From contig NZ_WJIE01000006.1 in NCBI RefSeq assembly GCF_009649845.1, forward strand, positions 310,001-374,000: 64,000 bases of DNA. Reading direction: 5' to 3'. Source of the DNA: Polyangium spumosum. Lineage in GTDB: Bacteria > Myxococcota_A > Polyangia > Polyangiales > Polyangiaceae. This document shows positions 1-64,000 of the stretch, piece by piece. Position numbers and translations under genes: made by a program. The notes beneath the pieces were generated by a model. It did no database searches, was not told the origin of the DNA, and saw nothing but the letters and a program-made list of their open reading frames with translations. Position 1 is the stretch's first letter; the number at the start of each line of letters is the position of its first letter.

Positions 1-458
1 AGCTCGGCGAGCAGGTTGTCGCAGACCCGCAGGCGACGCGACATCTCGCGCGCGATGTTGAGCACGAGCAGCGAGTAGGCGCGCAGGTCGCGCCGGTAGA
101 GCGAGTCGAGGTCGTGCGCGGTGATCCGCAAGAGCCTCGAAGGCGCCACGGCGCGCACCGTCGCCGAGCGCGGCAGCACGTCGAGGATCGACATCTCGCC
201 GAACCAGTCGCCGGGCCCGAGCACGGCCACGCGTGTGTCGTGCTTGCGCTTCGAGTGCTTCAAGACCTCCATCTCGCCGTCGAGCAAGACGAACATCTCG
301 CGACCGCTGTCGCCCTCGCGGAACACCACCGATCCAGGCGTGAGCTCGATCATCCCGAGCGAGCCCGAGAGGTCGTTCAAGACCTCGTCGCCGAGCCCGC
401 CGAAGAGGCCGATCTCCCGCAACCGTTCGGTACCCTGGAAGCCGAGATTCAGAGACAT
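1..458 (-). CDS. Cyclic nucleotide-binding domain protein, partial
   Basis: This reads leftward from an ATG at 456-458 and is still open at the window edge, so the C-terminal part is missing. The visible 152 residues form a cyclic-nucleotide-binding (CAP/CRP effector) fold: a beta-roll segment VVFREGDSGREMFVLLDGE is followed by GDWFGEMSILD and PRSATVRA, which correspond to the phosphate-binding cassette, and then by a helical segment ending in SRRLRVCDNLL. Whether a DNA-binding or other output domain follows cannot be seen. In myxobacteria such domains occur both in CRP-like regulators and as stand-alone sensors. The gene runs in the same direction as the downstream-lying acetyltransferase at 501-950 but is separated from it. 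Confidence 0.85.
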   Translation of the reverse strand, partial: MSLNLGFQGTERLREIGLFGGLGDEVLNDLSGSLGMIELTPGSVVFREGDSGREMFVLLDGEMEVLKHSKRKHDTRVAVLGPGDWFGEMSILDVLPRSATVRAVAPSRLLRITAHDLDSLYRRDLRAYSLLVLNIAREMSRRLRVCDNLLAE

Positions 459-500
459 ACGCCCTAGGTCGTGCTCACGATGACGCGGTCTGGCGAAAGA

Positions 501-950
501 TCAACGAGCGGTGAGCTCCTTCGTGAACACGATCCGCTGTCTGCCCGGGCCGGCGTAGTCCTCGACCTGGGCCTTCGTCCAGCCGAGGGCGTCGTGGAAG
601 CGCACCGAGCCCTCGTTTCCGAGCGTGGTGATCGCCTTCATCATGCGGCAACCCGTCGCTTGGCAGTCGGCCTCGAACGCGGTGTAGAGCAGGCGCGCGA
701 CGCCGCGGCGCCGGTAGTCCGGATGGATGCCGACGATGTGCACGTACCCGACCGGCCCGTCGGGCGCGATGAACCCGAACAGGAAGCCCACGAGCTGATC
801 GTCGTGCTCCACCACCCGCGCGAGCTTGCCGAGCTCGTAGAAGAAGATCGGGTGCGCGAGCGCGCTCGTGGGGCCGCCCCACCAGCGGTCGATCACGCGT
901 ACGATCTCGTCGTAGTCGGACTTCTTGAGAGGTCTCGTCGTCAGCTCCAC
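501..950 (-). CDS. GNAT family N-acetyltransferase
   Basis: About 149 residues with the GNAT acyl-CoA-binding signature: the stretch [16 protein letters not shown] matches motif A (R/Q-x-x-G-x-G/A), and the C-terminal part has the usual [13 protein letters not shown] segment seen where acetyltransferases position the substrate. The substrate is not evident. I chose the GTG at 948-950 because AAGGAGG lies just upstream; a longer reading up to 1016 adds a low-quality arginine- and glycine-rich N-terminus. It stands between a CNB protein and the divergent rpe operon, with no functional link to either that I can see. Confidence 0.85.
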
Positions 951-1042
951 GGCGCCTCCTTCATGAGCCCGGCTCGGGCACCCCCAGCCTAGCCGCACTC
1001 GACCCGGGGACCCCACATCAAAAACATGCTAGCCGTAGCACC

Positions 1043-1768
1043 GTGAGCCTCGGCGCGATCCGCATCGCACCCTCGATACTTTCCGCAGATTTCGGTCGCC
1101 TCGCCGAGGAGGTCCGCGCCGTCGCGGCCGCCGGCGCCGACTGGATCCACGTCGACGTCATGGACGGGCGGTTCGTGCCAAACATCACGATCGGCCCGCT
1201 CGTCGTGCAAGCGGTCCGCGCCGCCACGACGCTGCCGATCGACGTGCACCTCATGATCGTCGAGCCCGAGAAGTACGTCGCGGATTTCGCGAAAGCCGGT
1301 GCCGACCTCATCAGCGTGCACGTGGAGGCCTCGCCGCACCTGCACCGCACCCTCCAGCAGATCCGCGCCCTCGGGAAGAAGGCCGGCGTCGTGCTCAACC
1401 CGGGCACGTCGGAGGAGGCGATCCGCTACGTGCTGCCCGACTGCGACTTCGTGCTCGTCATGAGCGTGAACCCCGGCTTCGGCGGACAGAAGTTCATCCC
1501 GAGCGCCTTGCCCAAGCTCGAAGCGCTGCGCCGCGTGATCGACGAGGAGGGCCTCGCCGTGGACCTCGAGATCGACGGCGGCGTCGCGGTCGGCACCGCG
1601 CGTGAGGTCGTCCGCGCAGGCGCGCGGGTGCTCGTCGCCGGCTCGGCCGTCTTCAACGCGGCCGCAGGCGCCGGGGAGCTCTCGTTCGACGAGCGCGTCG
1701 CGCGTTACGCCGCGGCCATCCGCGCGCTGCGCGAGGACGCGGAAAAGGGCGCAGGAGCCGCGGCGTGA
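1043..1768 (+). CDS. rpe: Ribulose-phosphate 3-epimerase
   Basis: A 241-residue TIM-barrel enzyme of the pentose phosphate pathway that interconverts ribulose 5-phosphate and xylulose 5-phosphate. Signature segments are all present: [13 protein letters not shown] at the N-terminus, [17 protein letters not shown] with the metal and catalytic aspartate, [25 protein letters not shown], and the phosphate-binding EIDGGV and VAGSAVF loops. The start is GTG at 1043. It slightly exceeds the usual ~220 residues through a charged C-terminal tail. Its stop overlaps the GTG of the following lipoprotein gene (GTGA), so the two are translationally coupled. Confidence 0.97.
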
Positions 1769-3144
1769 AGCGCGCTCTGCTCGGCGCTTTTGCCCTCGCG
1801 CTCGCCTGTGGCTGCGGCCCCTCGCCTGCGCCTTCCCGCGCGCCAGAACCCGCGCGTTCGAGTCAGCCGCCCCCGAGTCCGCCGCGCGAGATCAACCTGG
1901 ACGAGGAGAGCCAGGGCCCGCCCGACGCCGAGAGCTCGGCGGCGGTGCAGGTGATGCTCGAGCGGGTCGCGCGCGCGAGAGGCCTGCCGATCAAGCGGGC
2001 CGTGCCGGGCAAGGTCCTCGATCGCGACACGATGCTGCGCCGCATTCGCGAGACGGTCGAGGAGGACACGCCAAAGGACGCGCTCGTCGCGCAGGGCGAG
2101 TTTCTCGCCGCGCTCGACCTCGTCCCCTCCGATTACGATTTCGTCGCCGGCGCCTTCGCCCTGCTCGGCGGGCGCGTCGCGGGGTTTTACGATCCCGACG
2201 ACGGCGCGATGTACCTCGCCGACGACCTCGACGAAGCCGAGGCCGCCGAGACGCTCGCCCACGAGCTCGCCCACGCCCTCGCCGATCAGACGTTCCCGCT
2301 CGCCCCGATGGTCGATTACGCGCCGGGCAAGGGGGATCGCCTCTCGGCCGTGCATTCGGTGATCGAGGGAGACGCGACGAGCGCGATGCTCGACGTCACG
2401 CTCGGCTCGGCCTTCAAGATGACCGAGGACGCGGTGCGGCTCGCGTTCGTCGCCGCCACGGCGATGAGCGACGTCGGCCAGAAGACCCCGCGCGCCATCA
2501 CCGCCTCGCTCGTCGCGCCTTACATCGACGGCTTCGCCTTCATCCAGGCCCTGCGCCGCCGCGGCGACTGGGCCGCGGTCGACGAGGTCTGGCGGGCGAT
2601 GCCGGAGACGACGGAGCAATTGTTACACGTGGACAAACTCCTCGCGCGTGAGCCCGCGGAGGACGTGGCGCCGCCGGTGCTCGGCGCGCTCGGGCGGCAG
2701 GGGTACAAGCCGCTCGTCGACGACGTGGTGGGCGAGCAGGGGCTGCGGATCCTGCTCGAGGACGTCGGCAGCCGCGCGGAGGCACAACGCGGCGCGGCTG
2801 GCTGGGGCGGGGATCGATTCGTGGTGGCCGCGCGCGAGGAGGGGGAGAAGCGGCTCTTCGCCGTGGCCTTCCGGCTCCGCATGGATACCGTGGCGGACGC
2901 GGCCGAGGTCGCGGCGCTGTTCGAGCGTAAATATGGCAAGGGTTGCCGCGAGCGTGACACCCTCGGCCCCGCCGCGTGGGACGCGCGCGGCCGGGACATC
3001 ACGTTCGTCGCGGGCCCGTACGAGAGGAATGGGGGAAAGCCGCGGGCGCGAGGGGGCTGCGCCGATGCACTCGCGTGGTTGGGGGAGGTTTGGCAGGCCG
3101 CACCACCGAACGGCGAGGCGGGCAGCACCCGCGCGGGACGATGA
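1765..3144 (+). CDS. Lipoprotein with HExxH metallopeptidase-like motif
   Basis: A 459-residue predicted lipoprotein. The N-terminus is a signal peptide with lipobox LALACGCG, followed by a Pro/Ser-rich linker. Around residues 155-165 the segment [14 protein letters not shown] contains HELAH, which fits the HExxH zinc site of metallopeptidases; a Glu further downstream in [12 protein letters not shown] could be the third ligand, as in gluzincin-like folds. No family name can be given with certainty. It overlaps rpe at its start and the cysteine-synthase-like gene at its end (ATGA), so the three form one operon. A role in the cell envelope is inference from the signal peptide only. Confidence 0.8.
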
Positions 3145-4079
3145 CGAAGACGCGGACGATCCTCGACGAGATTGGCCATACCCCCATCGTGCCGCTCAGG
3201 CGTATCGGCAAGGGCCTGCCCGTGCCGGTGTACGTCAAATGCGAGCACCTGAACCCCGGCGGCAGCATCAAGGACCGCATCGCGCGGGCGATCGTGGAGG
3301 ACGCCGAGAAGCGCGGCAGCCTCAAGCCCGGCGCGACGCTCGTCGAGGCCACGGCGGGCAACACGGGCATGGGCCTCGCCCTCATGGCGGCCGTGCGGGG
3401 CTACGAGCTCGTCTGCGTGATGCCCGAGAAGATGAGCCTCGACAAACGCGCCGCGCTCTCCTCGCTCGGGGCGCGGCTCTTCATCACGCCGAACGACCCG
3501 CCGGACAGCCCCGATAATTTCCGGAACGTGGCCGAGCGGCTGGCGAAGACCGAGGGCTGGTTCTTGACCGACCAGTTCCGGAACCCGGCGAACGTCCGGG
3601 CGCACGAGGAGACGACGGGCCCGGAGATCCTGGTGTCGATGGGCCGCAAGATCGGCGCATTCGTGGCCGGCGCGGGCACGGGCGGCACGATCACGGGCGT
3701 CGGCCGATATTTGAAGCGCCTCGCGCCCGGGGTGAGGGTCGTCCTCGCCGACCCGCGCGGCTCGGTCCTCGCGCATTGGGCGGAGACGGGCGAGATCGGC
3801 CCGGACGAACCCTACCGGATGGAGGGCATCGGCGCGAGCCGGCCCCCGGAGCTGCTCGATCGGACGGTGATCGACGAGGCGATCACGGTGAGCGACGAGG
3901 ACGCGTTCCTCATGACGCGACGATTGATCCGCGAGGAGGGCCTCTTCGTGGGCGCCTCCTCGGGCGCGGCCGTGGTCGCGGCGCTGCGGGTGGCGGCGAG
4001 CGGCGATCTGCAGGGCCCGGTGGTCGCGATCCTGGCCGATAGCTGGGACCGTTACTTCACCCGCGAATGGCTGCGTTAA
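3141..4079 (+). CDS. Cysteine synthase / cystathionine beta-synthase family PLP enzyme
   Basis: A 312-residue fold type II PLP enzyme. The PLP lysine lies in NPGGSIKDRIA, the substrate-binding loop in EATAGNTGMGLA, and the PLP phosphate-binding glycine loop in GAGTGGTITGVGRYLK; the C-terminal GASSGAA segment is also typical. It lacks the C-terminal CBS pair, so it could act as O-acetylserine sulfhydrylase or as a truncated cystathionine beta-synthase; sequence alone does not decide. ATG at 3141 overlaps the upstream stop. Its TAA overlaps the TAA of the convergent amidohydrolase within the 4-bp palindrome TTAA (4076-4079). Confidence 0.92.
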   Translation: MTKTRTILDEIGHTPIVPLRRIGKGLPVPVYVKCEHLNPGGSIKDRIARAIVEDAEKRGSLKPGATLVEATAGNTGMGLALMAAVRGYELVCVMPEKMSLDKRAALSSLGARLFITPNDPPDSPDNFRNVAERLAKTEGWFLTDQFRNPANVRAHEETTGPEILVSMGRKIGAFVAGAGTGGTITGVGRYLKRLAPGVRVVLADPRGSVLAHWAETGEIGPDEPYRMEGIGASRPPELLDRTVIDEAITVSDEDAFLMTRRLIREEGLFVGASSGAAVVAALRVAASGDLQGPVVAILADSWDRYFTREWLR

Positions 4080-4909
4080 CGTAGATTGAACACCCGCCGC
4101 GCGTTCTCGCCGAGAAAGTCGGCGCGCGCCTCGTCGTCGAGCCCGAGGGTATCTAGTTTGTCAAGGCAATCCACGGGTGAGAGCATGGGCCAGTTGCTCC
4201 CGAAGAGCACCTTGCGCCGGCCGTGCCCGCGCATGAACGAGACGAGCTCGGGGGGATAGCGGCTCGGCTTGTACGCCGAGGTGTCGATGTAGACGTTCGG
4301 GTACTTGGTGGCGAGGGCGATCATCTCGTTCGTCCAGGGGTAACCGACGTGCCCGCCGACGATGCGGAGCTCGGGGAAATCGCAGGCGACCTCGTCGAGA
4401 TAAGGAATGGGCCTTCCAGGCTCGCTGGGCCGGAGCGGCCCGGCGTGGCCGACCTGGAGGCAAAAGGGCACATCGAGCTCGATGCACTCGGCATAGAGGG
4501 GGTAATACCGCCTGTCATTCGGGGGCAAGCCCCAGAGCCAGGGCAGGACGCGAAGGGCGCGCATGCCGAGGGAGCGGACGGCGCGCCGGAGCTCGCGCAC
4601 GGCATCCATGGGCCGAGCGAGGTCGACGGACGCGACACCCACGAGCCGATCCGGATACCGACCGACGAACGCGGCGACAAAATCGTTGTCGAGCATGGCG
4701 CCCGAAGGCCCCCACCAGGCCGACACGAGCGCGACCGAGACGGAAGCCGCCTCGAGCGCGCCAAGGGTGAACGCGTCGGGAATGACGTCCGGCACCTGAT
4801 GCTCGGCGAGGCCCATCCACCGCCGCAGGGTGGCAAAGAGGGGATCGCGCAGAAATGGGCCCGTAGGATGCTGGATCCAGGTATCAACGACGAAGGCAGG
4901 CGTGTTCAT
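4076..4909 (-). CDS. Amidohydrolase family protein
   Basis: A 277-residue protein of the amidohydrolase-2 type (metal-dependent TIM barrel related to ACMS decarboxylase). Recognisable are RLVGVASVDLARP, FCLQVGHAGP, a metal-ligand-like HVGYPWTNEM, the strand NVYIDTSAY and the C-terminal LFGSNWPMLSP with its catalytic-type aspartate/asparagine region. The N-terminal HxH pair that usually opens the metal site is replaced by DTWIQHP, so metal content is uncertain. The ATG at 4907-4909 is preferred over upstream starts, which add an unconvincing arginine-rich extension. It converges on the cysteine-synthase-like gene. Confidence 0.88.
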   Translation of the reverse strand: MNTPAFVVDTWIQHPTGPFLRDPLFATLRRWMGLAEHQVPDVIPDAFTLGALEAASVSVALVSAWWGPSGAMLDNDFVAAFVGRYPDRLVGVASVDLARPMDAVRELRRAVRSLGMRALRVLPWLWGLPPNDRRYYPLYAECIELDVPFCLQVGHAGPLRPSEPGRPIPYLDEVACDFPELRIVGGHVGYPWTNEMIALATKYPNVYIDTSAYKPSRYPPELVSFMRGHGRRKVLFGSNWPMLSPVDCLDKLDTLGLDDEARADFLGENARRVFNLR

Positions 4910-5075
4910 GGCACCTCTCACGGCCGAGCATCGCACGCCAGGCGCGCGGCGAGGAGGTGCGACGAGGGCCGAGGCGTGGTAGTCCTCCCCGAGCCCCCCG
5001 CCCAGACGCCGGTCGGGAAGGGCCACCAAGACGGAAGCGAAGGAGGAAGGAGAGGGAGGACCGACCGGCAGGGGA

Positions 5076-5105
5076 TTGACAAACCAGGCAGAAAAAGCCG
5101 AAGAT
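5076..5105 (+). promoter_or_regulatory. Candidate sigma-70 promoter of the tRNA-Ser gene
   Basis: TTGACA at 5076-5081 is a perfect -35 box. After an 18-bp spacer GAAGAT (5100-5105) is a weak -10 match. Transcription would begin about 10 bp before the tRNA at 5122. This is a motif-based inference. Confidence 0.5.
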
Positions 5106-5121
5106 TTTCGGCGTCCGTTCG

Positions 5122-5208
5122 GGAGGAGTGGCCGAGTGGTCGAAGGCAGCGGTTTTGAAAACCGCCGTACCCGGAAGGGTACCAGGGGTTCGAATCCCTT
5201 CTCCTCCG
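5122..5208 (+). tRNA. tRNA-Ser (anticodon UGA)
   Basis: An 87-nt class II tRNA. The acceptor stem GGAGGAG pairs with CTCCTCC at 5201-5207, with G73 at 5208. The anticodon arm GCGGT/ACCGC holds the loop TTTGAAA, giving anticodon TGA (serine, codon UCA). A long variable arm GTACCC-GGAA-GGGTAC and a standard T arm with GGTTCGAATCC complete the cloverleaf. CCA is not encoded. The 3' part is the integration site of the element that follows; the integrated copy rebuilds an intact tRNA. Confidence 0.97.
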
Positions 5209-5212
5209 CTGA
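5154..5212 (+). repeat. attL core: tRNA-Ser 3' end, copy A
   Basis: These 59 bp run from the anticodon loop to 4 bp beyond the discriminator base. They are repeated without mismatch at 25418-25476 and with about nine mismatches at 31626-31684. Direct repeats of a tRNA 3' end are the standard footprint of tyrosine-recombinase integration. Confidence 0.9.
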
Positions 5213-5302
5213 GTTCTTGAGGAAGATCGTGGGGTTGTGCGTGGGTTGGGGTGGTCGGGCTGAGGGACAGGAGAGCCCTCCAGGACCCCCATGGGGACCC
5301 GG

Positions 5303-5326
5303 ATCTCGGCACGGATCTCGGCACGG
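5303..5326 (+). repeat. Left arm-type tandem repeats
   Basis: Two perfect, adjacent 12-bp copies of ATCTCGGCACGG, beginning 91 bp inside the attL core. The same motif, again as a direct pair, lies 84 bp inside the attR core (25312-25334). The symmetric placement fits arm-type binding sites for the integrase or excisionase. Confidence 0.65.
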
Positions 5327-5364
5327 CTAGCGGTTGCACGAACCCTACGGCCAGGTAGACCATC

Positions 5365-6189
5365 GTGGCGCCAACGAGCGTCGGACATCCGACATCCTGG
5401 ACCGAGATGGAGCGATGGCGCTTCGCGATCAGCGAGAGCGGAGATATGGGACGCCGGACGAAAAGAGACGAAGAAGCCGAGCGCGCATTCATTGATATGA
5501 TGCTGGGTGCCACGTTGAACCTCGTGCGGCTTGACCCGTCGACGCGGCTGCCCACCAATGGCTGTAGCGGCTTCGTGATCGAGCGAGGCAGTCGGCATTT
5601 TCTGCTGTCCGCCGGTCACGGGTTGCGCGGAGATGGTTGGTACCTGGAAACAACCCTGACCTCGAGAAACCGTGAGGTCCTGACTATCCCGCTCCAGCCG
5701 ATATGGCATCTGCAGCAAATCGAGATCCGAGCAGATGATGATTCCCATGTGACGGAGGTGGACTTCGCCTGGGTCGAGCTGGAGCTTGACAAGCTCGAAG
5801 AGCAATTGCGCAGCGATGAACGAATCAAAGGTCAATCCTGGGCGTTCAAGTCGTATCGCCGTGCACTTGATGTCGAACCCACCTCGAGCGGCATATATGG
5901 GTTCGCCGCGTCGAGTCAGATGGAGTACCATCGGCCCATTGGAGCCCTTCGTCGGGAACCATCATACGAACTTTACATGGAGTATGTCGGCCTAGACTCG
6001 AGCGGCCTCTACCGTTTCAAGTTAGCTCGGGAGCATCAGGGCCATGCGTACTACAGGGGGGCGAGTGGCGCACCGATTGCCGATGGGAACGGGCAGATCG
6101 TGTCGATGGTGTTGCGGGGCGACGAGCGAGAAGGAACTATCTTGGGGCTCCCGTTGCGGAAGTACCAGTCGGTGATCGGGTTGGAGTAA
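5365..6189 (+). CDS. Cytosolic trypsin-like serine protease
   Basis: A 274-residue protein with the chymotrypsin-fold triad in order: His85 in FLLSAGHGL, Asp133 in TEVDFAWVEL, and Ser234 in YRGASGAPI (GxSG). There is no signal peptide or membrane segment, so it should act in the cytoplasm, unlike most trypsin-like proteases. Such proteins often lie in bacterial defence islands, where the protease is an effector or sensor domain, but here no partner gene is adjacent. The start is uncertain: GTG at 5365, ATG at 5407 and ATG at 5446 are all possible. It is the first gene inside the attL end and is visibly less GC-rich than the chromosomal genes, as expected for cargo. Confidence 0.78.
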   Translation: MAPTSVGHPTSWTEMERWRFAISESGDMGRRTKRDEEAERAFIDMMLGATLNLVRLDPSTRLPTNGCSGFVIERGSRHFLLSAGHGLRGDGWYLETTLTSRNREVLTIPLQPIWHLQQIEIRADDDSHVTEVDFAWVELELDKLEEQLRSDERIKGQSWAFKSYRRALDVEPTSSGIYGFAASSQMEYHRPIGALRREPSYELYMEYVGLDSSGLYRFKLAREHQGHAYYRGASGAPIADGNGQIVSMVLRGDEREGTILGLPLRKYQSVIGLE

Positions 6190-6447
6190 CCGACCCACTT
6201 TTATCGAATGGCGGGGGAACGGCGCGCGGGTCGGCCATCAATCGGCCCAGCGACGCAGTCGCAATAGAGCTGGCGCGAGTCATCGACATCCGGAACCAGT
6301 GCCGTCAGGCCGGTATGCCGGGTTTTTTTAAAGCAGTGGAGCGGGAAGAACAAGAAGAAGGCTGGGCGCGAGTTCGAAGGCCGAACGTGGGATGAGATGC
6401 CGAGGAGGTCCCTGCGCGTGGTCGCGTAGCTGGCCGTGGGGGCTGCT

Positions 6448-6969
6448 CTACAGGAGCCGGAGCGTAGTCAACCGAATGGTCATTGCCTGCTCGCTCACCT
6501 CGAAGTCACGCGCGAGCTGCGCGACGTGGTGATCATGAAGCGGCCCCCCGATCTTGGCGACCGCTTCTCGTACAAGCTTGGAAGGCATCAACAAGCCTGC
6601 GGCGAACTGGTTTGCCTCGATCTCCTTCGGATCCACGCCCTCTGACGAGCGCAGGCTTCGCTGGCTGATGAAGTTCCCACGGTCGACATGTACATGTGCG
6701 CCGCCCTCGAATTGGTGGCGAAGGTAGTGGTGGCCGATCTCGTGCGCAATGGTGAAACGCTTCCTTGGACGGAAGTCGTCTTTCTGCACGCAAATGCACG
6801 GCTGAGCACGACCTGTTATGAGGAGGCCCGACACGTCGGCACCGAGATGCTCCTCCACCACTCGTAAACCCAAGTGCTCGGCAACCTTTTTGACGTCGAT
6901 CGGAGGGGCGGACCCACCCAAGCGCGCGGCGAGCTGTTCTCCTTGCGACCTCGCGAAGCCGATTCTCAT
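6448..6969 (-). CDS. ImmA/IrrE-type metallopeptidase
   Basis: A 173-residue peptidase of the ImmA/IrrE family. The zinc site HEIGHH is at residues 76-81 in FTIAHEIGHHYLR, and the third ligand is expected in EIEANQFAAGLLMP around residue 118. In characterised mobile elements the family cleaves the partner XRE repressor and so switches excision on. The ATG overlaps the stop of the XRE gene upstream (ATGA), which gives the classic repressor/anti-repressor pair. No C-terminal extra domain is present. The pair most likely controls this element; the inducing signal is unknown. Confidence 0.93.
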   Translation of the reverse strand: MRIGFARSQGEQLAARLGGSAPPIDVKKVAEHLGLRVVEEHLGADVSGLLITGRAQPCICVQKDDFRPRKRFTIAHEIGHHYLRHQFEGGAHVHVDRGNFISQRSLRSSEGVDPKEIEANQFAAGLLMPSKLVREAVAKIGGPLHDHHVAQLARDFEVSEQAMTIRLTTLRLL

Positions 6970-7355
6970 TGTCCCCTCCTCGGCTGGTCGTCGATCTGCG
7001 CCATCAGTCGCTCAAAGTCCTCTTGCGGGAGCTTGAGCTCCTTTTCCAGCTCGGCGCGTATCGGGGTGGAAGCCTGTTTGGCCACGGGAGCCTTTTGCGG
7101 CAACAGTGCCGTGACGTCCTTCCCAAGAGCCTCGGCCAGATCGACGAGGGTCTTGGCGAGGAGCCGCTGCTTTCCCGTCTCGATGTTGGCGATCGACGCC
7201 CGTGTCATGGGAGGCTGGAGACGTGCCCCCAGCGCGTCCTGCGTCATGCCGGCCGCCGTGCGCAGCGCATGGAGACGCCGGCCGACCTCCGCGTAAAACG
7301 GTTCGATGGAAGTGGGCACGCTGCGGTCATCGCCTAACACCCCAGGGTCTGTCAA
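6966..7355 (-). CDS. XRE-family repressor, partner of ImmA
   Basis: About 129 residues with an XRE/Cro helix-turn-helix at residues 22-78: VGRRLHALRTAAGMTQDALG, then RASIANIETGKQRLLAKTL. The C-terminal tail is helical and acidic, as in repressors that are cleaved by ImmA peptidases. The outermost start is TTG at 7353-7355, only 2 bp from an 18-bp palindrome; GTG codons at 7340 and 7319 are alternatives and would leave more room for a leader. The gene should repress its own promoter through that palindrome. Confidence 0.9.
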   Translation of the reverse strand: MTDPGVLGDDRSVPTSIEPFYAEVGRRLHALRTAAGMTQDALGARLQPPMTRASIANIETGKQRLLAKTLVDLAEALGKDVTALLPQKAPVAKQASTPIRAELEKELKLPQEDFERLMAQIDDQPRRGQ

Positions 7356-7357
7356 GT

Positions 7358-7375
7358 ATTGCTGACGTCAGCAAT
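7358..7375. promoter_or_regulatory. 18-bp perfect palindrome, probable XRE operator
   Basis: ATTGCTGACGTCAGCAAT at 7358-7375 reads identically on both strands and lies directly before the XRE/ImmA operon. A further half-site, TGCTGACGATG, overlaps its right end (7375-7385). The same TGCTGACGATG word recurs in the replication genes at 17.1, 17.27 and 19.54 kb. Confidence 0.7.
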
Positions 7376-7601
7376 GCTGACGATGTTCGGTTGGCGAAAT
7401 TGATGCTTGACGAGCGGTTCTAGATGTGGCTGATGGATCGCGCGATCAGTCGCGAACAACGGGTCCAGAAGTAGATTGGATCACACGAGCACGCCACGTC
7501 GACCGCCGAGAACCCGACTCCTGGGAAGCAGCACTTCCCGAGCGAAGCGGGGGCACTCGCTGGTAAGCGCGGATGCTCTTGATCGGATCGGATCTGTTCG
7601 A

Positions 7602-7637
7602 GCACGGAAGCGCGGACTGCCAGCCGCGCTTCCGTGC
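7602..7637. terminator. 14-bp perfect hairpin before the DUF1883 gene
   Basis: GCACGGAAGCGCGG (7602-7615) and CCGCGCTTCCGTGC (7624-7637) pair perfectly around an 8-nt loop. No T-tract follows on either strand, so this may be a structure-only terminator, an attenuator or a protein site. The remaining bases from 7376 to 7704 show no gene. Confidence 0.45.
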
Positions 7638-7704
7638 CTCGCGGCCGTGGCGCGCACGTGCGCCCCCGTGCGCGTGTTCAACCCGGGGCGCCCCTGGAGA
7701 CCGG

Positions 7705-7974
7705 ATGGACTTTCTCAAGTACGAGCTCGACGCGGGCCCTGACGACATCATCGAGGTCACGCTGAGCAGCCAGGCCAACGTCAGGCTTCTCGACTCCGCA
7801 AATTTCCAGCGATATCGGCGGGGAGCGTCGCACCGCTGTATCGGAGGGCTCGCGAAACAATCGCCGTTCCACTTACGCGCGCCTCATTCCGGCCGGTGGT
7901 ACGTGGCAATCGATCTGGGTGGCTACAAGGGCAACGTGCGTGCGTCCGTCAGGGTTCTCCACGGGCACGCGTGA
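7705..7974 (+). CDS. DUF1883 domain protein
   Basis: An 89-residue single-domain protein. It starts MDFLKYELDAGPDDIIEVTL and contains the family's characteristic NVRLLDSANFQRY and HSGRWYVAIDLGGYKG segments. DUF1883 is a small beta-rich domain of unknown function, known also as a partner domain of TIR and other immunity-type effectors. GGAGA precedes the ATG at 7705. The following small gene begins at or just after its stop, so the two are probably cotranscribed. Placement inside a mobile element and the family's association with effectors suggest a conflict-related role, but this is inference. Confidence 0.85.
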   Translation: MDFLKYELDAGPDDIIEVTLSSQANVRLLDSANFQRYRRGASHRCIGGLAKQSPFHLRAPHSGRWYVAIDLGGYKGNVRASVRVLHGHA

Positions 7975-8000
7975 CAGACGAGGACTTACGCGAGGTAGAG

Positions 8001-8258
8001 ATGCTGAAGATCACCAAGAATGGCCGTACGATCCAATCCAATCGTCTCGCCGACGAGATCATGAAGGATGTTCGCGGTCAGGCAACAGACTCAATACGTC
8101 AGGATTTTGAGAAGAAGCTCAGGGGTTTCCGGTGCCCGGAGCACGGTACGGGAGCGACTGTGACGGTAGCCATCGACGGTGCGTTCAAGCAGGGCAAGGT
8201 CACGGTAAAGACGTGCTGCGACAAGGCCGACGAGGAGGTCCGGAGGATCTTGAACTAG
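8001..8258 (+). CDS. Small Cys-containing protein, unknown
   Basis: About 85 residues. The N-terminal half is helical and charged (LADEIMKDVRGQATDSIRQ); the C-terminal half has FRCPEHGTGATVTVAIDG, then VKTCCDKADEEVRRIL, so Cys-His-Cys-Cys could bind a metal or form a redox site. I do not recognise a family. ATG 8001 has GAGGT before it; a GTG at 7971 overlapping the DUF1883 stop (GTGA) is the alternative and would add ten residues. It pairs with the DUF1883 gene and may be its functional partner. Confidence 0.65.
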   Translation: MLKITKNGRTIQSNRLADEIMKDVRGQATDSIRQDFEKKLRGFRCPEHGTGATVTVAIDGAFKQGKVTVKTCCDKADEEVRRILN

Positions 8259-8283
8259 CGGTCGATGTCAGCCCGCAGATTGA

Positions 8284-9477
8284 TCAAGGGAGAGAGCCAG
8301 ATCCTGGCTGGGTAGGGCTGCCGTCCATGCCCCGCCGCGCCTCAGCCAGATACCTCGTCCGCACGGCCATGTACTGGCTGTCCGGGTACTCGCGCTCGTG
8401 CCGCTGCAACACGCTGATCGCCTCGGCGAAGTTGCCCTGCTGCAAGGCGTGCCGAGCGTGCTCGATGCCCCTCCGCTCGGGAGGCACGCCGGAGAAGGTC
8501 CACGGGCTCGAGGTGGTTGCGGGGACGGCCAACGCGGGCGCGGACGCCGACGCGGACACGCTCGGGGTCACGGGCGGCGGCGCGTCCCTAGAAGCTTCCC
8601 GGCCCGCCCGCTCCACCTCGATGACGACGGTGGTCACCATGGGCCGGACCTCTCGGGCGGGTTTCGTCGTCCCCCTCGGCACCGACATCCCACCGATGAA
8701 CCCCCCGACGAGCCCTCCGAGCGTGCCGGTCACGCCCCAGAAGGCCGGGTTCTTGAAGAGCCGCTCGAGCACCGGCCTCGCAGATCGACGGAGCGCCAGC
8801 GATGCGCGAGAAGAAGACGGTGCCCTCAGCGCGACGAGCCGCTCGCCCGAGGGGGGCGTGCCAGCATCGCCCTCCGCGGAGAACAAGGCCCCCAGCCCGA
8901 ACGGCAGCAGCGCCAGCCTGCGCCGCCTCGCAGGCGTGTTCGGCGTGAGGCTCCGCTCCACCCTGCGCTGGAAGGTCTCCTTCGCGTCAGCGAGGCGCGC
9001 CTGGGCCGTGTTCCGTGAGATCCCAAGCTCCTTGGCGATCTCCGGCAGCGTCTTCTCGTCGAGCTCGTGGAGGAGCAGGATCTTAGCCAGCTCGGGCTTC
9101 ATCTGCTCGAGTACATCGGCGACGAGCTCGACGTCCTCGAGGCGCTCATGCAGGCTCGCCTCGTCGGCAACCTGGACCCCGGCGTTCGGCTCCGGCACCT
9201 CGTATAAGTGGCGTCGCAGCCGATAATGGCTCGCGGCCTCCCGCGCACAGATGCAGAAAAGCCAGGGTTCGACCCCGTCCTCCTCGACCGGGAGCTTTTC
9301 AATGCCCTTGTACACCTTGATGAGGACCATCTGGACGATGTCCTCCAGGTCCGCCGCGCGCACGCCGAGCTTCCGGATCCGGCGCACGATCGCCTGGTGG
9401 TGCTTGTCGTAGAGCACCATGAAAGCGCGGAGCTGCGGGGAGGCACCACGATGAATCCGGCCCACACGCAGATACAC
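8284..9477 (-). CDS. ECF-like sigma-70 factor with membrane-anchored C-terminal extension
   Basis: A 397-residue protein. Residues ~20-95 form sigma region 2 (LEDIVQMVLIKVYKGIEKL and WLFCICAREAASHYRLRRH), and ~125-175 form region 4 (LPEIAKELGISRNTAQARL). A single hydrophobic segment follows (WGVTGTLGGLVGGFIGG, about residue 260), then a Pro/Ala/Ser linker and a C-terminal helical repeat like part of a TPR (HALQQGNFAEAISVLQRHE). The layout of sigma domains in the cytoplasm with a tail across the membrane is common in myxobacteria and suggests control by the tail. The start (GTG 9475-9477) is not well supported; ATG at residue 20 is possible. Lies 32 bp downstream of the gene for a secreted protein that it may serve. 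Confidence 0.85.
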   Translation of the reverse strand: MYLRVGRIHRGASPQLRAFMVLYDKHHQAIVRRIRKLGVRAADLEDIVQMVLIKVYKGIEKLPVEEDGVEPWLFCICAREAASHYRLRRHLYEVPEPNAGVQVADEASLHERLEDVELVADVLEQMKPELAKILLLHELDEKTLPEIAKELGISRNTAQARLADAKETFQRRVERSLTPNTPARRRRLALLPFGLGALFSAEGDAGTPPSGERLVALRAPSSSRASLALRRSARPVLERLFKNPAFWGVTGTLGGLVGGFIGGMSVPRGTTKPAREVRPMVTTVVIEVERAGREASRDAPPPVTPSVSASASAPALAVPATTSSPWTFSGVPPERRGIEHARHALQQGNFAEAISVLQRHEREYPDSQYMAVRTRYLAEARRGMDGSPTQPGSGSLP

Positions 9478-9509
9478 GCGCCAACCCTGGCCGGGCGTCC
9501 AACAAACTT

Positions 9510-10556
9510 TCAGAAGACGTCGAAGACGCCCACGATGCCGCCGCGTAGGACGACGGTGACCGATGACATCTTCCAGCTCTCGGTTCCATCCAGCCGAATG
9601 ATCGCAGCCCGATCGTAGTGGATCGTGTCGACCCCGATCCGCGCCCTCACCGGGCCAAGCCGCATCTCGAGACCGCCCCGCAGGCCCACGCCAAACGCGA
9701 CATCGGTGAACCGGGTTTCGTTCGTCCCGGCGGCTTCCAACCAGAAGTGCGCGATCTGGCCGGAGATGCAGGCCTCGAGCAGCAAGCGGGCCCCGTACAG
9801 GCGCGGATGAACGCAGGGCAGAAGGGCGACGCCGAGCTGCGACGCGACCCGCGTTCCGTCACGGCCTGGTAGATCGTACCGCCCCTCGAACGATGCAGAA
9901 AACAGCGACCACCGAGGCCCTGCCCCCAGCGTGAAGCTCGGGGCGACCCCCGGCGCAGCCATGAACGCGACTCCCGCGCTGATCGAGACCATGAGCTGCG
10001 GAGTCCATGGCGACCGAGCTGGAGAAGGACGCGGCGGCGGGGGGTCTTCACGATGGGCCGCGTGCGCTGCCGGCGGCGGCTCCACAGGATGTGCGGGCGG
10101 CGGCAAGTCGGTCGGCGCCGTCGCGGCCGGCGGTGGGGCCGCCGTGGGCGGCTGCGGGACGGTCCCGGGATCCACGATGTCGACCAGGAAAACAGCCGCA
10201 TTCTCGATGAGGTGGTCACACCGGGACGAGGGCGCCCAAGCCTTCGGCGTCGCGACGATCTGCCCCTTCTCGTCGCGCGCCTCGATGAGCGCCTCGAGCT
10301 GCTTCGGCGTGTTCACCACCGTCACCGAGATTGTCCGCGTCGCCGCGTCGTTGAACGGGTCGTAGCCCATGCGCGACGCGACGGAGAGGCGCAGCTCCTT
10401 CTTGTCGGGGCAGAGCTCGGCCCCAGGGGCACGCACGTACTCGAGACGCCACGGCGGCACCTTCGACGGCTCCCCTCTCGCGGGAGCGACGAACCCGAGG
10501 ACGGCGGCGACAAACAGGCCGCTGGCCGTCCGGTGGAGCGGGAGGACGACGCGCAT
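9510..10556 (-). CDS. Secreted protein with Pro-rich linker and beta-rich C-terminal domain
   Basis: A 348-residue protein. A signal peptide (TASGLFVAAVLGFVAPARG) is followed by a domain with one Cys pair (AELCPDKKEL ... SSRCDHLIENAAVFLVDI), a long Pro/Ala linker around residues 135-185, and an alternating-hydrophobic C-terminal half (FTLGAGPRWSLFSASFEGRY) that looks like a small outer-membrane beta barrel. The protein ends in Phe (GVFDVF), as outer-membrane proteins often do. It is transcribed ahead of the sigma factor gene and divergently from a lipoprotein gene. No family name is certain. Confidence 0.75.
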   Translation of the reverse strand: MRVVLPLHRTASGLFVAAVLGFVAPARGEPSKVPPWRLEYVRAPGAELCPDKKELRLSVASRMGYDPFNDAATRTISVTVVNTPKQLEALIEARDEKGQIVATPKAWAPSSRCDHLIENAAVFLVDIVDPGTVPQPPTAAPPPAATAPTDLPPPAHPVEPPPAAHAAHREDPPPPRPSPARSPWTPQLMVSISAGVAFMAAPGVAPSFTLGAGPRWSLFSASFEGRYDLPGRDGTRVASQLGVALLPCVHPRLYGARLLLEACISGQIAHFWLEAAGTNETRFTDVAFGVGLRGGLEMRLGPVRARIGVDTIHYDRAAIIRLDGTESWKMSSVTVVLRGGIVGVFDVF

Positions 10557-10621
10557 CGTGCGTTTGTCCCTCGGAACCGGCGCATTGTCGTTGCCGGGAT
10601 CAAGGACTATCGTCCTCTACC

Positions 10622-11797
10622 ATGCGAGGCGTCGCGGTCGTGGTTTTTCTGGGGACGCTGTTCGGTGTCGGGCTCGCGAGCTGCGGCGACCCTCAGTACT
10701 TCGACTTCACCACGAAGTGCACCGACGAGGAGGACCGCGTCGTCCCTTGCTGCGGGCCGCCTGGTAAGAAGTACGCGTGTCCGCCGGACGCGGGTGACGA
10801 TGGTGGAGACGACGGCGGGGCGGAGGCCGGCGATGATGATGGAGGCCCAGAAGCGGGCCCAGACGCGTCTTCTCTGGTCTGCCCCGGGCAGTGCGTGCCT
10901 GCGGGCGGCGGCGGCTGGGGCGAGACCCCGTCGTTCGTCTGGATGGGCAAGGAGACGGACACGCCGGCTCCTCCGCTGCCCGGCATGGCCTGGGTGACGT
11001 GGGTCGATGTCGTGTTCGCCGAGCCGGTTTGCCCGGTCTGCTCGTGCGTGCCGCCAGATGTCAGCTGCACGATGCCGAGTTCGTGGAGCGCGAACTCGAC
11101 CGTTTGTCAAGACCTACCTTCGCCCTACACCACGCCCTTCGACGCACCGATCGGGTGGGACGGATCTTGCACGGCGGCAAACCCGATCCCGGGAGGCGCG
11201 ATGTGCGAGGGCGGGCCGTGTGTCCGCTCGTTGAGCGTAGAGCCGCCTGTCGTGGCGCCATGCGTGGCCGAGCCGGCCATACCGCCCGAGGGCCACCCTT
11301 TGCCCCTGCCCGTGCGAACGAAGGTCATCGAGTACTCGCCCGCGCAGATCGGGGCCTGCGAGGGTGGGATCGATCGGTGCATCATGAAGACCCCGCCAGG
11401 CTACCGGCTCTGCCTCGTGGCCTATGGGCCCCTGGCCGCCCAAACCTGTCCCGAGGCGTGGCCGGAGCGGCACGACGGCTGGAAGAATGTAGAGGAGAAG
11501 CGGTTCTGCTCGCCGTGTTCCTGCGGGCTTCCCGAGGGAGGCTTCTGCGAGGTGCGGGTCAAGGCGTACGCAGATGATGCATGCGGCAACGAGCGGGGCA
11601 GCCTCGTGCTCACGTCGAGCGAGGGGAGCAAGTGCGTCGATCTGACCAGCGGCACCGCGCTTGCCGGGAAAACAGCCGAACTCCTCTCGAGCACCCTTGG
11701 TGCTTGCCAGCCGAGCGGTGGCGACATCATCGGCGAGCCGTTGACCGAGGTGCCCGTGACCTACTGCTGCGTCCCGGATCTGGTCCCGCCGCCGTGA
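10622..11797 (+). CDS. Cys-rich lipoprotein
   Basis: A 391-residue predicted lipoprotein: signal peptide with lipobox GLASCG, then an Asp/Gly-rich linker (DDGGDDGGAEAGDDDGGPEAG) and a domain with about 30 cysteines that are probably disulfide-bonded outside the cytoplasm. Pairs such as CPVCSC, CSPCSCG and YCCVPD recur. No catalytic motif is evident. Proteins of this style are numerous in Sorangium-like genomes. It converges with the lipoprotein gene at 11822-12664, with a 24-bp gap. Confidence 0.78.
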   Translation: MRGVAVVVFLGTLFGVGLASCGDPQYFDFTTKCTDEEDRVVPCCGPPGKKYACPPDAGDDGGDDGGAEAGDDDGGPEAGPDASSLVCPGQCVPAGGGGWGETPSFVWMGKETDTPAPPLPGMAWVTWVDVVFAEPVCPVCSCVPPDVSCTMPSSWSANSTVCQDLPSPYTTPFDAPIGWDGSCTAANPIPGGAMCEGGPCVRSLSVEPPVVAPCVAEPAIPPEGHPLPLPVRTKVIEYSPAQIGACEGGIDRCIMKTPPGYRLCLVAYGPLAAQTCPEAWPERHDGWKNVEEKRFCSPCSCGLPEGGFCEVRVKAYADDACGNERGSLVLTSSEGSKCVDLTSGTALAGKTAELLSSTLGACQPSGGDIIGEPLTEVPVTYCCVPDLVPPP

Positions 11798-11821
11798 TGG
11801 CCACCGAGCCGGCGCAGTTCG

Positions 11822-12664
11822 TTACGTGCAGAAGCCGTTGAGGCAAACCTCGGAAGCGCAGGCAGCGTTTTCCGTGCAGGGCTGGCCAAAGTCCAACGCG
11901 CAGCGCCCGTTTCCGTCGCAGACGTGGTCCCCGGCGCAGATCACGTCTGGATCGACAGCGTTGTCGCCATCATACGTTCCGTAAGGGCGGGGTATGCATT
12001 CACCAGTATCGAATCCGCAATTGTAACAGAGTGGGCACGGTTTCGTGCAGCAGAGGCCGAGTTCACATGCACCGCTCGCGCAATCGGCGTTCGTCTTGCA
12101 GAACGGGCCGAAGCAAACGGGGCAGTGCCCGTAGGCCTTGCCGCAGTCGATGCCGGTTTCGTCTCCGTTCTGGATCCCGTCGTTGCACCGAGCGCAGAGA
12201 CCCTCCCAGCAGTAGCCCCCGGGGCAGTCTGCATCCACGTTGCACGTCCCCGGGCACAGCGGGCACGAGCCGCCGCAGTCGACGCTGATCTCGTCCCCGT
12301 TCTTCACCCCATCATCACAGCGCGAGCACACCTTCCCGGTCTCGCACGTGTGCCCGGCCTGGCAGTCCGCGTCCTGCAGACAGCCGATGCACGTGCCCGC
12401 GCCGTCGCACACGCCGGGGCACTTTTCGCCGCTGGCGCACGGCTCGATGCGGCAGCGGAACCCCACGCGCTCGTTGAAGCGGTGGCAGGTGCCGTCGCAC
12501 ATCCAGCCCGTGCAGAAGGGAAAGTCGCCGCAGTCGGTGGCCTTTTCGCACGGGCACCCCTCGCCCCCGTCCGCGCAGGATGGGTCGCTGCATGAGGGCA
12601 AGACGAAGAAGGCCGGAAGAAGCAGGGCGAACGCGCACGCGGCGACGAAGCGGCGAAGGGACAT
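11822..12664 (-). CDS. Cys-rich lipoprotein with repeated DGxxNGDE motif
   Basis: A 280-residue lipoprotein: signal peptide ending FFVLPSCSD, then some 40 cysteines. Two near-identical modules CDDGVKNGDEISVDCGG and CNDGIQNGDETGIDCG belong to the repeat (NGxETDVDCGG) widespread in myxobacterial surface proteins, and CPGGYCWEGLCARC-type spacings recur. It is likely exported to the outer membrane; the function is unknown. It is transcribed divergently from the sigma-like gene at 12933. Confidence 0.8.
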   Translation of the reverse strand: MSLRRFVAACAFALLLPAFFVLPSCSDPSCADGGEGCPCEKATDCGDFPFCTGWMCDGTCHRFNERVGFRCRIEPCASGEKCPGVCDGAGTCIGCLQDADCQAGHTCETGKVCSRCDDGVKNGDEISVDCGGSCPLCPGTCNVDADCPGGYCWEGLCARCNDGIQNGDETGIDCGKAYGHCPVCFGPFCKTNADCASGACELGLCCTKPCPLCYNCGFDTGECIPRPYGTYDGDNAVDPDVICAGDHVCDGNGRCALDFGQPCTENAACASEVCLNGFCT

Positions 12665-12932
12665 GGGGCCTCCTTGCCTCACGTCATGCCCCTGCGCCCG
12701 GCCGGCGTCGAGGGAGGATCGCGGAGCACCCGGGTTCGTCCGCGAACATGAACCGGGGAAGAAACGCTCGGGAGGCGGTCCTCCAGGAGGAGCAAGGACC
12801 GCCATAACGAAGGGATAAGAATACAGGGGAAGACCCCCATCGATCCATTCGTCTACCGCGCCTTCGTGGCGCGCTTTCCTGCGCGTCATGTGAGGTGAGG
12901 GCCTCCGTGTGCGCGCTCCCATGGAGGACCCC

Positions 12933-13709
12933 GTGACGACCACGATTCCGAAGAACATTCGCCAGGAGTTCGAGAAGAAGATCCGGCGCGGCATCTTCAA
13001 CCCCGTCGCGCGCTTCCTGCACGAGAACATCCGCGAGGAGCGGATGCAGGAAGCCCTCGGCTTCACCTGGGCGCTCTACAAGCGGCATGCCGAGGCGGGC
13101 GACATCCTCGACGACGCCCTGCTCGTTCACGCCTGCCGTCTACGCGCCATCGACCTGAGCCGTCATCTCGCCTCCGGCGATCGGACCCAGAGGCTCAAGG
13201 ACGTCTTCGACCAGCGCAACTACAACCGCCGCCGCGTCGAGGTTCTGGGCCTCGGCGAGTACGTCGTGGAGTTCGAGGACAACCCGCAAATCGACAACGT
13301 GGAGTCGAACGCGGATGTCGGCAGGGCACGGGCATACAGCCTGAACCCGACGGGTCGGATCATCAGCGCCATCAGCTTGAACGAGTGGCTGGCGACGCTC
13401 GCCCCGCGGGACCGCCTGCTCATCGAGCTGCGCGCCGCCGGGCACGACCTCGACGAGATCGGCTCCGTGCTCGGCATGGACAGGGTCGCGGTCTGCCGCA
13501 GGGTCAAGGCGCTCGGCGAGCTCCTGGCCGAGCACGCCGGGATGCCGGCCGCTGTCCATCGCAGGCAGCTCAAGCGGGCGAAGGCGAGCGAGGAGCCGGC
13601 TCCGGAGAGCGGCGTCCGGGCGAAGACGCGGGGCCGGCCCAGGAAGACGCCGGCTCCGGTCTCCACCAAGAGAGACCGGCCCTCCCGGTGGGCACGGCGC
13701 GCGGCGTGA
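12933..13709 (+). CDS. Sigma-70-like regulator with AT-hook-type tail
   Basis: About 258 residues. The N-terminal half resembles sigma region 2 in helical layout (LHENIREERMQEALGFTWAL and VHACRLRAIDLSRHL), and the segment LAPRDRLLIELRAAGHDLDEIGSVLGMDRVAVCRRVK is a region-4-like helix-turn-helix. The tail carries TRGRPRKTPAP, an AT-hook-like motif, in a basic stretch. I chose GTG 12933 because GGAGG lies 5 bp before it; ATG 12921 and GTG 12909 are longer options. A strong terminator follows. With the sigma factor at 8.3-9.5 kb it makes two sigma-like proteins on one mobile element. Confidence 0.75.
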   Translation: MTTTIPKNIRQEFEKKIRRGIFNPVARFLHENIREERMQEALGFTWALYKRHAEAGDILDDALLVHACRLRAIDLSRHLASGDRTQRLKDVFDQRNYNRRRVEVLGLGEYVVEFEDNPQIDNVESNADVGRARAYSLNPTGRIISAISLNEWLATLAPRDRLLIELRAAGHDLDEIGSVLGMDRVAVCRRVKALGELLAEHAGMPAAVHRRQLKRAKASEEPAPESGVRAKTRGRPRKTPAPVSTKRDRPSRWARRAA

Positions 13710-13717
13710 TGCCGCGG

Positions 13718-13741
13718 AGAACGGGTAAAGCCCGTTCTTTT
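13718..13741 (+). terminator. Rho-independent terminator
   Basis: AGAACGGG (13718-13725) and CCCGTTCT (13731-13738) form an 8-bp perfect stem with a 5-nt loop, followed by TTT. It lies 9 bp after the stop of the sigma-like gene. Confidence 0.85.
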
Positions 13742-13813
13742 AACGCCATACATGTTTTCGCTTCAACCCGGACAAGCAAGCACCACGATGCCGGGTCTCG
13801 ATGCTCGCCCCCT

Positions 13814-14665
13814 TCAGGAGAGCGAGCGGCCAAGCGGCTCCGGATCAGTGAAAATCACCTTGCCCGCATTTAGGTCGCCAGTTCCTAGCTCGCCCACGAT
13901 TCGGATGCGAAGGTCTGGCCAGTCGAGGTAGGCACCCTTGTCCAGGTGCTTCAAGCCGGGCAGAACGATCTCCCACGTCCCGTCCTTGAACTGGTGCAGC
14001 ATGGCAGCGTGCAGTTCACTCATGAGGCGGTCCCGGGCGGACCTGGGCAGCCGCAATGCATCTACCCACTCATGCACGTGCTCGAGAATCACCGACTTCA
14101 CCTGGCGGTCGAGCGCGCGGCTCTGCGCAAGGACGGTCACCAATGTGAGGTTGTTTTCGCGGCGGTGGATCTTGACGGCTATGCAGGCAGTACCGAGTTG
14201 CTCTCGGAGCCGCTCCGGAAGCCGACCAATCCCCCCGGCAGCTTCGACCTCCCACTCCTGGACCTCGAGCACGCCATCCCAAATCCAAGCCGTGATCGAG
14301 CGTCCCTTGTACACAGTGTGATCCCAGCGGAACTCCGTGTAGGTGGGCTCGACGACCGTGATGGGCTTGCCGGGCTCCATCCTGGTATCAACGTACTCGA
14401 GATCTGGATACTCCACCTTGGCGCGTGTTCCTGGCTGGCCCGATCCAGGGGGTAGCCGCTCGATCGCGTACCTGAGCTGGCACTCTGCATCGAATGCCGG
14501 AAGCGTGGCGATATGGGGCAGGTCGATGGACATGGCCTCCGTGTGCGGGGAGTCGACGGTCACCCCGGCAGCGACTCGAACATCCCGAAGGGCAGCCTGA
14601 TAGCTCTTGCCCGTCTTCTCCATGTGCTCGCGAACGCGACGCTTCAGGTTCTTCTGCGCAGTCAT
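13814..14665 (-). CDS. Hypothetical protein
   Basis: A 283-residue soluble protein that I do not recognise. The N-terminus (MTAQKNLKRRVREHMEKTG) is basic and helical, similar to the start of small DNA-associated proteins. The middle holds several beta-like segments (ITAWIWDGVLEVQEWEVEAAG), and the C-terminal half includes HVHEWVDALRLPRSARDRL. No signal peptide or catalytic motif is seen. The ATG at 14663-14665 is preferred over the upstream start at 14749. It is the next minus-strand gene after the helicase-polymerase fusion, 685 bp away. Confidence 0.65.
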   Translation of the reverse strand: MTAQKNLKRRVREHMEKTGKSYQAALRDVRVAAGVTVDSPHTEAMSIDLPHIATLPAFDAECQLRYAIERLPPGSGQPGTRAKVEYPDLEYVDTRMEPGKPITVVEPTYTEFRWDHTVYKGRSITAWIWDGVLEVQEWEVEAAGGIGRLPERLREQLGTACIAVKIHRRENNLTLVTVLAQSRALDRQVKSVILEHVHEWVDALRLPRSARDRLMSELHAAMLHQFKDGTWEIVLPGLKHLDKGAYLDWPDLRIRIVGELGTGDLNAGKVIFTDPEPLGRSLS

Positions 14666-15350
14666 CTCGGTTCTCCACGCGCCACAAGCACTCAGCCCCC
14701 GCCTGGAACCTGCAGCTGTGAGAACACGACCACGCCTACCCGAGGACATGATCCCCTTCGCTCCGGCGCGAGGGCCCCGCGGGGGTGGGCCGAGCGGAGT
14801 GAGGCGTGGGTAGCCGCCTGTCTGGGCGTATATTCTCCCGTTCAGCTCGAGTCAAGTTGGATCGAGCCCATGACACCTACGCACCGGATTGGGCCAGAGC
14901 ACCGCTTGCATACCGGGCGCTCTCGGCATCCTCGCGCAAGGACCCGCGAGCCGAGTTTTACTCGTCTCGTCACGACCGGGATGCGGACGCTTCGGCCCCC
15001 GCGTTTCCCCCAACGCGGCCCGCGTCGGTCCCGGGCCCCTGGAGAGCAAAACCTCGGCTTTCCGGCCACTTGCCGGCCCGGACGAGGTCTGGGGCTCAAG
15101 TCCCAACGAAACGTCCAGGTGCCTGGTCCCGAGGGAGTCATAGGGACGACGCGCAGAACAACCGGGAAGCCCCTGCCAGCCAGAACGGGCTTCGTCATGC
15201 GGAAAGCCCAACCTTTGCGGGTAGTTGCACCGCATCGGCGGACAAGGACCGGGGGGAGGGGGGGTTGAACGCCGCACCTAAGATCCTGCGCCCGCCACTC
15301 GCGCACGTGCCCATGGTGCCGTTCGTCCCGTGCATGCATGGTTTCCTCGC
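14666..15350. other. 685-bp region without a convincing gene
   Basis: This lies between the helicase-polymerase gene and the hypothetical gene. It contains a 7-bp hairpin, CCGCGTT-TCCCCC-AACGCGG (14999-15018), and GC-rich runs including GGGGGGAGGGGGGG near 15250. Its position after a replication operon makes it one candidate for a replication origin, but no iteron set is obvious. A weak reading frame crosses it (see next entry). Confidence 0.4.
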
Positions 15351-15354
15351 TCAT
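14842..15354 (-). CDS. Possible ORF coupled to the polymerase gene (doubtful)
   Basis: A 170-codon frame whose ATG overlaps the stop of the helicase-polymerase gene (ATGA), the spacing expected of coupled genes. The protein is arginine- and proline-rich with no recognisable domain; its C-terminal part contains VCKRCSGPIRC. Codon use is less biased than in the neighbouring genes, and competing frames are also open here, so it may be noise. Confidence 0.25.
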   Translation of the reverse strand: MSEETMHARDERHHGHVREWRAQDLRCGVQPPLPPVLVRRCGATTRKGWAFRMTKPVLAGRGFPVVLRVVPMTPSGPGTWTFRWDLSPRPRPGRQVAGKPRFCSPGARDRRGPRWGKRGGRSVRIPVVTRRVKLGSRVLARGCRERPVCKRCSGPIRCVGVMGSIQLDSS

Positions 15355-18300
15355 CCCCTGCCGGCTTCTTTGGCCCAGGTGTCGCGCACCTCGGATTCCA
15401 CGACGATCGGCACGGCCTTCACGAAGGTCGACATGCCCTCGACCATGCAGGCCACCACGATCTCCCGCACCTCCTCCGCGTGCTCCTCGGGGGCCTCGAC
15501 GAGGAGCTCGTCGTGGATTACGAGCAGGATGCTGCCGCGGAGTTCCCGGAAGCGTGGATGGTTGTGGAGCAGGACCAGCGCCTTCTTCATGCCATCCGCG
15601 GCCGTTCCCTGAATGCCGTGGCTCAGTCGTCCGCCGTATTCATCGTCCTGATCGGGGAAGTATCGGAGCCGGCCGCTGCCGGTACGCACGATGAATGGCA
15701 TCTCCTCCTGCATGCGTCGTTGCCATTCGGCGATCCCTGGGTAGGCTGCGAGGAACAGCTCCTTGAATTCTGCCGCCTCGCTGATCGACAGCTCGATATC
15801 GTAGTTCTTGCGTGCGTACGCCACGAACGACTCCGCGCCCATGCCGAACGTGAAGCCGAAGTTGACGGCCTTGGCGCGTCGCCGCTGCTCCGGTGTGACT
15901 GCCGCCTCGTGCACGCCCATCAGCAGCGAGGCCGTCAGCCGGTGCGGGTCGCTGCCCGCGTGGAAAACGTCGATCAGCTTCTTCTCCCCGATCCGGTCGG
16001 CGAGGACGCGGAGCTCGATGGCGGCGTAGTCGCTCACGACGATCTTGTTCCCAGGTGTCGCCCGGATGCACCTGCGCACCTCGGGCTCGCGCGGCAGACC
16101 CAGGAGGTTGGGAGTACGGCAGGAGAAACGTCCCGATGAGGCCCCGAGTTGGTCCAGTGCAGGAACGACGCGCCCGTCCATGAACTGGCCCAGGGAGCGA
16201 AGCACACCTCTGCCCGCACCGACCACGAAGCCGTTGATGTGGCGGTAGCGCACGAGCTGGGCTACCGGCTCGATGTGCATGTAAGGAGCTAGATCTTCGC
16301 TCTTCGTGCGCTCGACCGGGATGCCGTGCCGCCTGAGCGCCAGGAGCACCTCGGCGCCGTTGTCAACGTTCTGAACGCCGAGGACCAGGGCGAGATGCGT
16401 GCGCAGCCTCTGCGCCTCTCCGGTCCATGCCGCCACCACCTGCTCCCAGCGATCAAGGTCGACCGGAACCCCCACGAGTTCCATGCCGCTGATCACGGGG
16501 AGCAACGGGTTCTCCAGCGCGGCAACCTTTTCGAGTTCGTCGGCCTCGAGCGCCTCGCGCATCGCTTCCTCGAGCGCCAGCAGCGGCTTCACATCTCGCA
16601 CGAGCTCACCGAACCGCGCATCGAAGGCGGGCTCGCTCGCAGCCACGGGATCGCCAACCAGACGCGGCACGCCGGCAGCCTCGCACGTGCTGGCGAGGGT
16701 GAAGAACCGCTCGTCCTCGAGGTGCAAGCCGCCGTCGAGGAGCTTGCGCGCAATCATCGTGTCGAAGTGTGCGCGGGTCTCCACCTCGAAGTCCGAGGCG
16801 AGACGCGCGAGCGTCGGCTTGAGGTCGTGGCCCACGATGAGGACCTCGCGGAGCGCATCTGCTACGGCTCCGAGCCCGTCCGTCGAGCGCACGTCGATGA
16901 CGTGGACGTCCCCGTTGGGCAGGGCGATCCCGACCACGCGAGTCATCTCGAGCGGCGCGTCGGGGCCCGTCGTGAGCACGGCGAGCCCAACCTTTCCGGC
17001 CCCCGTGATGGCCGCAGCCAGGGCCGAGAGGGTTGACGTGTCGCGGTGGATCAGGACAGCCGGAGAAGTGCCGCCAAAACCTGCCGCGCGAAGACCGTCA
17101 GCATCGTCAGCACCGTCTGCCTTGGCGAGATCATCGTCATGATCAGCCTCGTGAAGGGGCATCCAGGGCTGACGCTCGAGGCCATCCACATCGCCGGTCG
17201 TGGACATCGGACCGTCAGCCTGATGCGCGGCTGTTACAGCCCCGCTGGCCGCCGTTCCTGCCACGCCGACGATGCTGACGATTCCTTGCGGCGCTGTGCG
17301 GATGAGCCGCAGCCTACGGACCCCGACCTTTCCGCTCCGAGGCAGGTCCTCGTAGGTGATCCCCACCGCCCGCAGGGCAGGGGCAGCACGCCGTAGCCGA
17401 TTCGTCAGGGTGTTGGCAGCCTGCGGCCAGTCGCGCGTGTGCAGCACGTGTACCGGCACGAACTCACGCAGCATGGTGTGGAGCTCGGTCGCGCTGCCCT
17501 CCCAGATGCCGTCTGGCTGCCGCGCGAGCAGTTCGCGTACCGCCATGGCTACGACGTCGCCCTCGAGCGACTGGTCGACGGCCTGGGCTCGGTTGCCAGA
17601 GTACGCCTTGATGAAGGTGCCGCGCGGCCAGCCGAACGCGGGCTCGGCCGCCGTCGCCCACAGCGCAAAGTCGGCCATCCGCGGCTTGAACGGCAGCGTC
17701 ACGCTCCCGATGTTCCGGAGGGCGGTGCTCACCCCGTCGAGGAGTGCGCCGAGGATGCGCGGTGAGGCCTGCTCGAACGAGGTCCAGAAGGTGGCCTCGT
17801 CCTGCCGTCTGTCTTCGGGGATCGGCGGGAGGGTCGACACCATGCTGCGATCCGCGAGGTCTGCGCGCACAGCGATCGCGTCGATGCCGTTCAGGATGAC
17901 GGGCCTGCTCGCGCTAAAGAGGATCTCATCATCGTCCGTGAACAGCTCCCGGGTGGAGAGTCCGCCGCCGGTGGCGATGCAGCAGATCGCATCGGAGAGC
18001 CAGACCGGCAGCCCGGAGAGGTTGTCGAATGACATCACCCACCCGTTTTGCGCCGCGATCATGAGGTCGCGCTCGTCGTGCGGGGCACGGCGCAGGGGCG
18101 CCGTCGATGGGTCGACGAGACGCCGGAGCACGCGCGCCGTGGTGGACTTCGCGCTCGCCTGTTCGCCTTGGAGGGCCAGGATCACGTACGGGCCGCGTGG
18201 TTTCATCGCGCCGACGAGCCACGACACCAGCAGGTAGAACGCCTCGTCGGAGCCGACGTTCACGTAGGGGCGCAGCTCGGTGACGTTCCCCCCGGGTACG

Positions 18301-18827
18301 GGCACCGGCAGCGGCTGCATGCCCCGGGGCCGCCTGAACTTCACGGGCGGGTTCGCAACGATCTGCCAACCACTCGACGTGATCTCGACAGCTCGCCAGT
18401 CGCGGTCGCCGAGGTCGAGGTACCCGGCGCCGTTCTTCGCCGCGACGCGCACGTGCACGGGCTCCTCGTCTCCCTCGAACTGGGCACGGGCTTCCAGGAG
18501 CGACAGGGCCTCTTGCAGGGCTTGCGTGTTCGGGGCGCTGGCGGTGTGGTGGAAGTACCGTCGTACCAACCAGCGCGAGAACTGCTTGCTCCGGACCGGC
18601 CAGTTCTCCTTGTGGCCCTTCTCCTCGATCGTCGCGAACGCGCGGCCGTCAGGCGTGTGAAACAGTTCGACATCTTTCGCGAGCTCCACGAGCTGCGTCG
18701 CGATCGAGGGGCCCTTGCCCTTCTTGGAGCCCTTGCCGCTCGACGGCTCGGTGGCGCCGTTGCCCTCGGCTGGCATCGGGATCTCCTCCGAGAGCTCGAA
18801 GGACAAAACCTGTTCTTCTTGGCTCAT
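15351..18827 (-). CDS. AAA+ helicase-like / family A DNA polymerase fusion
   Basis: A 1158-residue replication protein. Residues ~190-500 are a helicase-like ATPase of the type found as a stand-alone phage/plasmid protein: Walker A in LQGEQASAKSTT (~220-230), Walker B-like VMSFDNLSG (~265-272), and ILNGIDAIAVRADLADRS. A low-complexity linker (~515-590) precedes an exonuclease-like region (~595-720) whose first acidic motif (DxE) is not visible. Residues ~775-1158 are a family A polymerase: motif A SDYAAIELR (932-940), motif B RRRAKAVNFGFTFG (982-995) and motif C IHDE (1104-1107), with the usual SGRFSCRTPNLLGLP template-binding segment. The ATG at 18827 overlaps the primase stop (ATGA). All polymerase catalytic residues are present. 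A fused helicase and polymerase, next to a primase, would form a compact replisome for the element. Confidence 0.93.
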   Translation of the reverse strand: MSQEEQVLSFELSEEIPMPAEGNGATEPSSGKGSKKGKGPSIATQLVELAKDVELFHTPDGRAFATIEEKGHKENWPVRSKQFSRWLVRRYFHHTASAPNTQALQEALSLLEARAQFEGDEEPVHVRVAAKNGAGYLDLGDRDWRAVEITSSGWQIVANPPVKFRRPRGMQPLPVPVPGGNVTELRPYVNVGSDEAFYLLVSWLVGAMKPRGPYVILALQGEQASAKSTTARVLRRLVDPSTAPLRRAPHDERDLMIAAQNGWVMSFDNLSGLPVWLSDAICCIATGGGLSTRELFTDDDEILFSASRPVILNGIDAIAVRADLADRSMVSTLPPIPEDRRQDEATFWTSFEQASPRILGALLDGVSTALRNIGSVTLPFKPRMADFALWATAAEPAFGWPRGTFIKAYSGNRAQAVDQSLEGDVVAMAVRELLARQPDGIWEGSATELHTMLREFVPVHVLHTRDWPQAANTLTNRLRRAAPALRAVGITYEDLPRSGKVGVRRLRLIRTAPQGIVSIVGVAGTAASGAVTAAHQADGPMSTTGDVDGLERQPWMPLHEADHDDDLAKADGADDADGLRAAGFGGTSPAVLIHRDTSTLSALAAAITGAGKVGLAVLTTGPDAPLEMTRVVGIALPNGDVHVIDVRSTDGLGAVADALREVLIVGHDLKPTLARLASDFEVETRAHFDTMIARKLLDGGLHLEDERFFTLASTCEAAGVPRLVGDPVAASEPAFDARFGELVRDVKPLLALEEAMREALEADELEKVAALENPLLPVISGMELVGVPVDLDRWEQVVAAWTGEAQRLRTHLALVLGVQNVDNGAEVLLALRRHGIPVERTKSEDLAPYMHIEPVAQLVRYRHINGFVVGAGRGVLRSLGQFMDGRVVPALDQLGASSGRFSCRTPNLLGLPREPEVRRCIRATPGNKIVVSDYAAIELRVLADRIGEKKLIDVFHAGSDPHRLTASLLMGVHEAAVTPEQRRRAKAVNFGFTFGMGAESFVAYARKNYDIELSISEAAEFKELFLAAYPGIAEWQRRMQEEMPFIVRTGSGRLRYFPDQDDEYGGRLSHGIQGTAADGMKKALVLLHNHPRFRELRGSILLVIHDELLVEAPEEHAEEVREIVVACMVEGMSTFVKAVPIVVESEVRDTWAKEAGRG
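17094..17117. repeat. Shared TGCTGACGATGCTGACGGT motif, copy in polymerase gene
   Basis: ACCGTCAGCATCGTCAGCA (17094-17112) occurs again exactly at 19532-19550 in the primase gene. A related inverted copy, GACGATGCTGACGAT, is at 17268-17282. Both exact copies encode DADDADG in low-complexity linkers, so the DNA sequence may be what is conserved. Confidence 0.5.
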
Positions 18828-19909
18828 GACGCCTCCTGGAGGAGGGCTTCTGCCCAGTCCTTCCCGCTGGCGGGGCGGATGCGGACGACGCGAGCCGCGC
18901 CCGCGGTGTAGAGCTTGGAGGCGACCCGCTCGGCCGCGCGGTCGCCGGCCTCGTCGCGATCGAAGGCCACAAAAGCCGTTCGCCCCTGAGCGAACTCGGC
19001 CCACGCGCGGCGGAAGTTGGCTACGCCTGGCACGCCGACGACGACGCGCGGGACCGCGTGCTTCTTGTAAAGCGCACGCAGGGCGAGCACGTCGAACGCG
19101 CCCTCGACGAAGACGATGCCAGCGGGGTTGTCCACGCGGGCAGCCGTCTCGATCCCGTAGGGCCACGTAGCTGCGCCGCCGCGCGGGAACACGTACTTCT
19201 GCACCTCGTCTTCCGCGCAGCGAACGAGTCGTCGCTGGAGCGTGGTGATGCGGCCGGAGGGATCCCGCCACGGGATTAGCACCCGGTGATCAGGCCACGT
19301 CAGGCCACCTGGCGTCGTGACGAATCCGCTCTTCTGCCAGTCCTCGAGACCGTGCGCGACGATCACCCGGTTGATGATGCGAACGGCGTCCTCGACTGGC
19401 TCCGGGAGCGCTCCCCAGCCATCGGTCACCGCCTCGTCGAGCAGACCACGGGTGGTCAGGTAGGCAGACGCATCGAGAGCCGCTGCGAGCGGGCAGGCTT
19501 CGAGGAGCGTCTTGGCGACCCGAGCGCGAGCACCGTCAGCATCGTCAGCATCGGACACCTCCGTTCTGGTCGTGGTCCCCGCGGTTGTGGCGCCCGCGGC
19601 GATCCGTCGTCCCTCGGCAAGCACCGCGCCGAACTGCTTCGTCACGTCGAGGCCTCGGACCTGCGCGATGAGGGCGAAGACGTCGCCGCTCGCACCGCAG
19701 GCGAAGCACTTCACGCGCACGGAGCCATCGGGCGCCAGCGTGACCGAGCAGGAGGGATTCTTCTCAGCGTGCCATGGGCAGAGCACGAGCAGCCCTTGCT
19801 GCTGCACGCGCGCGCCGTTGTGCAGGCCGAGCTCCTTGCAGATCGCTGGCACCTCGGTCAGCGCCCGCTTGAGTTCCGCCGCTGGCATCGGGATCGGGGA
19901 GGCGGCCAT
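18824..19909 (-). CDS. CHC2 zinc-finger / TOPRIM primase
   Basis: A 361-residue DnaG-type primase. The zinc finger is CPWH...CFAC (Cys44, His47, Cys68, Cys71) with the typical AEKNPSCSV between; the TOPRIM domain has Glu269 in IVFVEGAFDV and the DxD pair in FVAFDRDEAGD (Asp317, Asp319). It lacks the helicase-binding C-terminal domain of cellular DnaG, which fits a partner helicase encoded by the next gene. A linker (SDADDADGARAR) carries the shared repeat word. The ATG at 19907-19909 follows GGAGG by 8 bp; the gene starts 2 bp after the small HTH gene and overlaps the helicase-polymerase gene. Confidence 0.92.
   Translation of the reverse strand: MAASPIPMPAAELKRALTEVPAICKELGLHNGARVQQQGLLVLCPWHAEKNPSCSVTLAPDGSVRVKCFACGASGDVFALIAQVRGLDVTKQFGAVLAEGRRIAAGATTAGTTTRTEVSDADDADGARARVAKTLLEACPLAAALDASAYLTTRGLLDEAVTDGWGALPEPVEDAVRIINRVIVAHGLEDWQKSGFVTTPGGLTWPDHRVLIPWRDPSGRITTLQRRLVRCAEDEVQKYVFPRGGAATWPYGIETAARVDNPAGIVFVEGAFDVLALRALYKKHAVPRVVVGVPGVANFRRAWAEFAQGRTAFVAFDRDEAGDRAAERVASKLYTAGAARVVRIRPASGKDWAEALLQEAS
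19532..19554. repeat. Shared TGCTGACGATGCTGACGGT motif, copy in primase gene
   Basis: The first 19 bp (19532-19550) match 17094-17112 exactly. The motif resembles the half-site beside the XRE operator (7375-7385). It could be a recognition site for the element's regulator or replication initiator, or an accidental result of similar linkers. Confidence 0.5.
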
Positions 19910-19911
19910 GG

Positions 19912-20139
19912 TCACGACCTCCCCTTGCCGGGAGCGGCGGGCAGCGCGCCCTCGCCGTGTAGCCGTTTCCACGCCTCATCGAGACGTGCGGCGCAGGTGG
20001 AGGAGAGGGGGTCGCCGACCAGCCAGCGCTTGGCGGTTCGAGGATCAACGCCCGCGTGTACGGCGAGTAGCCGGAGCTGATGCGCGTTCCACGGTGGCGT
20101 GCTGGGGTGTCGAGTTCGTGTTGAGCGAGTGCGCTTCAT
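19912..20139 (-). CDS. Small HTH protein at head of replication operon
   Basis: A 75-residue basic protein. The segment QLRLLAVHAGVDPRTAKRWLVG is a helix-turn-helix of the type that reads DNA or sets promoter choice, and the N-terminal MKRTRSTRTRHPS tail is positively charged. Two bases separate its stop from the primase ATG. It could regulate the replication operon or assist initiation. The ATG at 20137-20139 was chosen over a start 10 codons earlier. Confidence 0.7.
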   Translation of the reverse strand: MKRTRSTRTRHPSTPPWNAHQLRLLAVHAGVDPRTAKRWLVGDPLSSTCAARLDEAWKRLHGEGALPAAPGKGRS

Positions 20140-20204
20140 GCGCGCAGGATGCGGGCATGCGGGCGCCACCCCTGCGTACGGCTGAGACCCCAGGGGGTGT
20201 CAGC

Positions 20205-21125
20205 TCAGGCCGGGTTCGACGTGTCGCTACGACGCACGCCGCCTTTCCGCGACGTCTCCCACTCCTCGACTAACTTTGGGCTGAAGCTGTTCTTCAAGCT
20301 CTTCGTGCTCGCGCCGAAGACGTACAGGACCGCGCGCGCCACCTGGACCACCGTGGCGTTACCCAACTTCATGAGCCTGCGGATGGCACGTGCCAGACGC
20401 CTGCGATCTTCGACGATACGCATGTAAACCGCCGGACGCATGAGGAGCTTCGCGAACGCCGCGTTCGTGACGAGCGGGAAGAGGATGCGCAGGGCGATCT
20501 TCTTGGCGCGTTTGCCGGCCTCATCGTTCGGGGTCTTGGTCGCCAGGGCCTCATCGAGAAGACGCGGCTCGAACTTGCCGTCCGTTTCCCGTTCGTCCGG
20601 GTGCACGCGACCTTCGAGCGCATCGGCGACAACGTCGAGAAAGACCCGCTTGCTGCCCTTCAGGCTGTACTTCGCATCCAGGTCGTAGTGCGTCGACGGC
20701 AGCAGGGGGACGTCGTCGGACGCCAGTTCTTTCATCACCATCAGAGCTCCGCGCTCGAGGACGCGGACCGCTTCCGCGACGGCCTTCCTGGGGGGATCAG
20801 CCGTCCGCTCGCGTGCCATGGCGATCATCGCCCCCGTGACGTTGACCATCGTCAGGAACGTCGGGCGGAGGTCGACGCCGACGTAGCTCGAGCTTTCGTT
20901 GAGCACGTTCAAGAGCTTCACGAGCTGCTCGAGGACACGCCGCTGAGCCGCCGCGCTGCGGTGCTCCTCGGGCAAGAACGAGAGGGGCTCGTCGGGGTCT
21001 CGGATGAGCCGCGCGAGGTCGTCCGGGCCAGGTGAGGATGCTCTGGTCGCTTCTGGGGCGCTGCTTCGAGCCCTGCTCTTGCGGGTGGAAGACGCCGCGC
21101 GCGGCGGTCGACTGCGTGATGCCAT
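20205..21125 (-). CDS. Hypothetical protein, basic N-terminus
   Basis: A 306-residue protein with an N-terminal Arg/Ser-rich tail and a mostly helical body (RRVLEQLVKLLNVLNESSS, RIVEDRRRLARAIRRLMKL). No family recognised; no signal peptide, membrane segment or catalytic motif. The C-terminal third (FGASTKSLKNSFSPKLVEEW) is basic. It lies upstream of the replication operon on the same strand and divergent from the HTH-integrase pair, so a role in the element's replication or partition is possible, but only its position argues for it. Confidence 0.65.
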   Translation of the reverse strand: MASRSRPPRAASSTRKSRARSSAPEATRASSPGPDDLARLIRDPDEPLSFLPEEHRSAAAQRRVLEQLVKLLNVLNESSSYVGVDLRPTFLTMVNVTGAMIAMARERTADPPRKAVAEAVRVLERGALMVMKELASDDVPLLPSTHYDLDAKYSLKGSKRVFLDVVADALEGRVHPDERETDGKFEPRLLDEALATKTPNDEAGKRAKKIALRILFPLVTNAAFAKLLMRPAVYMRIVEDRRRLARAIRRLMKLGNATVVQVARAVLYVFGASTKSLKNSFSPKLVEEWETSRKGGVRRSDTSNPA

Positions 21126-21242
21126 CGGTCGAGACAGAGCTCCCGTGAAACCTGCGGAGCGCTGAGACCCCCACCCCTATCAGCGCTATCGCGAGGATGT
21201 AGCAAGGGTGCGGCATCGTGGGCGTCACGCAAGGGCACCACC

Positions 21243-21821
21243 ATGCAAGGCCGTACGTCTCGTTCAGATCTTCTCGTCGATGCCGAAGAACCGGCGCGCG
21301 GCGAACACGTGCAGTGCGTGGATGCGGACGAGCCCACCGACAAAACGAGAGGCTACGGCGGGCATAAGAACAGCGAGGAATCCGGCCATCCCGTGCATCA
21401 AGCGCACGACCTGAAGGGCACGGAGCTCCTCTCGGTGGAGGAGGTCGCGCGCACGTTGCGCGTCACCACGAAGACGGTTCGCCGCTGGATCAAGGCGGGT
21501 CTGCTCGTCGCCCACCGGATCGGATCGAAGGTCGTGCGCGTCGACGCCTCGAGCGTGACGCGTCTGATCGAGGCGTCGCGCATTGGCGCCTCCCCTGGGG
21601 ATCAAACATGGCAGGGAGGAAGCGAAAGAAGTACATCCGCGGAGCCCCACACCTCTTCCGGCAGCGCGGAAAGGCCAAGATCTGGTCCGCGCTCTTCGAC
21701 GGCCGCGAGGTCTCGCTCGGCACCGCCGACACCGTCGAGGCCCAGCGTCGACTCCTCGAGCTGGCCGAAGAACGCAAGCGAGCTGCGCGAGCACCTGCGG
21801 CGCCTCCGCCGCCCCTCCTGA
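21243..21821 (+). CDS. MerR/excisionase-like helix-turn-helix protein
   Basis: The central part, ELLSVEEVARTLRVTTKTVRRWIKAGLL, then GSKVVRVDASSVTRLIEA, is the winged HTH of excisionases and similar DNA-binding proteins. The frame remains open to 21821, so the product is 192 residues and overlaps the integrase gene by 214 bp in another frame. The overlapping Ser/Arg/Pro-rich tail looks like an overprinted sequence with no fold of its own. It probably acts as the excision-directing factor. The start is assumed at ATG 21243. Confidence 0.7.
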   Translation: MQGRTSRSDLLVDAEEPARGEHVQCVDADEPTDKTRGYGGHKNSEESGHPVHQAHDLKGTELLSVEEVARTLRVTTKTVRRWIKAGLLVAHRIGSKVVRVDASSVTRLIEASRIGASPGDQTWQGGSERSTSAEPHTSSGSAERPRSGPRSSTAARSRSAPPTPSRPSVDSSSWPKNASELREHLRRLRRPS

Positions 21822-22675
21822 GCGAGCTGGCGGCGCGCTACGCGGAGCACCTCGTGCCGCCGAGGGTCACGAGGAAGACGGCCGCGAGCTACGCGAACCG
21901 CGTGACGATGTGGGTCGAGTGGTGCGAGAAGCGCGGCGTGACGAGGGCGGATCAGATCGACTTCAAGCTGATGTCCGCCTACGTCCGCGCCCGGAGCGAG
22001 AAGGTCAAGGCGCGCACGGTGAACCGGGATCTGCTCCCGGTGCGCCGCATGTTCGCGTTCGCGAAGCGCGAGGGGCTCATGACGACAAACCCCTTCCGCG
22101 GCGAGGACTTCGGCGAGCTCAAGCTCAAAGAGCCGCAGCCGAGGCCCAACGCGATCACGCTCGCTCCCGAGCAGGTCGAGGCCGTCGTGCGCACGGCACG
22201 TGAGCTTCTGCCTGGGGGGCATGCGTCGCTGATCGGGCTTGTCGCGGGGAGCGGCGTGCGGATCGATGAGGCGCGTCACCTCGACGAGAAGGACGTCGAG
22301 ATCGTCGATGAACGTCGCGGGTACTTGCACGTCACGCCGAAGGAGGGCTGGCAGCCGAAGAACTACCGCTGCCGGCGCGTGCCGGTCTCGAGGGCGACTT
22401 GCGCGGCGGCGCTTGAGTTCATCCGCACGCGGTCGATGGTCCGCCTCGACGACAAGGCGACCTGGGACGCGATCCTAAAGGTGCGCACGCACCTGGGACT
22501 GCCGAAGTTCTCGATGCACGACCTGCGACGGGCCTGGGCGAGCGCCCTCCACGCGAAGGGGGCGCCGCTCAAGCTCGTCTCGGTGCTGCTCGGGCACTCG
22601 GGGATCCACGTGACCGAGCGGTACATCAGGGTGTTCGCGACGGAGTCGACGGGGCACGAGTACTTGTCGAGGTGA
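21608..22675 (+). CDS. Tyrosine recombinase (integrase)
   Basis: A 355-residue site-specific recombinase. The N-terminal ~65 residues are an arm-type DNA-binding domain, ~70-165 the SAM-like core-binding domain (LSELAARYAEHLV ... TNPF), and the rest is catalytic. The active-site residues are visible: Arg218 in GSGVRIDEARHL, His304/Arg307 in HDLRRAWAS, His330 in LLGHSGI, and Tyr339 in TERYIRV. It should cut the tRNA-Ser 3' end repeated at both ends of the element. The gene lies 2.7 kb from attR, with a three-gene cassette between. Starts are supported by GGGGA upstream of ATG 21608. Confidence 0.96.
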   Translation: MAGRKRKKYIRGAPHLFRQRGKAKIWSALFDGREVSLGTADTVEAQRRLLELAEERKRAARAPAAPPPPLLSELAARYAEHLVPPRVTRKTAASYANRVTMWVEWCEKRGVTRADQIDFKLMSAYVRARSEKVKARTVNRDLLPVRRMFAFAKREGLMTTNPFRGEDFGELKLKEPQPRPNAITLAPEQVEAVVRTARELLPGGHASLIGLVAGSGVRIDEARHLDEKDVEIVDERRGYLHVTPKEGWQPKNYRCRRVPVSRATCAAALEFIRTRSMVRLDDKATWDAILKVRTHLGLPKFSMHDLRRAWASALHAKGAPLKLVSVLLGHSGIHVTERYIRVFATESTGHEYLSR

Positions 22676-22677
22676 GG

Positions 22678-22708
22678 CCGGGAGGCGGACCGTCCAGCCG
22701 CCTCCCGG
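22678..22708 (+). terminator. 11-bp hairpin after the integrase gene
   Basis: CCGGGAGGCGG (22678-22688) and CCGCCTCCCGG (22698-22708) pair perfectly around 9 nt, 2 bp after the integrase stop. There is no T-tract, so termination is inferred from position and stem strength. Confidence 0.5.
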
Positions 22709-22825
22709 GATGTCCATCATCTGACTCTTCCCCTCTCGCTACGAGATGCACGGTGGACGCGACCGCCTGGGGGCAGCGTTCGGAACATGCGGGCGGTGGC
22801 AGCAGCCAGAAGAGATGTGGGTGCT

Positions 22826-22895
22826 AGGGCGCTCTGGTGCGATCGTTCCCCACTTGCCGATTCTAAATCGGCAGGATCGGCCGCCGAAGCGCCCT
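22826..22895 (+). ncRNA. Structured, tRNA-like inverted repeats (doubtful)
   Basis: AGGGCGCT (22826-22833) pairs with AGCGCCCT (22888-22895), enclosing a hairpin TGCCGATT-CTA-AATCGGCA (22855-22873) whose loop TTCTAAA resembles an anticodon loop reading CTA. A normal T arm and a standard D arm are absent. It could be a degenerate tRNA-like sequence, a recombination site or an unrelated structured RNA. The rest of 22709-22965 shows no gene. Confidence 0.3.
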
Positions 22896-22965
22896 CTGAG
22901 CATCGCAGCTGAGATTAGTTCACACCCTACTTCACAGGTTGATCAGGGTGCACTAAGTTTACTTC

Positions 22966-23769
22966 GTGACCTCAAGGCTCAGCCCGTTCCGCTCGCCTCA
23001 ACCCCCTGAGGTGCACCTCGAGCGACCTCCGCTCGTGCAGGTCATCGCGCAGGTGCGCTTTCCTCCCATCCTCGCACTGGGCCGCCAAGAGTCGGTTGCG
23101 CCCTTTCAGGAGGCGATCAGGCGGCGTTATCCGATCCTGCGACCAGAGTCAGTTCCTGAGCGCCTGCTTCTTGGAGTTGACGGGCCTGTCGTTCAGCCGA
23201 GCACGATGCTCTGGCGATTCCACGACAAAGATGACGTTTGGCGCGTAGCGCTTACGACCAACTCTATCTCGCTCCAGGCGAACAAATACAGTAGCCGAGC
23301 AGACTTCTTTGAGCGATTACATCAATTGCTCGATGAACTTGTGAGAGTCACCGATCCGGTTGCAGCCGGCTATGAGCGGTTTGGCATTCGCTATGTCAAC
23401 CGCGTGCGCCATCCGGAACTGGAGCACCTCTCGCGGATGGTTCAGCCTGAAGTTCTGGGAGTGGCCAATATCGGATTCGGCCCAGAGCTAATTTTTTCCG
23501 TTTGTGAAAGCAGCTTTGCCGTCGACGATGCCCAGCTACGAGCTCGCTGGGGTCTGCTTCCCCCTCGCGCGACAACAGATCCGACCGCGATCCGAGAAAT
23601 CGATGAGTCATCATGGATTCTTGATCTGGACATGTTTGTGGAGAAACAGCCGGAATTCGATGCGTCGGTTGTGGTGGAGCGAGGCCAGCGTTTTGCCGAG
23701 ACCATATACGCGTTTTTCCGCTGGTGCGTGACGGACGAATTTTTGCGGACCTACGGGGGCCAAGTATGA
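22966..23769 (+). CDS. TIGR04255 family protein
   Basis: A 267-residue protein of the sporadically distributed TIGR04255 family. The N-terminus carries PEVHLERPPLVQVIAQVRFPP (shortened here to its key parts), followed by RYPILRPES, LWRFHDKDDVWRVALTTNSI, YERFGIRYVNRV and ESSWILDLDMFVE, all in the order seen in this family. Start is GTG 22966. The biochemical function is unknown. The next two genes follow with ATG overlap or 4 bp spacing, so the three are an operon. Lower GC than neighbouring genes and position beside attR mark it as cargo. Confidence 0.82.
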   Translation: MTSRLSPFRSPQPPEVHLERPPLVQVIAQVRFPPILALGRQESVAPFQEAIRRRYPILRPESVPERLLLGVDGPVVQPSTMLWRFHDKDDVWRVALTTNSISLQANKYSSRADFFERLHQLLDELVRVTDPVAAGYERFGIRYVNRVRHPELEHLSRMVQPEVLGVANIGFGPELIFSVCESSFAVDDAQLRARWGLLPPRATTDPTAIREIDESSWILDLDMFVEKQPEFDASVVVERGQRFAETIYAFFRWCVTDEFLRTYGGQV

Positions 23770-24443
23770 TGCTTCTGGAGCACACTAATCCGATTGATGC
23801 TATGCCTACCGGCGCGGGCATCGGCGCTCGTGCGATGAAACAGGTGTTTGTTATCGTCGCAGCGGGGGCACTCACGATGCCGGGAACTGGTACGATATTG
23901 GCCGAGAAGGTTGCAGGATTGTCCCCTATGTGGACTGAAGAGTGGACGCGCGGCAGCCTGCCCACCGATGCGCACGCTCGCGAAGCGACCGAGGAGGACC
24001 AAGCGGCGCTGGTCATGGAACTGCGTCGACGGACCGGACTCACTTGGGAGAAGCTGGGGGATCTGTTTGGGGTTGATCGTCGGTCGGTGCACTTTTGGGC
24101 GAGTGGTCGAGCAATGAATGCCACCAATCGTGAAAAATTGGGACGCATACTGGCGCTTGTACGGCGGCTTCCTGCAGATAGCCAGGCGACCCGCGCCTGG
24201 CTGCTTTCGCCGGACAATAACGCCCGCTTGCCTTTCGACCTCCTGCGTGACGGGCAATACGACGAGTTTGTGCTTTCTGGCGCCTCTCCCATCAAGCCCT
24301 TCGAGCGACCCAAGGTTTCGCCAGAGGTTCTGCGTGCACGTGCACCGCGCCCCCCGGAGGAACTCGTGGGAGCTCTTCACGACAGCGTGCACCGCGAAAG
24401 CAGCAAACTCCGCGCCGCAATTCCCTTGAAGAAGCGCTCCTGA
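23766..24443 (+). CDS. HTH protein, second gene of TIGR04255 cassette
   Basis: A 225-residue protein whose central part is a helix-turn-helix: LVMELRRRTGLTWEKLGDLF, then GVDRRSVHFWASGRAM and NREKLGRILALVRRL. The first 60 residues are weakly hydrophobic (AMKQVFVIVAAGALTMPGTG) and the C-terminal third is basic and proline-rich. It may be the regulator or a DNA-binding component of the cassette. Start ATG 23766 overlaps the stop of the TIGR04255 gene (ATGA); ATG 23769 is equally possible. Confidence 0.78.
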   Translation: MMLLEHTNPIDAMPTGAGIGARAMKQVFVIVAAGALTMPGTGTILAEKVAGLSPMWTEEWTRGSLPTDAHAREATEEDQAALVMELRRRTGLTWEKLGDLFGVDRRSVHFWASGRAMNATNREKLGRILALVRRLPADSQATRAWLLSPDNNARLPFDLLRDGQYDEFVLSGASPIKPFERPKVSPEVLRARAPRPPEELVGALHDSVHRESSKLRAAIPLKKRS

Positions 24444-24447
24444 GCCC

Positions 24448-25311
24448 GTGGACCGCCTCACCCCCGAAGATCCTGAAGTCGCCCGCATTGACAATGCGCT
24501 TGCGGAGTGGCGGCAGGGAGATGTCGTGCGTGGCCCCGTGGACTTCATCCACATGGGGGATCCAGCTCGTCCCCTGACCAAGCTTGCTGGAGAGGCGCAG
24601 GGAGATGGCCCAACGGTTCTCGTAGGGGAAGAGATCGGGCTCGTGGTGCTCACGCAGACGTGCGATCTCGTGCGGACCTGCGTCGATCGCCCCTTCGTAG
24701 AGGTCGCGCCAATCGTTGAGGTCGACGAGAGTAAGCTGCCACAGATCGAGCGAGGTTACCTCCTGAAGTATGCACACATTCCGGCCCTTCAGGAGGAACG
24801 ACTGGTCGCAGATCTTGATCGCGTCATGACGATCGAGAAGTCCATCATCTCTGACTGGGTGCGCATTCCTGGATGCCGCAACGATGCTGAAACTCGAGCA
24901 TTCGCCGAAGCGTTGAGGCGCAAGCGTGGTCGCTTCGCCTTTCCCGATGACTTCGTGGAAGCATCGCAGGCTCTGCAGAAGCGCCTCAAGGACAAGCATG
25001 ATAAGGGATCTGAGGAAGGGCAAGCTCTCCGCGCATTACGCGAGATCAGGGTGACTGCCGCACCGTCTTGGAATGAAGACCAGGTCCGGCTGACCTTCTG
25101 GTTTATCAGGAATCCAGATCAGCACAACTTTGCAGGAAAGCCGTGGGACGAGTACTTGCAGCGTTGGCTCGCGCTGTTTCAGAAGACCGATCGTCTCGTG
25201 GAGGCGGAGGGCCTCGTCGTCACTCTCGCCGACATGAGCGCTCAGGACTACGTGGAGAGCGACCCGCTCGACCTTGACCACTTGTCCTTGAGAGGACAGC
25301 GTGCTGGCTGA
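24448..25311 (+). CDS. Third gene of TIGR04255 cassette, unknown
   Basis: A 287-residue protein of unknown function. The N-terminal half contains WRQGDVVRGPVDFIHMGDP and GLVVLTQTCDLVRTCVDRP; a conserved-looking QTCDLV segment recurs in proteins found near other defence genes, but I cannot assign a family. The middle has FAEALRRKRGRFAFPDDF and the end is acidic. No signal peptide or membrane segment. GTG 24448 starts 4 bp after the HTH gene stop. It is the last gene before attR, so the operon is a compact, self-contained cargo unit. Confidence 0.75.
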   Translation: MDRLTPEDPEVARIDNALAEWRQGDVVRGPVDFIHMGDPARPLTKLAGEAQGDGPTVLVGEEIGLVVLTQTCDLVRTCVDRPFVEVAPIVEVDESKLPQIERGYLLKYAHIPALQEERLVADLDRVMTIEKSIISDWVRIPGCRNDAETRAFAEALRRKRGRFAFPDDFVEASQALQKRLKDKHDKGSEEGQALRALREIRVTAAPSWNEDQVRLTFWFIRNPDQHNFAGKPWDEYLQRWLALFQKTDRLVEAEGLVVTLADMSAQDYVESDPLDLDHLSLRGQRAG

Positions 25312-25334
25312 ATCTCGGCAGCATCTCGGCACGG
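25312..25334 (+). repeat. Right arm-type repeats
   Basis: ATCTCGGCA (25312-25320) and ATCTCGGCACGG (25323-25334) repeat the 12-bp word found in tandem at 5303-5326, in the same orientation, ending 84 bp before the attR core. This mirrors the left end and supports these as arm-type sites. Confidence 0.65.
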
Positions 25335-25417
25335 CACCCCCCGCGGCGGTTTCCACCCATCCCCAACCCCGCGACATCCTTCATCTTCCGCCTCCGTGCC
25401 GACATCCCAGCAACGTC

Positions 25418-25476
25418 TTTGAAAACCGCCGTACCCGGAAGGGTACCAGGGGTTCGAATCCCTTCTCCTCCGCTGA
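25418..25476 (+). repeat. attR core: tRNA-Ser 3' fragment, copy B
   Basis: 59 bp identical to 5154-5212. Only the 3' part of the tRNA is present (anticodon loop onward), so it is not a functional gene. The sequence after it, CTGATTTTCG, is shared with the third copy (31681-31690), not with copy A. Confidence 0.9.
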
Positions 25477-26020
25477 TTTTCGGAGTGATCTTGGGTAGTT
25501 GATGCGGTCGCCGGGGTGGCCAGGAGTGGACAGGCGCGGACGGGGCTGGAGGCGGGTTCTGGCGAATTTCTGGCAAGCGGGAGGGCGCTCAGGGGTGCGT
25601 CCGCGTGCGGATGCGCGTCGTGTGGTGGTAGGGTGCGTGGCTTCAGGATGAGATCATCTTCTCGAGCCACGCTGGGAGATGTCGTGTCGTGATAGGAACG
25701 AAGGGAGTGTTCCGCGGGAAGTTAAGTCCGAGTGTTTGGTGCGACAAATAGGCCGCCGCCCAAGCCGGGCCCCCCGGCGCCATCATTGCCGTCTGCGCCA
25801 CCTCGTCCAGCCGCGCCCATACGGCCATCGCTCCCGCCAGCCGGACATGCTCCGTTCTCGCTGGAGCCGCTGGGCGAGCAGCAAATAAATCGCATGATAC
25901 GCGCCGCTTGCTGGCCAGCGTGATCGAGCGACGATCCCGCAGATAGCGAGGCGCTTATAACCTCTTGGTTCAAGCGCACGATGGCGGCGAGAAGCGCCAC
26001 GGACTGAGAGCCATGCCTCC
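25477..26020. other. 544-bp stretch with no clear gene
   Basis: No convincing reading frame, hairpin or promoter is seen. A minus-strand frame at 25722-26000 has a Gly-rich end (GAAGRGGADGNDGAGGPG) that may be the remnant of a glycine-rich surface protein or chance. Confidence 0.4.
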
Positions 26021-26380
26021 TCAGTTCAGATCGAAATAGACCTCGAATACGCTTTGGTCCCGCGACGAGCGAATGTAGAGCTCCTCGAAGAGCCCATATC
26101 CCTGGATACAGATGAAGGGACGCTCGCCGTTATCTCGGGACATGAACTCTTCGCGTAACAGTGGGCGAGTGCAAAAAAATAGCCCCTCGAAGTTCCCCTT
26201 CCAGCCGACGTGCTTCTTGAGCAGCAAGCATCGACGTCCGTCTGGCAGGTGTGCAGCGTAAATCTTGCCATTGTGGCTCAAGCCCACGAGTGAATCTGGT
26301 AGCCCGATCTCGTGCACTCGGCCTTGCTCGAGATCTTGCCTCGAAATCCACTCCACCACCCGTTTCAGCGCCTCTTCCAT
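26021..26380 (-). CDS. Small protein after the toxin-like gene, possible immunity protein
   Basis: A 119-residue soluble protein, MEEALKRVVEWISRQDLEQG at the start, with a beta-rich remainder (GKIYAAHLPDGRRCLLLKK, RPFICIQGYGLFEELYI). AAGGAGG lies upstream of ATG 26380. It directly follows the toxin-like gene on the same strand, 38 bp away, which is the usual place and size for a cognate immunity protein. No family name is known to me; the assignment is from context. Confidence 0.6.
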   Translation of the reverse strand: MEEALKRVVEWISRQDLEQGRVHEIGLPDSLVGLSHNGKIYAAHLPDGRRCLLLKKHVGWKGNFEGLFFCTRPLLREEFMSRDNGERPFICIQGYGLFEELYIRSSRDQSVFEVYFDLN

Positions 26381-26418
26381 GACACCCTCCTTCACGTCAA
26401 CGAATGATCTGTGCGTGC

Positions 26419-27423
26419 TCAGAAGACCCCAGGGGCGGGTTCTGCGCGATCTCCTCCTGATGAATTCAGCCAATGCCAGTTGACATCGAACGAGCCGCCG
26501 CTGTAAGTCTGGGGGCAGGCCGGATTACAGTTCGGCCGATCACCTGCGGGAGCTGCCACGGACGGCCAGCCGTCGTACCCCGCGCGCGCCCATTGCTGGC
26601 TCGCTTCATAGTTGCCTGCTGCCCCCCGCCCCGGGAGCGGGCCCTTGTAGGCGAGGATCATGCCGTACATGGCGGCAGGTGAATATTGCATCGCGATCTT
26701 TATGTAGGTATCGCTCGTCCACACCGAGCTCGCTGCTTTTCCCATGTAGTACGAAGAGCAGAGTTGGCACATGACGCCGAAGATCACGTAATTAACCGAG
26801 CCGGCATAATAACACTGATCGCCGACCTGCACCGTGTTTTGGCAGGGAGGAGCCGAGCAGGCCGGTCTATACCTAGCGATCCAACCCTGGTTATGCAGTT
26901 CGACGATGTCCCACGCGACGGAGGCCATGCTCTGCCCGTTGCCATTGTCCTGAAGCGAATTCAGTGCGGCGCAAGCCCCCCATTTCCTATTGTCGTCCCA
27001 GCTGGCGAACTGGCTCCTCGTCTTATTAATCGCGGCGATGACCTGCTCGGTCACGTCGGGGCCGCAAAAGGTCGTGGAGCACATGGCCGTGGCGGGATTG
27101 CCTTTGGTCTTGTTTTCCTTGGCCGACGCGCGCTTGAATCGCTTCAGCGCCGCAAGCTGGAGGAGCGTTCGCCTTAGCTCGGCCTCGGTCGCGAAGTGGA
27201 TCTCCCTGGGAGGCGTCCAGATCTCGCGCGCAGGTATGAGGAGGGAAGGGGCATCCGCAAAAAACCACATCCCGCGAAGGAGCCGATCCGCGTGGCGCTC
27301 ACTGCTGCCTTTCAGTGTGGCGAGGAGCTCGCGATACCTCTCGTCGTTTCGTTCGTCCTGCCACAACCATTGGACACGAGGCGCCCGCGGGGCCGACTCT
27401 TTACGTTGCATGCAGTCGCACAT
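26419..27423 (-). CDS. Toxin-like effector with Cys-rich C-terminal domain
   Basis: A 334-residue protein. The N-terminal ~110 residues are helical; the C-terminal ~210 have the pattern CSTTFCGPDVTEQVIAAI, then WDDNRKWGACAALNSL, TVQVGDQCYYAGSVNYVIFG and WARAGYDGWPSV. In my experience this CGPDVT...VNYVIFG layout is found at the C-termini of polymorphic-toxin-type proteins, but no catalytic residue is identified. There is no signal peptide, so delivery by a type VI-like or other contact system would be needed. GGAGGGG lies before ATG 27423. Genes on both sides run on the same strand with short gaps. Confidence 0.65.
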   Translation of the reverse strand: MCDCMQRKESAPRAPRVQWLWQDERNDERYRELLATLKGSSERHADRLLRGMWFFADAPSLLIPAREIWTPPREIHFATEAELRRTLLQLAALKRFKRASAKENKTKGNPATAMCSTTFCGPDVTEQVIAAINKTRSQFASWDDNRKWGACAALNSLQDNGNGQSMASVAWDIVELHNQGWIARYRPACSAPPCQNTVQVGDQCYYAGSVNYVIFGVMCQLCSSYYMGKAASSVWTSDTYIKIAMQYSPAAMYGMILAYKGPLPGRGAAGNYEASQQWARAGYDGWPSVAAPAGDRPNCNPACPQTYSGGSFDVNWHWLNSSGGDRAEPAPGVF

Positions 27424-27428
27424 GGTGC

Positions 27429-27776
27429 TTACCCCTCCCCTGACGTGCAGGCGTATATGTAAGCCATTTTCGTCGTCGCATCCACGTACGCATTTCGGAG
27501 AATTTCCGTGGAGAAAGGGCAATTGCCATCTCGATCGAAATCTCGTCCGAGGTGAACCATGGCTCCAATGTAAAGTGAGACGTTATAATCAGAGCGAATA
27601 TCATAGGCCGCCGCGCGCTCGATTCCGAGTCGAATGAGCCGGCGCAGCTCGTCCTCGCTGACCGACGCGAGTGCAGCATGGAAATGCTCTCGCAGCCGCC
27701 GTGCAGTACGCGCCTCGAAGTCCAGTGCGGCAAGCCTCTCGAACGCAGCCATCTGATGTTTCTTGATCTGGATCAT
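27429..27776 (-). CDS. Accessory protein upstream of the toxin-like gene
   Basis: A 115-residue helical protein: FEARTARRLREHFHAALAS, then EDELRRLIRLGIERAAAYDI, and YIGAMVHLGRDFDRDG. Proteins with this IRxGIERAxxY...GRDFD pattern are often encoded next to type VI secretion or polymorphic-toxin genes in proteobacteria and myxobacteria. It ends 5 bp before the toxin-like gene. A role as adaptor or chaperone for that toxin is inference from context. Confidence 0.65.
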   Translation of the reverse strand: MIQIKKHQMAAFERLAALDFEARTARRLREHFHAALASVSEDELRRLIRLGIERAAAYDIRSDYNVSLYIGAMVHLGRDFDRDGNCPFSTEILRNAYVDATTKMAYIYACTSGEG

Positions 27777-28294
27777 GTGTGGCCTAGTGATTGGTGTGAG
27801 TACAGTAACTATATGAGCGCCATCCGGTTCCGGAAGGCGAAATCCTATTCTGCGTAAAGCAACCCACCACAGGAAAGGGCCCTCCGAGGAGCACGGTGGG
27901 CCCGGCCCGCCGGTTCTACAGTTGAATAGAACTGCGGTGATGGGAGTTTTTCGAGGTCCGCAGGCGCCTCGGGGCGGAACGCAGTGGACGACGAGGGCGT
28001 CGGTAGCTGCGTGCGACAAGGAGAGCTCCATGACCATCGCGGCCCTGCTCTCGCCACCCTGCGCCGAGACCAACCTTAATCCCGCGAAGTAGGCCGAGGC
28101 TTGCGACCGAGATGTGAGCGCAGAGAGGTTCAGGCTGTAGCTTTTTCAGAAGCGAGTTGCGCATGGGACGGCGAGTTTACTGGGGGGGCACACCGATCGC
28201 CACTACGCCTTTGTCGCAGAGGACGCAACCCTTCACGAAGCTTCTCCGGGTAGGATGTTGGATCGGCATCTGATCATCGGCAGAGGGGAGCCCC
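27777..28294. other. 518-bp divergent intergenic region
   Basis: This separates the minus-strand toxin operon from the plus-strand DUF4041 gene and should hold both promoters. On the minus strand two overlapping frames (28164 to ~28060, then ~28073 to 27777) give protein-like sequence such as SLLKKLQPEPLCAHISV and AAMVMELSLSHAATDALV, so a frameshifted remnant gene is possible. Confidence 0.4.
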
Positions 28295-29399
28295 GTGGAG
28301 ATTCTTCTCGTTGTCCTCCTGCTCGGCGCGCTCGCGGCCGTAGGGTTCTTCGCGTCGAAGGCGAAGAAGGCCGACGACGCGCTTCGGCAAGCGAACCAGG
28401 CGAACGCCGGTCTCGGCCAGCAGATCGCGAGCTTGCAGAAGCAGGTGAAGCGCCTGAGCCGCTACCAGACGGTCATCGACGCGGAAGAAGCTGCGGCTGC
28501 CATCCGCACGAAGGCAGAGACGTGGGCAGCGGAGGCACGAGCGCAAGCCGAAGCGGCGGCGACGCAGATGAAGACCGAAGCTCGGCACGAGGCGGATCGT
28601 CTCGTCGCAGAAGCAAAGACGACCAACGCGCAGGCACGTTCGTCAGCGCAAGCAACCGCGGCGCAGGCGTCGGCCGATGCTACGCGCATCATCGTCGAGG
28701 CCAACCGGCGCGCAGAGGAGATCGCTGCCGGTGCCCTCGAAGCCATGCGCGACTCGAAGCGCCTCGAGCAGACCGTGCGGGCGATGAAGAACGTCATCGA
28801 GGGGTACCGCGACCGCTACGTGATGCCCACCGCTGGACTACTCGATGCTCTCGCCGAGGAGTTCGGGTTCGCGGAGGCTGTGCAGCGGCTCAAGGCAGCG
28901 CGCGAGTGCGACGTGCGACTACGTGAAGGCGAACCGGCGCACGACCGCCATCGAGTTCGTGCTCGACGCCTTCAATGGCAAAATCGACGCGACCCTCGCC
29001 GAGTTGCGGCACGGCAACCACGGCACCCTGCAGCAGAAGATCCGCGATGCCTTCACGCTCGTGAACCACAACGGACGCACGTTCCGCGGCGCCCGGATCC
29101 TGCCCGAGTACTTGGAGGCGTGGCTCGAGGAGCTGCGCTGGGCCGTCGTCGCGCAGGAGCTGAAGCTCGAGGAGCGTGAAGAGCAGAGGCTCATCAAGGA
29201 GCAGATCCGCGAGGAAGAGCGAGCGCAGCGCGAGTTCGAGAAGGTGTTGAAGGAGGCCGAGAAGGAGCAGGAGACGATCCGCAAGGCGATGGAGAAGGCG
29301 CGGCGTGACGTCGACAAGGCGAGCGCGGAAGAGCGCGCGAAGTACGAGGAGAAGCTGCACGAGCTGTCCGAGAAGCTCCGCGTCGCCGAGGAGACGTGA
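28295..29399 (+). pseudogene. DUF4041 domain gene, frameshifted and lacking nuclease domain
   Basis: Read from GTG 28295 it has a membrane segment (ILLVVLLLGALAAVGFFAS), a long coiled coil, and MPTAGLLDALAEEFGF. The DUF4041 part (TAIEFVLDAFNGKID, ARILPEYLEAWLEELRW, EEQRLIKEQIREEERAQRE) continues in a different frame (+1 relative), joined near 28860-28905. Full-length family members continue into a GIY-YIG (T5orf172) nuclease; here the frame stops at VAEET* and that domain is absent. So the gene is doubly damaged unless the shift is a sequencing error or programmed. The family is phage- and defence-associated. Confidence 0.75.
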
Positions 29400-29630
29400 A
29401 CAAAAGCGACGTGCGGGCTGAACGGCAGAGCGTTCCCCCCTTGAGTTTGACCGCGGACCGGCGTACATGGCAAACGGATCTGGAGACAAACCCGCCAGGA
29501 GCACGACCCATGGCGAAATTCTGCCGGAAATCGCTCACCTTCTGGGTGTGTGAAGAAATATACGGTTTTTCCGTTGCCCGTCGGCGAACTTCCGTGGTTC
29601 GTCGGGGCACGAGCGTGCCTGGAGGTGCCC

Positions 29631-31370
29631 ATGCGACCGCTTGATGTCCCCATCGGGGTTTCGGACTTCAAGGCGCTGCGCGAGGGAGGCAAGTACTACG
29701 TCGACAAGACGGAGTTCATCAGCGATGTCCTCCGGGCGCCGCCGCAGGTGCTGCTGTTCCCTCGACCGAGGCGGTTCGGCAAATCGCTGAACATGTCGAT
29801 GCTCAAGTACTTCCTCGAGCGGAGCTCGGAGGACCGGAGGCCGCTGTTCGAGGGGCTCGCGGTGATGCGCGACCAGGACAACCTCGCTCATTTCCAGCAA
29901 TACCCGGTCATCTACACGCGCCTCGGGACCGTGTGGGCCGGCGATCGCGTGGAGGCCAGGGAGACGCTCCGCGAGGAGGTGCGTCGGATCTACGAACCGC
30001 ATGCCTATCTCCTGACGGAGGGAGCCCTCACGCCGCACGAGCGAGCGCGTTTTCTGGAGATCTTCGAACGTCGGGCAGACGAGGCACTCCTGGGCTCGGC
30101 GCTGGATGATTTGTCCCGGTTCCTGCACAGGTACCATGGCAAGCGCGTGGTCATCCTCGTGGATGAATACGATGCGCCGCTGCACCTGTCCCAGGTGCAC
30201 AAATCGTTCGCCGAGACCGTCGAGCTGATTCGTAAGTTCCTTCATTCTGGCATCAAGGACAACCCCCACCTGTTCAAAGGCGTCCTGACAGGCATCCTTC
30301 GGGTCTCCAACGAGAGCATCTTCTCGGGCCTCAATAACGTCGTGACATATTCGATCCTTCGTTCGGAGTGCGCGACTTCGTTCGGGTTCACGGAGGAGGA
30401 GACGAAGAAGATCCTCCGCGACGCCGATGGGCATGATCAGTTCGAACGCGTGCGAATCTGGTATCAGGGGTATTTGTTTGGCGAGCAGTCGATCTTCAAT
30501 CCATGGTCGGTGCTGAACTTCGTGCACCAGAGCGACGTGCGGTTTCTCAACTACTGGGCGAGGGAGAGCCCGAGCGACTTCTCCGAAGAGCTGATCGCCA
30601 GGTGGTTCACCCAGTGTTACGAGGACTTCGAGAAGCTTTTGCGCGAAGAGGTCATCGAGAAACCCATCCAGGACCATATCGCGCTGCGGGACGCGACGAA
30701 CCACCAAGAAACGGTGTGGAGCATCCTGGTGATGACCGGCTACCTGCGGGCCGAGGCTGTCGACCAGCGCGAGGAAGACGAAGATGGCGAGCCCCTCTGC
30801 AAGCTGTCCTTCCCGAACCGAGAGGTCAGGGGTAGGTTCACGCGCATCTTCAAGCGATGGATGGAGGCTGGCATCGGTGGCAAGCCGGGGCTCGCCGAGC
30901 TCGAGCTCTCCCTTCTCGAGGGGAATGCGGAGCGGCTCGCCGTCCTCCTGGAGGGCTTCCTGCTCAAGCTATCGAGCTACGACCGCGCGCCGAAAGACGT
31001 CGAAGCGCACTACCACGTGTTTCTCATGGGAATGCTCGTCACCCTGGAAGAGCGCGTTTTCCAGGTAAAATCGAACGGCGAATCCGGGCATGGGCGGTAC
31101 GACGTGATGCTGATCCCGAAGAGGCCGGGCTTGCCAGGTGTGGTGATGGAGCTCAAGGTGCTGCCGGCGTCGGGGTCCAAGGTCCCCAGCAAGGCAAAGG
31201 TCGACGCCGCGTTGGACGCCGCGCTCCTGCAGATCGAGACGCTCGAGTACGCACAGGAACTGCGCGAGCGAGGCGCGAAGCCCATCCATGAGATCGCGGT
31301 CGTATTTTCGGGCAAGCGCGCCTGGGTGCGGTCGCGTCGCGCATCACCCAGGCGTTTACCTCCACGTTAG
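29631..31370 (+). CDS. AAA-ATPase-like protein with PD-(D/E)XK nuclease domain
   Basis: A 579-residue protein. It opens with PLDVPIGVSDFKALREGG and YYVDKTEFI, then the family's P-loop form FPRPRRFGKSLNMSM and Walker B VVILVDEYDAPL, followed by NPWSVLNFV; the C-terminal ~130 residues have a nuclease fold with GRYDVMLIP and VVMELKV (D...ExK). This AAA-ATPase-like/PD-(D/E)XK family is widespread and mobile-element associated; its biological role is not settled. GGAGG lies 5 bp before ATG 29631. Intact, with all motifs. Confidence 0.88.
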   Translation: MRPLDVPIGVSDFKALREGGKYYVDKTEFISDVLRAPPQVLLFPRPRRFGKSLNMSMLKYFLERSSEDRRPLFEGLAVMRDQDNLAHFQQYPVIYTRLGTVWAGDRVEARETLREEVRRIYEPHAYLLTEGALTPHERARFLEIFERRADEALLGSALDDLSRFLHRYHGKRVVILVDEYDAPLHLSQVHKSFAETVELIRKFLHSGIKDNPHLFKGVLTGILRVSNESIFSGLNNVVTYSILRSECATSFGFTEEETKKILRDADGHDQFERVRIWYQGYLFGEQSIFNPWSVLNFVHQSDVRFLNYWARESPSDFSEELIARWFTQCYEDFEKLLREEVIEKPIQDHIALRDATNHQETVWSILVMTGYLRAEAVDQREEDEDGEPLCKLSFPNREVRGRFTRIFKRWMEAGIGGKPGLAELELSLLEGNAERLAVLLEGFLLKLSSYDRAPKDVEAHYHVFLMGMLVTLEERVFQVKSNGESGHGRYDVMLIPKRPGLPGVVMELKVLPASGSKVPSKAKVDAALDAALLQIETLEYAQELRERGAKPIHEIAVVFSGKRAWVRSRRASPRRLPPR

Positions 31371-31625
31371 CCGCCTCCAGTGGGAGGACGCCTCGGGGCG
31401 GTCGCGTGGGCAACGGATGGGCAACGGGGGCGTGGCCGGCGTGCATGGGCGACGGCGCGTGTACACGAGGCCCCTCGTACCGCCGGCATTCACGTCATGC
31501 CGGGTCACTTACCATGGCGAGGATGAGCTTCCCCAGCGCGAGGTCCGGCGGCTCCCCCGGCGTCAGTCGCCATGTGCCGATGCCGAACCGCTAACTCACA
31601 CCACCCTCCACCCGCACCCTCGTTT

Positions 31626-31684
31626 TTTGAAAACCGCCGTAGGGGAAACTCGACCAGGGGTTCGAATCCCTTCTTCTCCGCTGA
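31626..31684 (+). repeat. Diverged tRNA-Ser 3' fragment, copy C
   Basis: Same length and layout as copies A and B, but about nine of 59 bases differ, eight in the variable arm (GGGGAAACTCGACC against CCCGGAAGGGTACC) and one in the acceptor 3' strand. The variable arm still almost pairs, so this probably derives from a different tRNA-Ser allele brought by an incoming element. It marks the right end of the older island. Apart from it, 31371-31719 shows no gene. Confidence 0.85.
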
Positions 31685-31719
31685 TTTTCGCAGGTCATTT
31701 CACCGCGCCGATGGGCCCT

Positions 31720-32619
31720 TCAGGTCTCCACCAACCCCAGATGCTCGTACGCCGCCACCGGCTCCTCCGGCAGACCGATGGGCGCGAGATACTTTTTTCG
31801 CAACGCCTCCCCGTCCATTTGCCCGACCAACCGAAATCCTGCAGCCTCCACGAATCCTGCGAGCTCCCGCGGCCGGATCCCCCAACGCATCCGCTCGCCC
31901 GCGATTCGCAGCGTCGCTCGGATCGGCCAATCCAGCGTCCCGAGGTGCGGCCGGCCCGCGTCGTCTCCATCCACGTACGAAAATGCCAGGTGGCTCCCGG
32001 CCGTCGTGTGCTCGCGTATCGCTCCTAAAAACGCCTTCACGTCCTTCACGTCCAGATACATCAAGAGCCCCTCGGCCACGACCACGCTCCGGGCGTCGCT
32101 TCGCCACGGCGTCCCGCGCAATACCTCGCCGAGTGATCGCTTCGACAGATCCGCCGCGCAAATGTGCAGGTTCGTCCTTTCGAACCCGGCTCCACGCACA
32201 CCTCTTCGCTTTGGCTCCGCCGTCGCCGGCGCGTCCACCTCCACGCACGTCACCTCCGGATGACGCCTCGCGACCATCGCCGCCAGCGGATCGAACCCTG
32301 CGCCCACCACAAGGAGCTGCGTCGCTCCCCCGGCGATCGCCTCCTCCACCACGTCTGCCATCCAGCGCTTGCGCAGCCCGAACCACACGAGCTGACCTCG
32401 CGCCGTGAAGGCCTCCGCAATCTCGTAGAACCGCTGCGTCCACGGCGCGCGCATCATGTCGATCTGCCGACGTCCGACCGCCCCCGAGGCGCGCAGGATT
32501 GCCTCGGCCGCGCTCGCGGCGCCTTCCGGCAAGAGCGGACCGAGTCGGGGCACCGCGTCGATCAGGATCAGGAACCGGGCGATCTTCTTGGCCGTCAGGC
32601 TCGGGCGGTCGTGGGGCAT
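31720..32619 (-). CDS. SAM-dependent methyltransferase (leucine carboxyl methyltransferase family)
   Basis: A 299-residue enzyme of the PF04072/TIGR00027 type. Visible are MMRAPWTQRFYEIAEA near the start, the SAM-binding strand and loop QLLVVGAGFDPLAAMVARRHP, the acidic end of the next strand VTCVEVDAPAT, and the family's VVVAEGLLMYLDVKDVKAFL. The substrate is unknown; relatives methylate carboxyl or hydroxyl groups of polyketides and small molecules. The ATG at 32617-32619 was chosen. It is the first chromosomal gene after copy C. Confidence 0.9.
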   Translation of the reverse strand: MPHDRPSLTAKKIARFLILIDAVPRLGPLLPEGAASAAEAILRASGAVGRRQIDMMRAPWTQRFYEIAEAFTARGQLVWFGLRKRWMADVVEEAIAGGATQLLVVGAGFDPLAAMVARRHPEVTCVEVDAPATAEPKRRGVRGAGFERTNLHICAADLSKRSLGEVLRGTPWRSDARSVVVAEGLLMYLDVKDVKAFLGAIREHTTAGSHLAFSYVDGDDAGRPHLGTLDWPIRATLRIAGERMRWGIRPRELAGFVEAAGFRLVGQMDGEALRKKYLAPIGLPEEPVAAYEHLGLVET

Positions 32620-32641
32620 GGCGCCCCCGAGCGTAGCACCC

Positions 32642-34276
32642 TCACCATTCGAGGCGCAGCCGCCCGTCCGTGTAGATTCGACCTGCCGCGCCGAGCGCCG
32701 TGGACCCGTTCCTGATCGTCCGGTGCACGTTCGCCGCGGGCCGGACCAGCGCGTCGCGGCCGCGATCGAACGTTTGAGCACGTACGATCACCCGATACGC
32801 CTTGTCGAGGGCGAGCGCGCGCTCGCGTGAGGGCAAGAGCAGGAACGCGAGGTCGCGATCGCCGCCGGGCGCCGCGCGCTGCACCTCGGATTCGGCGAGC
32901 ACGCCGCCGGGGAAGAAGCGCGCGAGCATCTCCTCGTTCGCGCGGAGCTCGTCGCCGCCGCCCACGCGCCGCAGGTACGTGAGCACCTCGGGCTCCGCGT
33001 GCCCGAGCTCGGGCACGTCGGGCATGCCGCGCAGGTCTTGCACGCGAAAGCCGTCGCTCCCGGGCACCTTGCGCGCGAAGGCGAACGTCTGATCGACCGT
33101 CACCCCCAGGCTCGAATGGCAACCCATGCAGAACCGATGCTCCTCGTCCGTCTGCAAACGGAGCCGCCCCTCCGCGTCCTCGATGAAGCCCTGCAATTGC
33201 CAGCCGAACGCATTCCGCAGCCCGCTCGTCGCCGACCCGGTGTAGACGGGCAAGAGCCCCTCGTCCTTCTCGTCCTGCTCCTTTTCGTAGGCCCGCAGGC
33301 GCGCCCATCGATCCGGCGCGAGCACCTTGCGTGAGTATCTGAGCTCCTTCATGCGCCGCGCGTGTTGCCCCGGCGCGTCCGGATCGAGGTACCGGACCGA
33401 ATGCAAGAACTCCACGCCGCGCGGATAGATGCCTCGCTCGAGCGGCTCGCTCGACGCGGCGCCCGCGTACGTGCGTGGCAGGCGCCGCACGCGCGTCACG
33501 CCCGCGGAGAGCGCGCCATCTCCGTCGAGATCCTCCCCGAGCAGCCGCTCGTCCACCGGCTCGATCGCGCGCTCGATCCGGTCCGCGGGCGCGTCCGGAT
33601 CCGCCGTGATCGCGGCCTCGAGCAAGGACAGGTTCAGCCTGTAGATCGCGCGTGACGGCGCGCCGTGTTTGTCCTTCTGGAACGGCTCTGGCAAGCGGAT
33701 GAAGACGTCGTCCGTGCTCCCGTTCGTGGGCCAGAACGTGCCCGGGAACGGCTTGAATCGCAGGGCGCGGAAGCCGCTCCCGTCGCGCGCGAAGCCCTCG
33801 TCGTCGAAGCCGCGATCGAGGTCGAGATCCGGCACGTACCCTTCGTAGCCTCGCGCCTCCGCGAGCGCGCGCCGGAGCGGCGTGTAGTTGTCCTCGCGCA
33901 CGTAGCGGAGGATCTCTTCGTCCGACGTCTGCGTGATCTGCGCGCTGCGATCGACGAAGAGGTTCTCGTGGTGGTTCTCGAGCGCCGCCTCCGAGAACGC
34001 GTATTCCTCCTGCAGGTGCCAGTCTGCGCGTACGTTCGGCCCGTGCGCGCTCGTGTGGCAGACCCAGCACGGGTTCGAGGTGCCGCCCGTCTTCGTGTAA
34101 CAGAGCGGCGGCACCGAGGCCTCGGGGTTCTTCACGAGCCCCCTCGCCTCGCGGGCGCGCGCGAGCGGGTCGTAGAGGCCCTCGGCGGCCCGCTCCTCGC
34201 GTCTTCCACACGCGCCCGTGACGAGGGCCGCGAGGAGCGCAGAGGCGAGCAAGGAGGCGGAGAGGCGCGTCTTCAC
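32642..34276 (-). CDS. Diheme c-type cytochrome lipoprotein
   Basis: A 544-residue lipoprotein (lipobox VTGACG). Two heme-attachment motifs are visible: CWVCH at 70-74 and CMGCH near residue 390. Between and after them the protein is rich in charged loops, with a calcium-binding-like DLDGDGALS. Starts at GTG 34274-34276, one base after the stop of the PhoX-like gene, so the two form an operon and may act together. Heme attachment implies an extracytoplasmic location and a redox role, yet no known cytochrome family is evident to me. Confidence 0.85.
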   Translation of the reverse strand: MKTRLSASLLASALLAALVTGACGRREERAAEGLYDPLARAREARGLVKNPEASVPPLCYTKTGGTSNPCWVCHTSAHGPNVRADWHLQEEYAFSEAALENHHENLFVDRSAQITQTSDEEILRYVREDNYTPLRRALAEARGYEGYVPDLDLDRGFDDEGFARDGSGFRALRFKPFPGTFWPTNGSTDDVFIRLPEPFQKDKHGAPSRAIYRLNLSLLEAAITADPDAPADRIERAIEPVDERLLGEDLDGDGALSAGVTRVRRLPRTYAGAASSEPLERGIYPRGVEFLHSVRYLDPDAPGQHARRMKELRYSRKVLAPDRWARLRAYEKEQDEKDEGLLPVYTGSATSGLRNAFGWQLQGFIEDAEGRLRLQTDEEHRFCMGCHSSLGVTVDQTFAFARKVPGSDGFRVQDLRGMPDVPELGHAEPEVLTYLRRVGGGDELRANEEMLARFFPGGVLAESEVQRAAPGGDRDLAFLLLPSRERALALDKAYRVIVRAQTFDRGRDALVRPAANVHRTIRNGSTALGAAGRIYTDGRLRLEW

Positions 34277-34277
34277 G

Positions 34278-36503
34278 TCACTCGCCGTGCGGCCAGGCGC
34301 TCCACACGTGCTCGCCCGGGTGCTGCACGCTCACGAAGAGCGTGCGCATGTCCGCGGCGAGCGCCGGACCCGTCGCCTCGGCGTCGCTCGGCATCGCGAC
34401 GACGCGGAACGCCTTGCCGAACGTCGGCGCCACGACGCCCGGCGCGCCCGGCGCGTGCGCGCGATCGAGGTCGAGGAAGTAGATCGCCTCGGCGGTCCCG
34501 TTCGCCGCGAAGTTCCCATCCGTGCCGAACCACACGCCGCCCTCGCGATCGATCACGAGGTTGTCGGGGTTCGCCGCGTCGTACGGGCCCGTGGCCTTCG
34601 CGCCGGCCCAGACGCGCAGGAACGTGAACGACGTCGACGACCCCGGGCTCTCGGGGTTCGCCTCCTGCATCACGAACACGTTGCCGATCATGTCGGGCCG
34701 CTTCGGCGCGCTGCGCTCGTGCGCTGTCGGATCGATGAGCCTGCCCTCCTGATCGAGCTGCGTCTTGCGCCCGTGGTTCGTGAACGCCACGTAGATCCGC
34801 GGCGCGCCGCTCGGATCACGCGGGTTGTACTCCACGTCCTCGGGCCTGTTCAGCTCCATGATCCCGACCTTCGCGCTCGCCGTGAAGAGCGCGCGGCGCA
34901 CGTCGTCGTCGCGCTCGAAGCCGCCGATGCCGTTGTAGTCGAGGTCCGAGAGCGCCTCGCCCACGGTCTTGCCCGGCTCGCCGAGCGCGGCCGCGTTCGG
35001 TGCGATCGCTCCGCTCGTCGTCCCGAACTCGATCCACTGCCCTTGCCCCGGCGCGCTCTCCGTCGGCGCCTCGCCCGTCGCGAGCATCGTCACGCCCGTC
35101 GTGTTGTCGAGGCCCGCGAAGTGCGCGACGTAGACCTTCCCCTCGTCGAGGAGCGCGCGCGTCTCGGCCCGCGTCATGCCGGCCCTGTACGGGTTTGTCG
35201 AAACGAACTTGTACACCCGGCCGCTGCGCCGGTCGTCGCCCGCGTACATCACGACGGGCTCGTCCGGCAGGAGCTCGAAGCTCGCGTCGACGGCGAACGA
35301 CGTGTTCTCCCAGCGCGCGCGGCCCATCGCGCCGAGCTTCTTGTGCCCCCTGCCTGCCGCGCTCTTGCCTTCGTACTCGTCGGGGGCCTCTCCCGGATCG
35401 ATCTCCACGAGATAGCCGTAGAGATCCTTCGCGTGGTGCGTCTCTCGATCCGGCGAGATCCCGAACACGCTCGTCGCGCTCGCCCTCGTGTCGAACCGGA
35501 TCGGCCCGCCGGGATCGGCGCCCGCGCCGCGGACGAACTTCTGCTCGCTCGTCCAGAAGACCTCCATGTCTCCATAGAAGTCCTGCACGTTCTCCTCCGC
35601 GGTGATCACCGTGCCCCACGGGGTTTGTCCGCCCGAACAGTCGCTCATGATGCCGCTCACGACGCCGGGCGGCAGCGCGTGACCTTCATCGTCGCGATCC
35701 GCCGCGAGCGGCCGGATCCCCGTGAGCCGCGCGAGGGTCCTGCTCGTCGCGTCGTACCGGACGGCCTCGGCGCCGCGATCGATCTGCCACTTCCGCGAGG
35801 CCGGATCCTGCACCACGTGAAACCACGAGCCGCCGACCTGGCGCTTCGCCTCGCGCACGTACGCCGCGAGATCCGCGCTCGGCCACCGGTTCGCCGTCAC
35901 CTCGTTCGAGAGCACCTTCTCCGCCGCGAGGAACATCGCGAGCGTGAGGTGCTGGCCCGTCGGCGCCGTCGTGGGTGTCGGGAAATCGTTCGAGATCGAC
36001 TCGTGGTTCACCCAAAGCCACGCCGACGTCCCGCTGCCGCGCCATTGCGGCGGCTCGCCCGGGACCTCGTCCCAGCCGTCGCCGAAGAACGCGATGTAAT
36101 CGTTATTCGCCCCGAACCGCGGCGCCGCGTGGCTCGTATCGAACGAGAGCGGGTCGAGCCACGACACCACCACGTTCGTGGAGAGCCCCGCGATCGCCCG
36201 CACGTCGTCCGTCGCCGCGTTCGCCAGCGGGAACTCGACGCCCTCCGGGAGCGTGCCTCGGGCGACCTGATCCACCCGCGCTCGGACGTATTGCCCGAGG
36301 TCCTTCGCGCCCGTGTCGAGCTCGTCCGTGAACGAGAGGGCGACGACGCTCGAGAGTGGCCGCCTGAGCGCCTCGGGCGAGCTCACCCCGGCGTCGTGCC
36401 CCTCGCCGCCCACGCATGCGCCGAGCCCGACCGCGATCAGGACACCCGTATTCGCGAGAGCCAGGAAATGACGCCGCTCCCAGTGGCTCGTGATCCGCCT
36501 CAT
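34278..36503 (-). CDS. PhoX family phosphatase-like protein (DUF839)
   Basis: A 741-residue exported protein. The N-terminus has a twin-arginine signal (WERRHFLALANTG) with a hydrophobic segment ending ACVGG. The body has the PhoX beta-propeller signatures: WVNHESIS, GIMSDCSGGQTPWGTVITAEE, YGYLVEIDP, DEPVVMYAGDDRRSGRVYKFV and YVAFTNHGR. PhoX proteins are Tat-exported, calcium/iron-dependent alkaline phosphatases; whether catalytic residues are all kept cannot be checked by eye. It precedes the diheme cytochrome with 1 bp spacing. Inferred role: periplasmic or surface phosphate release or a related ester hydrolysis. Confidence 0.88.
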   Translation of the reverse strand: MRRITSHWERRHFLALANTGVLIAVGLGACVGGEGHDAGVSSPEALRRPLSSVVALSFTDELDTGAKDLGQYVRARVDQVARGTLPEGVEFPLANAATDDVRAIAGLSTNVVVSWLDPLSFDTSHAAPRFGANNDYIAFFGDGWDEVPGEPPQWRGSGTSAWLWVNHESISNDFPTPTTAPTGQHLTLAMFLAAEKVLSNEVTANRWPSADLAAYVREAKRQVGGSWFHVVQDPASRKWQIDRGAEAVRYDATSRTLARLTGIRPLAADRDDEGHALPPGVVSGIMSDCSGGQTPWGTVITAEENVQDFYGDMEVFWTSEQKFVRGAGADPGGPIRFDTRASATSVFGISPDRETHHAKDLYGYLVEIDPGEAPDEYEGKSAAGRGHKKLGAMGRARWENTSFAVDASFELLPDEPVVMYAGDDRRSGRVYKFVSTNPYRAGMTRAETRALLDEGKVYVAHFAGLDNTTGVTMLATGEAPTESAPGQGQWIEFGTTSGAIAPNAAALGEPGKTVGEALSDLDYNGIGGFERDDDVRRALFTASAKVGIMELNRPEDVEYNPRDPSGAPRIYVAFTNHGRKTQLDQEGRLIDPTAHERSAPKRPDMIGNVFVMQEANPESPGSSTSFTFLRVWAGAKATGPYDAANPDNLVIDREGGVWFGTDGNFAANGTAEAIYFLDLDRAHAPGAPGVVAPTFGKAFRVVAMPSDAEATGPALAADMRTLFVSVQHPGEHVWSAWPHGE

Positions 36504-36630
36504 CCGCGTTTCCCTCGGGCGGCGCTCCACCGATTGCGGAGCGCGCGCGCCCGAGGATCTTGGCATTGGGCGGATCGCGCACCAGTTGTTTTGCGGATCA
36601 GGCTGCCTGCCTTCTCAAGCGACGCGCTCT

Positions 36631-37917
36631 CTACTTGCCGCCCTTTCCTTTGCGCGGCGGTATCCAGAGCGGGTTCCAGTTCCCGCCGGTCGAGCTCGTC
36701 AACTTCGTCATTCCGGTCCCGTCTTCACGCACGATCCATATCTGTTGCTCCGACCCGCGCGTCACGGTCACGGCCAGGTATCGCCCGTCCGGCGACCAGG
36801 CGGGCTCGTTCACCTGCCCTGCGCCGCCGGGCCCACGCACGAACGTCTCTTTCCCGTCCTCCATGGTCACGATTCCCACGCGGGACGGCTCGTCGGGCGC
36901 GCGCAGCACGTAGGCGATTCGTTTCCCCGTGGGCGACCAGGTCGGCTTGTCCTCCACGATGCGGGGCGCGGGCCGCATCTGCGTCAGGCGCCCTGCCTCG
37001 CCGCCGGAGGCGGGCATCAGCCATATTCGATCGGCGCCTTCGCGATCGCTCACGAAGACGAGCCGCTTGCCGTCGGGTGAATACCGCGCGCCCCATTCGT
37101 CGCGCTCCGTCTTCGTCAGGCGCGCGGGGTCCTTCCCGTCGGGCCGCATGGTGTAGAGCTCGGCCATGCGGTCACGGCTCGAGAGGAACACGATGGCGTC
37201 GCCCTTCGGCGAGAAGGAGGGCTCGAAGTTCCCCTCGGGGTTCTCCGTGAGGCGCCGGAAGCCGCTGCCGTCGACGTTCACCCGGTAGATGTCGGAGAAG
37301 TGTGCCGTGGCCACCTTTCCGCCGTCCGATTCGTACACGACGAAACGGCCGTCGGGCGAAAACGTGGGGTGGCGTACGCGACCTGCCAGGGGTCCGAGGG
37401 GTTTTGGGGTGTTTCCGTCGAGGGGTTGGAGGAGGAGCTGCTGGGGGCCGTCCTCTCCTTCGACGCGGATCGTGAGGATCGCGGCGCCGTCGGGCGCGGC
37501 GGGGCCGTTGTAATCGGCGTGCGGGCTCTTCGTGAGCCGCTCCTCGCCTTTGCCATCCGGCCCGATCACGTAGATCTCGCGGTTTCCGTCGCGCTCCGAG
37601 ATGAACGCGATTTTCCCCGCGATTTTTTGCCGCTCTTCGGGGGGTATTTCGCCGCCCGGTCCGGACTCCGGCTTCTCCGCCGATGTCGACGGTATTGGTT
37701 TGTCCTTGGTTGTCGGGACACCCGGTTTGCCGGTTGTCGGGACAGGTAGTTTTCCCTCATTCGCATCGGCGCCCGCGTCGTTTGTCGGCAATGACGATTG
37801 CGACGGCGCCGCGGTATTCGCGTCGTCTTTCTTTTCTTTCGTGCAGGACGTCGCCGCGAGGAGGGCGAGGAGGGCGAGCGAGAGGCGGGAGGAGCGGGAG
37901 AGGAAATGGGTCGGCAT
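36631..37917 (-). CDS. TolB-like beta-propeller lipoprotein
   Basis: A 428-residue lipoprotein (lipobox LAATSC). A Pro/Thr/Ala-rich linker is followed by about six WD40-like (PD40) repeats: FSPDGRFVVYES, FSPKGDAIVFLSS, YSPDGKRLVFVSD, WSPTGKRIAYVL and WSPDGRYLAVTV. Such propellers resemble the periplasmic TolB domain and often bind other envelope proteins. The C-terminus is Lys/Gly-rich. It lies downstream of the amidase gene on the same strand, separated by a strong hairpin. The partner is unknown. Confidence 0.87.
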   Translation of the reverse strand: MPTHFLSRSSRLSLALLALLAATSCTKEKKDDANTAAPSQSSLPTNDAGADANEGKLPVPTTGKPGVPTTKDKPIPSTSAEKPESGPGGEIPPEERQKIAGKIAFISERDGNREIYVIGPDGKGEERLTKSPHADYNGPAAPDGAAILTIRVEGEDGPQQLLLQPLDGNTPKPLGPLAGRVRHPTFSPDGRFVVYESDGGKVATAHFSDIYRVNVDGSGFRRLTENPEGNFEPSFSPKGDAIVFLSSRDRMAELYTMRPDGKDPARLTKTERDEWGARYSPDGKRLVFVSDREGADRIWLMPASGGEAGRLTQMRPAPRIVEDKPTWSPTGKRIAYVLRAPDEPSRVGIVTMEDGKETFVRGPGGAGQVNEPAWSPDGRYLAVTVTRGSEQQIWIVREDGTGMTKLTSSTGGNWNPLWIPPRKGKGGK

Positions 37918-37931
37918 GCGTTTGGGGAGAG

Positions 37932-37958
37932 GCCCGCGGCGCGCGAGGCGCCGCGGGC
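37932..37958 (-). terminator. 11-bp perfect hairpin between amidase and TolB-like genes
   Basis: GCCCGCGGCGC (37932-37942) pairs with GCGCCGCGGGC (37948-37958) around a 5-nt loop, 11 bp after the amidase stop. No T-tract follows on the minus strand, so it may end or attenuate transcription into the TolB-like gene. Confidence 0.5.
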
Positions 37959-37969
37959 GTCTTGGGGTT

Positions 37970-39589
37970 TCAGCGGATCTGCACGGCGTCGGCGATGACG
38001 TAATAACCCGTCGTCGTCCAGCGCGAGACGGTGACCTTGTTCCAGCCAGCCGAGAAGTTGTACGTCCCGATGAGCTGCCACGAGCCGCCGCCCGTCTGCT
38101 GGTTCTTGTTCACCGTACCGAGCTTCGTGCCGCTCGCGTTGAAGATGACGTACGGCGCCGTCGTCGACCGATCCGAGGCCGAGGTCCACCACGCATAGAC
38201 CTGCTTCGAGGCCGCCGCGGGGAGGTAGAACTCGAACGTCGCGCCGTCGGAGATCGCCTGCGTGGGCGCGGCATAATACCCCGTGCCGTAATACCCGGAC
38301 ACGTTCGTGGACGACTTCCAGTTCGCCGAGGGCGCCACGATCCGCGCCACCGCGCTGTTGTTGTTCGCGTTGTTGCTGTCGACCGTGATGTAGCTGCTGC
38401 CGCCGCCACCACCACCACCGACGCAGGTGTTGATGCGGTTCATGTAATCAGCCCAGGGGAAATTGGTGCCCGGGTCGTTCGGCCGGTTCACCGGGTCGGG
38501 CTGGTAGTGGCCGATGATGTGCTGGCGGTCGCGGATGATGCCCTGCCGCTTGACGACGTCGCAGGAGAGCTTGGCCGAGGTCGCGATCTGCCCCTCGCTC
38601 CACTTGTTCGAGCCCGCGTACGGATACCCGCCGTGCTCGATGCCGACCGAGCGCGGGTTCGTGGGCAGGCCATTCCATTTCGCGCCGACGTGGTGCGCCG
38701 TGTTCGTCTCGTCGACGAGCGCGGAGATCTCGCTGCCGCTCTCGTTGACGACGTAATGGGCGCTCGTCTTGTAGGGGTTCGTCGGGTACGCCGTCGTCAG
38801 CCAGCCCCAGCAGCCCGAATACGTGCCGGCGCAGGTGTGGATGACGAGCAGCTCCGCCTTGTATCCGCTGCGGCCCGAGGTGTAGTTCGACGAGGGCGCG
38901 GGGCGCCACTTGGCGCCGGAGTAAATCGCGCTCGGGGGATCGCCCTTGCCCACGAACTCGGGCATCGGGAATTTCGGCGTCGCCTCGGAGTTCGGCGCCA
39001 GGATCTCGTCGATCCCGCTGTCCTCGGGCGCCGCGATGCCCTCGCGCAGGTGACGGTAGACCTCGTCGTGCACGAAATGCGCCTGCGCGTCGAGGCTCGG
39101 GTGATTGAAGTAGGCCGCCACGGCCGGCGCCCACGCGCCGATGTCCGCGCGATCGAGGCCGAGCTCCTCCGCGTGCGCGTCGAGCAACGCCGCCGCGGCG
39201 CGGATGTTCGCCTCGGGATCGGACTCGACCTCCTCCTCGGTCACGCCCGCGAGGGACGCGCCCTTCGTGATGGCATCGCCGCGCAATGCCATCACGCCGT
39301 ACGCAGGCGGGACACCGTCGTGCTCCGACGTCTCGCCGGGCACATGATAAAGTTGCGTCTCTGCGTAACCGATCGCGACGAGGAGCGACGCCGGGACGTT
39401 GAACTCCTTCGCGGCAGACTCGAAATGCGGCTGATACGGGTGCATACCAGCGGTCGGATTGGCGGCCGCTTCACCGGGGTGTGCCGTGGTATCCACCTCG
39501 CCCGTGCCTTCCTCGCCGCCGCAGCCTGAGAGCAGGGCAGAGGCAGAAAGAACAGGCGCGAACATCAGCAAGCAGAGCAGACGTCTCAT
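37970..39589 (-). CDS. Modular N-acetylmuramoyl-L-alanine amidase lipoprotein
   Basis: A 539-residue lipoprotein (lipobox LLSGCG). Residues ~55-185 resemble a lysozyme-like transglycosylase domain (AKEFNVPASLLVAIGYAETQ, with a candidate catalytic Glu). Residues ~240-400 are an amidase-2 (PGRP-like) domain with zinc-type histidines in LLVIHTCAGTY and IIGHYQPDPVN. A Gly-rich linker leads to a C-terminal beta-sandwich of the golvesin/CBD type (AYSWWTSASDRS-like AWWTSASDRS, GWNKVTVSRWTT). It should cut peptide stems from peptidoglycan. The combination of two wall-acting modules with a binding domain suits predation or wall remodelling. The ATG at 39587-39589 was chosen over a start 50 codons upstream. 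Confidence 0.88.
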   Translation of the reverse strand: MRRLLCLLMFAPVLSASALLSGCGGEEGTGEVDTTAHPGEAAANPTAGMHPYQPHFESAAKEFNVPASLLVAIGYAETQLYHVPGETSEHDGVPPAYGVMALRGDAITKGASLAGVTEEEVESDPEANIRAAAALLDAHAEELGLDRADIGAWAPAVAAYFNHPSLDAQAHFVHDEVYRHLREGIAAPEDSGIDEILAPNSEATPKFPMPEFVGKGDPPSAIYSGAKWRPAPSSNYTSGRSGYKAELLVIHTCAGTYSGCWGWLTTAYPTNPYKTSAHYVVNESGSEISALVDETNTAHHVGAKWNGLPTNPRSVGIEHGGYPYAGSNKWSEGQIATSAKLSCDVVKRQGIIRDRQHIIGHYQPDPVNRPNDPGTNFPWADYMNRINTCVGGGGGGGSSYITVDSNNANNNSAVARIVAPSANWKSSTNVSGYYGTGYYAAPTQAISDGATFEFYLPAAASKQVYAWWTSASDRSTTAPYVIFNASGTKLGTVNKNQQTGGGSWQLIGTYNFSAGWNKVTVSRWTTTGYYVIADAVQIR

Positions 39590-39772
39590 GGCGTGAACCC
39601 TTCTTCGTTTCCGGGGTGGGATCGTGTGGGCCTTCGGGATACGACGCCGAGGCAGCGATTCGAAAATGAGGCGTACGTGAATCGGACGCCGGGCGCAAGC
39701 GCCCATCACGGCCTGGCGCGCCGCGTCTGTCCCGAGCAATGATGACGCGCGGCGTAAAGCCTACGCTTCACG

Positions 39773-41911
39773 CTATTCGAGCTCGTCGGCCACGAAGATC
39801 TGCGGGGACAGGACGATCGTCCCATTTTGAATTTTTCCGATGCGGGTGAAGAGGCTCGTCTTGCCGTCGCCGTCGAGGTCACCCTCGGCCGAGACCTCGA
39901 AGCCGTCCTTACCGGGATCGGGCCCGCCGCGCTTCGGTCCCTTGTAAGCCCCGCCCGTACGGTATTCGTACTGAAACCGGATCGGCTGCGGGAGCGAGAC
40001 CCGGAGGCATCGCCACCCCGCAGAATCGTCGCCCTGCTCGAAATCCTGCCCCGGTTTATTCGAAGGGACGTACGTCGTGTCCCGGGGCACCACGCCGGGC
40101 ACCGGCGGCGCCGATTTGCAGAGCTTGTGCGTCCCCGGCTTTTCGCTGGTCGACGCGCGCTCGTACGCAGCCGCGGCCGCGCGCGCCATCCAGCTCACCG
40201 TGTTCCTGGCCTCCGCCGCCTTCGCGCGCGTCGTGTACCGCCGGACCCCGTGCACCGCGAGCGCCGCGCCCACCCCCACGAGCTCCGCCGCGCCGTCCCC
40301 GGTCGCCGCGAGCTCGAGCCCCCGATCGCTCGGAAAGAGCACGAGCGACAGCATCGATCCGCCCCCGACGCGCGCGCCGGGCTTCGCGCCCGAGGTCGGA
40401 TCGGCGAGCGACCGGGCGAGCGCCGGGTCGAAGAAGAGGAGCGCATGCGACGCTGCCTTCTCCTTCGCGCGCGCCGTGAGGAAAGCCGGATTTGCGCTCA
40501 GCGTATCCTTGCCTTTACCGAACCGACGCACGACGTCGAGCGCCACCTTTTTGTTGCCGAGGCCGACGAGCAAAAATCCCGGCCGCGACTCGATGTGGAG
40601 CACGCCGCCATCCTTCAGGTCCCTCGTGAGCGTGTCGCCTCGGACCGTGACCTTTTTGGCACCCTTCGCGCCCGCCTGAATCGTCGAGAGGAGCTTCTTC
40701 TGCGCGTCCGCGTCCTTCGTGGCGATCGCCACGAGCACCCCCAAGGCCTTCTCGGGTTGCTCGCTCACCTCGTCGAACGAAAACGGCCGCTTCGGATCCA
40801 TGTACAGCCCGAGCACGACCTCTCCGCCGAGCGCCTCGTCGATGTCCGCGAGATCGATCCCGCTCCGGCCGAGCTCCCCCTTCACCCCCTGCCCGAGGCC
40901 CGGCGAGAGCGCGCGCCCGATCACCTCCAGCACGTCCGCGACCGTTTTACCAGACGAACGCTGCGTGGACAGACCCAATGCGGCGATCGCCCCCTCCGGC
41001 AGCTTCGGCATGACGACCTGAGGCGCCGCGTCGAGCACCGAGCCGAGCGCCGGGAACTCGGGGCCATATCCCGAGAATCGCACGTCGAGCCCGAGGCCCT
41101 GGGTTTGTCCCACGAGCGCGACGAAGAGGCGCGAGCCCGGCTCGGGCGGCGATTTTTTGCCCGCGGCCATTGCGTGCAGATCGATCGCGAGGAACGGCTC
41201 CGCCGCGCGCTCCTTGACGAGCAACGCCGAGGCCTCGACCGACGGCGCGCGCCCCGCGGCGACCTCGAACGCGTCGCGGAGGTCGTCCTTCGTCCGGCAG
41301 GCGACGAGCGCGCGTGGCCCCTCGAGCCACGCGCCGTGCGCGAGCTCGATGCCCTTCGGTGAACGAACCACGAAGAAGCCGCGCGCCTTCTTCTCCGCGC
41401 CGAGCAGGTCGAGGGCCTTCGTCACGAGCGCCCCGTCGCTCATGCGGGCCCCGAAGCAAGCCCTGTCGATCGGCTCGGCCGGCCCGCCGCGCTTCTGCGG
41501 GCCCGCGAAGACGACGGCGCCCTCGAACGATTTCGTCACGTCCGCGACGAGCTTCGGGTCGAGCTCGAGGCGATTCGCGAGCCCCGCCGAGAGCTCCGCC
41601 AGAAGGCCCGCGCGTAGTTGTGGATTCATCGCCGCGAGCGCCTTCTCGGGCGGCGGCACGTTCGCCACGAGCACGGCGTCGCGCGGGACGAGGCCGAGGA
41701 GCGAGTCGAGCTTCTGCGGAGGCTCCGGCCCCTCGTCCGCGGCCGGCGCGGCCACGGCGGCCGTGGGCACGGGCGCCGCCACGGCGACCGCCGCGCCGGA
41801 ATTCGCCTCGTCGGGAGGTCCAGGCTGCGTCTGCACCGCAGCGCCGCCGCACGAGACGAGGGCCGAGAGACCGGCCACGAAAAAGAGCCTACGGGCACGC
41901 CGCATCGCCAT
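39773..41911 (-). CDS. Lipoprotein with C-terminal type IV pilin-like module
   Basis: A 712-residue lipoprotein (lipobox SALVSCGG) with a Pro/Ala-rich linker and a long alpha/beta body (residues ~70-540) reminiscent of DUF3352-type proteins (VPRDAVLVANVP, AIATKDADAQKKLL). Residues ~543-712 match a myxobacterial pilin: LVGVGAALAVHGVRRYTTRAKAAEA resembles the mature pilin alpha1 helix, and AGWRCLRVSLPQPIRFQYEY plus AEGDLDGDGKTSLF resemble the pilin globular domain. A pilin module at the C-terminus of a lipoprotein is unusual. ATG 41911 follows GGAGGAG by 11 nt; ATG 41905 is possible. Confidence 0.83.
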   Translation of the reverse strand: MAMRRARRLFFVAGLSALVSCGGAAVQTQPGPPDEANSGAAVAVAAPVPTAAVAAPAADEGPEPPQKLDSLLGLVPRDAVLVANVPPPEKALAAMNPQLRAGLLAELSAGLANRLELDPKLVADVTKSFEGAVVFAGPQKRGGPAEPIDRACFGARMSDGALVTKALDLLGAEKKARGFFVVRSPKGIELAHGAWLEGPRALVACRTKDDLRDAFEVAAGRAPSVEASALLVKERAAEPFLAIDLHAMAAGKKSPPEPGSRLFVALVGQTQGLGLDVRFSGYGPEFPALGSVLDAAPQVVMPKLPEGAIAALGLSTQRSSGKTVADVLEVIGRALSPGLGQGVKGELGRSGIDLADIDEALGGEVVLGLYMDPKRPFSFDEVSEQPEKALGVLVAIATKDADAQKKLLSTIQAGAKGAKKVTVRGDTLTRDLKDGGVLHIESRPGFLLVGLGNKKVALDVVRRFGKGKDTLSANPAFLTARAKEKAASHALLFFDPALARSLADPTSGAKPGARVGGGSMLSLVLFPSDRGLELAATGDGAAELVGVGAALAVHGVRRYTTRAKAAEARNTVSWMARAAAAAYERASTSEKPGTHKLCKSAPPVPGVVPRDTTYVPSNKPGQDFEQGDDSAGWRCLRVSLPQPIRFQYEYRTGGAYKGPKRGGPDPGKDGFEVSAEGDLDGDGKTSLFTRIGKIQNGTIVLSPQIFVADELE

Positions 41912-41992
41912 ACGAAGAGTCTCCTCCGGGCATGAGAGCACGAACGGCCCCGCGCCCGCAAAAGGAGAATGGCGAGGACGAAGCGCCGAGAG

Positions 41993-42841
41993 CTACCCCG
42001 CGAGCGCGGCCCGCACCCCATTTTCGAAGATGCGGAGGCCGAGGCCCGCGGACGGCAAGGTGCCCGCGTCGCGTTGCCGGATCCAGTCGGGGTGGTTCTC
42101 GGGGTAGAGGTACGCGTCGGGGTGCGGCATGAGGCCGAAGATCCTCCCCGTGGGATCGCAGAGCCCGGCGACGCCGCCCGGCGAGCCATTGGGGTTGTCC
42201 GGCCAAGCTTCCGTGGGCGCGCCGCTCGCGTCCGCGTACCGCACGGGCACGAGGCGCGAGGCGAGGACCTCGTCGCGGAGCGATTCGTCGAGGAAGAGCA
42301 GCTTGCCCTCGCCGTGGCGGCTCGGCATCTCGATCGTGGGGCCGACCCCGCGCGTCCACACGCAGGGGCTCCCGGGGTCGACGGCGAGCTTCACCCACGT
42401 GTCGAAATACCCGAGCCTGTCGTTGTGCACGAGCGCCGCCTGTTGCGCGGCGAGCGGCGCGCCCCGGGCGCGGCTCACCCCGGGCAGCAGGCCGAGACAA
42501 ACGAGCGTCTGGAATCCATTGCAGACCCCGAGCGCGAGCCCGCCGTCGTCCACGAAGCGAGAGAGCGCATCGCCGAGCCGGAAGCGCAGGCGATTGGCGA
42601 ACACGCGCCCGCTCTGGATGTGGTCGCCGAAGGAGAAACCGCCGATGAACGCGAGGATGTGATACCCGGCGAGCACGTCGGCGTTCCCCGCGCGCTCGAG
42701 GATCTCGCTCAGGTGCACGAGGTCGACGGTCGCGCCCGCGCGTGAAAACCCGGCGGCTGTCTCCGCCTCGCAGTTCAGCCCGTACCCCGTGAGAACGAGG
42801 ACACGCACGTCGCGCGCCTCTTTGACGACGTCAGACGGCAT
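41993..42841 (-). CDS. purQ: Phosphoribosylformylglycinamidine synthase, glutaminase subunit
   Basis: A 282-residue class I glutamine amidotransferase that supplies ammonia to PurL in purine biosynthesis. The nucleophile elbow is GLALGVCNGFQTLV, the oxyanion strand is AFIGGFSFGD, and the catalytic His lies in GLMPHPDAYLYPENH. Start ATG 42839-42841 overlaps the last 11 bases of purL, so they are coupled. It is longer than the ~230-residue PurQ of Gram-positive bacteria and resembles the C-terminal domain of the large PurL in this respect. Confidence 0.95.
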   Translation of the reverse strand: MPSDVVKEARDVRVLVLTGYGLNCEAETAAGFSRAGATVDLVHLSEILERAGNADVLAGYHILAFIGGFSFGDHIQSGRVFANRLRFRLGDALSRFVDDGGLALGVCNGFQTLVCLGLLPGVSRARGAPLAAQQAALVHNDRLGYFDTWVKLAVDPGSPCVWTRGVGPTIEMPSRHGEGKLLFLDESLRDEVLASRLVPVRYADASGAPTEAWPDNPNGSPGGVAGLCDPTGRIFGLMPHPDAYLYPENHPDWIRQRDAGTLPSAGLGLRIFENGVRAALAG

Positions 42842-45812
42842 GAGATTCCTCCTGGAAAGCGCGGCGGAGCGCGTCCGAGCCGAGCTCGGCGAGCGTTTGT
42901 CCTCCATGACGAATACGTAAATACCCGCGGCCCGACACGCCCGGCTCGACCGCGCCGAGCCGGACGAGGCCGTGCGGCGAGAGCCGGGCTTCGAGCGCGG
43001 CCGAATCCTCGGCCCGCGTGGTCAGCACGACGCGCCCCGTCGTCTCGCTGAAGAGCGCGATCGCCGGGGAGAGGCCTCGGCCCACCGCATCGAGCGAGAC
43101 CGACAAACCGAGCTCGCTCGCCATCACCAGGTGCGAGAGCGCGACGGCGAGCCCGCCGCGCGAGAGCACGTGCGCCGAGCGGAGGAGGCCCGCCTCGTGC
43201 GCCGCGGCGAACGCGTGATATCGCGCGGCAAAACGCCTCGGGTCCGTCCGCGGGACGCCGTCGAGGGTGAGCCCGAGGAGCCGCGAGAGCTCGCTCTCGC
43301 CGCACGCGTCGTCCGTCTCGCCGAGCAGATACACGACGTCGCCCGGCGCGCGCGGCGCGAGCGTGAGGGCGCGCCGGACGTCCTTCATTTGCCCGATGAC
43401 GCTGACGAGCAAGGTCGGCGGCACCGAGATCTTCACGCCGCCCATGGTGGCGTCGTTCTTCATCGAGTCCTTGCCCGAGATGAGCGGCAGCCCGTACGCC
43501 ACGCACGCCTCGTACAGGCCCTCGCACGCGCGCACGAGCTGCGCGAGCTTGTGCTCGCCGTCGGGCGTCGTCGCGCTCTTGATGGGGTCGGGCCAGCAGA
43601 AGTTGTCGAGCGCGGCCATCCGGTCGATCCGCGCGCCGGCAGAGAGGACGCGCCGCACGCCCTCGTCCGCGCAGGCGAGCGCCATCGCGTGCGTGTCGAG
43701 GTCGCTGTAATGCGGGTGGATCCCCTCGCCGAGCACCACGCCCTCGTCGCGCCCGTGCCGCACGCGCATGACCGTCGCCGTGGCTGGTATGTCGCGACAC
43801 ACCCCCACGAACGGTTTGACCACGGCGAGCCCCTTCACCTCGTGATCGTAATGGCGCGTGTACCGCTCGCCGCTCCGGATGTTCGGCTGCGCGAGCATCG
43901 AGACCAGGAGCTCGCCGACGGGCCGCGCGGCGAGCGCCTTTTCCCGGTCCGAGCTGCTCGCGAAGGCCCGCACGGGCGGGCTCCACCGCGCCGTCCGCAC
44001 GACCTTCGGCAGCCCGCCGTGAAGGAACACGAGCGGCAGATCGCAGGCCTTCTCCTCGCCGTACCACACGACGAGCCTCCCTGAGTCCGTGAACGTGCCG
44101 ATCTCGGTCGCCTCCACCTCGCGCCTCGCGGCGAGCGCGAGGAACGCCTCGAGTTTGTCCGGAGGCACGGCCACCGTCATTCGCTCCTGCGCCTCGCTGA
44201 CGAGGATCTCCCAGGGGGCGAGGCCCGGGTATTTGAGGGGCACGCGGGCGAGGTCGACCTCGGCGCCGCCCGAGGCCTCGGCCATCTCGCCGACGCTGCT
44301 CGACAGGCCGCCGGCGCCGTTGTCCGTGATGCCGCTGTAGAGGCCCCGGTCGCGCGCCTCGGCGAGCATGTCGAACATCATCTTCTGCGTGATCGGGTCG
44401 CCGATCTGCACGGCCTGGACGGGCGAGCTCTCATTGAGCTCGACGCTGGAGAACGTGGCGCCGTGAATGCCGTCCTTGCCCACGCGCCCGCCGATCATGA
44501 CGATCTTGTCCCCGGGCGCCGTGAATTTCTCGTGCGTCGGCCGCCCCGCCGTCTCGACGGGCATCGCCGCGACGGTCCCGCAATACACGAGCGGCTTGCC
44601 CACGAAGCGGTCGTCGAAGAGCTCGAAGCCGCGCATGTACGGGATGCCGGACTGGTTGCCGCCGTCGATGACCCCGTGGTGTACGCCCTCGCGGATGCGC
44701 CGCGGGTGCATGAGGCCCTTCGGGAGCGCGCCGGAATGGTTTGGCTTTCCGAGACAATACCCCCACACGTTCGCGAGCAGGTCCGCCCCGAGGCCGCAGC
44801 CGAAGCTGTCGCGGTTGACGCCGACGATGCCGGTCATCGCGCCGCCGTAGGGATCGAGCGCGGACGGCGAGTTGTGCGTCTCGACCTTGTAGACGAGGTG
44901 AAGATCGTCCGTGAAGCGCACGACGCCGGCGTTGTCGCTGAAGACCGAGACCAGAAAATCCCCGGCGTCCCCGTCGATCCCGGACAAAGCGCGGGCCTCG
45001 CGCACGTCCTCGGTCGCGGCGACGACGTACGTCTTGAAGACGCCCCGCTCGATGCGTCGCGTGCGCCCCTCGGGATCGGTGTAATCGATGGGAGCGTTGA
45101 AGATCTTGTGTTTGCAGTGCTCGCTCCAGGTCTGGGCGATGCACTCGAGCTCGGCGTCCGTCGGCTCGCGCCCTTCGGCCTCGAAATGGGCGCGCGCCGC
45201 GTGCATCTCGGGGATCGAGAGCGCGAGGAGGCGCTCGCGCGAGAGCCGCTCGAGCGCCTCGTCGGAGAGGCCTCGCAAGGGGACGACCTCGGTCCGCGGC
45301 GTCTGGGCCACGCCGGCGCGGGGGACCGTGAGGTCGGGCGTGCGCGGCGGCTCTTCGATGCGAATACGCTGGATGAGGGGGTTGTGCAGGACCTCGGCCG
45401 CCGCGCGCTCGACGTCGGCCCGCGCGAGGCCCCAGACGAGGTACATCGTGCCCGTGTATACCTGTCCCGTGAGCGTACGTCCGAGCGCATCCTCGCACGC
45501 GGTCTTGACGCTCTTGCCGACGGCGTCCGTCACGCCGGGCAAGAAGGAGACGGTCAGGATCACGGGTGGATCCGCGCTGTCGCCGTCGGGCAGGGCGCCC
45601 GTGGCCGCGACCTCGATGACGGGGTCGGCGATGGCGGCGAGGACCTTTTGGGCCTCGGCCTCGTTGATGTCGAGATCGCAGAGATACACCTTCCGCGTGC
45701 GGATCCGCGCCGGGGAGAGGCCGAGCCAGGCCGAGAGGGTCTGGGCGGTTTTCGTGGCGAGCGCGTCCGGAACGGCCGGCCGGTTCTCGATCTCGAGCCG
45801 GAAGATGGGCAT
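42831..45812 (-). CDS. purL: Phosphoribosylformylglycinamidine synthase, synthase subunit
   Basis: A 993-residue enzyme of de novo purine synthesis. N-terminal PurS-like region (FRLEIENRPAVPDALATKTA), then the FGAM synthase domains with TWSEHCKHKIFNAPIDY, VYKVETHNSPSALDPYGGAMTG, ITDNGAGGLSSSVGEMAE and GLPLISGKDSMKND, and a final AIR-synthase C domain. The fused PurS region plus a separate, overlapping purQ corresponds to the large PurL split before its glutaminase domain. A GAGGAG ribosome site precedes the ATG. No regulatory RNA was seen upstream. Confidence 0.96.
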   Translation of the reverse strand: MPIFRLEIENRPAVPDALATKTAQTLSAWLGLSPARIRTRKVYLCDLDINEAEAQKVLAAIADPVIEVAATGALPDGDSADPPVILTVSFLPGVTDAVGKSVKTACEDALGRTLTGQVYTGTMYLVWGLARADVERAAAEVLHNPLIQRIRIEEPPRTPDLTVPRAGVAQTPRTEVVPLRGLSDEALERLSRERLLALSIPEMHAARAHFEAEGREPTDAELECIAQTWSEHCKHKIFNAPIDYTDPEGRTRRIERGVFKTYVVAATEDVREARALSGIDGDAGDFLVSVFSDNAGVVRFTDDLHLVYKVETHNSPSALDPYGGAMTGIVGVNRDSFGCGLGADLLANVWGYCLGKPNHSGALPKGLMHPRRIREGVHHGVIDGGNQSGIPYMRGFELFDDRFVGKPLVYCGTVAAMPVETAGRPTHEKFTAPGDKIVMIGGRVGKDGIHGATFSSVELNESSPVQAVQIGDPITQKMMFDMLAEARDRGLYSGITDNGAGGLSSSVGEMAEASGGAEVDLARVPLKYPGLAPWEILVSEAQERMTVAVPPDKLEAFLALAARREVEATEIGTFTDSGRLVVWYGEEKACDLPLVFLHGGLPKVVRTARWSPPVRAFASSSDREKALAARPVGELLVSMLAQPNIRSGERYTRHYDHEVKGLAVVKPFVGVCRDIPATATVMRVRHGRDEGVVLGEGIHPHYSDLDTHAMALACADEGVRRVLSAGARIDRMAALDNFCWPDPIKSATTPDGEHKLAQLVRACEGLYEACVAYGLPLISGKDSMKNDATMGGVKISVPPTLLVSVIGQMKDVRRALTLAPRAPGDVVYLLGETDDACGESELSRLLGLTLDGVPRTDPRRFAARYHAFAAAHEAGLLRSAHVLSRGGLAVALSHLVMASELGLSVSLDAVGRGLSPAIALFSETTGRVVLTTRAEDSAALEARLSPHGLVRLGAVEPGVSGRGYLRIRHGGQTLAELGSDALRRAFQEESHAV

Positions 45813-46130
45813 GGCAGGTGGGCTCCTCGTCGGGGAGGCCGTCTAGCACAACCTGGGGGATGTGGAAGCTTGGGGGGCGCGGCTCCGTTCGCTTCGCCGC
45901 ATCCCCCGGGCGAGGGCCGGGCGCTCGTGCTTGGAAGATTCTACGCAAAAGGAGAATCTCCGGCGGAGGAACGACCTCGTGCTTCGAAAAGGTCCGGTGG
46001 GGCGCGTGTTTGCCGGTGCCCGTCTGCACGTGGGCCGTGCGGGCGGGGTGCTCGACGAGGCGCTTTCCTCGGATGTCCGAGCGCAGCCCCCTGCCCATCA
46101 CGCCGCCGACAGGCAACGCTGACGGGCTCC

Positions 46131-46148
46131 TGTCACACGGGCATGACA
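46131..46148. promoter_or_regulatory. Activator-type site 1, TGTCA-N8-TGACA
   Basis: TGTCACACGGGCATGACA, a 5-bp inverted repeat with an 8-bp spacer. A second site of identical architecture lies at 46175-46192, 44 bp further on, both upstream of a sigma-54-like promoter. Confidence 0.6.
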
Positions 46149-46174
46149 CGCCCGGCGTCATTCCTGCGTACCAG

Positions 46175-46192
46175 TGTCATGACGCTGTGACA
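46175..46192. promoter_or_regulatory. Activator-type site 2, TGTCA-N8-TGACA
   Basis: TGTCATGACGCTGTGACA repeats site 1's architecture. It lies about 80-95 bp before the predicted start of transcription, the range used by sigma-54 enhancer-binding proteins. Confidence 0.6.
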
Positions 46193-46245
46193 CGCACCTC
46201 GTTCTTGATGACCGAAACGCGGCCGATTCGCGCCCCTGACGCGCC

Positions 46246-46259
46246 GGCACGGTCAATGC
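46246..46259 (+). promoter_or_regulatory. Predicted sigma-54 (-24/-12) promoter
   Basis: GGCACGGTCAATGC fits the GGCACG-N4-TTGC consensus at all but one of the key bases, and its GG and GC pairs are 10 bp apart as required. It lies 45 bp before the ATG of the lipoprotein gene. No other promoter stands out in 45813-46304, which is otherwise without a gene. Confidence 0.65.
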
Positions 46260-46304
46260 ACTGCTCTGGATGCGCAGAGTACCTCACCAGAGATGGAGGC
46301 AAAG

Positions 46305-47246
46305 ATGTTCACCTACGACAGACGCATTCTCGGTGCATTCGCTGCAGTCACGCTGCTCGCGGCGGGTTGCGCCGCCGATATGGGCGAGACGGGGCAGGTT
46401 TCGGAGGAGACGTCGGCGAGCCAGGCCGCGCACGTATTCTGGCAGGAGACCCCCGAGGAGGGCGCCGGCGAAGAGCTCGCCCGGGACGTCGAGAGGGTCG
46501 AGAGCAAGGTGCTGAATCGATTCGTGGTGCCGCGTGTCGGTACGGTGTCGCTGATCGACGAGGATCCGAGCAGCGAGGTGCCCCAGATCGGCGTCCTGGT
46601 CGTTTCTTCGTCCACGGACGACAAGCTCCTGCCGCTCGTCCACGAAGACGGGACCGAAATCACGCCGGTCGAGTATCTGCTGAGCGCCGATGCCTCGGCA
46701 GACGTATCGCCGCGGCTCCTCGAGCAACATGTCCTGGCCACCGGAGGGACACAGATGCTCTCCGTGGTCTACGACGCGGGGCCGGAGGTGACCGCCGGGA
46801 ACTGCGCAGCGGCCTCCTGGCAGAGCTACTTCGACAATCAGGCGCTCTCGTTCGGCGGCGTGGGCGCTCCCGCGCATGTCCTGAATACGACCACGTCGCT
46901 GCCGAGCTGGACGGCGAGCGGCAATCTGGGCAAGTACTCGCGCATCGTCGCGGGAGCGTGCTTCGTCAGCCAAGGCGACGGCAACGACAACCTGACCGTG
47001 AAGATGGAACGACGCGTCGACGGGACGTGGCAGACCGTGAGCGGAACGCAGGCCACGCTCAATACGACGATCAATGGCGGCAAGGACCGCTATCTCTACA
47101 AGAGCGGCGCGTATTGTTACGACTACGAACGCCGCATCACCGTCTCGGGGCTTCCGCCGGGGGGCATCTATGCTCCGGACAAGTTCCACCTCTCGGGCGC
47201 GTGGGGAGGGCATGCGAACGGCTGCTGGATCTCGTCGGGCGGCTGA
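46305..47246 (+). CDS. Lipoprotein under a predicted sigma-54 promoter
   Basis: A 313-residue lipoprotein (lipobox LLAAGCAAD). After an acidic linker it has a beta-rich body (GTVSLIDEDP, GVLVVSSSTDDKLLPLV) and a C-terminal domain with cysteines in GNCAAASWQSYF, GACFVSQGDG, AYCYDYERRI and NGCWISSGG, probably disulfide bonded. No family recognised. I prefer ATG 46305 because GGAGG stands 5 bp before it; ATG 46293 would add four residues. The regulatory sites upstream suggest expression tied to a developmental or stress signal. Confidence 0.82.
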   Translation: MFTYDRRILGAFAAVTLLAAGCAADMGETGQVSEETSASQAAHVFWQETPEEGAGEELARDVERVESKVLNRFVVPRVGTVSLIDEDPSSEVPQIGVLVVSSSTDDKLLPLVHEDGTEITPVEYLLSADASADVSPRLLEQHVLATGGTQMLSVVYDAGPEVTAGNCAAASWQSYFDNQALSFGGVGAPAHVLNTTTSLPSWTASGNLGKYSRIVAGACFVSQGDGNDNLTVKMERRVDGTWQTVSGTQATLNTTINGGKDRYLYKSGAYCYDYERRITVSGLPPGGIYAPDKFHLSGAWGGHANGCWISSGG

Positions 47247-47260
47247 CGCGCGCCTCGTCC

Positions 47261-48547
47261 CTATCCCTTCCGCGCGTCGAACCTCCGCGCGATCGTCTCG
47301 AGGTCGTGCCCCTTGAGCGCCGCCTCCAGCATCGCCGGGAGCGCATTCGGCGTGCACGCAAAACACGGCACGTCGAGCTTCGCGAGTTTCTTCGCGAGCT
47401 CGGCGTCGTACATCGGCGTCCCCGAATCGTCGAGCGCGAGCAGGCACATCGCCCGCACGCCGCTCTGGACCATCTCCTCCATGCGCTTGACCATCTGCTC
47501 TTGATTGCCGCCCTCGTAGAGGTCCGTCAGCAGAATGAAGAGCGTGCGGCGCGGGTTCGAGACGAGGCCCTGGCAATACCCGACCGCTCGATTGATGTCC
47601 GTCCCGCCGCCGAGCTGGATCCCGAAGATGAGGTCGACCGGATCCACGAGCCGCGGCGTCAGATCCACGACCTCCGTGTCGAACGCCACGACATGCGTCT
47701 CCAGGGCGGGCAGGCTCGCCAGGATCGAGCCCATCACGCCGCCGTACACGACGCTGCTCGCCATCGAGCCGGATTGGTCCATCGCGACGATCACGTTCCA
47801 CTCCCGCCGCCGGTGCTGCCGGGCGAAAAAGAAGAAACGATCGGGCACGATCGTGCGGCGATCCTTCTGGTAATTCTTGAGGTTTTTCCCGATGGTACGC
47901 CGCCAGTCGAGGTTCGGCAGGCTCGGGATCGGCTGGTGGCGTGAGCGGTCGAGCGCGCCGCGCACCGCGCGTTCGAGCTCGCCCTGCATTCGCTTCTTGA
48001 TCTCTTCCACGACGGACCGGACGATCTCGCGCGCGGCGTCCTTGGCCCGGTCCGGGATCATGTCCTTCATCGTGAGCAATGTGCCCACGAGCTCGACGCT
48101 CGGCGTGATCTGCGCGAGCGATTCAGGCTCGAAGAGCAGCTCCTTCCAGCCTCGTCGCTCGATCGCGTCCTGTTGAATGACCGCGACGACGTCCTGCTCG
48201 AAATACTTGCGCACGTCGCCGAGCCACGCCGCGAGCTTCGGACGGCTCGCGCCGAGCCCGGCGCTGCGCCGCGTGCGGCTGCCGCTGCCGTCGCCGGGCT
48301 CGGTCTCCTCGATGTCGTACAGGGCGCCGAGCGCGGCGTCCATTTCCGCCATCTCACGCGTGAGGAGCCCTCCGCCACCGGGGCCTCCGCCCATGCCCGC
48401 GGCGCCGCCGCACATTTGACCCTCGACGCGCTTGCCGAGGATGAGGCGCCAGCGCTGGTTCCGGTCGAACGTCATGGGGCCGGCGGGCGTGGTCGTCGCA
48501 ATCGGGGTGGGGGCAGGAGGCGCCTTCTTTTTGGTCATGGCTTTCAT
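47261..48547 (-). CDS. vWA domain protein (CoxE-like), MoxR-system component
   Basis: A 428-residue cytoplasmic protein. The first ~170 residues are helical; the C-terminal ~210 are a von Willebrand A domain with MIDAS motif AMDQSGSMASS and the later threonine and aspartate loops (GGTDINRAVGY, LLTDLYEGG). It is encoded last in the SWIM/HEAT/MoxR/DUF5682 operon, its ATG overlapping the DUF5682 stop (ATGA). Such vWA proteins work with MoxR ATPases, which use the MIDAS site to engage substrates or partners. ATG 48547 is used; ATG 48538 is the other option. Confidence 0.9.
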   Translation of the reverse strand: MKAMTKKKAPPAPTPIATTTPAGPMTFDRNQRWRLILGKRVEGQMCGGAAGMGGGPGGGGLLTREMAEMDAALGALYDIEETEPGDGSGSRTRRSAGLGASRPKLAAWLGDVRKYFEQDVVAVIQQDAIERRGWKELLFEPESLAQITPSVELVGTLLTMKDMIPDRAKDAAREIVRSVVEEIKKRMQGELERAVRGALDRSRHQPIPSLPNLDWRRTIGKNLKNYQKDRRTIVPDRFFFFARQHRRREWNVIVAMDQSGSMASSVVYGGVMGSILASLPALETHVVAFDTEVVDLTPRLVDPVDLIFGIQLGGGTDINRAVGYCQGLVSNPRRTLFILLTDLYEGGNQEQMVKRMEEMVQSGVRAMCLLALDDSGTPMYDAELAKKLAKLDVPCFACTPNALPAMLEAALKGHDLETIARRFDARKG

Positions 48548-50943
48548 AGATCCAGATCCAGATCGCCGAGGTCGTCCTGGAGGGACGCGAGCTCGGCGTC
48601 GTCCACCTTGGTCTCGATCGCCCGGAGGAGCTCCTTTTCGCTTCCGCCCCAGAGCTCCGCGAGGAGGGCCGCGATCTTGCGCGCCTCGCTCGTCTCGAAC
48701 GAGCCGAACGCGCGGCGGAGCGCGACCACCGCGCGCCGGAAATCGTCGTGGTCCATCGCCTCGACGAACGCGCTCATGGCGGCCCAGAGCGAGCGGCGCG
48801 ACAGCAGGGCATAACGATTCCGCGTCGCGAGCCCCTCGAAAAAGCCGGCGCCCTCGCTGGGCGAGGCGCCGGGGCAGATGCGGCGCGAGATGCGGCGGTC
48901 GAGGACGTCGTCCCCGAGGAGGCCACGTTCGAGCAGGATCGCGCTCGCCACGCCCGCGACGTGCGAGGAGGTGAGGTCGTCGTCGGCGACCGCGTCGAGC
49001 ACGCTCGCGAAGCGGTCCACGTCGAGTTTGTCGGGAAACATGAGGCCCACGCGATGCAGGTGCCCGAGCGCTTGGCCCACGTTCCGCGAGGCTTCTTCAT
49101 TGCAGCGAGCGGCCTCGGGCGCGAGGAGCGCGCCGCGCAAGAAGAGCTGGGCGACGAGCGGCTCGAGCGGCGCGGTGTCGATCCTGCGCACGTCCTTGTA
49201 GGCCACGAGGTGGCTCAATTCGAGGGCCGCACCCGCGACGGCCACGAAATCCCCGTCGTCGACGGCGAGCGACGAGACGCGGGCGAGCGCCGCCGTCGTC
49301 GCGTCCGAGAGGTCGCACTCGACGCTCCGCCGCGCGAGGTTTGCCGCGGCGTGCACGTTCTCGGCCGCTTCGAGGGCCTCGTCGATGGCGCGCGCGGCCG
49401 CGATCTCGATCGTGTCGCCCCGGAGCGCGTTCTCCACGAGCTGGATCTCGCAATCGGGCGTCCAGCGCGCGGCCCAGACTTCCTTGTAAGTGCTCTGCGC
49501 CCGATCCTCCGCGCTCGTCTTGTTCGCCGCGAACCCGATGCCGAGCACCGTGAGCCGGTGCAGGAAGATGGATCGATTGCGGTCCCGGAACGCCGCGTCC
49601 TCCGATTTCGCGAATCGATCCTGCCGGAGGTCGAGCCAATCCTTGCTCGTCGCTCCCTTGATGAGCTGCTCCTTGTCCTTGAGGTATTCCTCCAGGCGCA
49701 GATCCTTCACCCAGCGATAAAAATCGTCCTGGATCGAGGTGCGGAGCACGCCCGGGGGCACCTTTCCGAGCGCGTCGCCCACCGCGACGTCGTGAATGAA
49801 ACGCGCGACGCTCGAGGGCTCGCCCTGTCCGAGGCACGTCGCCGCCGCGTCCTCGAGGTCACGCAGCGTCGGCGCGTGCGCGTCGCGCATGGAGGCCATG
49901 CCCTCGGCGAGCCGCACGGCCTCGATGACCTCCGCGCTCGATCGCACCATGCCCGCCTTGCGGAGCCTCCCCGCGATTTCGGCGAGGAAACGCGTCCCGA
50001 GCCGCGCGGTCGAGCCTCCTTCTGCCTCCTCGTAGAGCGCCTGGAAATACCCGGGCGCCTTGTTGCCCGCGCCGTAGCCAGATTGCGAGCTCAATCGGAA
50101 GAAGCTGTATGGCATCAACGTGCGCGTGACCGGTACAGTCGGGAGCTTCTGGATCTCCTCGTCCGTCATGGTCGGCTCCTCGGCGACGAGCACGGGCGCG
50201 TGATAGGCGCCGCAGACGACGACGATCCGCGCCGGGTCGTGCCCTTCGGCGATCGTGTCGCGGATGCGGCGGCGCATGAAGGCCTCACGCAAGAGCGTCT
50301 CCTGGCGCCGCCGCGGCGACTCGTAATCGAGCGCGCGCAGCTCGCGGCCGAGCTCGAAGATGCTGAGGCGGTAGGAGTCCGCCGTCATCGAGTGCTCGAA
50401 ATGGCGCTCCCACCAGGTGTCGTGGTCCGGATCGCCCGAGAGCGCTGCGATGGCCTCGTACGGGTCGCCGAGGTAACGCTGGGTGTCCGATTCCTTCGTT
50501 TCGCTCGCCTCCGCGTCGTCTCCCTCCGCGTGCTCGTGCTCGTGCTCGTGCTCGCCGCGGGCGAGGAACACGGAGGCGGGGAGGTCGATGAAGCGCGCCA
50601 CGCGGTTCTTTCGTAGCGCCCAGCGGAGCGCCACCCACTCGGGCGAATACGCGGCGAGCGGGAAAAGAACCGAGCGGACGGGCCGCCTCTGCGTGAACGC
50701 GAGCAGCGCGACCGGGGGCTTCGTGCGTTTGTCGAGGAGGTGCGTTATCTCGTCGGTCGCGTCGCTCGGGCCCTCGACGAGCACAGCCGTGGGATCGACC
50801 TCATCGAGATATCGCTCGACGTGCCAGGCCCCCATCGGCGAGAGGTGGCGCACGCCGAAGATCCGCGCGAGCGGCCCCGCCGCCGGGACGGTTTGTCCCG
50901 ACACGACGAGCGTCGCCGCGATTTTTGCCTTCCTCGCCGCCAT
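48544..50943 (-). CDS. DUF5682 family protein
   Basis: A 799-residue protein of the DUF5682 family, recognised from FGVRHLSPMGAWHVERYLDEV and VLVEGPSDATDEI at the N-terminus, RIVVVCGAYHAPVL near residue 240 (a TraB/TIKI-like H motif), and YFQALYEEAEGG. A histidine/glutamate insert (GEHEHEHEHAEG) may bind metal. The C-terminal half is helical repeats. The family's function is unknown; its gene regularly lies with MoxR and vWA genes. Seven bases separate it from the MoxR gene upstream. Confidence 0.88.
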   Translation of the reverse strand: MAARKAKIAATLVVSGQTVPAAGPLARIFGVRHLSPMGAWHVERYLDEVDPTAVLVEGPSDATDEITHLLDKRTKPPVALLAFTQRRPVRSVLFPLAAYSPEWVALRWALRKNRVARFIDLPASVFLARGEHEHEHEHAEGDDAEASETKESDTQRYLGDPYEAIAALSGDPDHDTWWERHFEHSMTADSYRLSIFELGRELRALDYESPRRRQETLLREAFMRRRIRDTIAEGHDPARIVVVCGAYHAPVLVAEEPTMTDEEIQKLPTVPVTRTLMPYSFFRLSSQSGYGAGNKAPGYFQALYEEAEGGSTARLGTRFLAEIAGRLRKAGMVRSSAEVIEAVRLAEGMASMRDAHAPTLRDLEDAAATCLGQGEPSSVARFIHDVAVGDALGKVPPGVLRTSIQDDFYRWVKDLRLEEYLKDKEQLIKGATSKDWLDLRQDRFAKSEDAAFRDRNRSIFLHRLTVLGIGFAANKTSAEDRAQSTYKEVWAARWTPDCEIQLVENALRGDTIEIAAARAIDEALEAAENVHAAANLARRSVECDLSDATTAALARVSSLAVDDGDFVAVAGAALELSHLVAYKDVRRIDTAPLEPLVAQLFLRGALLAPEAARCNEEASRNVGQALGHLHRVGLMFPDKLDVDRFASVLDAVADDDLTSSHVAGVASAILLERGLLGDDVLDRRISRRICPGASPSEGAGFFEGLATRNRYALLSRRSLWAAMSAFVEAMDHDDFRRAVVALRRAFGSFETSEARKIAALLAELWGGSEKELLRAIETKVDDAELASLQDDLGDLDLDL

Positions 50944-50950
50944 GGCCGAC

Positions 50951-52084
50951 CTACACGAGCTCCTTGCAGGCCGTATAAAGCGGCTCCCAGGCGCCGCCGC
51001 GCTTCTTCATGACGTTCTCGAGGTATTCGACGAACACCGCTTCGTCCTTCGAATCCTCCTTGACGATCGCGCCGAGCAGGCCCGCCGCGAGGTCGCGGTC
51101 GCTCACCCGGCCACTACCGAAATGGCCGGCGAGCGCCATGCCATTGCCGAGCACCGAGATAGCCTCCGCCGTGGAGAGGACGCCCGAGGGGCTCTTCAGC
51201 TTTTGCTTGCCGTCGATGGTTTGTCCCCGCCGGAGCTCCTGGAAGACCTGCACCACGCGGCGCACGGCCTCCTCGGCCGGAGGCGCCGCGGGCAATCTCA
51301 GGCTGGAGCCGATCTCGCGCACGCGGCGGGCCACGATCGAGACCTCGGTGTCGATGTCGCTCGGCACGGGGAGCACGACGATGTTGAAGCGGCGCTTCAG
51401 GGCGGCGCTCATGTCGTTGACGCCGCGGTCGCGCGTGTTCGCCGTGGCGATCACGTTGAACCCGCGCTTCGCCTGCACGTGCACGCCGAGCTCGGGCACG
51501 GCGAGGACCTTCTCGCTGAGGAGCGTGATCAAGGCGTCCTGCACCTCCGAGGGGCAACGCGTGATCTCCTCGAATCGGACGAGCTTGCCCGCCTCGAGCG
51601 CGCGATGAATGGGCGAGGGCACGAGCGCCTTCGGGCTCGGCCCCTCCGCGAGCAGGAGCGCGTAGTTCCAGGAATAACGAACCTGCTCCTCGGTGGTGCC
51701 GGCCGTGCCCTGGACGAGGAGCTGCGAGTCGTTGCAAATGGCGGCCGCGAGGTGCTCCGAGAGCCAGCTCTTCGCCGTGCCCGGCTCGCCGATGAGCAAG
51801 AGCGCGCGGTCCGTGGCGAGCGTGGCGATCGCGATCTCCACGATGCGCGAGGAGCCCACGTATTTCGGTAAGATGTTCGTCTCGCCAACCTTGCCGCCCA
51901 TGATGTAGAGGAGCACGGCCTTCGGCGAGAGCCGCCAGCCCGGCGGCCTCTCGAATTTGTCGGCCGCCGCGATCGCCTCGAGCTCGTTCGCATACAGCCG
52001 CTCTGCCGGCTCGCGGAGCACGTCCGATTTCGCCGAGCCCTCGCCGCCGCCGTCTGCCTTCTGGGTGTCCTTCTTCGTCGCCAT
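50951..52084 (-). CDS. MoxR-type AAA+ ATPase
   Basis: A 377-residue AAA+ protein of the MoxR group. Walker A is LLLIGEPGTAKSWLSEH (residues ~96-112), followed by VRFEEITRCPSEVQDALI (Walker B region), VIATANTRDRGVNDMSAALKRRF (sensor 1 and arginine finger region) and a C-terminal lid. MoxR ATPases act as chaperone-like remodelers with vWA partners; the partner here is the gene at 47.3-48.5 kb. The N-terminal ~45 residues are disordered and charged. Confidence 0.93.
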   Translation of the reverse strand: MATKKDTQKADGGGEGSAKSDVLREPAERLYANELEAIAAADKFERPPGWRLSPKAVLLYIMGGKVGETNILPKYVGSSRIVEIAIATLATDRALLLIGEPGTAKSWLSEHLAAAICNDSQLLVQGTAGTTEEQVRYSWNYALLLAEGPSPKALVPSPIHRALEAGKLVRFEEITRCPSEVQDALITLLSEKVLAVPELGVHVQAKRGFNVIATANTRDRGVNDMSAALKRRFNIVVLPVPSDIDTEVSIVARRVREIGSSLRLPAAPPAEEAVRRVVQVFQELRRGQTIDGKQKLKSPSGVLSTAEAISVLGNGMALAGHFGSGRVSDRDLAAGLLGAIVKEDSKDEAVFVEYLENVMKKRGGAWEPLYTACKELV

Positions 52085-52133
52085 GTCTCGTCCCCGCGCT
52101 GTGCGCTCGATTGGATGCTATGGGTTTGTCGGG

Positions 52134-54014
52134 TCAAGCGCTCGCGGGCGCCGCGGCGCGGTTCCTCTCGAGGAAGCGCAGGCACTCCTCGAAGGGCGCC
52201 ATCTCGGCGCGCGAAAGGCGCTTTCTCTTCTGCTTCGCGTCGAGCCAGCTCCGGAGCATCGGGGCCAGGGCCGGATCGTCGTACACGGTCATGACGTTGC
52301 AGGCGCGGCCATACTCGTAGCCGCCGCGCAAGGGCTCGAGCAGCCGGATGAACGCGTGCAGGATGCGCGGATCTCGCTGCTTGCCGAGGTAATCGAAGAG
52401 GAGCGTGATGTCATCACTCGACAAACCCTCCTCGCGCGACAGGGCGAGCGCGTCGCCGAGCGTCTTCGGCGAGCCCGCGCGCGAGAGGATCTGGAGCGCG
52501 CTCCCCCGCAGGCCGGCATGGGCGAGCATGGCGACCGCGAGGTCCACCCAGCGCTCGTCCTCGCGGATCGCCGTGATCGCCTCGGCCGACGCCACGCCGG
52601 TCGGCGCGCCGTCGTCCACGTCCTCGACGTCCGTGAAGCAATTTCCAATGCGTGAGAGGATACGCCCGGCGAGGTCCACGCCGTTTTTCTGCGCGAGCGC
52701 CGCAGGCTCGAAGAATCGCGCGAGGCGGTCGTGCGCCCTCGCTGGGTCGAGCGCGATGACGCCGCCGATGAATTCTTCTTTCGTGGTGTCGGGCGCGTCC
52801 TGGAGCGACGGCACGAGCTCCTCCCACGCGCAGGGATATCCGACCCGCAGGAGCGCGCGCGCCGCGGCGTCGCGCACCTCCTTGACCTTGTGCTGGCGGA
52901 ACGCCTCGAGCACGAGGTTCACGCCCTCCTCCGTGCCCCGCGCCGTGAGGAGGTCGACGAGATCGACGAGGTATTCGATCTTGTCGCCATGCGCCTTCTG
53001 GGCCTTCGCGGCTGCGTCCTTCTCCTCTTTCGTCGTGGTCTTCTTGATCCGGAAATGGCCGAGGTCGCGGAGCTCGGGCGAAAAGAGCGCGACGATACGC
53101 TCGTCCGCGCGCGGGTGCTCGCTCGCGGCGAGCGAGGTCTCGGCCGCCGAGCGCATCTCCGCCGTGCCCCCGAAGGCGCGGAGGAGCACCTCGAGCGCCG
53201 CGTCGCTCGGGGCCCCGGCGAGCGCGTGGATGGCCGCGACGCGCACCTCCTTCGAGCGATCCTTCTCCGCCAGCACGGCGGCGATGGGCTCGGCGGCGAG
53301 GGGGTCGATCCGGCCGAGCTCGGCAATGGCGGTGGCGCGGATCTCCGCGCCGCCCTTTTCGAGGGCCTCGCGGAGCAGGTCGATCGCCTTCGGGCCCTCG
53401 ATCTTCGCGACGGCCCGGAGCAGCCGTACGTCGAGCGCGCGGCCTTTTTCGAGGTCGAGGTGCCTGAGCAGGCTCGGCACGATCGCCTCGCCGAGCGCCG
53501 GCACGAGGTATTGCACGACGACCTCCGCGATGGCGCCGTCGGAGAGCGCGGGAATGACGAGCGGCAAGATGCGCAGGTCGCGCGCCGCGCCGCGGTCGGA
53601 CATGGCGTAATCGCGGATGATGCGCGACCGCTGCCGCGCGTCCGGGGCGTTCGTCAGGGCGCCGACGAGGGTGTTGAGCTCGGTCGGCGTGAGCGGCGTG
53701 CCGATCTTGCGCGCGGGCGGGAGCGAGAGCATTTCGCCGTTCGCCCCCGGCAGGGCCGGCGTCGCCTGCGCGCCGCGCACCTGCGCCATGAGCGAGGCGA
53801 GCGCGAGGAGCTCGGCCGCCGCGGCCTTCCCCGTGGCCTTCTGGAGTTTGTCGATCTGCTCGACCACCTTGCCCAGCGCGGGCGCGCGCGCGGCCAGCGG
53901 CGCGAGCGTGTCCCTCGCGCCCTCGAGGCTCGGGTCTGTCCGGGCAATCTGCGCGCCGGCGAAGAGCCAACGGTCGACGTCACGGTCGAGCTGCTTCAGG
54001 GTATCCTTGGCCAT
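52134..54014 (-). CDS. HEAT-repeat scaffold protein of the MoxR operon
   Basis: A 626-residue protein made largely of alpha-helical HEAT/armadillo-like repeats, for example VRLLRAVAKIEGPKAIDLLREAL (shortened), IRATAIAELGRIDPLAAEPIA, VRVAAIHALAGAPSDAALEVLL and VRDAAARALLRVGYPCAWEELV. No catalytic motif is seen; it likely scaffolds the system's other proteins or recognises a target. It lies between the SWIM gene (18 bp before) and the MoxR gene (49 bp after) on the same strand. Confidence 0.88.
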   Translation of the reverse strand: MAKDTLKQLDRDVDRWLFAGAQIARTDPSLEGARDTLAPLAARAPALGKVVEQIDKLQKATGKAAAAELLALASLMAQVRGAQATPALPGANGEMLSLPPARKIGTPLTPTELNTLVGALTNAPDARQRSRIIRDYAMSDRGAARDLRILPLVIPALSDGAIAEVVVQYLVPALGEAIVPSLLRHLDLEKGRALDVRLLRAVAKIEGPKAIDLLREALEKGGAEIRATAIAELGRIDPLAAEPIAAVLAEKDRSKEVRVAAIHALAGAPSDAALEVLLRAFGGTAEMRSAAETSLAASEHPRADERIVALFSPELRDLGHFRIKKTTTKEEKDAAAKAQKAHGDKIEYLVDLVDLLTARGTEEGVNLVLEAFRQHKVKEVRDAAARALLRVGYPCAWEELVPSLQDAPDTTKEEFIGGVIALDPARAHDRLARFFEPAALAQKNGVDLAGRILSRIGNCFTDVEDVDDGAPTGVASAEAITAIREDERWVDLAVAMLAHAGLRGSALQILSRAGSPKTLGDALALSREEGLSSDDITLLFDYLGKQRDPRILHAFIRLLEPLRGGYEYGRACNVMTVYDDPALAPMLRSWLDAKQKRKRLSRAEMAPFEECLRFLERNRAAAPASA

Positions 54015-54032
54015 CGTCGTGCTCCTCTTTGA

Positions 54033-55541
54033 TCAGGCCCGGAGGCGCAAATGCTCGTCGCCGACGAAGAGCGCGAGCGGGTCGCCGTAGATGGCGCGGG
54101 AAAGGAGATCGTAATGGAGGCGGACGGCGAGCGTCCCCGGCCCGAACGCCGCGGCCGCGTGGCGGAGGGCGTCCGTGCTCGGGAGCCTGCCGTCGTTCAT
54201 GTTGCGAAGGACGAGCCGCACGCCCGCCTCGTCCTCGAGGACGAGCTCGCCCCCGACGTCGCCGAACCGCTTCGCCGCGACCAGAAACACGGCGTCGAGC
54301 GGGTGGAGCGGGTTCTTGAGCTGATTGCGCATGGCTCGTATTACGGGGTCGAGCGGCTTTCCGTGGCGGTGCACGGCCTCGTAATCGGCCCGCTCGCGCG
54401 GCCGCTCGCGGCAGGCGCCCTCGACCTTTTCGTCCCAGCGGACGCGGCGGTTCTCGACGTCGCCCGGATACAGCGCGGCCTCGGCGATCTCGAGCGTGCC
54501 CATGCGCGAGGCGCGCAGCTTCGTGAAGGGCAGGGTGTGGAACGGGAGCGAGGTCACCTCGCAGACGACCGAGCCGTCGTCGAGGTCGAGCAAGAAGCCG
54601 ATCGCCGTGGCGAACTGGGTGATCTCGTCGTCCGAGCGCTCGTGCGCGAGCTCGAGGTACCTGCGATTCTTGACCCAGTAGCCGGCCTCCCGGAGCTCGG
54701 GCAATCGCCAGGCTTTGCCGAGGATCGATTCGAGCTGGGCGTCGGCCTCGCTCCGGGTCGTGCCCTCCTCGACGAACTTGCCCTCGAGGGCCTTTTTCCC
54801 GCGGCGAACGGTGGTGTAGAGCTGCGTGAGCGTGAAGGCGATACGCGCCTCCTGCGCCTCGCCGAGGCCCCGCGCCACCTCCCGCACGCCGGGCGCCTCG
54901 TCGTCGTCCTCGTCGCCGAGCCATTCGCCGGACACGTATGCCGCGAGGCGCGTGAGCACGGCGGACGTGCGCTTCATGTCGGCGTCGGCCATGCGTTTGG
55001 CCTGGTGCTCGATCGCCTCGATGCTCTTTCCGGAGAGGCCGCCGAGGCCGCCCGAGGCGAGGTCGACGAGGAAGGTCTCCAGGGTATCGAGGGCGTCGCT
55101 CTGCTCCTTGGCCTTTTTGGCGAGCGCGGTCTTGTTGACGCTCCGGGGGGCCGCCGCCGCGGCCGGGGCCGGCTTCTTTTCGGCGGCCTTCTGGGCCTGC
55201 TTTTCGCGCTTCTGGAGGAGGTCCTTCGGCGGCTCCTCGACGGGGAAGAGCGCGCCTTTTTGCGCGAAGGCGAGCAGGAGCGCGAGCCCGTGCTTGCAAG
55301 GGAAGAGGCGCGAAGGGCACGAGCATCGGACGGTGGGTTTGTCCGCTCCGGTCGCGAGGTCCATGGAGACCGCATAAGGCGTGCTCCCAGACCCTTCGCA
55401 GTGGCCGAAGGCGAGGGTTCCATCGTCGCTCCTGGCGAGCTTCCTGAGCGCGCCTCTCCGCAAGAGCGCCTTCGCGTCGAGGAGCACCTTCTCGTTCGGC
55501 GCCCACTCGGCGATCGATTGCTCGGTGACGACCACAGCCAT
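54033..55541 (-). CDS. SWIM zinc-finger protein of the MoxR operon
   Basis: A 502-residue protein. The SWIM motif is VRCSCPSRLFPCKHGLALL, with Cys73, Cys75, Cys82 and His84 in the CxCx(n)CxH pattern. A Lys/Ala-rich linker follows, then a large helical and beta body with no identified domain. SWIM zinc fingers bind nucleic acid or protein, so this may be the target-recognition component of the MoxR system. The first gene of the five-gene operon; ATG 55541 was chosen because upstream codons are Arg/Ser-rich noise. Confidence 0.9.
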   Translation of the reverse strand: MAVVVTEQSIAEWAPNEKVLLDAKALLRRGALRKLARSDDGTLAFGHCEGSGSTPYAVSMDLATGADKPTVRCSCPSRLFPCKHGLALLLAFAQKGALFPVEEPPKDLLQKREKQAQKAAEKKPAPAAAAAPRSVNKTALAKKAKEQSDALDTLETFLVDLASGGLGGLSGKSIEAIEHQAKRMADADMKRTSAVLTRLAAYVSGEWLGDEDDDEAPGVREVARGLGEAQEARIAFTLTQLYTTVRRGKKALEGKFVEEGTTRSEADAQLESILGKAWRLPELREAGYWVKNRRYLELAHERSDDEITQFATAIGFLLDLDDGSVVCEVTSLPFHTLPFTKLRASRMGTLEIAEAALYPGDVENRRVRWDEKVEGACRERPRERADYEAVHRHGKPLDPVIRAMRNQLKNPLHPLDAVFLVAAKRFGDVGGELVLEDEAGVRLVLRNMNDGRLPSTDALRHAAAAFGPGTLAVRLHYDLLSRAIYGDPLALFVGDEHLRLRA

Positions 55542-55647
55542 GCATCGGACCGTACCAGAAGGACCGAGGCAGGGGGAGGGGGAGTTTGGAGAGGTATGAC
55601 AGGAAAAGTCCGGGCCTGGACGAACGGGCCCAGCGCGCCGCCGCCCG

Positions 55648-56151
55648 TCAAGCGGGCCCGCCCTCGTCCTCGGCCACGCCCGGGAGGCGCGGGTCCTTCG
55701 GCCCCTCCGTCGTTTCCACGACGATTCCATGCCGGGTCAAATACTCCACGCCGTTCTCGCCCGCATACCCCTCGGCGACCACGATCACCTTCGTGATGCC
55801 CGCGTGATGGATGAGCTTGGCGCAGAGGATACACGGCTCGCCCGTGACGATGATCCACGCGCCGTGCGTGGCCACGCCGCTCGCGGCGGCGTTGCAGACG
55901 ACGTTCATCTCGGCGTGGTGGCAGCCGATCTCCATGCGTTGTCCGCTCGGGATCTGCATGGCGTCGCGCAGGCACTGGTCGCCGCCGCAGAGGTCGCCGC
56001 CGCCGCGCGGGCCGCCGTTGTAGCCGTCCATCAGGATGACGTTGCGGTCGGGGTCGAGCAGGAGGGCGCCGAACTTGCGGCGCGGGCAGTTCGAGGCCTT
56101 GGCGAGGGCCAGGCATTGCTCGATCCGGATCCGCAGGTGTTTTGCTTTCAT
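55648..56151 (-). CDS. dCMP/cytidine deaminase family protein
   Basis: A 167-residue zinc-dependent deaminase. The zinc site is CHHAEMN (His79-Ala-Glu81) and PCILC (Cys107, Cys110); the extra Cys/His-rich stretch DGYNGGPRGGGDLCGGDQCLRD is typical of the ComE/dCMP deaminase type. It should convert dCMP to dUMP for thymidylate synthesis. It lies 106 bp upstream of the SWIM gene on the same strand and may share its transcript, without an obvious functional link. Confidence 0.92.
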   Translation of the reverse strand: MKAKHLRIRIEQCLALAKASNCPRRKFGALLLDPDRNVILMDGYNGGPRGGGDLCGGDQCLRDAMQIPSGQRMEIGCHHAEMNVVCNAAASGVATHGAWIIVTGEPCILCAKLIHHAGITKVIVVAEGYAGENGVEYLTRHGIVVETTEGPKDPRLPGVAEDEGGPA

Positions 56152-56269
56152 GAGGGACGTCCCCGGCAGGGGTTTTACCCGGCCCGCCCGGTCGACGCAA
56201 GGACGATCCCCGCAGGCGACCGGGCGGGCCAGGCGCGGGTTCGTCAAGAAGAACCCGGCGCGGGGCGCC

Positions 56270-57394
56270 TCAATTCGTGCACGCGACGTTCGAGAGCATG
56301 CCCGTGCCCGTGATCGTGTTGTCGCATTTCACGACCGTGCCCGTCGTGCCGGGGCCGACGTTGATGCCGAGGTTCGGGTTGTCGATGCCATTGGCCGTGT
56401 TCTTCTCGAACACGTTGTCGTCGCCCCAGCCCATCGTCGCCTGGCGGACGACGAAGCCGTCCTTCGGGCTCTTGTCGCCGACGTTCTCGGCGAAGAGGTA
56501 CTTGCTGCCGGTCACGGCGACCCACGAGTCCTCGGAGCCGTCCGGCGTGAGGCCCTCGCCATTGAAGGTGTTTCCGCGGACCTCGCCGCCCTGCGTGCCC
56601 TCCTTCAAGTCGATGTGCTCGGTCTTGATCCCGGGGCCGAACTTGTTCCAGAGGATCTTCGTGCCGTCGCACGCGTCGGGCGTCATGGGATCGGGCCAGG
56701 CGCTGTCGTCGCTGCCCACGTAAATGCCCTCCGCCGAGTCCGGCACGGCGAGGCCCGTGTTCGTGACCTCGCAATATTCGATCCTGTTGCGGCTGGCGCC
56801 ATTGCGGAGCTGAATGGCCATCTCGCCGACGTCGTGCACGAAGAGGTTCGAGAGGACGTTGTCGCTCGAGCCGTCGACGTAGATGCCCTTGCGGCCGCCC
56901 GTGATCGTGATGCCCGAGACGACCCAGAAGTCGACCTGGAGCAGACGCAGGCCGGTGTTCGAGGGCGTGGCGCTCGCGTCGAGGATGGCCTCGCGCGGGC
57001 CGCAGAGGACGATGGGTTTGTCCGCGGTGCCGTCGATCGTGAGGTCGAACGTATCGGCGTAGGTGCCCGGCGCGAGGCGGATGAGCTGGCCGGGCGCGGC
57101 CTTGCCGAGGGCGTCATTCAAGGTCGCCGCGTCGGTGACGTTCACCTCGCTGTCGTGCGGCCAGTCGCAAGGATCGGCCGGCGGGCCGCCCACGCCGCCC
57201 TCGCCGCCCAGCCCGCCGGATCCCCCCGCGCCGCCCGCGCCCCCCGCTGCGCCCGATCCACCCGCGCCACTCGAGCCGCCGCCACACGCGGAAATGACGG
57301 GGAGCGCGAGCAAGAGAGCGGTCAAGGAGACGACGGCCGAACCAGAAAAGAACGAACGGAGGAGGGAGGAAGCACGCGAGTTTCTTACGATCAT
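56270..57394 (-). CDS. Right-handed beta-helix lipoprotein
   Basis: A 374-residue lipoprotein: signal peptide ending LPVISACGGG, a Gly/Ala/Ser linker, then a parallel beta-helix of the chondroitinase-B/polysaccharide-lyase type. Recurrent coil phrases are LIRLAPGTYADTFDLTIDG, KPIVLCGPREAILD, SGITITGGRKGIYVDGSSDN and AIQLRNGASRNRIEYCEVTN. Catalytic residues cannot be assigned. It is likely anchored outside the cell and may bind or degrade polysaccharide. Confidence 0.87.
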   Translation of the reverse strand: MIVRNSRASSLLRSFFSGSAVVSLTALLLALPVISACGGGSSGAGGSGAAGGAGGAGGSGGLGGEGGVGGPPADPCDWPHDSEVNVTDAATLNDALGKAAPGQLIRLAPGTYADTFDLTIDGTADKPIVLCGPREAILDASATPSNTGLRLLQVDFWVVSGITITGGRKGIYVDGSSDNVLSNLFVHDVGEMAIQLRNGASRNRIEYCEVTNTGLAVPDSAEGIYVGSDDSAWPDPMTPDACDGTKILWNKFGPGIKTEHIDLKEGTQGGEVRGNTFNGEGLTPDGSEDSWVAVTGSKYLFAENVGDKSPKDGFVVRQATMGWGDDNVFEKNTANGIDNPNLGINVGPGTTGTVVKCDNTITGTGMLSNVACTN

Positions 57395-57590
57395 GAAGGT
57401 TCTCCAGCGAAGAGCTTACCCGGAGGCGCGGCGGGCGGGAACCACTTTGCAGTCGCTGCAGGGCCAGGCTCGATCGGGAGCGCGCCGCGGCCTCGGGCTC
57501 GCCTTCTGCCGCCTGGCGGTGGGGCGCATGGCGGATCGATCTGGATCGATCCTTCCCCGCAAGGCACCGTTTTCTGCTTCAAGTTGCCTC

Positions 57591-58535
57591 ATGGATGTTG
57601 ATGCACTCCTCGTCCGCGCGCTCCGCCAGAGCGCCGTTCTGCTCATCACCGACGAGCGCGGGGTGGTGATCCACGCGAGCGAACGCTCGGCGGCGCTCCT
57701 CGGCGCGTCGCTCGTGGGGCAGGGGCTCGAGGCGCTCTTCGCCGACGAAGGCGGCGTGATGGCCGACCTCTGGCCCACGCTGCGCGCAGGAGAGACGTGG
57801 ACGGGCGCCTTCACGCGCAAGGACGAACGCGCAGGCGTGCGATGGCTCCGCGGCGTGGTGTACCCCGTGCGCGACGAGGCGGGCGAGCTCAGGTTCGTCG
57901 CGACCGCGACGCCGATCGCGGGGCCCGAGGCCGACGCGGCGAACAAGGCGAAGAGCGAGCTCGTGTCGTCGCTGAGCCACGAGCTGCGCACGCCGCTGAA
58001 CGCGATGCTCGGCTTCGCGCAGCTCCTCGGGCGCGACAAGAGCCCGCCGCTCACGGCGAAGCAACGAGGGTTCCTGGACCACGTGCTGCGCGGCGGCGAG
58101 CAGCTCCTCCAGATGATCGACGAGGCGCTCGGCCCCGCGCGGTGCGCGCCGATCGAAGCGCGCAAGCACCGAGCGCTCTACATCGAGGACAACCCCGCGA
58201 ACGTCGCGCTCGTGCAGGAGCTCATCGCGACACTCGAGACGTTCGAGCTCCTGACGGCGCCGACGGCCGAGATAGGGATCGAGCTCGCGCGCGCGGAGCA
58301 GCCGGACATCATCATGCTCGACCTCAACCTGCCGGGGATGAGCGGGTTCGAGGCGATCGAGCACCTCCACGCTTCACCCGAGACCCGCGACATCCCGGTG
58401 ATCGCGCTCAGCGCCTCGGTGATGGAGCGCGACGTTCGGCGCGCCGAGCAGGCAGGTTTTTCTCGGTACCTGAAGAAGCCCGTGAAGATCGTGGAGCTCT
58501 GCGAGGCGCTCGAGGAGCTCGTGGCGAAGGCGTGA
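57591..58535 (+). CDS. PAS-HisKA-receiver protein lacking the kinase ATPase domain
   Basis: A 314-residue signalling protein. Residues ~10-110 are a PAS sensor (LLITDERGVVIHASERSAALLG). Residues ~120-180 are a HisKA dimerisation domain with the phosphoacceptor His130 in LVSSLSHELRTPLNAMLGFAQLL. The protein then passes directly into a receiver domain (~192-314) with acidic pair YIEDN, phosphoacceptor Asp244 in IIMLDLNLPGM, and KKPVK. The HATPase domain expected between them is missing, so autophosphorylation by this protein is impossible unless a partner kinase acts. ATG 57591 was chosen. Confidence 0.9.
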   Translation: MDVDALLVRALRQSAVLLITDERGVVIHASERSAALLGASLVGQGLEALFADEGGVMADLWPTLRAGETWTGAFTRKDERAGVRWLRGVVYPVRDEAGELRFVATATPIAGPEADAANKAKSELVSSLSHELRTPLNAMLGFAQLLGRDKSPPLTAKQRGFLDHVLRGGEQLLQMIDEALGPARCAPIEARKHRALYIEDNPANVALVQELIATLETFELLTAPTAEIGIELARAEQPDIIMLDLNLPGMSGFEAIEHLHASPETRDIPVIALSASVMERDVRRAEQAGFSRYLKKPVKIVELCEALEELVAKA

Positions 58536-58602
58536 TCGATACGAGGAGGCGCATTCTCATGGCCCCGATCACGGCGCGGGCTGGTAGGCTCCGGGCGCAC
58601 TC

Positions 58603-59178
58603 ATGAAGCGAAGATTTCCCGCGATCGTGCTGGCCCTCGTGCTCCCTTCCCTCTCTGCCTGCGGTGGCGAGAGCGCCTCGTCGCCGCCCCCGGAGCTCTT
58701 GCCGCCGAGCGGCGCCGCGGAGCCCGAGGGCCCGGCCGCGCCGCCCCCGCCGCCCGAGGACGATCACGGGCCGGAGCCGAGCGCGGCGCCTGCGCCGAGC
58801 GAAGAGACCCCCGAAGCGCCGCCGGCAGGGAAGAGCGCGGCGGCGTCCGACGTGCCGGGAGCGAACCTGTCGATCGGGCAACTCGAAGCGGACGGGCTCG
58901 TGGCGAAGGACATCCAGTGCAAGACCGAAGGCGGCGGAATGGCGCTGCTCGGGGCGGTGCTGGTGACGGCGTGGATGTCGCCGCAAAAGCGGGCGCTCGA
59001 CGCGTGCGCGCCCGCCGGCACGGAGACACGCGTGGCGTGGAAGGCGCGGGGCGGGAAGGTGACCGAAGTGCAGGTGACGGGCAGCCCGAAGGTCGAGGCG
59101 TGCGTCGAGCGGGCGCTCTCCGCGGGAAGACCCGCGCTCGAAGGGCATTGCGCAGCGACGATCGTGCACGGAAAATGA
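58603..59178 (+). CDS. Lipoprotein with Pro-rich linker
   Basis: A 191-residue lipoprotein (lipobox LPSLSACGGE). The linker is rich in Pro, Ala and Glu; the C-terminal ~95 residues (GQLEADGLVAKDIQCKTE ... CVERALSAGRPALEGHCAATI) have three or four cysteines and the VQVTGSPKVEACVERALSA pattern found at the C-termini of many myxobacterial AgmX/TonB-like secreted proteins. Function unknown. 16 bp separate its stop from the NUDIX gene, so an operon is possible. Confidence 0.8.
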   Translation: MKRRFPAIVLALVLPSLSACGGESASSPPPELLPPSGAAEPEGPAAPPPPPEDDHGPEPSAAPAPSEETPEAPPAGKSAAASDVPGANLSIGQLEADGLVAKDIQCKTEGGGMALLGAVLVTAWMSPQKRALDACAPAGTETRVAWKARGGKVTEVQVTGSPKVEACVERALSAGRPALEGHCAATIVHGK

Positions 59179-59194
59179 CGAGGAGGACGACGAG

Positions 59195-59614
59195 ATGATT
59201 CGCCGCGCATTTTCCGTCGCCGTGTATCCACGTCACGAGGGTCGGGTGCTCTTGATTCGTCACCGGCGCCTCGGCTTATGGCTGCCGCCGGGCGGGGAGA
59301 TGCTGCCGGACGAGACGCCGCTCGAGGCGGCCGCGCGCGAGCTCCGCGAGGAGACGGGGCTCGTCGGCCGGTTTCCGGTGGTGAGCGACGTCGACGGCAC
59401 GCCGCCGGGGTTCATCGGGTACGAGGAGCACCCGGCGGGGAGCAAGGGGATTCACCTGAATTTCGTGTTCGTCGCCGACGTGGACACCGACGAGGTGCAC
59501 CCGAACGACGAATTCGAGGAGTGGCGCTGGGTGGCGCATTTCGACGACGTCGGCGGGCCGCCGAACGTGGCGCAGCTCGGGAGGATCGCGCTCGCGGCGC
59601 GCCCGCGCGGGTGA
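59195..59614 (+). CDS. NUDIX hydrolase
   Basis: A 139-residue pyrophosphohydrolase. The Nudix box is complete: GGEMLPDETPLEAAARELRE, followed by ETGL (glycines and Glu residues of the GX5EX7REUXEEXGU signature all in place). The N-terminus is the usual strand set (VAVYPRHEGRVLLIRHRRLG). The substrate is a nucleoside diphosphate linked to another moiety, but which one cannot be told. The ATG at 59195 fits. Confidence 0.93.
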   Translation: MIRRAFSVAVYPRHEGRVLLIRHRRLGLWLPPGGEMLPDETPLEAAARELREETGLVGRFPVVSDVDGTPPGFIGYEEHPAGSKGIHLNFVFVADVDTDEVHPNDEFEEWRWVAHFDDVGGPPNVAQLGRIALAARPRG

Positions 59615-59639
59615 ACGGGCGCGGCGAGCGGGGATCAGG

Positions 59640-60311
59640 TCACGGGTCTTCCCCCATCTCGAGCCATTTCTCCATGATGCCCTTGGGGCAGCCGTGCTTG
59701 TCGAGGCCCTGGCCGAGGCCGAGCGCCTCGATGATCTGAGCGCAGTTGCACCCTCGCGTCTCCTCGAGACTGTACGAGCCGCCCGGCCCCTTTCCCTTTC
59801 CCACGCTGATCGTATCCCACACGAGCTCGATCGTCCCGTTCTTCTGCGTCTTCTCCACGACGAACCAGTGGTTCGGGACGGGGCTCTCGATCTCGTCGGG
59901 GCCCGTATCTTCGCACTCGTCTTCGCCGGTGTTCTCGCAGAGCGAGTCGTTGTCGGCGTCCACGCAGGGAGGGGGCCCGGGGACGGGTTTGGGCCCGGGA
60001 TTGGGATGGGGACCCGGAGTGGGATCAGGAATGGGATCGGGATCGGGATCGGGCATGGGTTCGGGCTCGAAATCACAAGCGTCGCCGATGCCGTCGTTGT
60101 CCTTGTCCTGCTGGCCGGGGTTGAACGTATCCACGCAGTTGTCGATGCTGTCGCAAAGACCGTCGTCGTCGAGGTCGCCGCACGCGACGATGACCCGACC
60201 CTCGGCGATGCCCACGTTCTCGCCTTCACGGGTCGAGGATTCCATGCAGCCGGCGGCGGCGAGCGTGGCGAGGAATGCGGTCGCGTAGCGGAAGCCATTG
60301 ATTCGTTTCAT
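59640..60311 (-). CDS. Thrombospondin type 3-repeat lipoprotein
   Basis: A 223-residue lipoprotein (lipobox AAAGCMES). Calcium-binding TSP3-like repeats DLDDDGLCDSIDNC and KDNDGIGDACD precede a PDPDP-rich linker, another DNDSLCEN module, and a C-terminal domain ending in TRGCNCAQIIEALGLGQG. That last domain and the signal region resemble those of the gene at 60687-61706, so they are paralogs. It is probably displayed on the outer surface. ATG 60311 was chosen over a start 13 codons earlier. Confidence 0.85.
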   Translation of the reverse strand: MKRINGFRYATAFLATLAAAGCMESSTREGENVGIAEGRVIVACGDLDDDGLCDSIDNCVDTFNPGQQDKDNDGIGDACDFEPEPMPDPDPDPIPDPTPGPHPNPGPKPVPGPPPCVDADNDSLCENTGEDECEDTGPDEIESPVPNHWFVVEKTQKNGTIELVWDTISVGKGKGPGGSYSLEETRGCNCAQIIEALGLGQGLDKHGCPKGIMEKWLEMGEDP

Positions 60312-60686
60312 CTGAGCCCACCCCTTCATCGTGCGAAGACGGCGATACACGTCGTCACCGCGAAATCATTCGTCGATGCCCATGCGCTGTTCACCCCGGT
60401 CCACAGGGCCGGAACGCGCGACAGAGGTGCGGTGAAGGCAGAGCATACTCCGCGCACTTCGTCCCCCACACGAGGGTCCGCACACGGGGAAGCACCGCGC
60501 CGCTGTCGAATTCGTGCCGCACTATTCACCACGGAGCGGCGGTGATCAAGGAGAAATCGGGAGGTCGCGGCGGGGAGGGAAGGCCCTTTCCCATTACCAA
60601 TTCGATTGTCTGGAGGATCGGGAAGAGCGCCCGCGGGAGGGAGCGGGCGAGCGGTAAGCCAGGTGGGCAGCCGGGCGCGCCGAGCC
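60312..60686. other. 375-bp region between TSP3 lipoprotein genes
   Basis: No reading frame, clear promoter motif or strong hairpin was recognised. It must contain the promoter of the downstream gene at 59640-60311. Confidence 0.4.
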
Positions 60687-61706
60687 TTACGGGGCCTTGT
60701 TCACCTGGGAAATCCAGTATTCCATGGTGGTGATGCTGCAGCCGTGGTTGATCATGCCCTGGCCGAGGCCGAGCGCTTCGATGATCTGCTCGCAGGAGCA
60801 GCCGCGGGTGTCCTGGAGCGTGTAAATGCGCGGCGCCGGCTGGCCCTTCATGCCGCCCGTGTCGAAGACGTCGTCGCCATCGACGAGGGCGTAGCGGTTG
60901 TACCAGAGCGTGACGGCAGGCACGTACAGCTCCGGGACGTGCGTGTACTTGCAGACGTCGTCCTGGTCGCAGATGGAATCGAGGTCCCGGTCGATGCAAT
61001 CACACGGATCGCCGTACCCGTCGCCGTCGCCGTCGATCTGGCCCGCGTTCGGGTGCTCCGGGCAATTGTCGTCGATATCGCAGACGCCATCGTCGTCCAG
61101 GTCCGCGCAAGGAGGCGGGGGCGGCGGGACCGGAGGCGGGGGCGGCGGTGGCGGGGGCGTCGTCGTCGAGGCCGTGTCACAAGCGTCGCCGAGGCCGTCG
61201 CCGTCGGTGTCCGTCTGGTCCGCGTTTCCCCAGTGGGGGCAGTTATCGTCGGCGTCGCAGATCTTGTCGCCGTCGATATCGTCACAGTTCGAGTCGCAGG
61301 CGTCGCCGAGGCCGTCGCCGTCGGTGTCCTTCTGGTCCCAGTTCCCCCAGTGGGGGCAGTTGTCGTCGAGGTCGCAGACCTCGTCGCCGTCGATGTCGGG
61401 GCACTCGTCGGCGTCGCAGATGCCGTTCGAATCGGCGTCGGGGCATGCCCAATCACAGGCGTCGCCGAGGCCGTCGCCGTCGGTGTCCTTCTGGTCCGGA
61501 TTCTCGTGATCCGGGCAATTGTCGCCGATGTCGCAGATTCCATCGAGGTCGCGGTCGGGGCAGGTCGGCGGCGGCAGCGTCGGCGGCGCAATCAAGTGAT
61601 CCTGGGACGTCTCCACGTCGTCGTGGCTCCCGAGATCCACGCAACCGGCGAGGATCATCGCCGCGAAAAACCCTGTCGCGTAATTGAAGCCAGTTTTTCG
61701 AATCAT
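60687..61706 (-). CDS. Larger thrombospondin type 3-repeat lipoprotein
   Basis: A 339-residue lipoprotein (lipobox MILAGCVDL). Six or more TSP3-like calcium-binding modules follow, such as DRDLDGICDIGDNC and TDGDGLGDACD, repeated with near-identical DNA. A stretch of prolines separates two blocks. The C-terminal domain (TRGCSCEQIIEALGLGQG ... HGCSITTMEYW) matches that of the neighbouring gene. Start ATG 61706; ATG 61715 is possible. Likely an extracellular, calcium-stabilised spacer presenting the C-terminal domain. Confidence 0.87.
   Translation of the reverse strand: MIRKTGFNYATGFFAAMILAGCVDLGSHDDVETSQDHLIAPPTLPPPTCPDRDLDGICDIGDNCPDHENPDQKDTDGDGLGDACDWACPDADSNGICDADECPDIDGDEVCDLDDNCPHWGNWDQKDTDGDGLGDACDSNCDDIDGDKICDADDNCPHWGNADQTDTDGDGLGDACDTASTTTPPPPPPPPPVPPPPPPCADLDDDGVCDIDDNCPEHPNAGQIDGDGDGYGDPCDCIDRDLDSICDQDDVCKYTHVPELYVPAVTLWYNRYALVDGDDVFDTGGMKGQPAPRIYTLQDTRGCSCEQIIEALGLGQGMINHGCSITTMEYWISQVNKAP
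61180..61500. repeat. Internal DNA repeats encoding TSP3 modules
   Basis: A near-identical ~35-bp segment (GGCGTCGCCGAGGCCGTCGC and its continuation) occurs near 61185, 61300 and 61460, about 110-160 bp apart. It encodes DGDGLGDACD. Such repeats can expand or contract by recombination. Confidence 0.6.
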
Positions 61707-62082
61707 GGAAACCATACCTCGCTTCCGTGGGACGATGGCCATGGGCGGGACGGAGCCGCGCCGTGCGTGACGGCACGCTCCCTTGCACGAGCGCTTCGGG
61801 ACGCCGAGACCGAGCGGCTCGCATCGGCGGAGGTTCGGCGCAATCGTACGCGGATTCCCCGCGCGTACGCGCGTCCGTGACGGTCCGGGCCGCCGAGCCC
61901 GCGTCAATTCATATCCATACTATCTAGCCCGAGAAGCTCGTCTTTCAAGCCGATTCCGCGGTCAGCAAGGCCGCGTCATTGCGGCGAATATCCAGGCGAC
62001 GAGGAGACCTGGAGACCCGGCCTTGCGCGAATAGGCCGGATGGGGCGAGCCACGTCTCCGAGGAGCGCCCCGGACGTCGCCG
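61707..62082. other. 376-bp region without gene
   Basis: Between the TSP3 lipoprotein gene start and the stop of the NDH-2-like gene. Contains GCGCGTACGCGCG near 61857-61870, otherwise no recognised feature. Confidence 0.4.
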
Positions 62083-63435
62083 TCAGGGCGCCCTTTCGGC
62101 GCTCTCTGCCTCCACGGAGGGGCGCAAAGACGGCACGGGCCCGTCGGGCGCGGCGGCGAGGAGGAGCCCGGGCTCGACGCCGGTATGCGTGGTGATGAGC
62201 CGCGCGCCGCGCTTCCACGTGAAGTATTGCCAGATCCAGTTGAACATGACGAGGAATCGGTTCTTGAAGCCGATCAAGAAGAAGACGTGGACGGCCATCC
62301 ACGCGAGCCAGGCGACGAAACCCGCGAGCTCGAGCTTGCCCATCATCGCAATGGCGCGCTTGCGGCCGACCGTGGCCATCGCGCCCTTGTCGAGGTACAC
62401 GAAGGGCTGGCGTGGCTTGCCCCGGATCTCGTCGCGAACGACGCGCGCGACGTACTGGCCCTGCTGGATGGCCGCAGGGCAGAGGCCCGGGACCTCGACG
62501 CCATTCTTGTCACGACAGGCGGCCATGTCGCCAATGGCGAAGACCTCGGGGTGGCCGGGGAGGGAGCAATCGGAGGAGACCTTGACCCGGCCGCCCCGGT
62601 CGAGCTCGACGCCGAGCGCCTTCGAGAGCTTCGTGCCGCGGACGCCCGCGGCCCACACGACGGTCGCCGCGTCGATGCGCTCGCCGTCGCCGAACGCGAT
62701 ACCATCGTCGTCGATCCGCGCGACGGGCCGGCCCTTCTCCACGGCGACGCCGAGCGAGGCGAGCTGGGCCTCGGCGCGATGGGCGAGGTCCTCGGGGAAC
62801 GCCGCGAGGATCCGGGGCCCGGCCTCGACGAGGACGACGCGCGCCTGGGAAGGGTCGATGGCGCGGAAATCCTTGGAGAGGACGTGCGTGGCGAGCTCGG
62901 AGAAGGCGCCGGCCATCTCGACGCCCGTGGGGCCGCCGCCGATGACGACGAACGTGAGCAATCGCCTGCGCGCCTCGGGGTCGGTCGTGCGCTCGGCGCT
63001 TTCGAAGGCGAGGAGCATTCGCTCACGAATGCGGAGCGCCTCGTCGAGCGTCTTCAAGCCGAGCGCGTGGGTGGCCCACTCGTCGTGGCCAAAAAAATTG
63101 TGCGTCGCCCCGACGGCGAGGACGAGGTAATCGTACCGGAGCTCGCCCTTGTCGAGCAAAAGCCGTTTTCCAGGGAGGTCGACGCCCTTCGCCTCCGCGA
63201 GCAAGACCCGGACGTTCCGCTGGCGCGAGAAGACCGAGCGGATGGGGACCGCGATGTCGGCCGGCGAGAGGCCCGCGGTCGCGACCTGGTAGAGCAAGGG
63301 CTGGAAGAGGTGATGGTTGGTCCGATCGACGAGCGTGACCCGCACGGGCGCGCCCGCGAGCGACATGGCGGCGTTGAGCCCGCCGAATCCACCACCGACG
63401 ATCACCACATGCGGCACGTCTTTGCGATCGGCCAT
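62083..63435 (-). CDS. Type II NADH dehydrogenase-like flavoprotein
   Basis: A 450-residue FAD-dependent oxidoreductase of the NDH-2 family. The FAD-binding motif VVIVGGGFGGLNAAMSL is at residues 9-25, the NADH-binding VVIGGGPTGVEMAG near 175, and the second FAD segment VFAIGDMAACRDKNG near 310. The C-terminal ~100 residues carry hydrophobic segments (ELAGFVAWLAWMAVHVFFLIGF) that anchor the protein to the membrane. It should pass electrons from NADH to quinone without pumping protons. ATG 63433-63435. Confidence 0.93.
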   Translation of the reverse strand: MADRKDVPHVVIVGGGFGGLNAAMSLAGAPVRVTLVDRTNHHLFQPLLYQVATAGLSPADIAVPIRSVFSRQRNVRVLLAEAKGVDLPGKRLLLDKGELRYDYLVLAVGATHNFFGHDEWATHALGLKTLDEALRIRERMLLAFESAERTTDPEARRRLLTFVVIGGGPTGVEMAGAFSELATHVLSKDFRAIDPSQARVVLVEAGPRILAAFPEDLAHRAEAQLASLGVAVEKGRPVARIDDDGIAFGDGERIDAATVVWAAGVRGTKLSKALGVELDRGGRVKVSSDCSLPGHPEVFAIGDMAACRDKNGVEVPGLCPAAIQQGQYVARVVRDEIRGKPRQPFVYLDKGAMATVGRKRAIAMMGKLELAGFVAWLAWMAVHVFFLIGFKNRFLVMFNWIWQYFTWKRGARLITTHTGVEPGLLLAAAPDGPVPSLRPSVEAESAERAP

Positions 63436-63638
63436 GCGCCACCTCCCAGGCTGCCCGGAGGAAGTAGACCCCGGGCGCGCCGCGAAACGAAAGTCTTTTC
63501 GTATACTCCGTAGGGAAGGGGACACGCGGAGGCGAGGGGCCGCGCGAAGGCGCGGAGGTGATGGGCGGCGTGCGATTCATGACTTAAGATTCTCCCCCAC
63601 CGGAGCTCCGCGGCCGATCGGGAGGCGACGATCCTGTC

Positions 63639-64000
63639 ATGATCAAGAAAACACGAAAGGAAAGTCGTGTGTCGGGGAGCGCGGTCGGCGCGCGACCGGA
63701 GCGGCGCGCGGCGGCGGCCGAAGGGGCGGTGGGCTGGACGTTCCTGACGAACCACGCGCACGTGCTGTTCTGCCTGGCGGAGGACCCGGAGGTGCGGCTG
63801 CGGGACGTGGCCGATCGGGTCGGGATCACCGAGCGCGCCGTGCAGCGGATCGTGACGGACCTGGAAGAGGAGGGGTTCGTGTCGCGATCACGCGTGGGGC
63901 GGCGGAACCTCTACGAGGTGCACCCGGAGAAGCCGCTGCGGCACCCGATCGAGGCGCACCGCGACGTCAAGGCGCTCCTGTCGCTGATCCTCCGAGGCCG
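63639..64000 (+). CDS. Winged-helix transcriptional regulator, partial
   Basis: From ATG 63639 the frame is open to the window edge (120 codons). The protein has a disordered, basic N-terminus, then [40 protein letters not shown] and [19 protein letters not shown], a winged HTH typical of ArsR/MarR-like regulators. GTG at 63669 is another possible start. The C-terminal part is missing. It is divergent from the NDH-2 gene, which it may regulate, but nothing in the sequence shows this. Confidence 0.82.

Follow-up and report, generated by a model that had tools for sequence, protein, structure and literature searches.

A probable D5/SF3-type helicase fused to a family A DNA polymerase in a tRNA-integrated element of Polyangium spumosum, with repeats in its linker-coding DNA

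How might a mobile element replicate when its helicase and its DNA polymerase are encoded as one chain, and is such a chain genuine? This question is raised by a locus of Polyangium spumosum (contig NZ_WJIE01000006.1), of which we analysed a stretch of 64,000 nucleotides, hereafter the window; all coordinates are positions in it.

The fusion gene and its operon

The gene at issue (15351–18827, minus strand) is a single uninterrupted frame of 1158 aa with an ATG start; an ORF of 1306 aa was merely a longer open frame around it, and the 1158-aa version was preferred. On the same strand lie the helicase part (residues 1–510, ordered from about residue 39; 17298–18827), the linker-coding DNA (residues 511–594; 17046–17297) and the polymerase part (residues 595–1158; 15354–17045), which comprises a degenerate 3'-5' exonuclease domain and a family A polymerase. 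GC3 was 0.88 on the helicase side, 0.84 on the polymerase side and 0.61 in the linker. A first-pass annotation, made from the letters alone, had described an AAA+ helicase-like ATPase joined to a family A polymerase, and the single frame, the predicted fold and Pfam DNA_pol_A all agree with it.

The primase gene (18824–19909, minus strand) overlaps the start of the fusion gene by 4 nt (ATGA). Its 361-aa product carries a CHC2 zinc ribbon (residues 40–91) and a TOPRIM domain (Toprim_2, 267–356) in Pfam, and is DnaG-type by that criterion. Because Toprim_2 ends near residue 361, Pfam coordinates leave no room for a C-terminal helicase-binding domain; the compact operon with a coupled primase lacking that domain, as first proposed, was thus borne out. 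The primase ATG lies 2 nt beyond the stop of a gene for a small basic protein of 75 aa (19912–20139, minus strand), a 36% relative of which sits upstream of another PolA fusion. The position of this gene stood as annotated, but its HTH was seen by eye only, and Pfam returned nothing for the protein at E ≤ 1. At the head of the operon is a 306-aa protein of unknown family (20205–21125, minus strand; 256 aa from an inner start).

A domain search of residues 1–510 and 595–1158 had been suggested as a check. For the helicase half the profiles were blank: residues 1–520 matched no Pfam model at E ≤ 1, including any D5, SF3 or DUF927 model, and no PHROGs family at E ≤ 0.1, and NCBIfam gave a single chance-level match (E 0.22, far under its cut-off). 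The predicted structure of residues 39–510 was confident (mean pLDDT 92.1). Its best match was the SaPI5 primase-helicase (7om0; Z 20.6, 382 residues, rmsd 5.2), with most poxvirus D5/E5 rows at Z 17.0–17.9, ASFV PrimPol at 16.4 and NrS-1 at 13.5; MCM helicases also matched, at about 13. Nine residues were invariant across 90 aligned helicase sequences (R127, P176, K227, D239, N269, D279, D323, R327 and R383). These include K227, which we take to be the Walker A lysine and which bears out the Walker A assigned to this half earlier, and R327, a likely arginine finger. D268, presumably the Walker B acid, was kept in at least 90% of the sequences, directly before the invariant N269, and the window helicase retains both the Walker B DN and DLxDR. 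Residues 39–510 are thus a probable D5/SF3-type AAA+ helicase; this assignment is based on motifs and the predicted fold, because residues 1–515 match no Pfam family. By analogy with its structural relatives the half would form a hexamer and unwind DNA, and unwinding and synthesis would then share one chain.

In the polymerase half, DNA_pol_A (PF00476) matched residues 853–1152 (E 2.6e-55, 188.4 bits against a cut-off of 34.3). Alignments showed intact DYAAIELR, RRRAKAVNFGFTFG and IHDELLVE, which we take to be motifs A (D-Y), B (R..K..F) and C (H-D-E), as had been annotated. The exonuclease DxE was absent from the window polymerase and from 10 of 10 aligned same-order relatives, but retained in all seven other aligned rows covering the site (two further rows end before it), and the Pfam exonuclease domain scored below its cut-off (16.5 against 23.6 bits). 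By alignment, then, the polymerase half lacks a proofreading exonuclease site and keeps its synthesis motifs. Its best fold matches were Plasmodium apPol and Aquifex pyrophilus PolA. Each half was modelled on its own; a full-length mixed alignment (A7) was dropped for folding because PolA rows were misplaced onto the helicase half.

The helicase had been described as usually stand-alone, and a survey for the same fusion elsewhere had been proposed. We scanned 183 genomes of the order (up to three candidates scored per genome), 377 genomes of the phylum (two candidates per genome), GTDB genomes by one peptide-pattern scan (40 loci) and IMG/VR (58 and 54 helicase-carrying loci, overlapping). Querying viral contigs with the window protein alone retrieved nothing; alignments were needed. 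The family turned up in archaea and numerous bacterial phyla, by contig assignment, and also on plasmids and in phages. After near-duplicates were merged, 123 family proteins remained besides that of the window. One of the 123 was fused to PolA, and one had a separate PolA gene nearby, in agreement with the earlier description. The fused protein, on viral contig L099, has the same two parts in the same order. A reverse scan with PolA alignments found the helicase domain in none of the 80 loci kept of 177. Helicase relatives sit with primases, since 16 of 51 N-terminal extensions matched Prim-Pol and 10 matched Toprim_2.

The integrated element and the history of the fusion

The element spans 5213–25476 (20.3 kb) in a tRNA-Ser(TGA) gene (5122–5209, plus strand) and is flanked by exact 59-bp direct repeats (5154–5212 and 25418–25476). 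It carries a tyrosine integrase (PF00589; 21608–22675, plus strand) and an excisionase-like HTH_17 protein (21243–21821, plus strand), whose frame overlaps the integrase start, both starts being putative. With its tyrosine integrase and att repeats at a tRNA gene, it is a tRNA-integrated mobile element. No capsid, packaging or transfer genes were recognised among the scanned element proteins (two small ORFs lay outside the scan); several proteins matched nothing, in scans that did not pair every protein with every library. Islands with their own primase-helicase and no full capsid gene set are an established class (SaPI, P4-like). The first-pass annotation had called an integrating element without capsid or transfer genes unusual: the absence holds for the scanned proteins, but because of that class the element is unusual only in having its own PolA. 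The loss of the exonuclease site, the linker repeats with their GC3 dip and the exact element boundaries had been missed in that annotation.

The order also contains nine single-chain DUF3854-DUF927-PolA proteins (L005, L042–L047, L050 and L051), one of them in the same genome. DUF927 was present by Pfam in the three of these that were scanned (L005, L042 and L046), and was not matched in the window protein. In the PolA tree, the window groups with eight same-order PolAs fused to DUF927 and with the split L027/L058, in a clade of 10 rows (100/100). Its PolA is 43–51% identical to the nine DUF927-fused PolAs and 32% identical to L099. L099 joins its group in that tree through long branches, and its composition is odd; this identity is a further ground for keeping it apart from the window, and its fusion probably arose independently. 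The FastTree helicase tree leaves the window helicase unplaced, so no donor is indicated.

Because the closest PolAs of the order are fused to a DUF3854-DUF927 primase-helicase instead, a helicase swap in front of a conserved PolA is likely. The swap is also backed by four further comparisons. L058 has split DUF927 and PolA genes and an integrase 48% identical to that of the window. An identical tRNA-Ser lies about 3 kb from the DUF927-PolA fusion in genomes G148 and G152, and in G152 the window's right flank follows on the same contig. A Sigma70-region-4-like gene convergent with the fusion gene (12921–13709, plus strand) has copies 93%, 88% and 86% identical near the fusions L005, L043 and L046. 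Lastly, a four-gene block (8284–12664; an ECF-type sigma factor and three unknowns) keeps its order and orientation at 35–69% identity on the G152 contig, 19 kb from the DUF927-PolA fusion. Against the swap, the G148 and G152 element integrases gave no BLAST match to the window integrase (E ≤ 1e-5), their fetched stretches held no relatives of the window primase, 75-aa or 306-aa protein, and branching of the window PolA within its clade is weak (86/46).

Repeats after the helicase domain

The linker-coding DNA contains putative iterons, five copies of CGTCAGC on both strands (17096, 17105, 17168, 17213 and 17274; array 17096–17280). This is the highest copy number of one 7-mer among the element's 300-bp windows, and at least five copies of some 7-mer occurred in 30 of 1,274 windows of 300 bp. 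The total repeat score of the linker is just level with that of 13377–13427. Across the whole window, CGTCAGC, a motif picked after being seen, occurs at chance (21 observed against 20.8), and the primase gene has two more copies (19534–19549). Low-complexity linkers alone can yield DNA repeats.

We compared helicase loci with at least 2 kb downstream (87) or 300 bp after the domain (119). With the window itself excluded, the 300 bp that follow the helicase domain ranked in the top 5% of the locus for repeats in 78 of the 119, compared with 6 of 111 upstream controls and 1 of 119 inside the domain. At least four copies of one 8-mer followed the domain in 68 of 119 loci against 40 of 3,394 control windows. 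Sixty of these 68 arrays had copies on both strands, and 48 contained CGTC/GACG (background 6.2%); the window array is weaker than many of them. Among the 50 loci whose tails reach at most 45 aa, 26 show the signal strictly past the stop codon; where tails are longer than 45 aa it lies there in only 4 of 65, the repeats being otherwise in coding DNA. By these counts the helicase family carries iteron-like arrays just after the helicase domain, noncoding in many loci, a feature new here.

CGTC-type repeats occur in the linker-coding DNA of both fusions, the window and L099, and the linker repeats are perhaps an origin absorbed into the reading frame. We lean, somewhat cautiously, towards a general rule in which mobile-element helicase-polymerase fusions would keep the origin in linker-coding DNA, having read through ancestral post-helicase iterons, with helicase and origin exchanged as a unit. 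Two probably independent D5/SF3-PolA fusions fit this rule, as do, less firmly and with other motifs, most DUF927-PolA and some AAA_25-PolA proteins. In eight of nine DUF927-PolA linkers the best of several windows reached the 96th percentile or higher; L005 is weak (at most three copies), the arrays of L042 and L045 match in every copy, and one motif is common to L046, L050 and L051. Among seven Prim-Pol/AAA_25-PolA loci, not all independent, the linker repeat was top or tied-top in five, third in one and missing in one. For L058, no array lay at the junction of its separate DUF927 and PolA genes among its top windows, which speaks against the rule for split genes.

A proposed replication module and its relatives

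We consider it fairly probable that the operon is the replication module of the tRNA-Ser element. The element would excise from tRNA-Ser and then replicate. The helicase half, as a self-loading initiator, would bind the putative iterons in its own linker-coding DNA, melt the duplex and assemble as a hexamer, as its structural relatives suggest; the separate CHC2/TOPRIM primase would lay down primers, and the tethered PolA half, presumably active in synthesis without proofreading, would extend them beside the motor. The protein itself may have arisen when a helicase, perhaps with its origin, was placed before a PolA otherwise joined to DUF3854-DUF927.

A working fusion could also carry linker repeats that arise incidentally from a hinge of low complexity, rich in Asp, Ala and Gly, with the origin at another site, such as the 685-bp noncoding stretch downstream of the gene (14666–15350). 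The low complexity and low GC3 of the linker, the modest array with its non-unique score and the coding location of repeats in long-tailed relatives favour this account, which we hold to be possible but rather unlikely. It is countered by the arrays past the stop codon in short-tailed relatives and by the copies on both strands; 14600–15400 holds only two-copy short repeats, and those around the start of the operon reach two or three copies at most. We find it quite improbable that the module serves mainly repair or defence-like DNA synthesis, with the helicase half as a DNA-remodelling ATPase. The exonuclease site is gone, and the primase matches PADLOC RTasDnaG-like, a defence-system model for a DnaG-like protein (E 3.6e-28), but that model shares its DnaG domains with the primase, so the match says little. 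The Pfam-scanned element genes include no reverse transcriptase, and the integrase, the att repeats, the initiator-type helicase fold and the family-wide iteron-like arrays point to replication.

The suspicion that the fusion is an artefact or a decaying chimera (sequences misjoined in assembly, an overlooked stop codon or a replicase that no longer works) draws on the GC3 dip and on the order and phylum genomes, overlapping sets in which none of the other matches listed covers the two halves together. We give it hardly any weight: the frame is free of stops, the catalytic residues of both halves are retained and L099 has identical part order. Assembly error is unlikely because GC3 is alike on both sides, the gene sits in the interior of an 821-kb contig and L099 carries the same fusion. 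Of the two outcomes named beforehand as fatal, a missed stop or assembly error at residues ~510–590 is unlikely, and homologs are not always two genes; we conclude that the fusion is real.

Helicase-PolA fusion per se is already known from Pyrovirus, from the nine DUF3854-DUF927-PolA proteins and from four phage proteins of AAA_25-PolA type, three of which also have Prim-Pol. What is new, as variants, is the joining of PolA to a helicase of this type and the idea that the origin lies in the linker. The 3173-type PolA polyprotein of Pyrovirus (Thermocrinis Octopus Spring virus OS3173 Pol, DUF927-PolA, 1,606 aa) likewise has an N-terminal helicase and a C-terminal, Aquifex/apicoplast-type PolA in one chain, but its helicase is DUF927 rather than a D5/SF3-type fold without Pfam match, it is described as proofreading, and Pyrovirus is a capsid-bearing virus, according to the available text of PMC7689252. 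The same-order DUF3854-DUF927-PolA proteins resemble the window in PolA (42–51% identity, same clade, DxE also lost), in the identical tRNA-Ser near two of them and in the convergent sigma-like gene near several; they differ in holding primase-like and DUF927 parts in-chain (open frames of ~1,590–1,710 codons), the window primase being separate, and in their integrases where seen.

In the accessible part of PMC7581432, the SCCmec operon of CCPol, MP and Cch2 combines, within a mobile element, a polymerase of family A with a helicase, Cch2, that has a D5-related region. Its products interact with one another, and Cch2 binds repeats immediately 3' of its own gene, so that iterons adjoin the helicase gene. 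Unlike the window, the genes are separate, CCPol-MP is self-priming and the iterons lie downstream, outside any open frame. Sputnik V13 (TV-Pol-D5) joins a superfamily A-related polymerase and a D5-like helicase in one chain, but with the polymerase N-terminal, the helicase C-terminal and a minimal TV-Pol that lacks a nuclease domain; Sputnik is a virophage (PMC2579912, in part). Lactococcal phage 1706 GP55 also combines helicase and DNA polymerase, but the polymerase is of family B and an AEP primase is in-chain (PMC12205980, in part). Lambda gene O, like the proposed origin, has iterons within the initiator coding sequence (PMC6022878, in part). The portions of PMC9069017, PMC6302109 and PMC11348598 available on PolA contain no helicase-PolA fusion. 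Lambda O itself is neither helicase nor polymerase, unlike the window fusion.

A single-chain helicase and exonuclease-deficient polymerase could serve isothermal DNA amplification. For the family, the arrays point to where the origin probably lies in a widespread group of D5/SF3-like helicases without a name in the searched profile libraries, and the locus suggests that mobile elements rebuild their replication modules by putting a different helicase before a conserved PolA. If true, an origin in the replicase hinge would link initiation with unwinding and synthesis in a single gene of 3.5 kb, which would be a minimal replicon.

The fusion gene and its two halves

The open frame at 15351-18827(-) begins with ATG and encodes 1158 aa. 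This ATG overlaps the stop codon of the primase gene (18824-19909(-)) as ATGA, and the primase gene is preceded by a 75-aa gene (19912-20139(-)) with no family match in Pfam or PHROGs. The first-pass annotation had called the primase CHC2/TOPRIM, and the Pfam scan agreed, giving CHC2 and TOPRIM only. When the fusion was scanned against Pfam, PHROGs and NCBIfam, the polymerase (residues ~595-1154) was the sole above-cut-off match; the exonuclease domain scored below cut-off, and residues 204-239 gave a single, chance-level NCBIfam match (E 0.22). GC3 was 0.88 for residues 1-510, 0.61 for the linker (residues 511-594) and 0.84 for the polymerase.

The AlphaFold2 model of the helicase half (mean pLDDT 92.1) matched the SaPI5 primase-helicase best (Z 20.6, 382 residues, rmsd 5.2). 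Z was 17.0-17.9 for most poxvirus D5/E5 rows, 16.4 for ASFV PrimPol, 13.5 for NrS-1, 13.1 for SCCmec Cch and also near 13 for MCM rows; Foldseek matches had E values down to 2.2e-10. By its predicted fold, this half is most similar to D5/SF3-type helicases. Nine residues, including K227, N269, D323 and R327, were invariant in an alignment of 90 sequences. Relatives occurred on 31 plasmid records (tblastn); in one archaeal plasmid the helicase domain is fused C-terminal to Prim-Pol (a match at the Pfam cut-off), on pFP11 a relative adjoins a gene annotated primase/polymerase, and phage Zeta1847 has separate genes for a PolA-like protein and a TOPRIM primase-helicase. N-terminal extensions of the relatives (n = 51) contained Prim-Pol (16), Toprim_2 (10) or DUF3854 (3), and their mechanically chosen upstream ORFs (n = 45) contained Toprim_3 (8), CHC2 (8) or Prim-Pol (6). 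Together with the fold matches, these primase domains indicate a primase-associated family, most likely of replicative helicases as predicted here, which has no name in the profile libraries searched.

The polymerase half (family A, PolA; model pLDDT 87.7) retains intact motifs A, B and C, and its best matches by both model and sequence were Plasmodium apPol and Aquifex pyrophilus PolA. The exonuclease DxE motif was absent from the fusion and from all 10 aligned relatives of the same order, but was kept in the 7 other aligned rows covering the site; the fusion is thus not a proofreading PolA. A domain search of each half, as had been proposed, identified residues 595-1158 as polymerase by profile and residues 1-510 as D5/SF3-type by predicted fold, not by profile. 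We concluded that the helicase-polymerase fusion first noted from the sequence is real, given one open frame, a predicted helicase fold, and a polymerase family match with intact motifs, and that it is rare.

Rarity of the fusion and its relatives

Among the matches listed, no other match spanned both halves in 183 genomes of the order or in 377 genomes of the phylum (a set overlapping the order's 183). We compared 123 distinct helicase proteins, leaving out the window; 87 of these had at least 2 kb downstream. One was fused to PolA (L099, on a 4,147-bp IMG/VR viral contig) and one (L011) had a separate PolA gene nearby, consistent with the earlier view that this helicase-like protein usually stands alone. 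None of the 80 loci from a PolA scan had the helicase domain. A survey for the fusion in other genomes had been suggested, and in L099 it was found again with the same two parts, 35% identical to the window fusion over a 1,028-column alignment. Its exonuclease retains DTET. The ORFs following it match terminase small and large subunits, and thus L099 is very likely a phage.

The closest PolAs within the order (42-51% identical) lie at the C-terminal end of proteins that also contain DUF3854 and DUF927 and have open frames of about 1,590-1,710 codons. Nine proteins had the whole architecture by similarity, three of which (L005, L042, L046) were Pfam-scanned. One of them, L005 (1573 aa, PolA 48% identical), is carried by the same genome as the window. 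At L058 the DUF927 and PolA parts are split between a pair of overlapping genes; behind these comes an integrase that shares 48% identity with that of the window. In contrast to these polyproteins, the window fusion has no DUF927, and it differs from the TV-Pol-D5 protein in part order and domains. A review (PMC10423840) states that the N-terminal DUF927 helicase occurs in viral enzymes only; relative to that statement, chromosomal DUF927-PolA proteins, some clearly within mobile elements, widen the range.

A 64-row PolA tree placed the window in a 10-member clade (100/100) whose other members, all of the same order, are eight DUF927-fused PolAs and a split version. L099 fell in a separate clade (100/98), among phage proteins with the Prim-Pol/AAA_25-PolA architecture, and there the program warned of long branches. 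The window PolA was 32% identical to that of L099, versus 43-51% to the nine DUF927-fused PolAs, and the L099 helicase paired with that of L070, another relative (FastTree support 95). Because the L099 PolA is distant from the window's and its helicase pairs elsewhere, these sequence comparisons indicate that the D5/SF3-type helicase-PolA fusion probably arose twice.

Two other phage architectures were seen. Viral contigs L135, L137, L138 and L149 encode proteins of 1,317-1,348 aa in which an AAA_25 helicase is joined to an exonuclease and PolA, Prim-Pol being recognised in three of the four; these are possible single-chain replisomes. Contigs L129, L156, L181 and L198 have a uracil-DNA glycosylase-superfamily domain fused N-terminally to phage PolA.

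The mobile element and its integration site

The element is integrated at tRNA-Ser(TGA) (5122-5209), and a 59-bp exact direct repeat at 5154 and 25418 bounds its 20.26 kb. A third, degenerate att copy at 31626 closes a second insertion behind the first (25418-31684, ~6.2 kb), which includes an AAA-ATPase_like/PDDEXK_9 protein (29631-31370) and an ORF (28923-29399) partially matching the candidate defence protein PD-Lambda-1. Both flanks were matched in all five congeners; where they lay on one contig, they were 8.7 kb (G150), 54 kb (G149) and 117 kb (G151) apart, and these varied distances identify the site as an integration hotspot.

Congeners G148 and G152 have an identical tRNA-Ser ~3 kb from a DUF927-PolA fusion. 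On the G152 contig the window's right flank follows; in G148 the window flanks are on other contigs than the fusion. A tyrosine integrase adjoins the tRNA in G152, and that of G148 is near-identical as judged by eye; neither had a BLAST match to the window integrase at E<=1e-5. The window's four-gene block (8284-12664) is kept in order and orientation on the G152 contig, 19 kb from its fusion; on this contig the fusion also faces a convergent sigma-like gene, which is partial. The elements thus have site, PolA and some genes in common, but not integrase or primase.

The element had been described as having no visible capsid or transfer genes, and none of its proteins that were scanned was recognised as a capsid, packaging or transfer protein; several match nothing. 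A metallopeptidase-like protein (6448-7340; PHROG metallo-protease, PADLOC CapP match) adjoins an HTH_3/HTH_31 regulator, and just upstream are three CGTCAGC copies (7361-7382), perhaps an operator. A three-gene cargo cassette of lower G+C (22966-25311), between the integrase and the right att, had no family in Pfam (a weak HTH excepted), PHROGs (two of three genes scanned) or PADLOC.

Repeat arrays behind the helicase domain

The window's linker-coding DNA (17046-17297(-)) has five CGTCAGC copies, putative iterons, inside 185 bp and on both strands. No 7-mer was more frequent in any 300-bp stretch of the element, but the linker's total repeat score was only level with that of 13377-13427. GCTGACGRT, which like CGTCAGC was picked after being seen, occurred 7 times in the window (1.6 expected; 0/100 shuffles reached 7). 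When 21 sites were placed at random, five of them came as close together as the five CGTCAGC copies in 3 of 200,000 trials. Because the motifs were post hoc, the overall CGTCAGC frequency in the window was at chance level, and 30 of 1,274 windows held five or more copies of some 7-mer, the window alone is too weak to carry the claim of an origin in the linker. Two further CGTCAGC copies (19534-19549) lie in the primase gene, between zinc ribbon and TOPRIM domain.

Across the family, repeated 9-mers in the first 300 bp past the helicase domain exceeded the 95th percentile of their own locus in 78 of 119 distinct loci, as compared with 6/111 upstream and 1/119 inside the domain. Four or more copies of a single 8-mer occurred at 68/119 loci versus 40/3,394 control windows. 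Of 50 loci with tails of at most 45 aa, 26 kept the signal strictly past the stop codon, so the array is a DNA feature in these short-tailed loci; of 65 longer-tailed loci, where the repeats are within coding DNA, 4 did. Both strands were used in 60 of the 68 arrays, and CGTC or GACG lay within the top 8-mer of 48 (background 6.2%). Examples are ATCGTCACC in L021, ACCGTCACA in L022 and CGTCCGCAC in L068, and the L099 linker DNA has eight copies of GCGGACGC on both strands. Most of the nine DUF927-PolA linkers hold arrays of other motifs, such as nine copies of GGCCCTAC in three frames and on both strands in L046; the L005 array is weak. That these linkers hold different repeats suggests, at the level of sequence, that the origin is tied to the type of helicase.

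Both halves of the idea of an origin in the linker have precedent: SaPI and SCCmec origins are placed immediately downstream of their helicase genes (PMC7581432), and the lambda origin within gene O (PMC6022878). The open-licence papers searched contained no description of an origin in the linker of a helicase-polymerase fusion. The window's module would function as an SCC- or SaPI-like replication module to which a polymerase is joined, and an origin within the linker-coding DNA is a new, testable proposal on where the origin may lie.
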